Source: Cloeon dipterum (lineage: Eukaryota; Arthropoda; Insecta; Ephemeroptera; Baetidae). From it: a stretch of 64,000 nt of DNA. Under the pieces are notes generated by a model that did not search any database, had not been told where the DNA came from, and saw only the letters and a list, made by a program, of their open reading frames with translations. Shown here piece after piece: positions 1-64,000 of this stretch. A program made the translations under genes and the position numbers. Each line of letters begins with the position of its first letter. Position 1 is the stretch's first letter. Location of the stretch: contig NC_088787.1 in the NCBI RefSeq assembly GCF_949628265.1, positions 25,162,501-25,226,500 of the forward strand, read 5' to 3'.

Positions 1-3000
1 ATTTTTCCATGAGCAGTTCTCCACTCGCCAAGTCCTTTCCTACGCATCCTGGACCTGATTTGCGAAAACTCTCTTCAAGTTCTGTGCAATTTTTAGAAAA
101 GTCCTCTGCTGCTTTGAGGGTTATATCTGAGTAGTGCTTGCGAATGCCAGAAAGTTTATCGGCTGTTTTCTTAGACGCTTCAAATAATTCTTGCCACATG
201 GACCACAAAGCGCCTGACATGCAGAGGTCTTGAGCATCCACCTTTAAAAAAAGCAACAGCAAGAAACGAAAATTTTATAAACTGCAATCCCCACTGGTAG
301 GAGGTTAAAATAGTATTGTAATTAAATAATTTTATTCCAAAACTACATATTTGTTCAGAACTTTTCTGATAACTGAATCTTTTATTGCCAGCAAAATATT
401 TTATCAAACTGCTAATTTCAAAAATAAGTTTGTTTCCATAAAATTTCAATATTTCATTTTTGTCTACTATTGTTATATATATATGTAATAAAATCAAGTA
501 ACTTTTCTAATAGAATTGTAGCATTTTTCCTTGGTAATAAGATTCAAAAGTATTATTGTATTCAGCAAAATAAGACACACGCAGGAACTTAATCGAACAA
601 AATATTATTAGATTCCTATCTCATACTACATCTAATATTTAAAAAAAAACTGCCTAAGGAAATAGTTTAGAGACAAACCTGGATGTTGTGTGCAGAGATA
701 GTCCGATAATTTTCTCGAATGAAATATGCCTGAACTTCTCGATCTGTATTGTTATTTCTGATCTTGACGATGGTTTCTATCACTTCTCTCAATGTCTCTG
801 GGTCGTTTTCTTTCACCTGCTGTTCCAATTCAGCCTGCAAAGTCCACATTGACCACAAATACTGTTTCATCTCCTTTTTCGACGTAGAAATTATGTTCTG
901 AGCCAAATGCCACCTCCACTCGGCAGCGTGCTCCGCAATCTTTTCGACAAGCGGTCCCAAATTAACCCTGACGCAGCCAATGTCCATGTGCTTTGTTGCT
1001 GTTTCCATAGTGCTCACTATGGACGTAAAGTAAGCTAGTTTTTCATCACGTTCAACCATTGTTGGTGATTTTGCGGAGAACTTCTGACATGTGGTCACTT
1101 TGTCGTAGCTCCACAAAATTGAATACTTCTTCCATCTGAAAGAAAATTTTACCAATTATTAAGTCAAAGTTAACCGAGAAATTAGTGAAATTGTTTGATT
1201 TTCAGAAATATGAAACTGTTTAGTGAACTTACGAATAGAGTTTTTGCTTGACTTTGATAAGGACATCTTCCGCTATAACTTTCATGTTAGCGTACTCATC
1301 TTTTACTTTTTCCACTTTGGCGACATCGTCTAGAAAGGTGGATTCGGTCGACCAAATGCACGTTCCGTCAGCCCAACGATGAAAATTGCCAGAGGTCAGA
1401 ACCACTTCCTTGGCACTTGACATCAAAACGGAATATGCTTCTGCGGGTAGCGGTTCAAGACGCAAATCATTGTTAACGAGCGAAAAATCGATCTGTAGCA
1501 TCACCACGTTGCCAGACAAGGCTTTCGAGAAGTAAATCAAGCTGCCTATAATTGCCCTTAAAATGATGATTTTTACAAAATGTGCAAGATTTTGATGCGT
1601 CTCATTATAATATACTTTAGCAGTGCTTCGAAAAATAGTTGCTCCCAATGCAAATAATATTTGGTCATGCACTCCTTTTTTCCTGATTGGGTTTTGTCCA
1701 GGAGGTACTCCAGGTCAACCAAAATCTTTGAAAGATTTTCATACCCCAGCAGCATCTCTTTAACACTGTTGTCTCTGCTCATCGACGCTCTTTTGAAAAA
1801 CTCCTGAGACTGAAAATGAGCAACACAGAACACATCGACTCTATTATTTGTCTTACGTTCCAAGGCACAACACCATCCATATTCTGCACGTAAAAGAGAT
1901 TGAACGACTGAATCAGGTGAACTTGTCGCTGCGCATTATTCGAACAGAGCATAAATTGTTTATAAGAGGCGCTGAAAACTTGCACTGCTCTCTCCAGAGA
2001 CTCACTATATTCAACTAAACTCTGAGATATCCATTTAAGACGATAAATGCCTGGCTCAATCACTCGCTCCAGCTTCTTCAGCGGAAACTGCAGCAATGAA
2101 ATCTGTGCCACGTCCAGTTGGGACAACATGTTGTTTATGCTTGTGATGCTCTCCCTGTCAGTTCATATTTATTTTAAAAATTGACCCTGTGAATTAGTTT
2201 CATTGCTAAAAAATACAGATTAATCGTGGAAAATAATTTAAATTAAGGTTAATGCATGCAAAACTTTATCATTATAGAATAAAATTATGGACCTGACACT
2301 TCTGACGATTTTCTCGTAAAGCCCCCTTTGTATCGCAACATTCCGAATCACAGGCGTGATTTTGTAGCCAATGTCCTCTATCATCTCTGCCTCCGACAGA
2401 ATGAGGAACAGGTCATCTCCAATGCAGACCTCGTACTGCAGACCAAGACTAGGCACGGATGCGTCGGAAGGCTCTAGACCTATGTGCGGGAGGACCAGAC
2501 CGTAGTCAGAGGAGACTGATGCTCTTTTTCGTGCGGCCACAGCTCGCGCCACCCACCGAAGACTGGCTAGCACTGGCCGGAGCATCAGTCTTGAAGACGC
2601 ATCCGATGCCGACTGTCCACCACCGTCCGATGACGCAAACATACTTCCAAGCCTCCGCTCCACCGCTGTGGTTCCTAAAAATATTCAAAATTATTTTGTT
2701 TTTAATTTTGGTATAAGGCTCTTTAAAATATACTTTGCTTCTTTTCTTCTCTCTTTTTCGTAATCTTGATCAGATTAGAATCCATCGTGTTTTTAATGAT
2801 TCTCTCCGCCTTGTTGGTCCAGTGCAAGTAGTGCTCGTTTTGGTACACTTTGATTTGCCGCACGAGCTGCACATACTGCGCGAAAGCCTCCTTTAGCATG
2901 GCGTGTCCCTGCAACTCCTCGTGCTGTTTGAATCGTGCCACAGACTTTTTCAGGAGCAAAAAGAGGTTGCGACTCCAGTAAATAGCACCGGCGTTTAGTG

Positions 3001-5910
3001 GCTGGTTGCGCAGAAGAGGTGGCACGTCCTTGCTGTTGAGGAACGTTTTCCTTGTGGCGTGCACTTCATCCAGGAGTTCGCGAATCGCAACTTCAAACTT
3101 CAACTCGATAAGATCGTGAACCGCTTTTCTTGTTTCCGCTGAACGAAGGTTCAGTAAGAGTGCAAGAGTTTTTTCTGACGAACTGAAAATCACAACATGC
3201 ATTTTTTAAGACTGCTACACCCTTGGGATAAAAATAACCTGAGATTGCCTCTTGTGATGCTTTCATCGAGAAAAGCACAGACGCTCTGTTCGAGGCTTAA
3301 GACGTTTCTCCTAAAATGGTTCATGAAGGAACGCCAACTGTCTGCGTTCACAGCGAGAAACACCTCAAAATCTGCGTCTTGTTGGATGGGTGCTATCAAG
3401 AGGGTCACTTGCTTGAGCAAAACGTCGACCATGGTTTGGTTTGAGATCACCGACTTCAGCTCCACGTTTAAAATAGCTCTGAAGTGAATTAGCACCTGCC
3501 AATCGAATCATGGTAAAATATTTACCTTGTATTACTTTGTATATTTACTTTGCATATTTCGGTGAGGTCGATGCAGACAGCTCTGATATACTCACTGTCA
3601 CCAAAAAGCTTTCGCAAGTCAAACTCCCATGTGTTTGCGTGTCCCGCTTTCTCGATAGTCCTTCTCGTTTGGAAGTATAATTCCTTCCACAATTCCATCA
3701 AATGCGCTCCTTCTTTTGCCTTGGAAAGGGCTCTTGTATCTCCCTCCCTGTGTAAAATTTGAATAAATTTTTGTCTCCCTTTTTTTTATTTGTCAGACTT
3801 AAAAAATGTGTCCATATTAAGGATTTGCGCCACTTTGTTGCACAAGAGCCACGCAATTCTTTGCAGCATCCCCTCCATCCTGTCGTCTTGGCAATAGGGT
3901 GAGCACAAAATCCACAGAAAGTAGAGCCCATTGATCAGGCAAGGCAAAATTTCTGATGCTTTAGACAATGAGGCGCATCCTTCCAAATCCTAAAGCTCTT
4001 AAATTAATAAAAATAAACAGATGCAAACAGTTGCAACCTGGAAGTAAATGATCAGAGGCTCGCAGCTTCTCGTAACCGCCCTCGCTTCTATCAAAAGGGA
4101 TCCAACCCGCGCGATTTCGTGCTCAAGCTCTCCTAGTTTTTCCAGACTCGCTTTTTTGGCAAAACTGCAGATCTTCTCTAGATCTATCGACTCATCTAGA
4201 GAATATTTTAGACCCGAAAGCACCACTTCTTTCTCAGCCCAGCACTCAACCTCTACAGTTGGTCCTTCTCCATTCGGTTGCCGCTATTATATTTCCCCAT
4301 ATTTTATACATAAAAGAATAAATAATTTAAATTTCACCTTCACTGCATCATCCAAGTGACTTTTGATTTGCGAAATCCATCTATCTATTATTTCTGACAA
4401 CTCGTCTCGGTACTTGCCAGCATCCTCACCGGAATTTATATTTTCCATGATGTCCTTTTCCTCTTTTTCAACGTTAAATTTTACTGCGGATTTCACGTAT
4501 TGCACCAAACTTGCAATACAAAATTTATTAGATACTCTTAAGAGCAGAATGAATTAGAATATTCCCACCTCTCTGTATCATCTTTCACTTTTGAAAACAA
4601 ACTATGCTGTTTGCTGCCCTTTTCTGAGGTCGCGGGAAACAACAACGGGGAAACGACCTATGTTAAAAACCTATTTTGAGCTTAATTTTAAGCATAATTC
4701 TGTAAATTGTGCCTTGTCCAGAAGCAGGTAAAATGCCTCCAGTGCCGTGCTGTTGAACGCGCCGATCATAATGCTTTGGGTCATGACGTGCTCTACGTCC
4801 TCCCAAGCTGCCACGTCGTCACTCACGACGGTGCCGTTCCTTCTGACGAAAATCACCATCCGCTGTGTTTCGGTCAGTTGTTCTCGATCCTCTTTGGTCA
4901 GGGATCCGAAGCTGCAGTGTAAAACTGGCTGCCACACCACTTCCGTGCTTGAACCCTGAAATTCGATCAGAAAAAAACTGAATGATCAATAGAGAGGACG
5001 TTTCAAAGTCGCACCATTAGATTTTGTGGCTCTGGACTTGATTCTCCTTCAGTGTCCTGGGAACCATCTTCTGGGGGTTTGTCATCATCGTCTCGCAGGG
5101 TTTCAACAACTAATCAAAATCACTCAATTAAAAATTAATATCTCGCTTCTCATGTTATTTATTTAAGAATTTGAATTGAATCTTTAATATTTACCTGTTG
5201 AGGGACTTTTTCTTCCCTTTTTGACATTTTTCGCGGAACCCTTTTTGCCAGCCGACTTTGAATCTGACGAGACAGACGTTCTTTGTACACTACCCCTGCT
5301 CTTCTTGGCTCCTTTCCCAGACTTGGCCGACGTTGGCATGAGTGGCGTTCGGGAGGATGGAGGCGATTTTGAACTAGATGAGTCACGGCCATCCTCGTCC
5401 GAAGAATTGTCACTTTTACGACCTCTCCCACAAAGATTTTGTTTTTAATAAGTGACGTTAAGTAATTGGATGATTATTGTTTTCAAAAAAAAAAAAAAAA
5501 AAAAAAAAAATAGCAAAATAATAATGCTGTATTTTTACAGGGCAAATTTTATTTTAAAACATATGCATCGAAAATCTAGCTTGTTTTTATCTTTTGGGTT
5601 CTAGAATTATCTATCAAACAATCATAATTTATTCACTGATATTTTAAATACCGGGTCGGTTGGCCTTAGCAACGGCAGCGGCGTCTTGTTGCCCTTTAGC
5701 CACGAGCTGCCTTTTGAGCGTTTTATAGAAGATAACGACGCGTCTCTCTCGCGCACTGTGCTCATCGACGGCGCCGGCCAGGAAGGTGACCAACTTTTCC
5801 CTGGCGCGGCCGGCATCTCTGAAAATCAGATCTGTGAAAACGGCTTCGTCCTCTTTTTGCAAAAGGACCAAAAGCCGCCTTTTGAACCATTCGAGCTGAA
5901 AGTCGACCAT
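1..5910 (-). CDS. DNAH10: Axonemal dynein heavy chain, DNAH10-like (N-terminal tail, partial)
   Basis: N-terminal tail of an inner-arm axonemal dynein heavy chain, the motor that drives ciliary and sperm-tail beating. The 3' part (rest of linker, AAA ring, stalk) lies beyond the left edge. Exons in transcript order: 5652-5910, 5195-5422, 5015-5109, 4713-4955, 4569-4658, 4338-4509, 4038-4250, about 3790-3989, 3549-3747, 3239-3495, 2734-3182, 2293-2674, 1857-2154, 1616-1809, 1233-1556, 679-1135, and 1-241. Codon phases agree at every junction except the one near 3748-3790. Start ATG is at 5910 (MVDFQLEWFKRR). Family signatures seen: LPHIGLEPSDA, YEVCIGDDLFLILSEAEM, NAGAIYWSRNLF, FHRWADGTC and NYRTISAHNIQ. 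The stretch from LYSWKKYSILW to SGPGCVGKDL matches what I recall of DNAH10 better than DNAH2, 5, 8 or 9. Exon 2 is a Lys/Ser-rich low-complexity linker. The dynein identity is firm; the paralogue is less so. Confidence 0.85.
5485..5510. repeat. 26-bp poly(A) run in dynein intron 1
   Basis: Uninterrupted run of A on the plus strand, which reads as poly(T) in the sense of the dynein gene. It lies about 60 bp upstream of the intron 1 acceptor at 5423. It may be the tail of an old retroposed insertion or simple slippage; no element body is recognisable beside it. Confidence 0.8.
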
Positions 5911-8102
5911 AATAAGCTCTTCATACCGGCAAACTGTTCAACTCACAACCAGGAACCGTCTCCATAGAAACGCGGAAAATTGTAAAAACGAGAGCCCATT
6001 GAGCTTGAATCAGTAACTTTTGTTAGAGCTTTATCTACGTAAACGTGACATATTGTTTGATATTAATTTTTTACGTAATTGTAGCAGCTCTCCTAGAAAA
6101 ATTGGGAAATTAAATAAAGTAAATCATCTTGAAACTAATCAAAATTATCACTTAATCATTTTTTGTTGGTTTTATACATCTGGGATGAAATTGATTATTG
6201 ACTTGTCTATATAATTATGATGTAGGTTCTCACAAGGTCTTTTTTATATTTTTATACGGACACTGAATGCTGAAATAAATATCAAATTCAAGGTACAATT
6301 CAATTAAGGTCTCGGATAATGTTACAATAATTCCCTTGTTCTCGCTACCACTTTTTCATTTACGACACAGATCATTCCCCCTAGCATGTAAATGCAATCA
6401 ACTCTATCCCACCTTGAATTCATTGCAATATCACATTATTTTGTCTTACATAAATTGGAGAACCTTGTCGTTACTTTTCTCACACGCAATTCGTTTGAGG
6501 CGCAAAAATTCTATTTACGTTTTGTGGCGTGATTCTAGGTATGGGTCAGTAGGGGAATGTAAGCTCGCTTCTTAGGTGATATCTGCGTGGCGCTTAAATT
6601 TAGGCTCGCTCTCCCGACTCGTGTTTATAATACCTTCTGCGCACAAGGCTAAATGTTTTTTGCACACGTTTTCTTGACTGTTGTCACTCTGTCGTTTTTG
6701 GAACGCTCGCAAATGAAATGTGGTCCATGATTGCGTTTCAACCTACTTTTCTCTCGTGTTGTGCTGCGTGGTTAAATTTTAGTTAGAAGTAAACCTAGCA
6801 ATGAATTTGCTCACTAGAGTTTTTCAAAATAGTTGTGTTTACAAGCCAAAGGAAATAAAACTTGATTGGATTGTTATTATTTTTTTTTTATTAAAGATTA
6901 ACAATGAAAAGAGCTAAAAAGGCACGCTATGACTTGACTTAGTCTTGGTTTGACAAAACTAAAATATAATCGAGAAAACTTACATTCATTCATAGAAATC
7001 AGGAATTTTATTACATTTATGTGGGAACCCTTAACCTATCAAAAGCTGAAGTATATAATTATTCATGACACGTAATTAAATTAACGAAATAAACAGATGT
7101 AACAACAATGATTCAAGTATTATTATTTATTTAATTTTTTATTATGCTATATATATGTACTTAAAAAGTTTCATGCTCCCTATTTAAATTTGCAGACACA
7201 GCTTGTAATGTACCTATGTATGCTATTTCAGCAAGTATAAAATAAATTTCCGCAATAAATAGTGTATACATATATAGGTAATTAATTCGATAGTAAGACG
7301 AAACTCAATTCTTTTGAGCAATGATAAGTTATCCTTGGCAACCAGGGATATTAAAAAAACAGCTTTGACAGCTAAAGAAATTCATTTGAATGTTTGGCGT
7401 CAAAACTATATAATAATCCTAATCATCAAATTATGTAATTATTGGCTGCGAATAATGTCTACTCACAACTGTAAAGTCTGCGTTTGTATTTACATTTCAC
7501 AATCTATAGTAAATTGCGATGATTCACTACGCTCTTCAATTGTTAAATGCCAAAGCTCATCTCGCTTTAAAAAGTATAAATCGATTTAAAATTGTCTTTA
7601 ATCTCATTCATTTCAGTTAGAGTTGCAATCACTCATTCTATTATTGTTGCGCGGATCGAGGCAGTCCACGTGCACACAGTTCACCAGTCATTACTCTGGT
7701 TTCATTTTATCCGCACGGATGTGGCGATAGCGAGTGTCGTGTTTTCTGCGCAGGGCCGCAGCGAGTGGCGTGATGCCCGCGCGTTCTTTACGTTTAGTCA
7801 GCCCATACACACAGCCGCAGTTAACATCAACGAGAGAGAAAGAGCGGATCAGGCCACCTTCGCGGTGACGTAGGTTGGAGTGTGTGTGTGTCGGGCTGCG
7901 TGCAAAAAAAGTTTTTGGCATTCGTAGATCGGAGAGGCTCGTCCATCCCTCCTCCTGGGCCAAGGTTGTGCAAAACTGCGCCACAATTTTTAAACATACA
8001 CCGACGCCACCGTATTCACTCATTCGATGGGCCAGTGTTGGCCAGTTAAGACTCCGTGGTGCTAGTGAACGGACTTTTGCACTTTGTCATTGACATTTAA
8101 GC
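5911..8102. promoter_or_regulatory. Divergent intergenic region between dynein and PNPLA8
   Basis: The dynein gene (minus) and PNPLA8 (plus) diverge from this 2.2-kb stretch, so it must hold both promoters and 5' leaders. The part from about 7620 to 8102 is clearly richer in G+C and CpG than the AT-rich middle (6850-7560), which fits the PNPLA8 promoter and 5' UTR. The region just right of 5910 should be the dynein leader. I see no convincing gene; the short reading frames have no family resemblance and no codon bias. Confidence 0.5.
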
Positions 8103-11100
8103 ATGGCCTCATCCTTCAAGGGTGTCAAAAGCGGTCGGAGATGCTCCCGTCTTGCAATGAGGTATTTAAATATAATTTAAAATTAAATAGTCGAAAGTGG
8201 CAGAGTTGTACAATCACTTTCCCATTAACACTCTGATAATCAAGCGCTTTTATATATTGTTTATTTACTTTCAAATGCAATAGAGCAGAAATATTCTCGT
8301 AGGACAGGATCTCTTTCATGAATGTATTTCTGATATTTATTCATATTAATTAAATGTATATTAAATAAATATCAGATGTTTATTTATTTATTCATAATAT
8401 TAATTAAATATATATTATCAGAGCTAAAAAAATTAAAAATAGAAAAAGAAATACACAAGCAGTTATTTTTTATGAAATTAAAAATTTAAAAGCATCTATG
8501 AACAGTACAAGAATATTGTACTAACTTTTTTTTCCTCAAAATTCCACTTTCTAACAAGAGAATCCACGTAGAACTACACTAGTTCGTAAATTTTAATGCA
8601 AAAATAATTATTAAAAAAATCACCTGATTTTGACTTTAACTTGTTGAATGCTGCAGATATGTGTATCAACAAGTTACTTCTAGTATTCAAAAGTTTTGAC
8701 TAGACTTAAGAAGACATTAATTCACTCTTTACGTTCCCACAGCCAAGAAAATCAAACCGCATGTTATAATATTATGATTTGTTGTATTAAACCTTTTGTA
8801 ATCCTCTATGCGTTTCACTATAAAATTTCGCTCTAACTGTTTGATAGCCAAAAGGATTTTTATTTGGCATTCGTATCATTTTGATCAATTCTAAATTAAA
8901 TGTGCCCTTTGTAACACATTTACAAGGGGTTGGCTTGCGAATTTGTACCCGCGGCGCCAGGCTGCTTAATTCCCCTCGCTCGCTTCCCGCCCTCTCCTCC
9001 GCTGCCTCGTTTGTTTACTTCCGTATATTTTACTGTTACAGCTGCGAGAGTAATTTATTACGTTCAGTTAGCTCCCGAGGAGAACGGATTGCATTATCGT
9101 GGCAATTAGGCGCAGAAAAAATGCTTCTGCTACGCAAATGCACCTTCGCGGTCGTCACATTCGACTCGTTTTAATCGCAGGTGACTCAATTTTCCTTCCG
9201 CTCGGGTGTGTCTCGAAAGCGCGAGGAAAAAAGGCTTCTCGTCTCTGTGACGGGTGCATTGACGTGTTTGTTTACTATCGTTTGAGATTAGCAATTCGAC
9301 CTTAGCTGAATCACTATTTTTTTATCGCTATTCTATTCAAGGTTGGGCAACAGCTGATCTAGTGCTGGAAGGACAAAGAGAAAGGCGGCCTCTAATTCAA
9401 TAATATTGACATTATACAGCTTAGTGTCCAAAATTGAATTTGAAAATCTCTATAAACGCAGTTAGGGTGTTGAATTTTAATTCATTTCGGATAAAATACC
9501 TTAAATGATAAGTAGAAAAATGATTTTAAATTAGAACAAAGCACATTGAAGCACCAAAAGTAGGAGTAATTTTTGAAATTACTTTGGAATTGATATTTCA
9601 AGTTTTAGATTTTGAGAAAACTGAATACTGCCACAACTGGTCAGAACCCTCTAGAATGATTCAATCCTTCTGGATGTTTTTACTGTAAACTTATAACTAA
9701 TCCTGCATTTTTCTTGATTCAAGAATATATTTTTTGTAATATCTCCTTAATTAGAATTTATTTTATTTAACCTTAAAATTAACTAATTATTATTATTGAT
9801 ACCCTTCAACAGCACGTTAATAATTATTTGTATTCCAAAATACATTGATAAAACATAATTCGAAATTAACCTTCTTTTTCCATTTTCTACAGGTGCTACA
9901 ACACAACGAGCGAGGGTGCGGCCGCAGCAACAGCCCCGGCGGCCACGAGAGAGGCGGCCGGCAGAATGTCGGCCCTTTCGCAGCTGCAAGTGCTGCAGCA
10001 GTTTAGCAAGCAACTGGTGCGCGCCGCCTACGAGCAGGCCGTGAGCCGCGAGTGGCTGCGTAGCCTGCAACAGGCGGCCGCCGCGCTGGCCTCGGACCGC
10101 ACAAATTCAGCGGCCGAGACGCAGCCCACCCATAAGGTGACGCGGCTCGACGAGGTGGTCAAGAAGCAGGATGACAACTCGGTGCAGACCTACATCCTGC
10201 CGCGCATTTTCAGCAGCTTGGCGTACAACCTGGAGAAGGTCGAGGGCCGCGTTGAGGCCGCTGGACAGCCTGAAATCGTGCCTGAGTGGAAGCTGAAGAG
10301 GACCAAAGAGGTTTCAAAGGTATAAGAGAGCGATTAAATTAAAATTTTACTGGCCCCAATTTTATACAGTTGATTTTCTTTGAAACCTTGATTAATAATG
10401 ATTTTATATACTTCAGTCTCAACCGCAGAAAAGCTTTTCCGATATTTTTTTGCCACATAATTGCAAACAGTTGAAATATTCCTTACAGTTTGCTTGAACA
10501 AAAAACTGACATTTATTTAGTTTAAAAACCTTTTCTTAAAATTTTGTTGGTTGATTAGTTTTTACCCCCAAACAATCAAAAATTTTAATAATAAGTAATT
10601 AACTACATCGTCAGATATTTTTAACAAATTCTTTCCTCTTTGTCAGTTGGTGGTTGAAGCAAGGACGCGGAGTTTGCTGACCTCGATTGCCTCAGCCGAG
10701 AGCGTCGCGTCCAAACTAAAGCGGATTGAGGACCTCAGTGACCTCATCAAGCAGCATCCAGTTGCCAAGAGCTACTCAGTCAAGGTAACTGCGCCAAAAA
10801 CTTGCTATTTCTGTTGAAATTAATGAGATCAAAATAAATTACCTTTCCAGCATGGAGGCATCAACACACTTTTGCGAATGAGAGCGCACGAGAGGAACGA
10901 ACTGACAATGCTTTCAATCAGAGAAGCCCTTGCCATGATGGGCTACGTTGACCCCTTGCCTGGTAGGGGAATTAGGATCTTAAGCATGGATGGAGGTGGA
11001 ACGAGGTCAGTTTTTTCTTTTTAAATTAGATATTTACTATCACCACTCAAAATAAGGACATTGCCAGAAATATGTATTATCTCTGAGCTTTGATATTGTT

Positions 11101-13305
11101 CAGAAGGTTACACAATGTTGAACTTGAAAATTTCCTGATTCTCTAAACAAGCCTAGAATCGCAAATGAAGAATCTTTACTTATCTTGCCAACGAGGTTGG
11201 CGTTGTGTCAAAAATGCTGAACTATTTTTAGCATCATTTTTTGTTAGAGTATTTGACTAAATCTGCAGTTAATTCAGTTCCGGACCATTAAGTTAAAATT
11301 ATATTTCGTTCCATCAGAGGGGTCATGGTGATCCAGTTGCTGCGCAGACTGGAAGAGCTGACTGGGAAGCGGGTGTGCGAAATGTTCGACTTCATTTGCG
11401 GAGTGAGCACAGGTGCCATCATGGCGTGTCTATACGGGCCACACAAAAGGAACCTGGAGGACTGCTCGCTGCTGTACAAGGAGATTAGCTCGCGTATTTT
11501 CTCCAGGAGCCCCATCTGGGGCACCAGCAAGCTGCTGTGGAGCCACTCTTACTATGACACCGAGCATTGGGAGGAGCTGCTCAAAACCTACATTGGCACC
11601 ATACCACTAATCAAAACTGCCAGAGACCCTAGCTGTCCCAAGGTATGCAACATTTAAAAGAAAAGACTTCTGAAATATAAAAATATTCTAATAAACTTAT
11701 CTATTGCTTTGACTTGTCAGTTTTTTAAAGCAAATTTTTAAGCAACGAGACCAAAGTCTGTTTTGATTCCATTGTGGTAAAATATCAAATCATTCAATTT
11801 TATTTTAAAAATTAGGCAGTGTGTTAATAACAATAACATTTTCTAGTATTTTGGTTAAAACTCTTGCTTTTAACAGTGTCGATATGAACTTAAATCTATT
11901 CTACAGTGACTTGAATTATTAAAAAAATAAACTGAACCAATTTCATATAACATTTTCTGCGTTTGATCAAAAGAAATAATATGTATTTTGGCTTTGAAAA
12001 ATGGCATCAAATACATCAGAATGACATGAATTAAATTGTTGAGTTTTTTGCCATCAAAACTAATTTATTTTCAAATCTTGAGACAAAACTTTTTGAAATA
12101 AAACAAGGAACTGTGTTATTACCTTTGGCAGATGGCAGCCGTGTCTACCGTGGTGAACCAAGCAGAAGTGATGCCCTACATTTTCCGCAACTATGAGTTA
12201 CCTGAGGGCGTGCCAGCCCTTTACACTGGCAGCAGCAGGCACCAACTTTGGGAAGCGCCGCGCGCCTCTGCTGCCGCTCCTTCCTACTTTGGAGAGTTCA
12301 GGACAGGTGACCTCCTGCACCAGGTGGGCATATTGATCCTTTTTTTTGCGTATGAGTACTCATTGAAATTGATAGGATGGTGGTGTTTTGGTGAACAATC
12401 CAACGGCCATCGCCATCCACGAGGCTAAAATGCTTTGGCCCGGCGAACAGCTGCAGTGTGTTGTCTCTTTTGGCACTGGCCGCTGCCACCCTCTCGACCT
12501 GGCCATTAAAAACGCCGCCACCAACGGCAATGGTGATTCATACTCTTCTTGGAAGCAGAAATTCACTAAAATCCTGGAAAGTGCGACGGACACTGAAGGT
12601 ATTCTTGTCTCTTTTGTGTATTATGTTTAAATTCAATTTTGGTTTATATCTCCAATGCACGTCAACATGCATAAAGTGTAATTACTTTTGTCCAAAGTTT
12701 TCAATTTACTTTTTTAGAAAAATATTTTAAAATATAATCTAGATAAATATTTTTCAAATGGATCTTCTCTGTGTGAATTTTTTATACTTCCTAGGAGAAT
12801 ACCGTTTGTAACAATTATTTTTTGGCAGATTTTATTCCTTTTTAAATTTTATTGCACTTTTAATTAAATCACTTTTTTCTTGATGAAGTATTAAATTTTA
12901 GTTTCAATTCAATTCAATTCACTTCATTCTTAATTTTTTATTGATTTACTTGCACAGTACTGATATAGTTAAATAAACTGTATTTTTTCTTAAGCAATTG
13001 CAAGAACAAACAAATAATACGTGCATTTTGCTCTATTTCCAGCCGTGCACAACATGCTGCACGATTTGCTGCCGAACAACGTGTACTTCCGATTCAACCC
13101 TTATGTGAAGGAAGTGTCAAGCATGTTCGAGATCAGACCGGAGAAGCTAGAGGAGTTGGAGAGGGAAGCCAGTCTCTACGCCCGCAGGAACGAAGAGAAA
13201 TTCCACCAGGTGGCCGCCACCCTGACCCAGCCAAGGACCTACCTGCAGAAGGGCCAGGACTGGATCAAGCAGCAAACAACCTTACTTACCTCAAGGAAGC
13301 CATAG
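8103..13305 (+). CDS. PNPLA8: Calcium-independent phospholipase A2-gamma, patatin-like (mitochondrial)
   Basis: Patatin-family lipase that hydrolyses fatty acyl chains from membrane phospholipids, in animals acting in mitochondria and peroxisomes. Exons: 8103-8161, 9893-10319, 10647-10784, 10851-11005, 11318-11642, 12132-12323, 12376-12598 and 13043-13305, giving 1782 nt or 593 residues in one frame. Patatin features: oxyanion glycine loop DGGGTRG at residues 255-261, nucleophile elbow GVSTG with Ser290, and the catalytic-dyad Asp in DGG at 433. The first 59 nt encode [20 protein letters not shown], basic and free of acidic residues like a mitochondrial presequence; this supports the distant first exon. 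An in-frame ATG at 9966 could give a shorter form. The protein is shorter than the roughly 780-residue human enzyme, mainly in the N-terminal region. The C-terminal part after the dyad is predicted helical and charged, usual for this subfamily. Confidence 0.93.
8162..9892 (+). other. PNPLA8 intron 1 with an internal GC-rich island
   Basis: A 1.73-kb intron, by far the longest of this gene, mostly AT-rich. From about 8930 to 9300 it becomes GC- and CpG-rich, unlike any other intron nearby. The island ends in a good splice donor (CGCAG then gtgact at 9181), so it could be an alternative promoter with a noncoding first exon spliced to 9893. In that case translation would begin at the ATG at 9966 and lack the presequence. 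This is inference; no core promoter motif is decisive. Confidence 0.35.
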
Positions 13306-14595
13306 GCTTAATATCTCAAGTACGAGCAGTAATTTTGCATTTTTCTCTCCACATTTTTGTCGATTCTTGACTTTATTTCATCTGGCATGAAATACTGAAA
13401 GTATTTGTACAAGAACTCTCACAAAAAGTTAATCTTTGGAACCAACAAAATGTCGCAACCAAGCAAAAATGTATTTATGTCCCAAATCAGTCAGAGCGTG
13501 AGTTTATACCGTGTTTTAAATTACGAAAAAGTAATGTTTGGTTTATCGTGACAAAAACGTGCAGATGAACTCATTGTTTTTACCCTATTCAACTGTGCTG
13601 CAACTGTGCATACTAGTTATTATTGTTCTTACACCTTACACACGAAAAGTATTACTGTGATAATTTCCTTAGCGCGTTAAGTACCTTGCTTTCAGTCATT
13701 ATGCGTATAAAATAATTAAGACGCTTTTTAGTGCTAATCAAACAATGAAAAGTTGCTGTTTTATTTCCGAGTAACTTCCCATTCTGAATATGCAGAGAAA
13801 AAGACTAATTTTGCTCAATATTATTGATGCGAATCCACGTAAATAAATAAAGATTGCAGACTTTAATTATTAGAGGTATTCCACTCTAGACAATTATTTG
13901 AATTATTATCTTTGATAAGGGATAAGACGCATACTTTATGAGAAAGTTTCACAAAAATAAATCTCAGTTTCAGACCCCAATTTTCATATGCGACCAACTT
14001 TCCAATTTTTTCAATCTCTTACTCATAAAATTCATAAATTGATCAGAGAAATGTATAGCATAGAAACGAAAAACGGAAAACACCATAGCTTTTATCGCTT
14101 TTATAAAGACCATAATTAAAATTATTTTTAACGTTTTATCTTCCTCGACTATTGCCATTACTGAAAATTTCAAAACTTTTCACTCTTCAGGAGAAATATT
14201 ATTTATCAAATATATCTTCATTTGAAAACAAAGTTGAAACCGAAATTATTTTCGTATTTAATCTCTAAATAAGTTGTTCTTAATTTTCCCACCACCTATG
14301 TTAAAAAAAAATCAAATAAAAGCGCCAAAATAAAACACGACAGCGCGTCAGCACTGCACCTGCGCGTTGCAATGCAAGTCAAAAGAACGAACGAGGAGAA
14401 AACGAAACGAGAACACTAGCTCGAGTAGGCGAGTACGCGAGTAGCCCAGCGTCATATCACTATCACACGCCAACGCCAAACTGACGGGTGCCCGCGTGTA
14501 ACCGTGTTAGGTTGGGAAAGTCTGTCAGTTCGTGACTCGTCGGCGACCGTAAATTGAATTAGGAAAGGTGTCTGAGGTGAGGCGAGAGGTCGAGA
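13306..14595 (+). other. PNPLA8 3' UTR and citrate synthase promoter region
   Basis: The first ~550 bp are the PNPLA8 3' UTR, ending near two overlapping AATAAA signals at 13842-13851. The middle (13860-14330) is AT-rich with nothing recognised. From about 14335 the composition changes to CpG-rich sequence running to the citrate synthase start, as expected for a housekeeping promoter and 5' leader. Confidence 0.6.
13842..13851 (+). terminator. Polyadenylation signals of PNPLA8
   Basis: Two overlapping AATAAA hexamers about 540 bp after the stop codon; the first canonical pair suited to end this transcript. Confidence 0.6.
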
Positions 14596-17500
14596 ATGGC
14601 CCTGTTCCGCGCGTTGTCTTGCAGAGCGACTGAAATTCGGCAGCTGTCGCCGGTGGCCACGATCTTCGCCAGACAGCTGAGCGAGGTGACCAACCTGAAA
14701 GATGTTTTGTCCAAGAAGGTGCCGGCTGAGCAGGAGAAGGTCAAGGCCTTCCGCAAGGAGTTTGGTGCGACCAAAGTTGGCGACGTCACCGTTGACATGG
14801 TTAGTATTGTGCATGAATTAAAAACAAAATCAATAAAAATGAAAATGCGGTCATCGTGTGGAAAGAAAACGTGTCAAAGCAATCAGGAAGTTTTTTATTG
14901 ATATCAATTTTAAAAGATTCTAATTAATAATGCTGCTTATTTTAATTACGAAGTTGAGACCCTCGGACGGTGAAACTGTACAAAAATTATGTAGACACGT
15001 AGTCTAAGGTTTTTTATTTAGCAACTCCTTTATTCCTTCACTAAAAACGCTTGAAATACATAGCAAAGAAAGAAACACTTTAGTATTTTGCACCACATTT
15101 CAAATGCAAATTATATTTTAAACATTTAAAATTTAAATTATGCTCATGTCTTTTCTAGATGTACGGTGGCATGCGCGGCATCAAAGGTCTGGTGACGGAG
15201 ACGTCAGTGTTGGACCCTGATGAGGGCATCCGCTTCCGGGGCTACTCGATCCCTGAGTGCCAGAAGATGCTACCCAAGGCGCCAGGCGGCAACGAGCCGC
15301 TGCCCGAAGGCCTCTTCTGGCTGCTGGTGACCGGCGACGTGCCGACGGACGCTCAGGTCGCGTGGCTGTCCAAGGAGTGGGCCAACAGGGCCGGTCTGCC
15401 GTCACACGTGGTCACAATGCTCAACAACTTCCCGACCAACTTGCACCCGATGTCGCAGTTCAGCGCCGCCATCACCGCGCTCAACGCCGAGAGCAAGTTT
15501 GCCAAGGCCTACTCTGAGGGCGTCCACAAATCCAAGTACTGGAACTACGTCTATGAGGACTCGATGGACCTGATCGCCAAGCTGCCTGTTATCGCCGCCG
15601 CCATTTACAGGTAACGATTTCTTAAATGTCTTAATTTCTTTCGACCATAGTAAGCGCGTTTGGAAATGAACTCTATAAATTAATATTTAATTTCCATCAA
15701 CAGTGATGTTTACAAATTCAAATAACAAGAAAATTATTTTATTTCTAACATTTTAAATTTTGTTTTTGGTGAACTTGTGATATTAGGGTACGATTTAATT
15801 TCTTTTTTATCTCATCTTTTAAATTTCGGGGTTTCCATGATAGTAGGACAGGAAAGTTCTCTACTTAACAAATCAATGGCATGCAAACTTCAAAATGACC
15901 TTTTTAAAGCTATATATTTTTTTAAAAATAAGTTGGGAGTTCCAAGTTAAAGTATAATTTCTTGTAAATGGCAATCAGATTGTCTCTGACATAATATTTC
16001 AATTTTTAGTATCTATAATTTGTTCTTGAAATGACAAATCTACATTTTGGGGGCTATAAAGCATTCAAATCAATTCCATAGAGGAATCTCTTTTTATAAG
16101 TTGCTTTTTATAAGGGTTTGAAACGGTCAAGACACGAGATTCCTATTCCTATGTTACAAATAGACCTGGACTCTGGGCACAAAAATATTTAACGGGGGAC
16201 GCTGCCGATGTTGGCTGCCCAGTAAAACACCGCAGCCTCCTTTACCCCTAAAATTTATTATGTATATAAATAGCGATTTTTTTTAATTTTAGCAATACAC
16301 CGTCTCTTCTAACATGTTTTGACCAGGGTTTGCCATTTTTGCAATGCGCAAAAATGCGCCACTGTGTTATTGCGCAAAAAAACAGTTAGAAAACCCCCAC
16401 CAGTTTTGTCCTTTTTGCATAGTTCTGAATTTAACCCCGAAAAGTCACATTTCGCGCTTAAAAGTCATAAATTTTTGAAAATTGCGGAAAATAAACCATC
16501 TAAAAACAATAGCCCTAGTTATTTAACATGTTCCATTCAAAATTTAACATTTGCGTGCAAAGCTGATCTTTTCGTTACTTAAAATTCGTGAAAATACCTG
16601 CGTGTGTATTTCTCTCTTAATGCTATTTAAAAAGGAGCTTGAGCAAAGTGATTTTACAGAGATTTGAGATTTAAAGATTGACAAACCGCAACCTATTTCA
16701 ATTTTATTCAGTCTCTCTGGTTTAAAATTAAATTTAGGTCAGGTTTACGTTATTAGTCATGCACATGGGACAAAAAATACTATCTAAAATATTTTGCCTG
16801 AATTTATTTTCTGTCAAAATATTTCTGATGTTACCTCAAAGAAGACTAACTTAAATTACAATAAGAAAATTAAAAAGCCAAGAAGCGACTTGTGTGACGT
16901 AGAATGCTTAAAAATACAGTGAAGGAATGCTTACTGCGTAGCAAGGCAACTAGTTAATTCCATTAAAAAGTCCGCGCTCACCTTACGTAGCGGCATTACG
17001 AAAGTCGTCGTTTACCTGCCGCTTATTTTTCTTATCTTTGCACTTTTAGGCAATGCATTTAAAACTAATCTTTTCCCAGGAACATGTACCGTGATGGACA
17101 GGGTTTGGGCGCAATCGACACAAGTAAGGACTGGAGTCACAACTTCAGCACGATGCTGGGATACGACAACCCCGAGTTCATCGAACTGATGCGCCTCTAC
17201 CTGACCATCCACAGCGACCACGAAGGTGGCAACGTGAGCGCGCACACGGTGCACCTGGTCGGCTCGGCCCTCTCTGATCCCTACCTCTCATTTGCGGCCG
17301 GAATCAACGGCCTGGCAGGGCCGCTTCACGGTCTCGCCAACCAGGAGGTGCTTGTCTTCCTCACCAAGGCGCAGAAGGAGCTCGGCGGCGACTTCTCCGA
17401 CGAAAAGCTCAAAGACTTCATCTGGAACACGCTCAAGTCTGGACAGGTCTGTATTTTTTACTGGGTTTTTATTTCATTATTTATAAAAAGTTGTTTTTTG

Positions 17501-18258
17501 CCAATTAAACACGATTGTAAAATTAAAAATAGTCGTAATATCCCTCTGATTTAATAACCCATGGAATGATATATGGGATAAATTTAAAAAAATGCTGAGG
17601 ACCTGACTATTCTTGATCGTTTTCATTTCTATGTGTTATTATCATAAAATGAGTAGGTGTTTTAAAGAAATTCAAGCGAAAATAAATTTCCTAAAAAAGA
17701 CAAACAGAATACGTGAAATATTTTTGATTTCGTTTTTATTTTTTTAATTTTTGGTTTTAAAAATTGACGTAAATTTTCACTCCATTCGAATTAATCAACT
17801 TCCATATAATTTATATCTTCGGAACAAACACATTTTGACGTTTTAATCTTTTCTTAATTTTATCTTTATTTATATTTCAGGTTGTGCCTGGCTACGGTCA
17901 TGCGGTGCTGCGTAAAACAGACCCGCGGTACTCGTGCCAGCGCGAGTTCTGCCAGAAGCACCTACCCGACGACAAGCTGTTCAAGCTGGTGTCGCAGCTG
18001 TACAAACTGGTGCCGCCCATCCTGATGGAGACTGGCAAGGTAAAGAACCCTTGGCCCAACGTGGACGCACACTCGGGCGTCATCCTGCAGTACTACGGCC
18101 TCAAGGAGATGAACTACTACACGGTACTGTTTGGCGTGTCGCGTGCGCTCGGCACGCTTGCCTCGCTCATCTGGGACCGCGCCCTCGGCCTGCCCATCGA
18201 GCGACCCAAGTCCATGTCCACTGAAGGCCTCATGAAGCTGGTCGGCGCTGCCAAGTAA
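14596..18258 (+). CDS. CS: Citrate synthase, mitochondrial
   Basis: First enzyme of the citric acid cycle: condenses acetyl-CoA with oxaloacetate in the mitochondrial matrix. Four exons, 14596-14799, 15159-15610, 17080-17446 and 17881-18258, total 1401 nt and encode 466 residues, the same length as the vertebrate precursor. The N-terminus ([17 protein letters not shown]) is a basic amphipathic presequence. All three catalytic residues are present: His302 in [10 protein letters not shown], His348 in [15 protein letters not shown] and Asp403 in NVDAHSG; each is one position beyond the pig precursor number. The CoA- and oxaloacetate-binding segments are intact. Exons are GC-rich and introns AT-rich, and the gene looks fully functional. 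The usual insect version is a single-copy housekeeping gene, known as knockdown in Drosophila. Confidence 0.98.
15611..17079 (+). other. Citrate synthase intron 2 (1.47 kb)
   Basis: Long AT-rich intron between exons 2 and 3. A moderately GC-richer stretch around 16130-16260 looks unlike the rest and may be an old insertion, but I recognise no element ends or coding remnants. No second gene is supported inside it. Confidence 0.4.
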
Positions 18259-18294
18259 GACGCGCCGCCCTGAGAAAGTTTCCGATTTACTTAG

Positions 18295-18797
18295 GTGAGT
18301 TTCGAGACCAACTGAGGGAAAAAGGAATGATTCAATTTTTCACCACTGGTTTTACCCGTTTTTTTTTTTGGCAAATTTCAACCGTTATCTTGCGTGAGAA
18401 CGACAAACTTATTTATTCAAGTGATCCTTAGTGAAATGACAATTTAAAAATTTGAGAGGGGCACAGTTACAATGACAAAGACATATTTGTTGCCACCTTG
18501 GGAACGTGCTCTTCCCACGCTTTTATATTTGAATGGTGCATGTACAAAAAGAAACAGGAAAGTGCACTGTACTATTGAATGTGGCTTTGACGCTTTCTTG
18601 AAAATAATTTTTATGTAGAAGAATGTTTGTCTGTTACAGCCATCTTATACTAGGCCAAATTTTTTTTGTAAATTTAAAGAACTTGAATGCAAAATATATT
18701 AAGCGCATGCGTTGTATTTTTGACTAGTTTTAAAAACATGAATGTTTAGACCAATTGTGAGAATAAAAAATAATTAAAACTGTTTGATCTGTTTCAG
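18295..18797 (+). other. Probable intron in the citrate synthase 3' UTR
   Basis: Thirty-six bases after the stop codon there is a perfect donor (TTAG then gtgagt). It pairs with a polypyrimidine acceptor ending ctgtttcag at 18797. The intervening 503 bp have intron-like AT content. An exon junction this near the stop lies inside the roughly 50-nt limit and should not trigger nonsense-mediated decay. Predicted from splice signals only. Confidence 0.55.
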
Positions 18798-19282
18798 GTG
18801 TGAGAGATCGAGTTGTCCATAAAAACTGACGTTGAAATCAAATCGGAAGACAGCCAGGTGTGAAGGCTACCAGAAGCGTACTTATCAATCGGAATTCCTA
18901 TTATTGTTCATTTTATTTAAATTATTGAATCTCCTGCCATTCGAGGTCTGAATGTTTAGATTGCACTTTAGCAGTCAAATCGAAAATCAAACAAATGCGC
19001 CGTATAGTTCATTTTAATTTACCAAGTTAAGTTTGTAACTTTCTCAGAAGCCAGCCCTCCTGAAACATGGTATTATTTAGTGCAAAGCCAACGCAAGATT
19101 TGCATCTAGTTACTGGATGGTCCTACCAAATATCATTTAAGGATAATGTACTACTTTTTTGCACATCCTAGATGCGCGCCGACCAATACTATGTTGAATA
19201 ATGTTAACTATTTTGCAGCCGCAGCTTGATTCTCAGTATCGGAAATAATTATTAGTGTCTCGTCATATTGTACGTTGAACGA

Positions 19283-19288
19283 AATAAA
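19283..19288 (+). terminator. Polyadenylation signal of citrate synthase
   Basis: AATAAA about 1 kb after the stop codon, at the end of a stretch with no competing gene. With the predicted UTR intron removed, the 3' UTR would be about 0.5 kb. Confidence 0.5.
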
Positions 19289-19927
19289 AATTCTCAAAAG
19301 CTAACATTTACAGTAAACCCTGTGGTAATTTAATTTCGCTCAACCTGAACGAATGAAGTCATAATAGTGCTAATTGGTGCTAACACGCCAGGTGTTAATT
19401 ATTGCATGACCTCAATCCTCAAAATCAAAACAATAATACAATTGAAAAATGTTTTCGGTAAAATATTGGTTTTTCAAGCGTTAGAGTTTTGGTTACGTGA
19501 TACAAATTTTTTAAAATACTATGTTGAAAACCAATAAGATGAAAAATAGAAAATAGATAAGCATTATAATAGTCTCTTGCGCATGTCCTTTTACCAGTCC
19601 CCGTGTCAGTCAGCCGGTCGATAAACACGGCGCTTGCTGATGTGAGGAGACACGACAGTGAAAGTAAACAAAAAATTGAAATATCAGGCTGGCTGGTCCT
19701 CACGAATTTGACACTAAACACAAACACTCAGTAAGGTATGTTAAATATTTTCACGAGATCAACTACAAAACATAATTAAATATGATATATAAAACTCAAA
19801 ATTGCATGCGCAGAACATTCCATCCAAATATACGCATACACGTATTATATAATTTATCTTCATCATTTTGACACTCCAACAGGAAAGGACGATTTTGTAA
19901 TGAGGGAAATGTGGTAACACATGGAAA
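19289..19927 (+). promoter_or_regulatory. Upstream region of the NHE8 gene
   Basis: About 640 bp between the end of citrate synthase and the NHE8 start codon. It should contain the NHE8 promoter and leader. No coding remnant, RNA gene or repeat is recognisable. Confidence 0.4.
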
Positions 19928-22900
19928 ATGAAGTACCACGTACTAATTTTCTGCGCCTTCATCGCGCTCGCCTCTGCGGAATATGACCTAGCAGAGGAAG
20001 GTTCGTCAGAATTGTGCTTTTATCAGTCAGCAACCAAACTTTAACAATATTAAAATCCTTTTACGCAGATGAGGAGTACTCAGTGGATTCAGACAACTAT
20101 GATTGGCAGCATGTCCTGCTCGGAAAGGACGGCGAACGTGACAAACGGGATACGAGTCCATCTCCACTGCCTGCGGAACCGAGCAACAATTCGTCTTCAC
20201 CGGCTGCCGAAGCCACCCCTGAGGTCTCAGTGGCCAACACGACGACCACGCCTCCTCCAGACCCTGTGCTGCCGGACATGGGGTCCGCCGAGGCCGAGAA
20301 GAACAGCTCGATGGCCATCTTCTTCGTGCTGTGCGTGCTGGCGCTGTGCATCCTGCTGATCCACTTGATGCTGCTAGTCAACTTCCAGTACCTGCCTGAG
20401 AGCGTGGTCATCGTCTTCCTCGGTGCCTTGATCGGCCTGGTGATCAACCTCATGTCCAATCAGAACATCGCCAACTGGAAACGCGAAGAGGCCTTCTCGC
20501 CAACTGCTTTTTTCCTCGTCCTCCTGCCGCCCATCATCTTCGAGTCTGGCTACAACCTGCACAAGGGAAACTTCTTCCAGAACATTGGCTCCATCCTGGT
20601 AACAAAAATCATTACTATATTCTGGAAAGAAAAAATGACACTTTCAGGGCGATCAGGAACGAGATTATAGGCACATCAGACTTCAGGGTGCATCCTGAGC
20701 CCCCTGATGGATTCCAAAGAGTCAAATTGAACATATTTCTGAAAGCTAATGACTTGGCCGTTCCAACAGTGTGCAGAATTTACAGATCCAACCAATACAG
20801 AGCCCGTCAGGCGCTCGTTACGATTTCTTGCATGCAAATTAAATTATATAGAACAGCGTTCCTGCTCATCGAGCAAAATTCTCATCCACAAATCACTTTT
20901 GTTCTACAGGTTTTTGCCATCTTCGGCACCCTGATCTCAGCGGTAGTCATCGGCGGCGGCGTCTACATGCTGGGCGTCGCCGACGTCGCTTACCAACTGA
21001 GCTTTGTCGAGAGTCTGGCGTTTGGCTCGCTCATTTCTGCCGTCGATCCGGTAGCCACCGTCGCTATCTTCCACGCGCTGGACGTTGATCCGGTGCTCAA
21101 CATGCTGGTCTTTGGTGAGAGCATCCTCAATGACGCCGTCGCCATCGTGCTCACCTCCACTGTCCTTCAGTCGGCCTCGACAGACGCGCAGATGACGCCT
21201 GGACAGGGACTCATCTCAGGAATTGGAAGGTTTGGAGTGACAATTTTTTTTACTGTATTAGTGTTAAAAGATGCTGTTGCCTAAAAACATTTTAAATTGC
21301 CTGAAATCTGAAATAATCCTACCACGAGAAATTTTAGACCACATACTAGTGCAAATATTTTTAATGCTTGGAAAAGTTTTTCAGACTTTTTTCAAACTCT
21401 GTGGCGCAGGTTTTGCATGATGTTTTTCGCCTCTGCTGGCATCGGAGTGTTGTTCGCGTTGGTGAGCGCGCTTCTTTTGAAACACGCAGACTTGCGCAAG
21501 AATCCTTCACTCGAGTTTGGAATGATGCTGGTCTTCACCTACGCGCCCTATGCACTCGCTGAAGGACTTCACCTCTCAGGTGAGACAAATAAAAATTTCT
21601 GCCTTCTAATTTAAGTTATGTCAAAAATATATTTTTTTAGTTTAGGATACTCTGAATTAAGGTCAAATATGACATTGGAGTGTCCCTGAAAAATCGGGCT
21701 AGTTGGATTCAAATTAGGTAAACTTAATCTAAAGTTGATAAAAAGATCAACGAAAAGAGAAGGCAATTTTATAAAAAAAATTTGGGGTGCCTTGGAGTTA
21801 CAAATTTAAAGGTCGACTTTTAATGATTTTTGCAGTAGTGATTATGTATGAAATTAACGTTTATGGACAGTTCTCCTCAAACAACAGTTTCCAGCTTGCT
21901 TGAATCCTAATCAAGAACAGTGTGGAATAATTAAGACCCCTTTGAAAAATATCCAATCAAAAAAAAATAAAAACTTCGATTTTTAAGTTTTTAAGTCATT
22001 TGTCAGTGCACTCATAAATATTTCGTTTTCAGGAATCATGGCTATTCTCTTTTGCGGCATCGTCATGTCGCATTACACGCATTTCAACCTTTCGACGGTG
22101 ACGCAAATCACGATGCAGCAGACGATGCGCACACTCGCCTTCATTGCGGAGACGTGCGTCTTCGCCTACCTCGGCCTGGCCATCTTCAGCTTCCGGCACC
22201 GACTCGAGCCGGCTCTTGTTATCTGGAGCCTGGTATTTTGTCTGCTCGGACGGGCGCTCAACATCTTTCCTCTGGCAGCTCTAGTCAACAAGTTCCGCGA
22301 GCACAAAATCACGCCCAAAATGATGTTTATCATGTGGTTTAGCGGTCAGTTCACCTCTTATATATCAACCCCTACACAGGAAAATTTTATTTACAAACTG
22401 TTTAACAATATTTAAAATAAGAGTTTTCTGGAAAGATAAAATATATATTTTTTTTATTCCGCATACTTGCTGCAAATTTCTAAAAATTTTAAATTTTAAT
22501 TCGCTGCTCTTGAAATTTTATTGATTTAGCCATGCCTAAAATAAAATATAATGTCCAGGTTTGAGGGGTGCGATTGCGTACGCATTGTCTCTTCACTTGG
22601 AATTCAGCGAAGAGAGCAGACATGTGATTGTGACCACGACTTTGGTGATTGTGCTGGTGACCACTATGTTCTTTGGAGGATCAACCATGCCCCTGATGAA
22701 GGTACAATTGAAACTTTAAAAATATTTCAAAACGTTTTAAAATATAATTTTGTTCAGTTTCTGCAAGCAAAGAAGAGTGGTCGGCGACGGCGTAGGAGAA
22801 GCAGCAGAGCCAAAGAGCTGATCATCAGCAAAACCAGAGAAATGGTAAGAAAACTAATGCATATTTTAATTTTTGTTGAAAAAAAAAATCCAAAAAAGGG

Positions 22901-23240
22901 CCAGGCTTTGGACTCGGAGCACATTTCTGAGATGACCGAGGAGGATGAAGTTGGATTTACACAGTCACGTGGCTTCGCGTGGTGGGACTACAAGTATTTC
23001 ATTCCGTTCTTCACCAGAAGATTCACCCAACAGGTGCAGACTGAATTTTCCCACAATGATGCAAATGATTTTTCATGGCGTTAATTCCAGGAGCTGAAGG
23101 ACTGTCGATCGCAGATGACTGACCTGACAAATCGCTGGTACGAGGCCATCAGGGTTTCGCCCAATGAAGACGAATCTGATGAGAACGACGAGGAGCAGCA
23201 CATAATTCAAAAGGGAAAGCCGTCCACCAGCAGATCTTAA
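19928..23240 (+). CDS. SLC9A8: Sodium/hydrogen exchanger, NHE8 type
   Basis: Electroneutral Na+(K+)/H+ antiporter of the NHE8 group, which sets pH in Golgi/endosomes and at apical membranes of epithelia. Nine exons: 19928-20000, 20069-20598, 20910-21229, 21410-21579, 22033-22344, 22559-22701, 22758-22844, 22899-23033 and 23091-23240; 1920 nt, 639 residues. A cleavable signal peptide (residues 1-16, [16 protein letters not shown]) is followed by a Ser/Thr/Pro-rich lumenal segment with NNSS and NTT glycosylation sites. The membrane domain then follows. Diagnostic pieces: [18 protein letters not shown], the transport-site pair Asn275-Asp276 in [11 protein letters not shown], and [12 protein letters not shown]. 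The cytoplasmic tail is short, with a run of six arginines ([10 protein letters not shown]). The exon 8 acceptor is weak: AAAAAAG at 22898 or GGCCAG a few bases on; both keep frame. Confidence 0.95.
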
Positions 23241-24024
23241 ATAATATCCAAGCACAACATTGGCTTTTCTTTAAAAGGCGGCTCGCCTTTTATTATATTT
23301 ATTCCTCATCTATTTATGGATTGTTCATTCTTGCCATGTTTGTTTCTTTGTTCCTCTCAAATCAAAAGGGATGCTTCAACAGAATTTGTATGAAGAAACC
23401 ATCATATACCCTTATCGCTGTTGTCTTAATGTGATAATCTAAAGCATCGAAGTGTGATAACTTATTTGTGTGCAATTTTGCAAGTCATAATGTCAGTCAG
23501 TATACACGAAAATATTGTGAATAAAACTGAAAAATATAAATGACAATAAACCAAATAAAATATATTTATTCTTACCGAGACTTACAGCCTAGTTAAACTA
23601 TTTGAAATTAAATATTATGAAATTGTTTAGTAAAACGTGGTTGGAATACTATTTAATTCATATTAGCAATACGGGAAAAAGACGAAAAAAGGTTCATCTA
23701 AAAAACTGGGAAATTAATTCTTGGCAAGTTTTTGCAGTCAAGAAAAACAATTGCATAATTAATTTCTTGTGATGTTGCATTATGTGACAAGGTACCTAAT
23801 GATCTATTGTTATCTTATCGCTTCAAAGGATTGAATTTAGAAATAACAATGCCGAAAAAGCATTGGCAGCATTTTGCTTGCCTGAATTTGCTGCTTCACC
23901 AAGATACTAACTTCATATCTTGATTAAGATGCCACAAACGTACCTTAAAACGGGGCCAGCGAATTAAAAATCATCGCAATCACCGTCCTCTTCAAAAGTT
24001 GAAAGGACGCACGTGCGCAGCATC
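23241..24024 (+). other. NHE8 3' UTR and aldehyde oxidase 1 promoter region
   Basis: The left third is the NHE8 3' UTR, with AATAAA at 23520-23525 and further copies just downstream. The rest precedes the first aldehyde oxidase gene. It contains TTATCTTATCG near 23812, two overlapping GATA-type sites in reverse, the kind found at insect gut genes; this is suggestive only. No other gene seen. Confidence 0.45.
23520..23525 (+). terminator. Polyadenylation signal of NHE8
   Basis: AATAAA 280 bp after the stop codon, followed within 40 bp by two more copies. Confidence 0.6.
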
Positions 24025-27000
24025 ATGTGGAACGCACTTTTCGGAAGGTAAGTGATTAGCACTTAACAAAACATTGGAAATTTAATACCAATATTTTTAT
24101 ATTTGCTTGTGGAAAATTTATTAATGATTTTTTAGTTACTCACGAGAAATTGCGCTTTAAAAGTAGAACGAAAATTAAAAATTATATACCTTTTAACTGA
24201 TGACATGGGATTTACACTATATCAAATAAGAAATAAAACTGTTAACTATCGTCCAGCACGGAACCTACGGCTCCCATTCCAACCGCTTTAGAGGTGACAT
24301 TTACGCTCAATGGCAATCAAGTGACCGGTGAGTGATCATATGACCTAAATTCACTTCAAATTTTCCTAAAATTGTTGGCACTTTAATATTGACAGAAGTT
24401 TTCAATTTATTTGCAAACATTGTAACATATTTAAAATGAAAGCTTAACAATATTTTTTTAATTAATTCAGTTGGTGATGAGATTGCCGAGGGCACGTCTT
24501 TGAACGCGTACATCCGCGATGTGGCGAAACTTAAGGGAACCAAGTTCATGTGCACTGAAGGAGGCTGCGGAGCGTGCGTTGTCGCTGCCACCGCGGAACA
24601 CCCTGTTACAAGGGAGCGAAAAACCTTCTCCATCAACTCGGTACTTTAATCAAATGTGTGTGAGGAGAAGATATTAACTTGACACTTTGATCAAAGTGTT
24701 TGGTTCCGGTCTTCGCGTGCCATGGATGGGACATCAGGACGGTGGAGGGCATTGGCAACAAACGTGACGGCTATCACCAGGTGCAGGCTAATCTGGCGCA
24801 ATTTAACGGCACACAGTGTGGATTCTGCTCGCCAGGAATGGTCATGAATATGTACAGGTGAGCATATCAGATGTCCAATTGATGTGAAATAGTATAAATT
24901 AAAAAGGGCCTTATTTGTCAGTTATTGATAACAGTTTTGACCATTATTTTATAAAATCGAAAAAGGATACGGTAAAGTTTTCGTTTAGATTTATTTAAAC
25001 GCCTGCAAGAAATGAAGTTAGGCAATCTGCTCGACAGCGATGCTAATCAGGTTGCATATGGATTAAACTAAATTTCCGCAGTTTGGTGGCGGACGGTAAA
25101 ACCCCGACCATGGCTGAGGTTGAAAACTCTTTCGGCGGCAACATCTGCCGCTGCACAGGCTACCGTTCCATCCTGGACGCCTTCAAGGCCCTCGCGACGG
25201 ACGCCACCCCCTTGATGAAGAAACAGTGCGCCGACATTGAGGTATACACTACACAAAAAATTAATATTTTTTTCTCGTCTCACGGAGAATGAAATTCAGG
25301 ACCTGTACAAAATATGCTCGAAGACGGGCAAGGCCTGCTCGGGTTCGTGCAAGAAGGACACGTTCGAGGAAGTGAAGGTCAAGTCTGTGAAGGTGCCAGC
25401 TGCCAACTGGTACAAGGTGGCATCGTTTGACGAGCTCTTCTCGGTGATTGCGTCGCTCGGCACGGCCACGTACCAGTTGTCGGCCGGAAATACGGCTGAA
25501 GGCGTCTACCGCCACTACAACCGCCAGTTCGACGCCCGCATCGACGTTAAGGACGTGCCTGAGCTGAGGGGCGTCGTCGCGGGGGGCGGCTTCTTCCAAA
25601 TCGGAGGCAATACCACCCTGACCGAGGCCATCGCAGCCTTCAAAACTCAGGCCAACACCTCTGGCTTTGAGTACCTCAGCCAGATCGCTGACCACATCGA
25701 CCTTGTTGCCAACACGCCAGTCCGAAATGTGAGAACCAGATTATCTGAATGGATTTTTGGTTAAAAGTTAAAATGTGAAATTTAGATTGCAACACTTGCT
25801 GGGAATTTGATGCTCAAGAAGCATCACCCCGAGTTCCCTTCAGATATTTTTGTAATCATGGAGGCTGCTGATGCCTCCATCGTCGTTCGTAAGTTTTCCG
25901 AATTTATTTCAATTCTGTTTGTCAGGAGATATTTTTCAGATACCAGCACTACTGGCTATGAATTCGTTAAAATAATTGATTTCTTAAACTACGACATGAC
26001 TGGAAAAGTCATCCAGAGCATTTACTTTGACCCACTCGATGGAAATCACCGCTTCAGGACTTTCAAGGTTAAATAAAATTCGTATGGATTGAAAACAACT
26101 GTCTAAAATTTGCAAATTAGATCACACCAAGAAAACAAAACGCCCATGCGTATGTAAGCGCCGGATTCCGCGTCCACGTCTCGGACACGACCAACTGGAC
26201 CGTCGACCAACAGCCCCGCATCGTCTACTGCGGCATCAATCCGGACTTTGTAAGGAAAAATATTACGATTTAAGAAATATTCGCTTATCCTCCATTTTGC
26301 AGCATCACGCGACCAACACGGAGAACTACCTGATGGGCAAAAACCTACTGGACCCAGCCACCGTCCAAGGGGCAATCAGCACCCTGGCAGCCGAGCTGCA
26401 GCCCGACAACCAACTGATCGACGCCAGCCCTGAGTTCAGGAAGCAGATCGCCCAGGGTGTCTTCTACAAGTTCCTGCTTGGCCTTGATCCAACCAGGGTA
26501 TATAATAAAAGGAATAATCTGGCCTTTTATTATAATATCTACGTTTTTCACTCAGGTGGCTGCAAACAAGCGTTCCGGCGCCGACAACCTGATCCGACCG
26601 CTGTCCTCGGGAAATCAGGACTTTGAGACAAACCCTGGTGTTTACCCACTGAACGAGCCAATTCCCAAGCTGGAGGCGGCCGCGCAAACCGCCGGCGAGG
26701 CAGAGTACATCAACGACCTGCCAGAGCGACCTGGCGAGTTACATGGTGCTTTCGTGCTCACTACGCAGGCCACGGGCACAATCACGTCCATTGACGACTC
26801 AGCTGCCCTCGCCACCCCCGGAGTCGTGGCATTCTTCAAGGCAGCCGACATTCCTGGCACCAACTCTTTCACCCCGCAGACTCTTCCCCTATTTGTCGAA
26901 GATGAAGAGGTCACTGCAGTCTAACTTAACTAAGCGAAAAAGACTTTGAAATTTAATTCATTTTAATAGGTTTTCTGCAGTGGACCAGTGCGCTACGCTG

Positions 27001-30000
27001 GTCAAATCGTGGGTCTGGTTGTCGCCACAAGCAGAATGGCGGCCACCTTGGGAGCCGGATTGGTCAGCGTTGCTTACGCAAAAGGTGAAAAGCCGGTTCT
27101 GTCGGTCGCAGAGGTGATGAAGACGGCTACCAGCAGAACGCACGTTGTCAAGAAAAGCGAAGTAAAAAAGGAAAAAGGTAGGGAAAAGATTTTATTTTTC
27201 TAAAAATTTTAAATAATATATATTTTATAAATATTGTGTTTTGGATGTTTTACATTTTAAATTTTTTATAAATGATTTAGATTTTAGGAGAGGTTTTATG
27301 TGATTTCCAGATGACTGAAATACAATTTGTACAGTGTATTTACAGAAAATAGCATTCGGATAAATAGTAATTTGTAATTAAAAATAAAAACGGAAATTTA
27401 AAATGATTTCAATGCAACGGTCGATATATTTTATTATTCCGATGTTTCAGTGAAAGCTGCCTTCAACATCAACGGCAGCTTCGAGATTGCCAGCCAATAC
27501 CACATGCACATGGAGACACACACTTGCGTCGTGGTGCCTACCGAAGACGGCTACGATGTGTACTCGGCTTCGCAGTGGATCGATCACATCCAGCAAGTCA
27601 TCTCACAAGTGCTCAACATCACCGAGAGCACGTAATAAAATCATAATTATTTGCCGGAAAAATAAAGATAAAAACGCATCCTATACAGCGTGAACGTTGC
27701 TGTTCGCCGTCTCGGCGGTGGCTACGGGGGCAAAATCTCCCGACCAGCCCAGGTGGCCGCTGCCTGTGCTTTGGCTGCTCACAAACTAGGCAAGCCTGTC
27801 CGCATCGTCATGAGTTTGAGGACTAATATGGAGGCAATGGGCAAGAGGTTCCCTTACGTTCACAATTACGAGGTAAGATTTTATTTGTAGTAAATCATTA
27901 ATTATAGATGCTCAATGACTCTACAAAATAATATTCAAACTTCTTCATGCATAAAATAAAATGAAAAAATCCGATATTCCCTTTAGGTCGGCGTGGACAC
28001 GAACGGAAAAATCGAGTACCTGACCTCAGAGTGCCTCCAGGACAACGGCTTCACGTTCAACGAAGCCCCACTACCTGAGCTGACCGCCTTCTACCCCAAC
28101 TGCTACGATTCAAGCACGTTTAATATGAACGTGCAGATGATCCGCACAGACAAGGCGTCCAATACGCCTTGCCGTGGTCCTGGCACCACTGAGGGCGTCG
28201 CTTTCATCGAGGAGATCATGGAGCGCATCGCCAGGGTGACCAAACTGGACCCTCTGCAGGTGCGCCTGAACAACATGCTCCTGGTGGAAAACCCGCTGCC
28301 TACCATGATCGATGACCTCAAGGTGTCGGCTGACTACGACAACCGCAAGGCCAATGTCCAGGCCTTCAACTCTGTATGTGAACTGGTTCTGGCGGAAATT
28401 AATGGTTATTGACAATTTTATTATTTTTGACCAGTCAAACAGGTGGAAGAAGAGGGGGATGGCGATTGTGCCCATGCAATACCGTTTCCCCGTTGGTGGA
28501 AACTACAGCGCCATTGTGTCCATCCACCACGGTGACGGCTCTGTGTCCATTGCGCATGGAGGTATCGAGATGGGCCAAGGCATGAACACAAAGGTAAATT
28601 TTTTGGAATGCTCTGTAAGAAGTATTAAAAGTTTTTGATGACGAGAGTTAATTTTAATAATAATTTATTTGTCTTTTGGCATGCACATAATTTAACACAG
28701 TAATGCAATAAACCACATACATCCAATTGCAAATCAAACATTCAGTTACATTCACTCAAAAAGAAAAGAAAAATTGAAGTTGCTACAACTTCTGTACACA
28801 ATCAAAATACTCTTCAGCACTATAAAACTGTTTTTGATGTACAAATTCACGCAGCATAGCAACAAACTCCTTATAACGCGGCTCAAGACGAAGAGACACT
28901 GGCAGCGCATTATACAAAGTAGCTGCACAAGTTAGTGGGTTTTGTTTAGAGATTTTTTTTGTAACCAAATTATCTAAATTTAATGGGTATTAACTAAAAT
29001 AACTCTTCTGTAATAAAATTTCGGCTCTCTCGCCAAAAATTGAAACATGTTTTTGCTACTTTAAAAAAACCAAGTACTAAATAATGATGAATTTTCTAAC
29101 AGGTCGCTCAAGTTGCAGCCCACATCCTGCAGATTCCGCTGAGTAAGATTTCCATCAAGCCCAGCACCTCTCTGACCTCGGCGAACAACATGGTAACCGG
29201 AGGCAGCATTGGCAGTGAAGCAGTCTCTTACGTAATGCCGCAAGAGAACGTAAAATAATGGTTACTAAATAAAACAACTCTTTGCTCTGTAGGCTGCCAT
29301 GAAAGCGTGTAATATACTTTTGGAACGTCTCGCACCCATCAGGGAGAGTTTGGGCAACCCGACCTGGGAGCAGCTTGTGCAGGAAGCCTACTGGCAAAAC
29401 GTTGACATGATTGCCACGCACATGTAATGCATCCCTTTATTTTTTTAAAGGATTGAAAATTATTTCAACAGGACAAAGAGCCAAAATTAAAAATACAAAT
29501 TTTGTTTTTGGGAAATTTAAAAATATTTTTAAAGAGTTTATAATATTATACGAATGTGCAGGTTTGCCCCTGGCCAAGAGGTTTCACCTTACAACATTTG
29601 GGGCGCGGCCATCGCCGAAGTGGAAGTGGACATCCTGACCGGCGAACGCCAAGTGCTCAGGGTGGACATCGTCGAGGACGTGGGTCAGAGCCTGAGCCCA
29701 CTTATCGACGTCGGCCAGATCGAGGGCGCCTTCGTCATGGGCATGGGCTACTGGCTCACGGAGGAGCTAAAGTACGACCCTAACAGCGGACGCCTCCTCA
29801 ACACCAGGACATGGGTAAACTATCTAAAATACCTTTTGAGCCGAAGTAAAATCATTACTTTCAATTTAGAACTACAAAGTGCCTGGTGCGAAAGACATTC
29901 CTGCCGACTTCAGGATCAACTTCAGGAAAAATGCTTCTAACCCTCTTGGCGTTCTAAATTCGAAGGGTGAGGAGGCTAAAATTAAAATTATGAATCACCC

Positions 30001-30262
30001 TATACTTTTCATGTATTTTAGCAACTGGTGAACCAGCGCTCAACATGTCGATTGTGTGTTTATTTGCGCTGAGAAATGCCTTGGACTCAGCTCGCGTTGA
30101 TGCTGGAGATGCGTCTGATTATTATGACATCAGTATGTTTTTTAATGGATTTAAATTTAAGTAGCAATAATTTTATTTTAAAAATTTTCAGAGCTGCCGG
30201 CAACCGTTGAAACTGTTGCAATGACAAGTCTGACAGATCCTACCCAGTTTACATTTGATTGA
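24025..30262 (+). CDS. Aldehyde oxidase 1 of the tandem array (molybdo-flavoenzyme)
   Basis: Oxidises aldehydes and N-heterocycles with molybdopterin, FAD and two [2Fe-2S] clusters; cytosolic homodimer. Twenty-two exons: 24025-24047, 24257-24327, 24471-24640, 24697-24857, 25082-25241, 25300-25728, 25786-25888, 25940-26067, 26121-26249, 26303-26497, 26556-26909, 26970-27177, 27451-27631, 27689-27872, 27987-28373, 28435-28593, 29103-29231, 29293-29423, 29562-29814, 29870-29966, 30022-30132, 30192-30262; 3834 nt, 1277 residues. Cluster cysteines: 59, 64, 67, 89 and 129, 132, 164, 166. FAD region follows; the Mo domain starts near [15 protein letters not shown]. Catalytic Glu1221 (TGEPAL) is kept. 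GGYGGKISR has Ile where xanthine dehydrogenase has its substrate Glu, and RGPG replaces RGFG, so this is an oxidase, not xanthine dehydrogenase. It begins with a tiny 23-nt exon (MWNALFG). Confidence 0.95.
26173..26503 (+). other. Gene-conversion tract, oxidase 1 copy
   Basis: Near-identical to 35787-36117 in oxidase 2, covering the end of exon 9, the whole 53-bp intron 9 (26250-26302, identical in both genes) and exon 10. Sequence on either side, including all other introns, is diverged. Confidence 0.8.
28594..29102 (-). mobile_element. Intron 16 of oxidase 1 carrying a retrotransposon 3' fragment
   Basis: This intron is 509 bp, while the same intron in oxidase 2 is 51 bp (38035-38085), so material has been inserted. 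On the minus strand, 28783-28968 encodes a 61-residue tail (…[18 protein letters not shown]…) that resembles the extreme C-terminus of non-LTR reverse transcriptase ORFs, with its own stop. The element is severely 5'-truncated and opposes the host gene. Family assignment rests on pattern memory and is tentative. Confidence 0.5.
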
Positions 30263-30275
30263 TTCACGAATTAAA

Positions 30276-30281
30276 AATAAA
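30276..30281 (+). terminator. Polyadenylation signal of aldehyde oxidase 1
   Basis: AATAAA 14 bp past the stop codon, implying a very short 3' UTR. Confidence 0.5.
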
Positions 30282-30544
30282 AATCAATCATGCAGATTAT
30301 TTAAAATAAATTTATATTCGTAATTGAAAATATTTTTTAACTATCAATAAACCTGCTAATTATGAATACGTTAAAAGTTGCGAAACTATCCCATTTTTGA
30401 GGTGATGGGCCTCTATAAGTTTGAGAAAACTGAAGGACTTTTGCAATTGCACGAGATAAAGAGTAAGATTTTAGATAATTTATTGCTTCATCATTGACGT
30501 TTGGAGCGTAGAATAACGTATTAATTAGAGTTAAGGAAATATAA

Positions 30545-31734
30545 GAGCCACATTCCGTCAAAGCAACAAATTTCTGTCCGGGGGTCGATGGATTTTGATG
30601 AATTTTTTTTTTTGCGGTAATTTGGCCCTAATTGTACTACAATACAATTGAGAAAACTCCGACTTTCCCATTTTTGCGGGTTTTGCGGGCGTTAAAGGGT
30701 CAAAATCTGGGAATTTTGAGTACTTCATAACTTTGCTCAGGGTGTGGTCCTAGAACAAAAATTAAAAAAACCCGCAAACTCGTCTTAACAAGACAAACAA
30801 CTTTTACATTGACCTCAAAGTGGTAGGTCAAAGGTCAATGTCATAAAAATTAATTTTTGGATTTTAAACTCAAATTTGAAAATGAATATATCGAAATTTT
30901 TTATTTTTTTCATGACCATTTTGTAGAGCACAAAATATTAAGCTAAAAACGTTAAAATTTGGAATGGCGTTTTTCCTCATTTTTTTAATAAAAAATGAAA
31001 ACTTCGAAAAGCCTTGTTTTTCGAAGCTGGTAAAAAACGATGACCAACCAAATCTCGACTTCTAGTCATCCGAATTTAAAAAACCGCATACCGTTAGACT
31101 CCTCTCGACGTCCCTAAGTGCACTAAAGGGGTATAAGACCCACCAACCCCCAACCCCCTTTTAACCCCCTCAATAACGTGAAATTTAGAATTTTTCGTCT
31201 GTTTCAACACCATTGCACGACGTTGACGAGTAATTGTCTTCTTCAAACCAATTCAGTTACTTAGTTCACTTCAAGTCGAGTCAAAAGGTACTTAATTTTT
31301 GTTAATAGGACCATCAAAAACTGAGATTCGGGTGCACAAAGTTTTTTTATCGAGACGGATGCAATAAAATTCTGGATGATCGACCAAATCTCGACTTCTA
31401 ATCATCTGATTTTGAAAAACCGCGTACCGTTAGACTCCTCTCGACGTCCCTAAGTGCACTAAAGGGGTATGAGACCCACCAACCCCCTACCCCCTTTTAA
31501 CCCCCTCAAGAACATGAAATTTAGCATTTTTTCGTCCGTTTCAACACCTTAGCACGACGTTGACGAGTAATTGTCTTCTTCAAACCAATTCAGTTACTTA
31601 GTTCACGCAAAGACGAGTCAAACGGAACTTATTTTTTGTAAATAGGACCATCAAAAACTGAGATTCGGGTGCACAAAGTTTTTTTATCGAGACGGATGCA
31701 ATAAAATGCTTGATGAGCACCAAATCTCGAATTC
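30545..31734 (+). repeat. Left arm of the fold-back element
   Basis: 1,190-bp arm ending at GAATTC (31729-31734). It carries two tandem ~336-bp units (aligned at about 31051 and 31387) and the start of a third at about 31723, where the arm stops. Confidence 0.85.
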
Positions 31735-31989
31735 GGCGCTAAAAATCTCGTCGCAATTATAAAATAAACAGCACGCCACTCAACTTGCCCTGACATCCCT
31801 TTCGGGATTAAAGGGTGCAATCCCATTACACCCCTAATACACACCCCATCCCGAGCGTTTATTTTTGTATTCATTTTTGTGCGGAAAAGTGTAATTTAAC
31901 CACTTCTGAGACACTGAAAACAGAAATGGAGACCCCAAATACCCATATTTGGCTTCTAGCTTCCCAGAACCATCAACCCATTTAGTGCA

Positions 31990-33175
31990 GAATTCGAGAT
32001 TTGGTGCTCATCAAGCATTTTATTGCATCCATCACGATAAAAAAAACATTGTGCACCTAAATCTCAGGTTGTGATGGTCCTATTTACAAAATATTAGTTC
32101 CGTTTGACTCTTCTTTGAGTGAACTAAGTAACTGAATTGGTTTGAAGAAGACAATTACTCGTCAACGTCGTGCTAAGGTGTTGAAGCGGACGAAAAAATG
32201 CTAAATTTTCCGTTATTGAGGGGGTTAAAAGGGGGTAGGGGGTTGGTGGGTGTCATACCCCTTTAATGCACCTGGGGATGTTAAGACGAGTCTAACGGTA
32301 TGCGGTTTTTCAAAATCAGATGATTAGAAGTCGAGATTTGGTCGATCATCCAGAATTTTATTGCATCGCGTTTAGAATAAAAATCTTTGTGCACCCGAAT
32401 CTCGGATTGTAGTGGTCCTATTAACAAAAATTAAGTACCTTTTGACTCGACTTGAAGTGAACTAAGTAACTGAATTGGTTTGAAGAAGACAATTACTCGT
32501 CAACGTCGTGCAATGGTGTTGAAACAGACGAAAAATTCTAAATTTCACGTTATTGAGGGGGTTAAAAGGGGGTTGGGGGTTGGTGGGTCTTATACCCCTT
32601 TAGTGCACTTAGAGACGTCGAGAGGAGTCTAACGGTATGCGGTTTTTTAAATTCGGATGACTAGAAGTCGAGATTTGGTCGGTCATCGTTTTTTACCAGC
32701 TTCGAAAAACAAGGCTTTTCGAAGTTTTCATTTTTTATTAAAAAAATGAGGAAAAACGCCATTCCAAATTTTAACGTTTTTAGCTTAATTTTTTATGGTC
32801 TACAAAATGGGCATGAAAAAAATAAAAAATTTCGATATATTCATTTTCAAATTTGAGTTTAAAATAAAAAAATCAATTTTTATGACCTTGACCTTTGACC
32901 TACCACTTTGAGGTCAATGTAAAAGTTGTTTGTCTTGTTAAGACGAGTTTACGGGTTTTTTAATTTTTGTTCTAGGACCACCCTGAGCAAAGTTGTTAAG
33001 TACTCAAAATTCCCAGATTTTGACCCTTTAACGCCCGCAAAGCCCGCAAAAATTGGAAAGTCGGAGTTTTCTCAATTTTATTGTATTACAATTAGGGCCA
33101 AATTACCGGAATAAAAATTCATCAAAATCCATCGACCCCCGGACAGAAATTTGTTGCTTTGACGGAATGTGGCTC
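31990..33175 (-). repeat. Right arm of the fold-back element
   Basis: 1,186-bp reverse complement of the left arm, beginning at GAATTC (31990-31995). A few substitutions and small indels distinguish it, including one in the GTGCACCTAAATCTC segment near 32050. Confidence 0.85.
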
Positions 33176-33241
33176 ATAAACAGTTTTCTTTTATTCTGGG
33201 TAGTTTTTCGTTTCAATTTTACTTCATAATAATTTGAATTT

Positions 33242-33327
<86 letters not shown>

Positions 33328-33695
33328 TGTATGAATCGTTAAATAGAATAAAACAAAACAAAAACGTGGCAAAATATTTAGGCCGACGCAGATACGTGCA
33401 TCGTATCGCGTTGAGCACATTATCTAAGAGATAATTCACAGTGAAATTTCCCGTTAAGTGTTTAAACAATCGAACAACCAAAAACAAAATCGACTGATCC
33501 ATCCAAGATTAGTCAAAGGCAGTGTTATGTGACAAAAGCAATCAACGCTTGTTATCAGATGCATCAATATGAAAAACCAATCAAACGAGAGAAGACAGTA
33601 TCAAATTTTTGATTAATCAAATGACTCGGTATAAAAAGGGTTGTGTTTAAAATTATATAACCACTTTTGTCCTCTGCTAAAGTAGCAAGAACAAA
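33176..33695 (+). other. Spacer and promoter region of aldehyde oxidase 2
   Basis: Contains a long TA microsatellite and then about 370 bp that should hold the oxidase 2 promoter; GTATAAAAAGG at 33630 is a good TATA box, 66 bp before the start codon. Confidence 0.55.
33245..33325. repeat. (TA)n microsatellite, about 40 copies
   Basis: 81 bp of uninterrupted TA dinucleotides 70 bp right of the fold-back element. Copy number in the assembly may be unreliable. Frames read through it as Tyr-Ile repeats are artefacts. Confidence 0.97.
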
Positions 33696-36600
33696 ATGTG
33701 GAACTCCCTGTTTGGAAAAAGGTAACAAAATTTTCTAGCCAAATGCTCAGTGGAACTAACAAAATCTTTCTGAAGCTCTGGGGAGCCGATCCCAACTGCA
33801 CTGGAGGTGACGTTTCAATTAAATGGAAAACAGGTTACGGGTAAGTTAAATAAAAAAAAATATAACTGCTGACACAGATGAAAAGTTGGAAGTGAGATAA
33901 AGGAAGGGACGTCGTTGAACACGTACATCCGCGATGTGGCCAAACTCAAGGGGACCAAGTTCATGTGCAACGAGGGAGGATGCGGGGCGTGCGTTGTTGC
34001 GGCAACCATCACACACCCTATCACTGCAGAAAAGCAAACCCTGTCCGTCAACTCAGTAAAAATATTGTTTCTTGCTCGCCAATACGCGAATAAATAAATC
34101 TTAACTCGCGTCACAGTGTCTGGTGCCGGTCTTCGCGTGCCACGGATGGGAAATCAGGACGGTTGAGGGCATTGGCAACAAGCGCGATGGATACCACCAG
34201 GCGCAAGCCAACCTGGCCAAATTCAATGGCACCCAGTGTGGATACTGCTCACCCGGAATGGTCATGAATATGTACAGGTATGTATAATTGTTTTTCTTTC
34301 ATAAAATATGCATCTAAAATTACACCATGTTATGATATAAATCTTGGCACGCCAATTTAATGAACTGCTCATCGTCGGAATTAAGTTCTTAGCCATTTAC
34401 CAACAAACGAATGCCAACTAGAATTTCTAAAGTGCCGAATTTTTTTCTTCTGGGCGCCTATAAACTTTAATCAAATAATATCAGTAGAAGCATGAAGATT
34501 ATTACTCTTAAAATCCATATTTTATTACTTGTTTTATTAAGCCATTGTGATTTTATTATAAAAAATTTAATATTTCACATTATCATAAAGTTGAAATGAA
34601 ACTGAAGTAGGCAACCTGTGTAGCACGGAACTGAAGCATGCTGCATAACTTCGTAACAAAGAGGCGATAGCAGTTAGAATTTAAGTTTCTAACCCAATTT
34701 TTAAAGTTTATTGGCCGACGGGAAGACTCCAACAATGGCCGAAGTTGAGAACTCTTTTGGGGGCAACATCTGCCGCTGTACAGGCTACCGTTCCATTCTG
34801 GACGCCTTCAAGGCCCTCGCGTCAGACGCTACTCCCTTGATGAAACAGCAGTGCGCCGACATCGAAGTAAAAATCACTTTAATTTCATTCTTAATGATTT
34901 TAATCAAACATCACAAGGATTTGAACAAAATTTGCTCGAAAACTGGAAAAATCTGCTCCGGCTCGTGCAAAAAGGAGACATTCGAGGAGGTCAAGCACAA
35001 GTCTGTCAAGGTGCCAGCGGCCAACTGGTACAAGGTGGCATCGCTTGACGAACTCTTCTCGGTTATCGGCTCGCTCGGCGCGACCGTTTACCAGTTGTCG
35101 GCCGGCAACACGGCTGAAGGCGTCTACCGCCACTACAACCGCAAGTTTGACGCCCGCATCGACGTCAAAGATGTGCCCGAGCTGCGCACCATTTCCACTT
35201 CTGGAGGATATACCGTCGGCGCCAACGTGACTCTGACAGAGGCGATAGCCACGTTCCGCACGCAAGCCAACACCGCTGGCTTTGAGTACCTCGCAAAACT
35301 CGCCGAGCACCTTGATCTGGTTGCCAACACACCAGTCAGAAACGTGGGATACACGCTTTTGAATGATTTGAACGGTGATAGAACCGATATTTGTTTCAGG
35401 TCGGAACGCTTGCAGGGAACCTTATGCTCAAGAGAGACGAACCTGGGTTTCCTTCAGACATTTTCGTAATTTTGGAAGCTGTCGGTGCCACGCTGAACAT
35501 CCGTAAGTCTTTTTTTACCTTACCCTAACCTTCTTCATGAACCTATTCAGTGTCCAACCCAACGACCTCTGAGAACGTCAACCTGATCGATTTTCTCGGA
35601 AAGGAGATGGCTGGAAAAGTGATCCAAAACATTTCGTTCCCAACGTTCGACAACAATCACCACTTCAGGACTTTCAAGGTAAAATTCATAAAATATTTTG
35701 CCTGGAGAGAGTCGTGTCTATAAAAAATCCTCAGGTAATGCCCCGGAAGCAAAATGCTCACGCATACGTTAGTGCTGGATTTTGTATCCACGTCTCAGAC
35801 ACGACCAACTGGACCGTCGACCAACAGCCCCGCATCGTCTACTGTGGCATCAATCCGGACTTTGTAAGGAAAAATATTACGATTTAAGAAATATTCGCTT
35901 ATCCTCCATTTTGCAGCATCACGCAACCAACACGGAGAACTACCTGATGGGAAAAAACCTACTGGACCCAGCCACCGTCCAAGGGGCAATCAGCACCCTG
36001 GCAGCCGAGCTGCAGCCCGACAACCAACTGATCGACGCTAGCCCCGAGTTCAGGAAGCAGGTCGCCCAGGGTGTCTTTTACAAGTTCCTTCTCGGCCTTG
36101 ATCCAAGCAGGGTATATTATCTTTTGAAGATGATCTTCTAAGCTTTTGATTTTTATCACTCTTTTCTCAGGTTGCTGCAAACAAGCGTTCCGGCGCCGAC
36201 AATCTGGTGCGTCCGCTGTCCTCAGGAAAGCAGGACTTTGAGACAAACCCTAATGTTTACCCACTGAACGAGCCAATTCCCAAGCTGGAGGCGTACGCGC
36301 AAACTGCCGGCGAGGCCGAGTACACCAACGATATTTACGAGCGGCCCGGTGAGCTGCACGGCGCCTTTGTGCTCACAAAGCAAGCCACGGGCACAATCGC
36401 CTCGATCGACGCATCAACCGCTCTTGCCACAGAAGGCGTCGTTGCATTCTTTCAAGCGTCTGACGTGCCTGGAAGCAATAATTTCGCACCACCCAGCATG
36501 TTCTTCCCGGAGGTGGAAGAGGTATGGAATCAGGCAGAGCCTTATTTGCTCAAAGTTTTATTTTTTTTTAATTTTATTTAAAATGATAAATAGAAACTTG

Positions 36601-39390
36601 TAAATAGTAAAATTGTTCTGTTCAATGTTTTATGTTCATAACAAAAAATACACTCGTATTCAAGATCAAAATTTAATATTACATTTTCTTTTAGGTCTTT
36701 TGCAGTGGAAAAGTGGAGTACGCTGGTCAAGTTGTTGGCTTGATTGTTGCAACTAGCAGAACCACGGCAATTCTGGGCGCTGGACTGGTCAGCGTCACAT
36801 ACGCGAAAACCGAAAAGCCGGTGCTCTCGGTCAAGGATGTCACGAAAGTGGTTAATGACCGAATGAAAGTAGTCAAGAAGAAAGACGAGCAAAAAGAGAA
36901 GGACAAAGGCAATTATAACAAATAAAAAATTCCAGCTAGTAAGAAAAGAAATTATAGTGAAAGCTGGAATTGTGTTCAATGGCACTTTTGAGATCGGCTC
37001 CCAATACCACATGCACATGGAGACTCAAACGTGCTTGGTGGTGCCAACTGAGGACGGTCTTGATGTCTACAGCGCGACCCAGTGGATGGACCACGTGCAG
37101 CAAGTAATCGCGGAGTTCCTAAATATCAAAGAGAGCTCGTGAGCTGAATATTGCCTTCATTATTGTATAATTCTGCTAACATTGCATTATTAGAATCAAC
37201 ATAACAGTTCGTCGACTCGGTGGAGCATATGGTGGAAAAATCACGCGTCCTGCTCTCGTCGCTGCTGCGTGCGCCCTGGCCGCAGACAAACTCGGAAAGC
37301 CTGTCAGAATTGTCATGAGCCTGGGAAGCAACATGGAAGTGTTCGGCAAAAGATTCCCTTACGTCAACAACTATGAAGTATAGACTCATATCTGCTACCA
37401 TAAGAAAATATTTGTCATGTCATATTCAAAGGTCGGAGTGGACAACGTTACAGGAAAGATAGCATACATCAACTCCACGTGCCAAATGGACTGCGGCTAC
37501 ACGGTAAACGAATCGCCTGGTTATGACGTGCCCAAGTTTTTCCAAAACTGCTACGAATCGACCAATTTCAACATGCAAGTGGAAGCAATCAAGACAGACA
37601 AGGCAACCAATGCTGCCTGCCGCGGCCCAGGCACCACCGAAGGGGTGGCTTTCATCGAGGAGATCATGGAGCACGTATCCAGGGTGCTCAAAATGGACCC
37701 ACTTCAGGTGCGCCTGAACAACATGCCCCAGATGGACACCCCGCTGCCTGCCATGATTGAAGACCTCAAGACATCGGCCGACTACGACAACCGCAAGGCC
37801 AACGTCCAAGCCTTTAATGCGGTATAGAAGATGATTTTCTTTATTTAACAAAGAATTTTAATTTGGAGTGACTAGGCGAATCGGTGGAAGAAGCGAGGAA
37901 TGGCCATTGTGCCCATGCAGTACCGCTTCCCCTGCGCAGGAAACTTCAGCGCCATGGTTTCCATTTACCACGGCGATGGCTCAGTCGCGATTTCGCACGG
38001 CGGAATCGAGATGGGACAGGGCATGAATACCAAGGTATTTAATTGAAACCAATTTAATTAGGTCATTACAAATATTTGCACTCAGGTCGCTCAAGTCGCT
38101 GCACACACCCTGAAAATTCCCCTTTCAAAAATATCCGTCAAACCAAGCAACAATGTGGTGGCAAACAATGGAATGGTGACCGGAGGTAGCGTTGGCAGTG
38201 AAAACGTTTCATACGTAAGTCATTCAAAATTGTATGCATCTCCCTCTTAGACAATCTAAAACACTAATGAGTCTCTTTTGTCTTGGCTGGAACCACGATC
38301 ATATTTATATTTTGAATATATATTTTTTAAATGGATCTATTTTATTTATGGGATATTTTTAATGAAAAAGGGACTTTCCTAGTGGCTGAAAAAATATTTA
38401 GAAACAAATCCAAAGAGTACGTACGATCGCCAAATATAAAAAAATGAGTGAATTTTCTTTTCACTTATTTGAAATAACCCTAGGCTGCCATGAAGAGCTG
38501 TCAGAAGTTGCTGGAGCGTCTTGATGCAGTCAGACAGGGCATGGAAGGAGATCCCACCTGGGAACAGGTCGTGGCGGAGGCGTACGCTCAAACTGTTGAG
38601 TTGAACGCAACCCATATGTAAAGTCATCGATGCGCATTATTCACGAGACAATTTGATTTTTTATATCGATTCCCCTCACAGGTTCACACCTGGCCAGGAG
38701 CTGTCCGAGTACAATATTTGGGGGGCCACCATTGCCGAGGTGGAGGTTGACATTCTAACCGGAGAACGCCAGGTTCTAAGGGTCGACCTGATTGAGGATG
38801 TTGGCCAGAGTTTGAGCCCGTGGGTCGACGTTGGCCAGATCGAAGGCGCCTTCGTCATGGGCATGGGCTACTGGCTCTCCGAGGAGCTCAAGTACGACCC
38901 TGACTCAGGTCGTCTTCTGAACACTCGCACTTGGGTACCAGAAAATTAAATTTTAAATAGAATTGCCAACTAATTAGTATTAATACAATAAAATGATTTG
39001 CAGAACTACAAAGTGCCTGGTGCCAAGGATATCCCTGCTGATTTCAGGATCAATTTCAGAAAGAATGCCGCAAACCCCAATGGACTTTACAATTCCAAAG
39101 GTTGGATGAATTGAATATTCTGTTCTCCGAATATTTAATAATTTTGAACAATTCAGCGACTGGTGAACCCGCTTTGAACATGACCATCGTTTGCTACTTC
39201 GCACTCAGGGACGCTCTGGACTCAGCACGCAAGGATGCTGGCAGCACAGAAGATTACTACGAAATCAGTAATTTTTAATAACAAAAATTGTCATCTTTAT
39301 ACTAACTGCTTTTTTGCAGAGCTTCCGGCAACGGTCGAGACCATTGCGGTTTCCAGTTTGACAGACCCCAGCCAATTTACTTTGGAGTAA
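33696..39390 (+). CDS. Aldehyde oxidase 2 of the tandem array
   Basis: Closest paralogue of oxidase 1, with the same 22-exon layout: 33696-33721, 33776-33840, 33886-34055, 34117-34277, 34707-34866, 34918-35343, 35400-35502, 35551-35678, 35735-35863, 35917-36111, 36171-36521, 36695-36908, 36958-37138, 37194-37377, 37432-37821, 37876-38034, 38086-38214, 38484-38617, 38682-38934, 39004-39100, 39157-39267, 39320-39390; 3837 nt, 1278 residues. Starts MWNSLFGK. Both iron-sulfur motifs ([24 protein letters not shown]) are intact; catalytic Glu1222 lies in TGEPAL. The substrate-site motif is AYGGKITR, again without the xanthine dehydrogenase Glu. Intron 12 (36909-36957) uses a GC donor. A TATA box lies at 33630. 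Complete and apparently functional. Confidence 0.95.
35787..36117 (+). other. Gene-conversion tract, oxidase 2 copy
   Basis: Partner of 26173-26503. The 53-bp intron at 35864-35916 is identical to the one in oxidase 1; the flanking exons differ at only a handful of positions, mostly synonymous. Confidence 0.8.
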
Positions 39391-40414
39391 ACTATAATCA
39401 CTGTTATACAAGGCAGTGTTGGTAGCGACTTTTCACGGATCCATCAGAAAAAAATAGGAAGAAATAAAATCGCACGGGAACTATAAGATGGCGCGAGGAA
39501 ATGGTGTTTATTTTCAATGCTTTTTGTATTACCTTAGTTTATATATAAATGAGTGTTGTTTATATTCGTTCATTTTGAATAAACTTTTGAATTATTTGGG
39601 AAAAATAAGCAAGTGTAATTTTTGTTATAATCAATTAGTAATATATTTTTTAGTTTATTTTTTGTAATTTCTTTTAAATGGATTTCAACCAGCAAATTTA
39701 ACGAAATTAGATCCAACAAGTCTTGATGCACATATATAGGAAATCGTTAAAAATGAACTTTGCCTGATATAAATCAATTATTGTATTTAACTGCTTATTG
39801 CAAGTCATCTTGCCTGTCAAAATAGCGTTAACGTTAAAGATTTCAATTCAACCCTAGAAATCTTATAGCACATAAATTTGATAGGCGCTCGTTTGCTTTG
39901 GGCCAATGCTGACTTTAAAGGTAATCAGCAAGATAGATAATTATATTGATTTGGGATGAAAATGCCCCTGCTTTTTATAAAATATCATGGAATTTTGAAA
40001 GATGATTTAAGTTTACAGTTTGACGGCGACCAATTAAACGTACTTGTAATAAATTGTCTACGAAATAATTTCTATCAATTTCGAATTCCATTCTATAACA
40101 GCCAATATATGGCTTTGAAAAGCAGATAACCGCATTCACGAAAGGATTAACAGCGCGCTGCTTTAATTTTCCTTATCGAGGCGTGATCGATTCAAACGAA
40201 AAACCCGCAGCAATCTTTTTGGATGCCTCGAGCGCAAACAAAGGCACTCACAATCAGCGGCTGGATTGGGTTGTCGCTTACAGTGGCCTCACATATTATC
40301 TAAACAAATTTGGTCAGAACCACGTGACCGAGATAACTTTCATCGCTTATTTTGGAGTAGGCGACAGATCGAATATATTTTCTGGAGGTGCTGTTGGGTC
40401 GTCCTCTCGTTGCC
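39391..40414 (+). other. Oxidase 2 3' UTR and oxidase 3 promoter region
   Basis: Two AATAAA hexamers (about 39462 and 39578) mark the oxidase 2 end. The rest, to the start of oxidase 3, is AT-rich with several reverse GATA-type sites (for example CCTTATCGAGG near 40171). A frame reaching the start region (from 40183) has no homology and merely overlaps the oxidase 3 first exon. Confidence 0.45.
39578..39583 (+). terminator. Polyadenylation signal of aldehyde oxidase 2
   Basis: AATAAA 188 bp after the stop codon; an earlier copy lies near 39462. Confidence 0.55.
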
Positions 40415-43400
40415 ATGTGGAATTATTTGTTTTCTGGGTTAGTGACGATTATTCTTTCCAAAAAAAAAACTTAATCAACAACATTAGTTTGCATTATTTT
40501 GAGTACTGATTGTGATAATGAAGATTATCAGTTATTTCGCAAAAAAAAACGGTGTTGCATAATTTATTTAATCATCTTAATTGCTTCCAGAGACACATCT
40601 CAAGAGACGAACATGGCCAGCGAGGTGACGCTGACTATCAATGGGAAATCCATAACAGGTGTTTGATTTGTCTTTTTGAGAGAAATTAATATTTAAAATG
40701 TATGAACAGCTGAAATAGTTTTTGGCTATTTAATAATTTTATCAGATAGTTTTTGACCTTTGATTGTTTTGATCCAACAAAGACTGATGCTATCAGAGAA
40801 AAATTTATCTACATTTAAGAGATTTTACATATAAGAAAGCTAGGATGAAAGGAATTATATTTTCAACTAAAATCTCTGAAAACAAATCATTTGAGCATCT
40901 ATAAACACTCAAGTTTTCACTATATTAGCAAATTTTCAATTCAAAACGAATTCCGTTAACAGTCGGCAATGAGGTTTTGGCGACCACCACCCTGAGCTCA
41001 TATCTTCGCGAGAACCTCAAGCTAACCGGCACCAAAGTCAACTGCAATGAAGGCATTTGCGGCGCGTGCACTGTCGTTGCAAAAATCGAGCACCCGGTCT
41101 CGAAAACTAAGGAGACATTTTCAATTAACTCGGTAATAACCAACCAATAATCAAAATTATGATTTTTGGTTCAGCGACGTGGTTTTAGTGTTTAGTCCCG
41201 ATTCTGAACTGCCATGGCTGGGAAATCACAACGATTGAGGGCGTTGGCAATAGGAAGGATGACTACCATCCCGTGCAGAAGCAACTGGCCGAGAAGAACG
41301 CCACCCAGTGCGGATTCTGCTCACCTGGATTCGCAATGAACATGTTCAGGTCAGTCTAAATTTATCCATAAAAATTGCTACTTAACTGCAAATTGTATAC
41401 AAAATTACAAATTTAAAAGAAAGGATTATTGCAAACTCCGCACTGCTAAAAATTTTGACAGGAAAATAATGTTTTTCTGCATTTTAAGAAAAAATGAAAA
41501 TTTTCACACTAAAAGATGGAATAAAATATTTTATTAACAATTTAAGCCTGTTGGCTGACGAGAAGAAGCCTACAATGCAGCAGGTAGAGGATGCCTTCGG
41601 AGGCAACATTTGTCGCTGTACCGGCTACAGGTCCATTCTGGAAGCATACAAGGCCATGGCTAGCGACGCTCCTGCAATCACCAGGAGGCAATGCGCCGAT
41701 ATCGAGGTGAAATTTCAAATCTTAAAGAATGTCCGGATGAATGAAATTAGTGCACTCAAGGATTTGGAAAAAATTTGCTCGAAAAGTGGAAAACCGTGCT
41801 CTGGAGAGTGCAAGAAGGTTACGGCACAGCCGATCAAAATGCAGTTGGGCGCGGAAAACTGGAGGAAAGTCGTCACAACGACAGAATTGTTCGCGGCCTT
41901 TGCAGAAATTGGCGAAGATAGCTACAAACTGGTCGCAGGAAATACGTCGGAAGGTAATTTTTCTCTTTAATTAAGCCAAATAAAATAATTTAATATGTTT
42001 TCTGAACAGGCGTGTACCGCTCGCAAAGCGTGGTGCACTACATCGACATCAAAGACATCCCTGACCTGCGCCAGGTGTCCGCAGGTGTCGAAAATTTCAA
42101 ACTGGGGGCGAGTTCAACTTTGACTGAAGCGGCCCGCGCGTTGAGGACGCAGGCGAGCACCGCAGGGTTCAAGTACTTGAACGAAATTGCCAATCACTGG
42201 GAAAATATCGCAAATCTGCCAATCAGGAATGTGAGGGCATAAATATATATTTTTTCATGGAAAATTACAACTGTTCAATTTCAGATTGGCACTATTGCCG
42301 GCAACTTGAGCATGAAAAAGGAGCACCCCGAGTTTGCATCTGATGTTTTCACTCTTTTGGAGGCTGTTGGAGCTCAGCTGCAAATTTGTGAGATTTTGTT
42401 TTGACAATTTGTTGATATTAATAAAGTGAGATTACATTTTGGCTTTGTTCAATAATAAACAAAGCAAAAAACTATATATGAACATTAACAATTAATTCAA
42501 ATGGTTTAATATCACAGAAGACGATTTAAATTCATAAATATTTTCATCCGTTTGAAAATAATTTGCCCTATTTAGACTGCTGTTATTTCCCAATGCAAAA
42601 ATGTTAAAAAAATTATTTTCGTAATTTTAATCAATTTTAAATAGTGACTGGAGTGGAAAAGCGCGAAGTAGTGTCGCTGCCTGGCTTCCTGAACTACAGC
42701 ATGAAGAAGCGAGTGCTCGAGAGCGTGCTGTTCCCGGCGCTGGACGACGCCACGCACCGCCTACGCACGTTCCACGTGCTGCCGCGCACGCAGAGCAGCG
42801 TGAGCTATGTGAATGCCGCCTTCCTCGTCCGACTGAGCAGCGCGACGTCGTGGGACGTGGCTGAAAAGCCGCGCATCGTCTTTGGCGGCATCCGCGCCTC
42901 CTTCATCCACGCCACGGCCACCGAGAACCTGCTCGTCAGCAAGAACATCCTCGATCCGGTCGTCGCGTCGCAGGCCATCAGCGTCCTCAACTCGGAGGTC
43001 AGGCCCGACGAGGTACTCCCGGGCGCTGGCGTCAACTACAGGAGGAAGCTGGCCGTCGGCCTCTTCTACAAGTTCCTCCTTGGCCTCGATCCCAACCAGG
43101 TATTGAAGGCGGTTGCGTCAATAATTGCTAATTTGAATTGAAAAAATTTCAGGTCGATCCGAGGTACAAATCTGGTGCGGAAGTGCTCACGCGGGAACTG
43201 TCCTCGTCTAAGCAAGATTTCGAGACTAACGATAGCGTTTTCCCCTTGAACCAGCCGATCAGTAAAGTCGAGGCTTTAGCCCAATGCGCGGGTATATTTA
43301 TTTTTATTTTAATTAAATAAACGCCGGATTGCTTCAAGAAAATTTAAATACTAATTCAACACGGTCCATTTAAAAAATACAACTAATATGCAGTAAATTA

Positions 43401-46400
43401 AAAAATAATTATTCGCCATACAGGAGAAATTGAGTACATTGACGACATTCCTACAAGGCCAGGCGAACTTCACGCTGCTTTCGTCCTAACGAAGCAAGCA
43501 ACAGGAGCTATTGTTAAATACAACACTGACGAAGCAGCTGTAATACATATTTTTTAAATAAAAATATCTATAGCCTTTAATTTCACTTTCAATTCTAGAA
43601 AGTGCCCGGCTATCTGAACTTCTACTCTGCCGCCGATTTGGATGGAGCCCCAAATTCGTTCACCCCAACAGATGTTTACTCGAGTTTCCTCGACGACGAA
43701 GAAGTAAATATTTAATGGTTTATTAAACGCAAAATATGCGTGCGACACTCTACATCTAATGGCTAATCAATTTTTACACATTTTCGCTGCTTCTCTCAAC
43801 GTAAGTTTTCTTGCTGTACACTTTTGGATATGATATTTTTCACACGTCTCGCCACAGAACTTACATCTACAATCATAATTAGGCTCATAGTGAAACGTTG
43901 CATTATTACAGAAAATATAGTGATATCCATGACAAGCAAATCTTGCAAAAATATGTCTATCAGGAAAATCAGGGCCACGCCAGTTATCATTAATCATAGT
44001 TTCAGTCTCAAAAAACTCAGAACAAATTAACAGTCTATTTGTTTTCTTTTCTTCACAGAACTTTATATACACTTCAGTCTCTGGTAGATTAAATCTAACC
44101 TTTAAGTCAGTTACATATAAATTGGAGTCTTTCGCAATCAATTCATAAACATAACGAGATCTATTATACTTAGAAATTCCAAGCACTTTTTTAAAATAGC
44201 GAGTTTTCACTCTTTCTAGATTTACAAAATCCATATTAGTTAGATGTGGCCAGATAATTTCAATTCCATATGAGGCTGTTGGCGAGATTTTAAGGTCGAA
44301 GAGTTTAACCGCAGTATTGATAGAAAGCCTGTTTAAATTTTTAATGCTATAAGTAGCCATTAAAGCTGCTCGCACTCTTTTTTCTACATGTCTCGAAAAG
44401 GACGTGCCCGAGGTTTGGAACACAACACCTAAGTATGAGAATTCAGACACAAATTCAACATTTAAACCATCTAATTCAATTTTATCAGTTTTCGCATACC
44501 TGCCCCGCCCAGAATTCCTGAATTTCATCACTTTACACTTTTCAATATTTAGCTGAAGGCTCCTACTTAACAAATATTCCTTGAAGGCGACAATTGCAAT
44601 ATTCAAATCACTCAAGAACTCACTCGTTAGGACAATGTCGTCCGCAAATAGAATAGCTTTCAAGCCAGGAATGTGTTTAATAACTTCATTAATATCATTA
44701 ATTGAGATATTAAAAAGGAAAGGAGATAGGCAGCCCCCTTGACGCACGCCATTCGACTGGACAATAACCTCTAATTCTGCGACACCATCAACAATTTTCA
44801 AAAAATTTACATCTAAGGAATTAGCTAAATATTTTAGTTCCACTTTAGAAACATTTCCCGATTCAACAATTTTCCTAAAAATCATTTTTCTATCAACGGT
44901 GTCAAAGGCTTTCTTAACGTCTAAAAACAAAGCGTATAGTGGCTTCTTTCTTTCATAGACCGACAGATTAATTTAAACTAGTATATTTTTCAAAGTTTTA
45001 CGATTGTGTAAAAAATTCTTCAGATCTTCTGTAGCAAAGAAGTGAAATACGCGGGGCAGCCAGTTGGCATTGTGGTAGCCGAGACAAGGGCTGCCGCGGT
45101 GCAGGCGGCTGAGCTGGTTGTCATCGAATATGAGGCCAATGCTCCAAAACCGGTGCTTGACATGATGGAAGTCATCAAAATGACCAGAGACCGAGTGGTT
45201 GTCGTGGAAAAGAATGACGAGAATCCTCCAAAATGTACTTATCACATACAAAATCTAAGCGGTTTAATAATTTTTTGCAACATTCGCAGCCGCTAATACG
45301 GTCAAAGGGACTTTCGAGATCGGACACCAGTACCCGTTGTACATGGAGAACTTGTCGAGCATAGTGGTGCCGCACGACGGCGGCTACGACGTCTACCCTT
45401 CCACCCAGTGGATGGACCTGGACCAAAACGTCGTTGCTCGAACTGTTGGCGTACCAGCCAACAAGTGCGTTGGAAATTTTATTTTTTGAAACAATTTTTA
45501 AATACTCAAATCTAAGATACTGAAACAATATTTCGACTCTTTTAATCAGAGTAAATAATTTTTCTCGAATTTATCTCCAAGGGTCACCGTGTATGTGAAG
45601 CGAATTGGTGGTGGATTCGGCGGCAAGCAGTCGCGATCGAGCATGGTGTCAGCAGCGTGCGCCCTAGCCGCCAAAAAGCACAACAGGGCTGTGCGTCTCG
45701 TCTTGCCCCTGACAACCAACATGGAAGTCACCAGCAAGAGATTTGGCCAGCGCAACGAATATGAGGCAAGTAGTGTTGTTCTGTACAGTAAATATTTTGG
45801 TTTAATAATTTTTAACTATGTATCATAAAATCAATCATCAATAAAAAATCTGTTGAATATTGGCAGGTGGGTTTCGACAATACGGGCAAAATCGAGTATG
45901 TGACAATGCACGTAATCCAAGACAGTGGCTGCTCGCGAAACGAGTCGCCCATGGGAATTTTTGTGGCTTTCTTCGAAAGCTGCTACGGAAGTGAAGGGTA
46001 CAAAATCCAGCCACAAGAAGTGCTGACTAACAAGGCTTCCAACGGACCTATTAGAGGACCAGGTTCAATACTTAATACTCTACCCTGCTTCTAAATGGCC
46101 CAATATTTTGAACGGTTAAATTTCATATACCTATTAAAATACGTTGCAGGACCAATTGAGGGAATTGCCTTTCACGACGAAATCATGGAGCGAATTGCAA
46201 AGCACCTTAAAAAGGACCCGCTGGAGGTGAAACTGGTGAACATGCAGAAATTGGACAGCCCCCTGCCAAATCTGATAAATGAAATCAAGAGCAAGGCAGA
46301 ATACGACAAAAGGAAGCAAGAGGTCGAAGCTTACAACCAGGTATAAGGTATAAAGGTTTAAAAATAGCACTATAATCAAGTTACTGCTGGCGAACCCAGA

Positions 46401-48768
46401 TGAATCGATGGAAGAAGCGAGGCCTCGCTATCACGCCGATGAGGTACCCTTTCATGTTGTGGAACCACCTGACCTCGACCGTTTCCATCTACCAAGGTGA
46501 TGGATCAGTTTCCATTGCGCACGGAGGAATCGAAATGGGCCAAGGACTAAACACCAAGGTTGGTGCTCTAGTTCGTTCTATTTCGCATTTATTTATTACA
46601 TATATATAAATCGTATTTTATCCGTCAATTTACGGCGCTGAGACCTAAATTTGTGTATTTATGTTTATTTTAGATAACCCAAGTGGCAGCACACATTCTC
46701 AAATTGCCGATTGATCAGATTTCGGTGAAAACTAGCAACAGCATCACTGGTGCCAACAATGGAATTTCAGGAGGTAGCATCATTAGTGAAGGCGTTTCAT
46801 ATGTGAGTAAACTATCATAGTTAAATTTTAAATTATCCACGGAGTAAATAATTGAAATTTTGTTATAAATAATAATTTACCCTTTTTTCAATTTTCACTT
46901 AAGGCAACAATGAAAGCTTGTCAGACTCTGCTGGATCGGCTAGAACCTGTGAGGGCGACCATGGAAAACCCCACATGGCTGGAGCTAATCCGCGAGGCTT
47001 ACAATAGAAACGTCAACCTGAGCGCCCAAGGACTGTATGATTTAAAAAAGTAAAATGGAATATTTTACTCACTTTGAACGCAGCTTTTCCAAGGATGTAC
47101 CAGACGTGAAAGACTACAACATCTGGTGTGTCTGCATCTCCGAGGTTGAGGTCGATGTGCTGACCGGTGAGAGACAGGTGAGCAACCCCATATTATAATA
47201 TATCAAAATTATGTCACATGAAATTTTTCCACAATGGACTTGTTTTATAAATAGTTGTATGACTAATTGTAAAAGACAAACGTCATTGTCTTATGAATCC
47301 TCAAATCACTCGACTGTGAAAAAAAAATCATGAGCATCACAGCAGCTGAATTTTTTTCAATTAAATATCGCAGTTACTCGCTGCAGTAATACACAAGAAA
47401 CTTCCTGACTGCCACTACTATCTTCTATCACTGGCCCGGTTGCGTTTGTTATTGTTATGTCCTGTTTCACCAGACTCCAAGTCTTCACGCGCATAACATC
47501 ACGAAATAAAAACAGTGAAACAGTGCCCCTTCCCACTCCTCACAAAAGCACAGCAGTAACTGAACTTCCGTTCCAATCTCTGTTCATTTAAATCATTAGA
47601 TTCACGTCAAGAATTTAAACTAATGTCGCCCTATCAGCTGACTCCATACATTATAAATTGTGTGTCTGCCGCATTACTGTACCTTTCAAACGAGCCGATA
47701 CGCAAGTGTTGAAGTCGTTGAACGCCACCTCCTATTAATTTCTGGAGTAAACAATAAAAATCAGAAAATTATCAATTCAGGGGAGTAACTTTTGCAAATT
47801 ATTGAGTAATATTATACGAATACACTTTTTATTAAAAATTTTATTTACATAATTTGATCACTTTTTTGAGTGGCTTATTGATTTAGAGGCCGCAGGATCT
47901 CACAAAGTTTAATATTATTAAAATTGGGAGCAGAACTAAAAGAATCTTATGATTTTGTATACTTTAAACCGCGGCTAATTATTTGGTACGTAATTTTGAA
48001 TTTATTTGTTTACAATTAATTTCGACGCAGATGCCATATAATCATATGATTCAAAAGTTTAGTCAATATTTACGAACTGATAATAGCCCACGATAGAGTA
48101 CAGTATGCACTGCATACGCGCTCAGAGTTACTATTATTTAAACTACACAGATCCGCCGGGTTGATTTGCTGGAGGACGTTGGCCAAAGTTTGAGCCCACT
48201 CATAGACATCGGGCAAATTGAGGGCGCATTCATCATGGGACTTGGCTACTGGCTTTCAGAAGAATTGACCTATGATGAGGCTGGAAGACTCAGGGAAAAT
48301 CGGCTCTGGGTAATTTTAACTAGTCTCATCCCATTGGAATAAATGAAAAGCAAAGGATACAATAATTATCCATTTTAGAATTATGTTCCTCCTGGACCTA
48401 AAGATATTCCAGTGGACTTCCGCGTGTACCTACGAAGGAACGCGCCCAACCCACTGGGTGTTCTCGGATCCAAAAGTATAATATCAGCTCAGTTTGGTGA
48501 TTTAATCATACTCTAATTATTTTAAAAGCCACTGGGGAGCCTGCTATTTGCTTGAGCGTGAACGTGTGGTTTGCACTTCGGAACGCTTTGGAAGCGGCCA
48601 GGGTGGACGCCGGCGGACCAAACGACTACTTTGATATGAGTATAATCCCTAAAAATTATCAGACATGTAAATTTTTCACTTTATTTTGAATTTATAGAGC
48701 AACCAGCTACACTGGAGCACATACATGAATCGTCATTGACGGAGCCTATGCAGTTCAAACTGAAATGA
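40415..48768 (+). CDS. Aldehyde oxidase 3 of the tandem array (diverged copy)
   Basis: Third molybdo-flavoenzyme, more diverged. Exons: 40415-40437, 40591-40658, 40963-41132, 41189-41349, 41547-41706, 41761-41953, 42010-42230, 42285-42387, 42645-43099, 43153-43291, 43424-43539, 43599-43703, 45024-45234, 45290-45464, 45582-45765, 45867-46062, 46150-46340, 46400-46558, 46674-46802, 46904-47034, 47084-47177, 48151-48309, 48379-48475, 48529-48639, 48698-48768; 3822 nt, 1273 residues. The small first exon encodes MWNYLFSG, matching the N-termini of oxidases 1 and 2, which settles the start. Iron-sulfur cysteines ([24 protein letters not shown]) and catalytic Glu1217 (TGEPAI) are present; the substrate motif is FGGKQSR. 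Relative to its sisters it lacks two introns (fused exon 42645-43099) and has five extra ones. Intron 12 hosts a reverse transcriptase fragment; intron 15 has a GC donor. Confidence 0.94.
43767..44962 (-). mobile_element. 5'-truncated non-LTR retrotransposon (reverse transcriptase) in oxidase 3 intron 12
   Basis: An uninterrupted frame of about 390 codons on the strand opposite to the host gene. It starts inside the polymerase at the motif A region ([12 protein letters not shown]) and includes motif B ([11 protein letters not shown]) and the catalytic FADD box (residues 95-98 from the first Met). Then come motif D and a long C-terminal part ending in a Cys/His cluster ([18 protein letters not shown]), typical of non-LTR elements. 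The endonuclease and RT fingers are missing, so the copy is dead on arrival. No stop codon interrupts it, so the insertion is young. Its stop is only tens of bases from the element's 3' end; no poly(A) tail or clear target duplication is visible. Confidence 0.92.
47178..48150 (+). other. Long intron 21 of oxidase 3
   Basis: 973-bp intron that splits an exon which is continuous in oxidases 1 and 2. It holds no recognisable coding remnant. Its middle (47380-47720) is less AT-rich than neighbouring introns, which may mark an inserted sequence. Confidence 0.4.
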
Positions 48769-49405
48769 ACAAAAGAGGATTCACTTGGCCATTATTTAAA
48801 TGTTATGTATATTAAATATCAATAATAAATATAGCATTGATTCGAAACATTCATCATAGATAGATGCAAATATTCAAATAATCACAATCATGCATGGCCA
48901 AAAATAATTATTTCGGTATATATGCACCTTCTTTATTTCTTATATTTTTTATGAAAAATAATGCCTAATTGTGATTGTTTAAAAACAAACGTGTCTATCG
49001 TGTTTATAATTTAAAGCGGTGTCAACATGGAATCAACCGGAATCAACACATTAATTTATCGACTTATTATATTCTTTGACCGCTGAATATTTGCTCAACA
49101 TTCCTGCTTTCCGATCCGACCTAAATTTTCCCAAATCATTATTGCGTGTTATGTTGGTTGATAGTTTGTAGGCAACTCTCAAACACTTTCGCGCCACATC
49201 ATCCCACCACTCTCTGCTAGTAGAGATCGTTTGCTATTGGCTTAATTTGGAGGGAATCTGTTGCATTGCGGTCATCTGTTTAGCGTATCTGCTGTGGAGC
49301 TTTAAAAACATCATTTTGATCGGTCGTGATAGAAAGTGAAGGCACGCACTAGACGATCTTTAATCCAATTTTTAAGTCAAACGACGTTGAAGTTTTTCTC
49401 TCATC
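48769..49405 (+). other. Oxidase 3 3' end and MCMBP promoter region
   Basis: Contains the oxidase 3 polyadenylation signal at 48824-48829 and then about 570 bp leading to MCMBP. No other gene or repeat recognised. Confidence 0.5.
48824..48829 (+). terminator. Polyadenylation signal of aldehyde oxidase 3
   Basis: AATAAA 56 bp after the stop codon. Confidence 0.55.
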
Positions 49406-52400
49406 ATGAAAAACGCAGCTTTAGAATGCGGTGAGTGAGTTGGTAAAACGAAATCATGTCAACCGTAAATTTCGAACAGCAAAATTTGATAAATTGTCTT
49501 CATTTATGAGTAACATATGTATGGGAAATATTGATTTTGAGAAATAAATTCATTTTATTTGTGGATTTTTGAATTTATAACTTATGTTCTTTCCTCACGC
49601 AGTTCAATCCTGGAATGCAGATTTCGTTGAAAACAATCTCAAGGATTGCTTAGAAAAACTGAGTGACTATGAAACCTGGCAAAAGGTGAGTTCCATTTTT
49701 GATTCCTGTGTGAATTATTTAAGTTTTATTTACTTTTTACTTTGATTTGTAATATATAAATATGCACTTAATCAACCAAATATTGACTTCAAAAATTATT
49801 TATTCGCCCCACAATAGGTAAGTCTTTACTCGGCCACGCATTCACACCATTACAAGGAAGGTCAGCTGGTCAGGATTCAGGGCATGATCCAGGATATGCA
49901 CAACCCTGAGTACTATGTCTCCAAATATACAGTCTGCAACAAGGCCACTGGGACCAAAACCGTGCGATCCGGCAAATACAAGGACGTAATGAGAGTTGAG
50001 GTATGCCAAAAATGTTTGATTAGCATGCTTGTCATGCTACGTTACTTACAACATGCACAGATTTATAATTAATTGATAATTTGAGTGGCCAGCTGAATCA
50101 TTTGTGTTAATTAAGTCTGAAATTATATGTCAAAATAATCTCAATTAAATCTTTCAGCCTGGAGAAAGCGCCAGGTGTGCCAAAGATGGCAAGGACGCTA
50201 GAGAACGACAGAACCTTTTCTGCATCCCTATTCCTGCCTTGAACAAGTGGGCGCTTGACGTATCCTTTTCTAGTGTGCCCTTTTTATATTTACAAGTCGT
50301 AGTGCTTACATTTCCTTGACTTAAATCCAGATACACAAGCAAAATGTTGCTTTGCCGGAAATCCATGCGGAATTCGGCCAAAGCCAAGGGGTGAAAAGGA
50401 AGGAAATGGATGAGGATCACAATGATGAAGAAATGGTATGCGAAGATAGCTTCAAGGAGGTGAAGAAAACTGAAGTCAGGATTGAAAATGTGGCGCCCAC
50501 CAGCAGTGCAAGTGAAAACCAGTCCCCTCAGAACTTGGACGACATCAAGAATTTCAGTTTCCCTGTCAAAAACGTAGAGGGCCAGCCGTTTTACCTCAAA
50601 GTCTGTTAAGAAGCCTCCTAGAAATTACCGTTCCTAAATATTAGTGTTTTGTGTGCAGGTCTACGAATACGATCAGTCAACTGTGATGAACAGCATGGTG
50701 GAGGTGGTGGGTTTCTTATCAGCCGACCCAGCTATATCCTACGTGGAGGACGACATGGAGGAGAGCGGGAAGAAGCTCCCGGCCTCCTTGATTCCCCGCT
50801 TGCATGTAGTCTGCCTAAAGAATGTGGAGCACTGCAATCCTCTGCTTCCCTCTTTCAACTTCTCATCTGGTTGGTATTCCAATTGAAAAATTCTTTCGCA
50901 TTTTACGTTATTAATGTTTCAGATGCAGCGCTTGCTTTTGCAAATGCCCAGGCAGCGGTGTGCGACCTCAAGATTATTTTCACACCTTTGCTGTTGGGGG
51001 ACAAGCTTGCTGTCGACTTTCTTATTTGCAATCTGCTATCCAAAGTGTAAGTAGTAACGTTATTCGACATTAAATAAAAAAAAATGATGTACCCTGATTA
51101 AATAATGTTTTATGAACAAATCGATGTTGTGTGAAATAACTTGGAATTAGCATATTATTAAACTACTTTTGAAAATTATAAATAACACTATTGGCCATGC
51201 TTTCTTAACTCTTAACTGTATGAGGGACAAAATTATTAACCTGCACAAACTGGGAACAAAGTACACTTGAGAAACAATTCTGTTGGTAATTTTATTGGGC
51301 ATAAGTTGAGTCGGGAGAGGTACAAACTCTTCCAAAATTCGTGAAAACAATGGAGTGCCATTCACCCACCCTGTTATTTGTTCATTTGCCTTTTTTTAAA
51401 CTTTCAAATTAATGAAACTCACAATCAGACCTTATTTTGAGACTATTTTTCGCATTGTTTAACTGACCCAATCATCAATTATTAATCGACAAAAATAATT
51501 TATTTAATTTCAAACACTCATAGGTTTGTGAGGAAAGATGTGACTCAGTTAGGTCACTTATCTCTCAACCTTCATGAGGTGCCAAAAATGACTGGATATG
51601 TGGAGAAATTTTACAGCATTCTTGAACAGCTGGTGACAAAATCACACTACTTTCCCCTCACAATTGAAGTGCTCAACTCGACGCCTTTCGTTCCCAAGTA
51701 AATCACATACCTTTAACAGTTGAAATTGTTTTTTATTCACCAATTTATCGCTATAGGAAGGACTACACATGTGACAAACTGAGAAGCGGCCTTCTGCAGC
51801 TATCCCAGGGAACGTTTTTGGTGTTTGATGAGACTAAAATGACTGTTGGTCAACTCCTTGACTTGGGTAGATCTTAAAAACCGTAATTTTTCAGTTTGGA
51901 AATCCTAGTATTATAATCGTACAGGAACTAAAAACGTGATGGCTCTGAAGAGCTTTCTGGAGCGCCAAGAGGTGGAATACGATTTTCAATTTTACGCGAC
52001 GCCTTTCCAAACTGATTTGTCAATCATAATATTTTCTGAAAGGAAATCCCTGTTTGAAGTAAGTAATCACTTTGTTTGATTTGTTTAAATTTCAACTTTG
52101 CTTTTTCAGTGTGATGCGCGGGTTCCACTTGAGAGCGACCCTGAAGCTGTGAAGGCGTTGGAGGCCTCGTTTGAAGCGGCTGTTTTGTACCTCAGGAATG
52201 ACGAAGTCACCACCAGAATCAGGCGTTTCTTGACCGCCGCGCAGCTGGCCAATTATGAGATTCCGGAGATTGTTCAAACGGTAACAAATTTGGCTTTTTT
52301 GTTTATGTTAATTTGCGCCCTTCATTTAAATTTTGTATCAAGTTTTTGAACATTTGAAGACTTATTTTACAATATGTCTTAAAAAATAACCTCTTTGTGT

Positions 52401-52784
52401 TGATTTCAAATAACACAAGGAGAGTTCGAGAGTTGAAGGGCCTTCTGCATTGCTAATAGATATTCACAAGACAGTCTTTGCCTGACAAAAAAAGATCTAC
52501 GCAATATTTCATGAATTAAAATTAATTATGTTTAATATTATATGCAGAGAGTTCAAGAAGACTTTGTCGAAATGCGCCAGAGGGACAAAAACTTCACTGG
52601 CGATGATTTGCATATTGTGCTGAACTTGGCCAGGTATATAATATTCAAATGTGTGAATTAGTTTATAAACGAATTAAATCAAAACGGCAGGTTGCTAACC
52701 CTGAGCACTGGAGCACAAGCGCTGACTGCTGAAATCTGGAAGCAAGCATGCGCCATGGAAGGGGCGAGGAGGGCGCGACTTTAA
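49406..52784 (+). CDS. MCMBP: Mini-chromosome maintenance complex-binding protein
   Basis: Binds MCM3-7 subcomplexes and helps assemble, protect or unload the replicative MCM helicase in the nucleus. Thirteen exons: 49406-49430, 49603-49685, 49818-50000, 50158-50259, 50331-50600, 50659-50869, 50923-51046, 51524-51697, 51757-51866, 51925-52058, 52110-52280, 52548-52633 and 52691-52784; 1767 nt, 588 residues. Family landmarks: the N-terminal HSHHYKEGQLVRIQGMIQD block and an acidic/Ser-rich variable segment in exon 5. Later ones are LRSGLLQLSQGTFLVFDET, then VEYDFQFYATPF, then EDFVEMRQRD followed by DDLHIVLNLARLLTLS, and the basic end RRARL. These follow the vertebrate protein closely. Convergent with the lectin gene on the other strand: the two stop codons are only 262 bp apart. 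Confidence 0.95.
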
Positions 52785-53046
52785 CATTAAGGTTAGGATC
52801 ATCAATATCATAGAAATCATGTTTGGATTTTGTAACGGTTCAGGAGCACAGTCCTGCCCTTTTTTGTTAATCAACAATTTTCGGTGATTTGAATTATTAT
52901 TGTAATTTTTCATCTGCAAAAAGATGATTTTAAAAGAAAGAATTCAGTTTTCGCCTGTAAGCCACAAGGTGCGTTTAATATATTTATATTTTGAAACAGA
53001 TTGTTTTTTTCCTGATTTGTTCAATCCTGATACCATGCAACTTGCT

Positions 53047-55622
53047 CTACATGGATTTCTCGCAAACGTAATAACATGGGTGCCCACAGCTAACGTCATA
53101 CCAATGTCCGTCTCTAGAGCATTAGTTTGTCAGTTAAGTGAGATTTACTTTAAAATTAAAATAATACATATTGATCACGCAGTCCTCTGAAGCGAACGCT
53201 GCTGGCTCGTTCGGAGCCCAGCCAACGTAATCCAGCGTCGCGTTAGATTCCCATTTTGTGTAGTTGGAGTGGCCTCTCTTGTTGAGTCCGGAGTAAACCC
53301 AATTTCCTTCAATACCTGCAACGGCCCCATGTACAAACGTTGGAAACCACCTATTGTTTTAACCTTTTCTCATGATAGCCCACTGGACACAAAAGTTTTC
53401 CTGGACAGTCTCTGCAGACGCCAGCACCAATCCCTTGTCAACGCATTTCTGCTTTGCCGTGTCGTAGGCAACCTGACAGAAATTATATTCGAGTATTAAA
53501 TTTTAAGTTTTTACAAGAAGCAATGTTTACAGCGTCAGGGAAAGCTTCAAATTGGCCTGAAAATCAATTGCAGATCAGAAATATTTTTCTAGATTTGAGG
53601 AAAAGATTAATACCGGTTTTGCAATTGTCAGTTGGCGCAGGGTTAGACTCGCAAACGTATGAAATTGAAGCTGTGCAACCTATCTCAACCCACAGAGAAT
53701 TCCTTAAAATACCGGTTAGAATTTTAAATTCCATTTTATCTGAACTCTCACTGGAATGCAGCACAGTGTGCTCCAGTCCAAGATTTCAAGTTATAGGAAG
53801 GAGCAAATCCTGAATAGTTCAACGGCACTCCATTTGCCCAGTACTGGAAGTACATGGATCCCATTTTGTTGAGTGAGTGCCACAGCTGCGCTCCCTTTTT
53901 GCCTTTAAATTATAGACAAGGAAGGAATGAATGGAATGTACACCGCAATTATAATAAGAAAAAATCACCCGCGGCGTAAATGAGAAATTGCACGCAATAA
54001 TTTTCCTGTGGAGTTTCCAATGTCGCAAGATCTCCGTTATTATTTTTGCAATCGTCCTTAGCGTCGATCCATTTTTTCTATTTAACAAAAGAGATACTTA
54101 GCGGAGTAATTATCAATATCGCTTAGAGCATTCCTTACAGTTGCCGTCGAAATAGTATAGCTTGAAACTACAAAAGGCGTTAGTGAGAATTATGAGGGTA
54201 GAAAATCAGTAAATAATATTACATCCATCGCACGGGTGTTTGAAATCATTGGTCTCGCACACGTAGCGCCAGGATAAGCCACAGGGCGAATCAACCCAGT
54301 GCTGATTGCTAATTGTTATCTCTTTGTCAGTTGGTCGCGTATTTACGAAACAGTAATTTTATACAGAAAAACTACGCAGTCCTCGGTAGAAAATGCTTCA
54401 GGGTTATTTACGTCCCAGTCGGTGTAGGTTAGCGCGCTACCGCTCAGCCACTGGCTATAATTGCTCAGTCCGCGCTTGTCCATTCCTATCCAATGCTGAG
54501 TCACTCCGAATCCTTGAATAAAATCATGAATGAGTTTTATCTTTTGAAAATTTCCTGTGTAAAATTTCGTATTGTAAAATATTGTGTATAGATTGAATTG
54601 AAGCACATATAAAAAATAAGCTAAAGCTTAAAAAATGATTTAGTTTTTTATGCGTTGTCTCATGCATGGTACGATTTTGTTTTGCTTGTCAGAGTTGAGA
54701 GTTATAATGTTTTTTATTTTCACGTCGTAAAAATCATTTTTTATTATTTTGATAAAAATTGAATCCTTCTCATGGTATTGAAAAACAGAAATTTCAATTA
54801 TTAATAATGCTGTCACCAAAGCATAGCAAAAACAAGTGTAGTAATCAAGTATAAGATTACCCATCTCGACCAGATACTGTCCCAAGCATAAATTTTCCTC
54901 GGGAGTCTCGGCACTAACGAGTGAGCTATTTTTCATAATACACTCGAACTTCGCGTCGTCGTATATTCTCTGTATAAATTGGAATTCATAGCATGGATTT
55001 AATATTTTTTTTAATATGGAAAATTGAACAGAAACGTGTGTTTTACCGTGTCCGAAGAGAGGGTAAACTTGTATTCTGATTACAGGTATCAATTACGAGA
55101 GGGCTACACACTAAAAGACAAAGTCATACTAGCGCAGACGTCTTGCTTAGCTGGCGACTCACAAACGTAAATATTGGAGCCCATGCACGGTGTGTCGATC
55201 CACTCGTCGTTTCTATGAATTTGTTATTTCATTGGATACGATCGAGAAAAGTATGCATACAAGTAGGCTGCGCAGTTTTCAGTCTTCAGCTGAGCCGGTT
55301 CGCCAGCTTTCCAGGCGGTGAATGAGATGGAAGTTCCGTCAAACCACTGCAAATAGTTGCTCTGGCCGATTTTGTTCAAGCCGATAAAGACGATGCTCGC
55401 AGATTTTCCTGAATTTTAATTTAACACTTACGGGATTTACAAAATGTTTGCGATATAGGCTTTAGGCTTACCAGCCATGGCGATTTTGTCTTTAATGCAC
55501 GCGTGATCTTTGTCCGTTTTCACTGTGGCCAAATCCGCTGATTTCAATTTACACGCCGCCCTGGCTGCACCCCATGTTTGCGTGTCAGTTGAAATTGTGT
55601 ACGTTGACGCCACTTAAAAACG
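53047..55622 (-). repeat. Lectin cassette III (domains 9-12, types A-B-C-D)
   Basis: Domain 9 (A: STYTISTDTQTWGAAR, CESPAKQDVC), 10 (B: YDDAKFEC, WDVNNPEAFSTEDC), 11 (C: LWHSLNKMG, PSYNLKSWTGAHC) and 12 (D: NWVYSGLNKRGHSNYTKW, ending CEKSM then stop). Domain 12 ends in the stop exactly where types D in the other cassettes continue into the next linker. Confidence 0.8.
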
Positions 55623-58600
55623 GATTTTAAGAAAGTAAAGATTTTCACAAGTTTAAAAGTCAAAGTTTTTTTTTCAAAAATCTAAAATTCTAACTCAATG
55701 TATTCATTATACAGAAATGTGAAATTAAGGCGCAAAGGGTTTGGATCGCAGTCTTATCTTGCTATAAAATTATATTTTATTTTGGCTTCAAAAAACCACT
55801 CACGTCCTTGACAGGGGTCCACAATCACAGCCTTTTCGCAAACGTAGTAGTTTCCCACAACGCAGTTAATATCATACCACTGGCCCTGTCTGAAAAGGCG
55901 AAAACTCTTCATTTTTATTGAGCCAAACTACATGCAGTAAATCATACATGTTGAGCATGCAATCTTCACTGGCGAACCCTGACGGCTCGCCGGGCGGGAA
56001 GCTTCTATAAGTGAGAGGGGCACCGTTTTCCCATTTTGTGTAGTTAGTCTGACCGATTTTATTCAATCCGGTATAAACCCAGTTGTCATAAACGCCTAAA
56101 TTGCAAACTTAAAATTTATATTTTTAGATACACGAAAGTAAAAAACCCTTTTTCAATATCGCTCTTTGAACGCAAATATTTTCCGTGACCGTCTCCATAT
56201 TCGCAATAGCCATTCCTTTCGATTTGCATCTCAGTTTTGAAGTAGCATAATCGACCTTGCGTCTTTGGTTAGATTCAATATTTAAAAGCACAATGCAACT
56301 TACTTGTTCGGCGAACACTTCAAATTGTCCTGCGAATTGCTGCTTATAAATCACGCGTGAAATAACAATTTGATCCCTACCATCCGTGCAGATTTCTTTC
56401 GGACTAGGCTTTGATTCGCAAACGTACGGGATCTCCCAGGTACAGGGAATGTCACCCCAAATACCACTCCTAGTATTTAATTTTTATTTTGAAACAGACC
56501 AGGCCTGTTAGAATAGTCTTACTCGAATCCTCCGCAATGCTCTCCAGTCCAAGACTTCAAATTGTAGCTCGGGTCAAAGTCACTGTAGGTGAGTGGCTCG
56601 CCGTTTGCCCATTGGATGAAGTAAACTGTGCCCAACTTGCTCAACGAATGCCACATCCGCTCGTCCTTTTTACCTGCATTCATAAACTTTTGACTAAAAA
56701 GTGTACAAAAATTTGCACATTGCGAATAATACGCTTCATTAAAACAATTTTAGAAATTTTTAATATTAATTCTACATCGATTTCGTCTTGGATCATGTTT
56801 CAGATTTTTTTTTAAAAAAAATTGAATATCGGGCTTCATTTAATAACTTTTACCACCTCTAAATGCCAATTTTGTGTTCAAGCGTATCGATATAACGTAG
56901 CTTTGTTGGATTGTAATATAAGTGATATATGCGCATTACATTATTCTAAACGTCGCTCTAAATAAAAAATATCTCCGACGCGATCCACTTATAATGTTAG
57001 TAATATGGTAAATTTGATGTTGTAGTCGACCGAAGGTGTGTATTTAAAAAAATTCAATCTATCCATTTTTCTTACCAGCCATATATATTTTATATCTGAC
57101 GCAAAAATTCTCCTCTGGCGTCTCCATGGACACAAGATCTCCGCCCAGTTTCTTGCACTCCTCCGATGCATAAATCCAATTTTTCTGAAAGGTTGCAACT
57201 TACAAATATTAATGTGGTGATAGTTCGCATACTCACGTTATTGTTTGTGACAATCGTGTAAGTGGAAACTAATAACAATATTATTAGAAGATGTTTTCTT
57301 TTAATTTTTAATTGCGTACAATCTGCACATGGGTCTTTGTAGTCGTCCTCGCACACATATCTGTAGGCTACTCCGCAGGGCGAGTCATGCCAGTGATGGT
57401 TTCTGAAGCACAACTAAAAATTCATGTCCCAAAAATAAATGTAAAAACGAACAAGGCAACAGCGCAATGTTCGCTGGCAAATGCCTCAGGGTTGTTGACG
57501 TCCCAGTCCGTGAAAGTCAGAAGTTCGCCGTTTGACCACTTTGTATGATTGATGGTTCTTCTCTTGTCGAGACCGATTGTGAGTGGCGTGGACGACAACT
57601 CTTTAAATAAAGTTGAACGTCGTTTTTGTTTTTAATATTTCGGCTTTTACCCAGTCCCGCGATATACTGTTGCAAGCACATGCTTTTAGAGGGGTTGTCC
57701 AAATCCACAATCGTCATGTTCTTTTTTAAGCATTCGAACCGCGCATCGTCATACACCCTCTGCAGGTTTCACAAATTTAAATTTCCCGTAAAAACGTTTC
57801 TGTCATTGCCATATTACCGCTTCAGTAGATACTGAGAAGCTGTATTCTAAAATTGAATATAGAAAATGAGTTACGCATCTTTTTGGGAAAATTGGCTATT
57901 ACTTGAGCAGACGTCGATAGGTGCCGGGGATTCGCAAACGTAAGCGTTTGATCCTTTACAATCGACGTCCATCCAGGCACCGTCTCTGCAATATTTACAT
58001 GGGACCGTCTTGAAACGGTTAATATTTTAAATTAAAATCCCAACTTGTACGCAGAGCAATGTTCCGTCTTAAATTGCGCTGGTTCACCAGATTTCCAATA
58101 AGTCGCAGTCGGCGTACTTCCGCTGTACAATGACGTATAGTTGCTCCAGCCCATTTTATTTAGACCGTGGAAAACGATGCTTGTAGTTTTTCCTGCGAGT
58201 GCACCAAAACGTGAATTTTAACCCACTATTAGTGTTTTTGAAATTCATTTCACCTGCCAAGTCGATTTTGTCCTTGACGCAAGCGTGCTCCTTCGCGCTG
58301 TCGATGCTGACCAGATCTCCGCCCTGCTTTTTGCACTCGGATCGTGCGCCACCCCAGGTCTTTGTGTCGGTCGAAACTTTGTATGTGGAAGGCACTGTGA
58401 AAACATTGCAAGACCATGTAAAATATTTGATGTCCTGCTTTTGTGCATACTATGTTAGTCATAAATTTAATTTAAACCCTATTTAAAACTTTAAATTAAA
58501 CTTTTAAAAATTTAATTTAAATTTAGTTTGCAATGGAACCAACTAACAAAGTCTATATTAAAAAGATTTAGATTGGATGTATGGCTTGGATACCTAAAAT

Positions 58601-61600
58601 ATAAAAAATAAAACATTTTAATATATATTTGCAGGGTAATCGTTTCTTATTTGCAATAAAATAAATTTTGGCAAGAGTTGACCCATCTTTTGGCATTGCG
58701 CCTATCTTAACTATGCTTTTACCTTAAACTATGTATACTAGACGGGTGGCAAACTTAAAAAAATGCACTCCTTACGTCCTTTGCAGGGGTCGATAACAAT
58801 TGCCTTTTCACAGACGTAATAAGCTAATCCTTCGCAGGGCAAATCGTACCAATGGGCGAAGCTGTTTGCAAAAAATTGAGTCGAGTCTCAAGTGCAAATG
58901 AAGAAATAAATACAAATGGATCCCGCACTGCTCATGAGGGAAATGCGCTGGTTCGCCTCTGTTCCAATCCAGATAAGTCAGAGGTGCTTCATTGTACCAC
59001 TTGGTGTAATTGCTCGCGCCTTTCCTGTTCAGACCGTTCCAAACATAGTTGAAGGTCAAACCTTTAAAAATAAACTCAATTAATCGCGATTAATTATGAT
59101 TTGAAAATTTCCAAACCTTTCTCGTCAAGCAAACGCTGAATGCAAATGTTTTCCTCTCTGGTCTCAGGTACTGACAAAGCCATCCCGTTTTTTCTGCACT
59201 CAGTTACTGCCGCTTCAAAAGTGAGCTACACACCGTACGAATTTTTTAATAAAATTTTGAACAATGAAGAGTGCCTAAATCAACGAGGCATTGACTCAAA
59301 ATCCTGCCTATCGAGAATTACATTGAACCAATTACAACGTGCCACCAAGTTTCAAATTGCAACAGGGAATTTTTAAGTTTCTTACCACAGAAGTGGATGC
59401 AACGAATTGATCTGGATGGCAAAGTAATTTTAATTTTAAACCCTCTTACTTTAAATTTTGCATACCAGGATCGCAGCGGTCGATCTGTGCAGATTCACAA
59501 ACGTACCGCAACTTCCAGTCGCATGGAACGTCTCCCCATCTCCCGTACCTAAGAATGCACAATAATAACAATAGATCAGAATTAAAGCATGCTTTTGACT
59601 TTTGGCACAAAAGAACACATACTCGAAAGCTCCACAACTCTCCCAGGGTATCTGCGCTGGATTTCCTGGCGCCCAGTCATTGTAAGTCAGTGGCTCTCCG
59701 TTGTTCCAAGAGTCAAAGTTCGGCTGTCCAAACATATTCAAAGAGTGCCACACGTGATCAGCCGCCGTTATGCCTATATATGTTACATATCTAGAGATAT
59801 TTATTTTAATTTGCCACCAAACTCAATACCTGCAGACTTTAAAATGGACTTGACACAGATATTTTCCTGCGGTGTTTCCATAGAAGTCAGTTCCATTCCA
59901 AGTTTTTTACAATTCAGCCTCGCTTGCGCCCACTTAGCCTTTTTCAAAACATTTTGATAGAGCTCCAATAGTATCATAAGTGGACTTAAAGTAATAACTA
60001 TACCGTGTCGTTAGAAAGTACGTGTTTTGTTGTCACTGCGATATAAAAAGTGTAAATAATTTTTACAAATAAAACAAATTTATACTATTAAAACAAGGGT
60101 CGAGGACGACTGCATCTTCACAGGCATAACGCAGGGGTTGAGTGCACGAAACATCAAACCAATGGAAATTGCTATGAATTTGTCATATGTCAATTAATAA
60201 ATTAAAAACCATAAATATATTTCATATTTTTCAATTGAATTGCAGCTACTGTGATTTTGCTAAATTCGACCAGAAATATTTTTTTCTAATATGGCAACTA
60301 CACGGCTCGCATTTTTTTATTTTTAGCAATTCCTACTTAGCTTGCACGCAATTTTCAGTGCCAAACTGGGCTGGGTTGCCTGCCGACCAGTCGAGATAGA
60401 GTAAAGGTTTTGCGTTAACCCAAGAAGTGTAGTTCGCATTTCCAGTCATTGTTAAGCCGATATAAACGGGTTCCCTGGCGAGCCCTAACAGTTTTAAATT
60501 TTTAATAAATATATTAAATTAATTAAGTCCCATATGATCTTGCCAAGCATGGTGAGCTGCCTTTGGAAGCATGTGTTCTGATCTCGAGTCTCCAGGCTAA
60601 CCAGATCCATTTTCTTCTTCTGACATTCCGCCCTTGCATCGTCAAAAGACAACTTTGTACTCGATATTTCAACCGGTTGCTCGTCTAAGAATAACACTTT
60701 ACACCAATTCGCTGGTCAAAAAAAGCATTATTTTCACTTGTGCACATGTCGAATGGCTGGGGTGTTTCGCAAACGTAGTTGTAGGTGTCTGTGCAAGAGG
60801 CTCCAATCCACTTTCCTCCGCTGGAACAAAATGCTCAAGAAAAGATTTTGATACACGCGGCGCGAGAGTTACGAAATCAAAGAGCAGTCTTCAGTGTCAA
60901 TCTTCGCAGGGGCGCCAGAATTCCAATCGGTGTAGGTGAGTGACTGTCCGCTCAGCCACTGAGAGTAGCTTGGTAGGCCGATTTTGTTGAGTGCTTGCCA
61001 AAACGGAGTCGCTGTTTGTTCTTAAAAATCGGAAACCGCTGAGTGAGCAGGAAATCGAAATTCTTGATGGGACTTACTGGCATTTTCAATTATGAATTTA
61101 ACGCAGGTATTTTCTTCCGTGGTTTCCATGTTTACAAGGTCCATGCTTTTCTTCTGGCACTCCAATCTTGCGTTAGCCCATGTTTGCTGAAAATGTATGT
61201 CACTCAAAAGTTTACACATCGACCGAAAGAAATAAAAATGTCATATATTACCTTGTCAGCCGAAAGAGTGTAGTTAGATTTGCCTGAATTAAATGGTTTA
61301 ATTTTAAATGTTTTCTAAAAACACTTATATACTTTCAAAGCAGGGTGGGCGAGGAGGAGTCGTGGTTGGTGGAGTTTGACCGTCTGGTAGAGTCGTCTTG
61401 CTTAATAATAAATATACGTTTGAATTTTAAGTCACAAATTTGATTAATCTTCAGGCATTACGTATGTGTGCCCAAATTGTATCAACGAGCAATAAAATGC
61501 TTTTTCTCTATGTCCCCGTTATCGAATTTCTTTATTTTAAATTGTAAGGACTTGTTAACTAACTATAATGACCTACTAACTATATTATAGTTAGTTAACA

Positions 61601-62692
61601 AGTTAAAGTAGATCTTTACAGGCCAACAATTAAGAGCATTTTGCATTGTTGACTACAGCAGGTAGTTCATTGAGTTTAATGTTTGTGAATTATATGAAGA
61701 GTTTATCTCTACAATCTCCAAAAATTAAAATTAATAAATTCCAGCATGATTACTGGCTAAATTTTAAAGTATAGACCACGTAAAGTGTTTGTTACTTTGT
61801 GCTGCCGGGCCCTGCAGTTGTGATTCCGGCGTCTGATGCCATAGTTGTACCACCTGGAGCCCTAGTCGTAGCTCCTGGAATCCCAGTCGTAGCTCCCGGA
61901 ACCCCAGTTGTAGCTCCTGAAACCCCAGTCGTAGCTCCTGGGGTTCCAGTTGTTGCTCCTGGTGCGCCCTGGACAACAGTAGTTCCACCTGGAGCTGGAG
62001 GAAGTGGGTTGGACACTCTTGGCAAAAGAGTGCCGCCAGCTGCATCCGTCAAACCTCCAGGGCCTGGAGTGCCGTTGGAACCAGCTCCTTCAGAAAGTGG
62101 CACTATGAAGCTATAATTACATAATGAAGTCTTTTTACTCACCTGGAGCATTTGGATCCGATCCAGCAGGGTTTGAAGGGCCAGAACCAACAAGAGTTGC
62201 GGAGTTGGGACCGGCAGTTGAAGAAGGACCTGACCCGGCAGGGTTCAAAGGGTCTGCTATCGATGGATCATCAGGATTTGAAGGAATCATTATAGGGTTG
62301 GAAGGGTCTATTGTATTTGATGGGTCCGACACGGCCGGATTCGACGGATCTGCAGGGTTTGATGGATCTAGAGGATTTTTTGGGTCCATAGGGTTTGATG
62401 GGTCTGCTGGTTCTTTCCCTGGAGAAAAAGTTCCTCCTCCAGGGGCCGTGATTTTTGGTTTCGGTGGCTTTTGGTTTGACTTTGTTGTTTTGAGAAACCT
62501 TGTAGAATTTTTGCTCGTCTTAGAGCACCGCACCATACCGCAGCACTTGATAATTTGAAATCGTCTTTTTTGTTTAGTAATCACGATGACAGTTCTGCGT
62601 GGACTGCGCTTTTCAAGGAGGTGAATCTCCTTCATTGATGATGGTGCGAAATTATCTATAAATAAAATTACTTTTGTTGGCAAAACGATCAT
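53047..62692 (-). CDS. Secreted-type protein with 12 C-type lectin-like domains
   Basis: A single multi-exon gene. An N-terminal Pro/Gly/Thr-rich head (61796-62692, split by a ~40-bp intron at 62103-62142) is followed by 12 C-type lectin-like domains (CTLDs). In order they span 61283-60740, 60695-60082, 60038-59460, 59405-58775, 58395-57898, 57850-57318, 57272-56385, 56345-55800, 55622-55125, 55085-54220, 54160-53605 and 53558-53047. Each domain is cut by about three short introns and has the family cysteines plus the usual W..G(L/M) and Y..W cores. Where I checked inter-domain junctions (4 to 5, 8 to 9) the phases join. The stop (53047-53049) follows the last domain, so there is no membrane anchor. 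The true first exon and any signal peptide are unresolved; 62692 is the first in-frame ATG. Length is roughly 1,800-1,900 residues. Likely an extracellular adhesion or immune protein; function is not shown by sequence. Confidence 0.88.
55800..58395 (-). repeat. Lectin cassette II (domains 5-8, types A-B-C-D)
   Basis: Domain 5 (A: STYKVSTDTKTWGGAR, CESPAPIDVC), 6 (B: YDDARFEC, WDVNNPEAFASEHC), 7 (C: MWHSLSKLG, PSYNLKSWTGEHC) and 8 (D: NWVYTGLNKIGQTNYTKW, CEKAVIVDPC). About 2.7 kb offset from cassette III. Confidence 0.8.
58775..61283 (-). repeat. Lectin cassette I (domains 1-4, types A-B-C-D)
   Basis: Domain 1 (A type: TWANAR, CETPQPFDMC), domain 2 (B type: DDARAEC, HWFDVSC), domain 3 (C type: VWHSLNMFG, CGAF) and domain 4 (D type: YVWNGLNRKGASNYTKW, CEKAIVIDPC). 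This is the most diverged copy. Confidence 0.75.
61850..61975 (-). repeat. 21-bp coding minisatellite (GATTGxP repeats)
   Basis: About six tandem copies of a 7-residue unit GATTG(T/V/I)(P/S) in the lectin's head, a Thr-rich mucin-like stretch likely to be O-glycosylated. Confidence 0.8.
62260..62420 (-). repeat. Degenerate DPSNP coding repeats
   Basis: Roughly a dozen degenerate 3-5-residue Pro/Asn/Asp units (DPSNP, DPKNP, DPLNP) in the first large exon of the lectin gene. The unit is 15 bp and imperfect. It probably forms an extended acidic spacer. Confidence 0.7.
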
Positions 62693-64000
62693 CCCTGTAA
62701 ATAATTGTAACTATAATAATTATAAGTCTCAGCCAGCAGCCATGGATTTGGCCTAGCTGCAGCATCAACATTAGCCGCCGGATTAAAAGTTGAAAAAATC
62801 GAAAAATATTAGGCCGTTGAGCATTGCTAAACTTCACTTTTATAAATCTTTCAACCTCTCACGGCAGCGGCAAAATTGCTCAGTCAGCCACCGCCGCCGA
62901 GCCAAAATTCAGCAGAAGCCGCGGTTCATCCTGTAATCGCCAAAAATAACGAGGCAGAGACTTCTTATTATATTTGATATTTTAATTGGTACAAGCATTA
63001 AAACCTCGATTTTTCTCAACAAACTGTATTGAAATAGTGTTTTAAACGGTTTGTGTCTTTAAGTTTTCAGTCTTTTTTTGATTAGTTATAGGTCTTAGAG
63101 ATTTATGGAAAAATAATAGTGGATAAATGCTTTTACGTGATTCATCTAATTAAAGTGTAAGAGTCAACTCCGCAAATAAATGTGGTGCTCATTGAATGTG
63201 ATTTAAGTTACGAGCTCCATCAATGGGTTGTTGAACCAGCATATATATAATATGTATAGCCACTACAGGAAATTAATTAAATTTGAGGTCATCAAGTTTA
63301 ACTCGAATTCCCTTCATGCAATCCTTTCCTTAAGTACTTTATTTTAATTTAATATGGCAAATTTTAACCAATATCTGGACGAAAGCTAAAATTGACTTAG
63401 AGACGGAAAGCTTTTATGCGTTTCTTCCCTTTTGACGGCGCAATCCAGTACACGCTCTCCTTTTGTCGCGCCGCAAACTCTAAAATATCAGTTTGAGTGA
63501 GCAAAATCATTTATTATAGAAATTTCTTTCCGGTTTATATATATATATATATAATAGATATTTAGATATTGGGGTATATCCCTTGATAAAATCGACGCGG
63601 AATTTATCTGGGAACATTTTGAGACCAATTGCGTGCCGATCAGACCAAACCCCTAGGACAAGATAGAGTTTGAAGTTTGAAAACGTGATTTTTGCATTTT
63701 CTCTATTAGAATAACATGGAAAATTCACCATATTTTCTGCAAGGGAACCCTTGAAAGGTTTCCACCTGTTCCATCCCACGCGTAAGTTCATCTCCGGTCT
63801 GGAAACCAATTTTGAGGTTTTCCGCACACATAAAAAATTAAATTTGATTTTTTTACGGTTTTACGGCCATTGCGACACGTGAAAAGCACAAGCAAAAATG
63901 GTTTCCTTTATATGAAAATTCGACCGCTCGTTGAATAGTCGACCATGAACCCTCATCTCTTTTTCAAACTTTACCTGATAAACCCTAACAACAATAATCA
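62693..64000. other. Upstream flank of the lectin gene; no gene recognised
   Basis: The first ~250 bp should include the missing 5' exon and promoter of the lectin gene; a possible upstream ATG on the minus strand is at 62837. The rest is AT-rich, with a short TA run at 63537-63553. A 106-codon minus frame (63507-63827) has no recognisable family; this part and the sequence to 64000 may be a noncoding repeat, but I cannot name it. Confidence 0.4.

Follow-up and report, generated by a model that had tools for sequence, protein, structure and literature searches.

A tandem array of twelve C-type lectin-like domains in a mayfly gene: a repeated four-domain cassette with a possible history of stepwise doubling

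What kind of gene carries a long series of lectin-like domains in the mayfly Cloeon dipterum, how did it grow, and is its product still a lectin? The window analysed here is a 64,000-nucleotide stretch of contig NC_088787.1 (positions 25,162,501 to 25,226,500). The minus strand of its positions 53047-61283 encodes 12 C-type lectin-like domains (CTLDs) in the order ABCD, three times over. The reading we consider probable is that of a ~1756-aa protein, itself probably secreted, with a signal peptide, a mucin-like stalk and twelve CTLDs, which would have arisen by stepwise doubling and would act as a non-canonical binder.

The anatomy of the gene is given by a computed spliced model, in which 49 exons encode 1756 aa with zero internal stops (Table 1). 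In the preliminary description, 53047..61283 was taken for the whole gene. This interval is exact for the CTLD part, which runs from the first exon of domain 1 at 61283 to the end of the stop codon at 53047, but the gene has further, mucin-like exons at 61333-62545 and a signal-peptide-like exon ~0.9 kb past the window edge. In the predicted product, a signal peptide would be followed by a mucin-like stalk rich in Cys and Pro/Thr/Gly, and then by the CTLDs, arranged ABCDABCDABCD. With starts at 61283, 58394 and 55612, the cassettes have periods of 2.89 and 2.78 kb; the last is 2.57 kb long. AG acceptors are present at 48/48 introns, and the sole GC-AG intron is in CTLD 2. Intron phases within a module are 1-0-1-2, or 1-1-2 where two exons have fused. 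Because phase-1 introns bound the modules, whole CTLDs can be duplicated without breaking the frame.

Table 1. Features of the gene (window coordinates unless stated otherwise) and dual-CTLD loci of the same genome.
Feature	Position	Strand	Evidence
Exon 1, signal-peptide-like MTSNTFALVALTFAAA	64969..64922 (extended coordinates, beyond window)	minus	gene model
Exon 2: Cys-rich start (CCGMVRC), basic stretch, low-complexity DPSNP-rich part	62143..62545	minus	gene model
Exon 3: GATTG(V/I)P 7-residue repeats, Thr/Pro/Gly-rich mucin-like linker	61796..62102	minus	21-nt repeats, gene model
Exon 4: linker TTLPDGQTPPTTTPPRPPCFE, contains Cys preceding CTLD 1	61333..61400	minus	gene model
CTLD 1, type A, cassette I, exons 32/109/148/83 nt	60738..61283	minus	model, alignment, Pfam Lectin_C
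CTLD 2, type B, cassette I, exons 141/148/86	60086..60684	minus	model, alignment, Pfam Lectin_C
CTLD 3, type C, cassette I, exons 32/109/151/83	59466..60035	minus	model, alignment, Pfam Lectin_C
CTLD 4, type D, cassette I, exons 26/109/148/86	58776..59411	minus	model, alignment, Pfam Lectin_C
CTLD 5, type A, cassette II, exons 141/148/83	57903..58394	minus	model, alignment, Pfam Lectin_C
CTLD 6, type B, cassette II, exons 29/109/148/83	57320..57846	minus	model, alignment, Pfam Lectin_C
CTLD 7, type C, cassette II, exons 32/109/151/89	56381..57268	minus	model, alignment, Pfam Lectin_C
CTLD 8, type D, cassette II, exons 26/109/148/86	55804..56329	minus	model, alignment, Pfam Lectin_C
CTLD 9, type A, cassette III, exons 141/148/83	55130..55612	minus	model, alignment, Pfam Lectin_C
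CTLD 10, type B, cassette III, exons 29/109/148/86	54223..55075	minus	model, alignment, Pfam Lectin_C
CTLD 11, type C, cassette III, exons 29/109/151/89	53614..54167	minus	model, alignment, Pfam Lectin_C
CTLD 12, type D, cassette III, exons 26/109/139/67, stop right after YYVCEKSM	53047..53556	minus	model, alignment, Pfam Lectin_C
Dual-CTLD locus L014	C1:29.407 Mb		
Dual-CTLD locus L015	C1:7.973 Mb		
Dual-CTLD locus L016	C5:11.964 Mb		

That all 12 CTLDs belong to a single gene, as first proposed, is borne out by a continuous open model, stop-free from D1 to D12. Several separate small genes, for instance three four-domain genes, could be suspected from the introns between D4 and D5 (381 nt) and between D8 and D9 (191 nt), which exceed the typical 50-60 nt. 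However, introns within D7 (402 nt) and D10 (348 nt) are equally long, phase 1 is conserved at every module boundary, and a neighbouring paralogue (copy 2, below) has the same layout. In addition, a linker Cys trails domains 1-11 and is absent only from the last domain. Separate genes are therefore very improbable.

For the single product, secretion is suggested by its N-terminus, where the signal peptide was assigned by eye and by hydropathy. Of the 19-residue hydropathy windows, the six highest (1.39-1.77) each begin between residues 2 and 7, so that no other window exceeds 1.39. Hydropathy and the gene model reveal no transmembrane helix or cytoplasmic tail, as CEKSM ends the protein right after the last CTLD. 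Likewise, the N-terminal 275 aa encoded by this gene (copy 1) matched no Pfam family at E 0.1, ricin-type and FNII included. N-glycosylation sequons occur in 10/12 CTLDs, and the stalk could be compatible with cuticle, mucus or haemolymph.

The four-domain cassette is present three times, as judged from private motifs and from within-type identity above chance. Type A domains (D1, D5 and D9) carry TWANAR, TWGGAR and TWGAAR and end in CETPQPFDMC, CESPAPIDVC and CESPAKQDVC, respectively. Type B domains (D2, D6 and D10) share DDARAEC, DDARFEC and DDAKFEC, with WDVNNPEAF in both D6 and D10, and type C domains (D3, D7 and D11) share WHSLNMFG, WHSLSKLG and WHSLNKMG, with PSYNLKSWTG in D7 and D11. 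The motifs originally given for type D hold in part: NYTKW is found in all three domains (D4, D8 and D12), but the WxGLN core only in D4, with YxGLN in D8 and D12. The first core aromatic residue is W in the six A and C domains and F or Y in the six B and D domains.

Mean identity is 45.7% within types versus 33.8% between types. When the domains were divided at random into four triples 100,000 times, 11 divisions attained this within-type mean, though the ranges overlap (within-type minimum 36.6%, between-type maximum 44.8%). On pairwise identity alone, two domains of the first cassette are ambiguous in type: D1 is 43% identical to D3 and 41/40% to D5/D9, and D2 is 43% identical to D4 and 38/37% to D6/D10. 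The expectation that each type would form its own group in a domain tree was borne out in part. Types C (84/89) and D (one clade, 95/94, starred) are supported. Support is weak for type A (61/0) and for type B, which the best tree splits. Constraining B as one group was not rejected (AU p 0.43).

In the main tree, which comprises 32 domains, cassettes II and III are sisters in all four types with starred support, in agreement with the earlier view that they are the closest pair. The same tree separates (A,C) from (B,D) at 98/96 (starred), while concatenated half-cassettes separate AB from CD at 99/96 (starred). Both splits fit a doubling series of 1, 2, 4, 8 and then 12, and the cassette itself appears to be a two-domain unit duplicated once. 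As synonymous sites between cassettes are near saturation (pS 0.77-0.80), the cassettes are old.

Just past the window lie two tandem paralogues: copy 2, intact and with 12 CTLDs, and copy 3, with eight (ABCDABCD). With the window gene they make up a cluster of 32 kb. The eight-domain relative that the preliminary description proposed to look for was thus found adjoining the gene. For the CTLD parts, dN/dS is 0.17, 0.19 and 0.17 across the three copy pairs. The neighbours share 96% identity over long stretches at an offset of ~13.5 kb, as uncollapsed haplotypes in the assembly might. Yet divergence is patchy (between copies 1 and 2, 34.2 synonymous differences in D3 and 1.0 in D1), copy 3 has a stop of its own after only eight domains, and the sizes of the first introns are unequal (2376 vs 693 nt). 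It is hence most doubtful that they are assembly duplicates and not true paralogues. No more CTLDs of this kind were found when the part of the window below 52.5 kb and the stretch at 85-110 kb (extended coordinates) were scanned with a profile. A CTLD array at C2:6.33-6.39 Mb resembles the cluster in spacing, with units ~13.5 kb apart, but was rejected as kin: each unit has one CTLD in two pieces, the exons are laid out differently, and at E 1e-10 the array has no match to the cluster DNA.

Copy 3 may be either a surviving earlier stage or a 12-domain gene shortened by loss of cassette III, and we lean slightly towards the latter. In the tree, its D5-D8 fall beside the D5-D8 domains of the two other copies, inside the split between cassettes II and III, and a gene with cassette III therefore probably predates the separation of the gene copies. 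Against shortening, the final domain terminates like D12 and like the last domain of L014, with a stop right after the CTLD, and gene conversion may have blurred the branching order. The question concerns one step of the history and leaves the rest of the reading untouched.

Searches from both sides identified L014, L015 and L016 as the nearest relatives found in the same genome. Copies 1 and 3 contribute 20 domains (copy 2, near-identical, was omitted) and these dual-CTLD genes six; the branch that sets all 26 apart from 14 other CTLDs of the genome received 99/95 (starred). The exon plan is common to L014 and the window gene, as read in detail for L014 only: 109/145/98 nt for the first domain, whose first small exon is uncertain, and 32/112/148/70 nt for the second. 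L014 also has a stalk rich in Thr, which ends in TPCP, and its stop comes right after the last CTLD; L015 and L016 show the same CTLD pair in pieces. These relatives differ in having two domains only, with top identities to any cluster domain of 32% (first) and 37% (second). Two- and eight-domain genes were thus met among the relatives found in this genome, and a four-domain gene was not.

Once these relatives join the tree, the doubling reading is weakened. With one dual-gene domain pair added, the AC|BD split falls to 70/81 and types A, B and C take two changes each. L014 was placed in this tree to compare the orders X-Y and Y-X for the dual genes, X denoting the A/C side and Y the B/D side. 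At this same 70/81, the first L014 domain is placed with B/D and the second with A/C. The reverse placements (AU p 0.12 and 0.24) are not rejected, nor, narrowly, is a pairing of the two L014 domains with each other (p 0.054). When the tree includes all six domains of the dual genes and 14 outgroups, AC receives 88/85, BD 59/76 and all cluster domains together 52/66, with two changes for C. Taken together, the trees favour a history in which one CTLD would have doubled to a pair, X-Y, and this pair would have doubled in turn, X giving rise to A and C, and Y to B and D. Doubling of the four-domain unit would then have produced cassette I and one further cassette, from which II and III later arose, followed by tandem copying of the whole gene with gene conversion among the copies.

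The sugar-binding calcium site of calcium-dependent C-type lectins is marked by the motifs EPN or QPD, plus WND. All 12 spliced domains match Pfam Lectin_C (PF00059; best E 1e-14), and in the alignment the four Cys of the two predicted core disulphides (C20, C92, C105 and C113) are invariant in 12/12. From D1 to D12, the EPN/QPD place reads APA, NPA, NPA, EPA, EPA, NPE, NLK, EPS, EPA, NPE, NLK and EPA, and the WND place reads WIG, WFD, WGD, WYD, WMD, WHD, WGD, WYD, WID, WVD, WVE and WYD. As scored by alignment, no domain has both canonical motifs and none has either, so the label 'lectin' used in the preliminary description is unsupported. A conventional calcium-dependent lectin or opsonin, whose CTLDs recognise microbial sugars as those of immulectins or mannose receptors do, would accord with the Lectin_C matches, with the mannose receptor family ectodomains that are the profile's best solved-structure matches, and with the activity of insect dual-CTLD immulectins in immune responses described in the available portion of one account (PMC7379682). 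The loss of EPN/QPD and WND in every domain speaks against it, and we regard it as unlikely. Since the canonical site is lost, we infer that the protein would most likely work outside the cell as a multivalent binder or scaffold, resembling an opsonin or agglutinin or forming part of mucus or matrix, and would act via other CTLD surfaces.

Among the matches listed in the literature searched (titles and abstract openings), no 12-CTLD insect protein of such design appeared, and 'lectin' occurs zero times in the main text, as far as available, of the Cloeon dipterum genome paper (PMC7250882). The gene offers a readable case of how a large repeat protein grows when symmetric (phase 1-1) exon modules are duplicated time after time, and its relatives of 2, 8 and 12 domains can be compared within one genome. 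It also calls for caution with large CTLD proteins of arthropods: automatic naming is likely to label them lectins or mannose receptors, yet they may lack classical sugar binding. More tentatively, this one gene, with its relatives of 2, 8 and 12 domains, might record the doubling series 1, 2, 4, 8, then 12, together with the conversion of a fold for sugar binding into a non-canonical binding rod of twelve parts, secreted and mucin-stalked, maybe with ligand sites that differ between the A, B, C and D positions.

In vertebrates, the mannose receptor family (MRC1, MRC2, PLA2R and DEC-205) carries 8-10 CTLDs in tandem, the majority lacking a canonical sugar site, along with ricin-type, FNII, transmembrane and cytoplasmic parts. 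This family provides the best PDB sequence matches of the CTLD profile, but those additional parts are not seen here, and the window gene and copy 2, with 12 CTLDs, lie outside its range, copy 3, with eight, within it. As for the number 12 alone, there is precedent in print in the Fugu DEC-205-FUSE prediction, whose CTLDs, in the part of the report available, form two groups of 5 and 10 (7 in assembly v.3); this is a vertebrate GenScan prediction that also has LCCL and other domains (PMC514892). Insect dual-CTLD immulectins, like the window gene, have tandem CTLDs that differ by position, as described in the available text (PMC7379682). The Cys pairs of immulectins are predicted as 1-2, 3-6 and 4-5 (PMC7379682, in part); in the window gene, the extra pair seems, on a parity argument only, to join the linker Cys to C38 of the next domain. 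The same partial source has many immulectins retaining EPN or QPD, unlike the window gene, and gives them two CTLDs, with triple forms mentioned for Lepidoptera, against the twelve found here (PMC7379682).

The 12 C-type lectin-like domains (CTLDs) lie in one gene, as the preliminary description had it: on the minus strand at 53047-61283 they join in a spliced model without internal stops, each domain being split over three or four short exons. The model is a simple one, resting on codon usage and splice-site scores, with some exons corrected by hand. The gene extends further than previously reported, and with its upstream exons comprises 49 exons (5271 nt, 1756 aa, no internal stop), in which all 48 acceptors are AG, 47 donors are GT and one is GC. 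Intron phases repeat as 1-0-1-2, or as 1-1-2 in the three domains whose two opening exons are merged into one (D2, D5 and D9); phase 1 thus stands at the start of every CTLD module and at the end of domains 1-11. All 12 spliced domains match Pfam Lectin_C. Because most single exons fall under its cut-off, a scan of the unspliced DNA finds little here.

Coordinates of features in and beside the window; extended coordinates carry the window numbering past its end
Feature	Coordinates	Strand	Remark
Upstream exons of copy 1	62143-62545, 61796-62102, 61333-61400	minus	Cys-rich start, DPSNP-rich sequence, GATTGVP-type seven-residue repeats
Signal-peptide-like exon of copy 1	64969-64922 (extended, past the window)	minus	MTSNTFALVALTFAAA
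CTLD 12 of copy 1	53047-53556	minus	additional Cys (CGHPCYYVCEKSM)
CTLD 3 of copy 2 (L002)	72849-73402 (extended)		
Apparent 3' end of neighbouring gene	52020-52785	plus	by eye
Putative fragment of that gene between copies	from 65499 (extended)		
Two pairs of frames, 34.7 + 41.5 kb and 29.5 + 38.6 kb	29533-41967		tandem array by appearance; presumably xanthine dehydrogenase/aldehyde oxidase genes
401-aa open frame	43770-44972	minus	resembles a retroelement reverse transcriptase

The domains had been assigned to four types recurring as ABCD three times (cassettes I-III). The private motifs of A, B and C occur at the domains named for them; for type D, NYTKW is present in all three domains, while WxGLN is confined to D4. 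Domains of one type share on average 45.7% pairwise identity and those of different types 33.8%, the within-type mean being reached by 11 of 100,000 random partitions, though the two ranges overlap and D1 and D2 cannot be placed from identity alone. Exon lengths in copy 1 agree with the types, a 151-nt third exon being exclusive to D3, D7 and D11 and a 26-nt first exon to D4, D8 and D12. A maximum-likelihood tree built on 32 domains, taken from three copies of the gene, recovers D (95/94*) and C (84/89) as clades and A weakly (61/0), with B split; a single B clade is nevertheless not rejected (AU p 0.43). The proposal that cassettes II and III are closest holds in this tree, where every one of the four types shows them as sisters, each time with starred support.

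A deeper layer is visible in the same tree, where a split supported at 98/96* sets (A,C) apart from (B,D), and concatenated half-cassettes separate AB from CD at 99/96*. All 6 A and C domains have W as their first conserved core aromatic and all 6 B and D domains have F or Y, so that the residue alternates along the protein. Together these patterns suggest that domain number would have risen by doubling, 1-2-4-8, followed by one extra cassette.

Relatives elsewhere in the genome bear on this model. Lectin_C has at least 106 matches genome-wide (150 of 375 candidates scored). Protein searches with cassettes I and II strongly match the cluster; outside it, cassette II matches only C1:29.407 Mb (E 1e-3), and cassette I matches C1:7.973, C1:29.407 and C5:11.964 Mb (E 1e-2) and, more weakly, C3:6.722, C1:31.215 and C3:15.276 Mb. 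The first three loci hold two CTLDs each within the 6-10 kb examined. The one read in detail (C1:29.407 Mb) shares the exon plan of the cluster, has a stalk rich in Thr and terminates after its last CTLD. Its second domain as query ranks these three loci first (7 rows); the remaining 13 rows comprise 10 from the cluster and three from other places (C3:35.895, C5:12.856 and C5:13.833 Mb), the best of which ranks among the cluster rows. A branch at 99/95* unites the 20 CTLDs that copies 1 and 3 contain and the six dual-gene domains against 14 other genome CTLDs, which were chosen non-randomly as near full-length matches without stops, some probably reading through an intron and several being long branches.

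Adding one dual-gene domain pair lowers AC|BD to 70/81, with A, B and C needing two changes each. In the same-genome tree, with all six dual-gene domains and the 14 others, AC stands at 88/85 and BD at 59/76, all cluster domains group at 52/66 and C needs two changes. This loss of support counts against doubling, which remains the favoured model, not a proven one. Elsewhere, C2:6315001-6395000 has a single-CTLD gene in each of four nearly identical units, arranged head to tail at a spacing of about 13.5 kb, with a 33 kb self-match at 99.4% identity; these units may be a recent array or an assembly artefact.

Genome DNA up to 46 kb beyond the window contains two tandem paralogues. Copy 2 is intact (12 CTLDs, 1742 aa); copy 3 has eight (ABCDABCD), with usable splice sites across the whole CTLD part, a stop immediately after the final domain and N-terminal exons modelled only roughly. 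Over the CTLD parts dN/dS is 0.17 (copies 1-2), 0.19 (1-3) and 0.17 (2-3), values that point to purifying selection on the proteins. Synonymous differences are very uneven (1.0 in D1 against 34.2 in D3 between copies 1 and 2; 5.0 in D5 against 36.3 in D8 between copies 1 and 3), a patchiness that suggests gene conversion. CTLD 3 of copy 2 differs from copies 1 and 3 by 34 and 41 synonymous changes, well above adjoining domains, and is perhaps a stretch that escaped conversion. Compared with one another, the cassettes are close to saturated at synonymous sites (pS 0.77-0.80), which places their duplication much earlier than that of the gene. Because the II/III split predates the gene copies, the eight-domain state of copy 3 may well reflect loss of cassette III and not an untouched earlier stage. 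The tandem duplication extends back to 52020 and takes in the apparent 3' end of the adjacent gene on the plus strand, so that part of this gene would sit between copies; a peptide of this gene has no PDB match at E 0.01.

The signal-peptide-like exon has counterparts in copies 2 and 3, and the N-terminal part matches no Pfam family at E 0.1. The top six hydropathy windows begin at residues 2-7 and all others reach at most 1.39, from which secretion of the product is predicted. Motifs whose canonical meaning is calcium and sugar binding are kept in none of the 12 domains of copy 1, and 10 carry an N-glycosylation sequon. EPN and QPD are named as CTLD motifs in passages of PMC7379682. Every domain has four core Cys plus C38, and one linker Cys precedes each (12, including that before D1), with none trailing the last; this parity suggests pairing between a linker Cys and the C38 that follows it in the next domain. 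The additional Cys of CTLD 12, shared with copy 2 and absent from the last domain of copy 3, could enable chain-to-chain linkage. From the lost motifs, the sequons and the Cys pattern we propose a secreted multivalent protein that would bind via non-canonical surfaces and may act as an opsonin, agglutinin, mucus component or matrix component.

The best solved-structure matches to these CTLDs are in the mannose receptor family, but the ricin-type, FNII and transmembrane parts of that family were not seen here by Pfam on the N-terminal part or by hydropathy. No published protein of this 12-CTLD cassette design was found in the literature searched, subscription papers and sequence-database annotations lying outside its scope. 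Insect CTL proteins are described with one, two or three CTLDs in passages of PMC7379682. A Fugu prediction with 5 + 10 CTLDs, reported in PMC514892, means that the CTLD number of the mayfly gene is not unprecedented.
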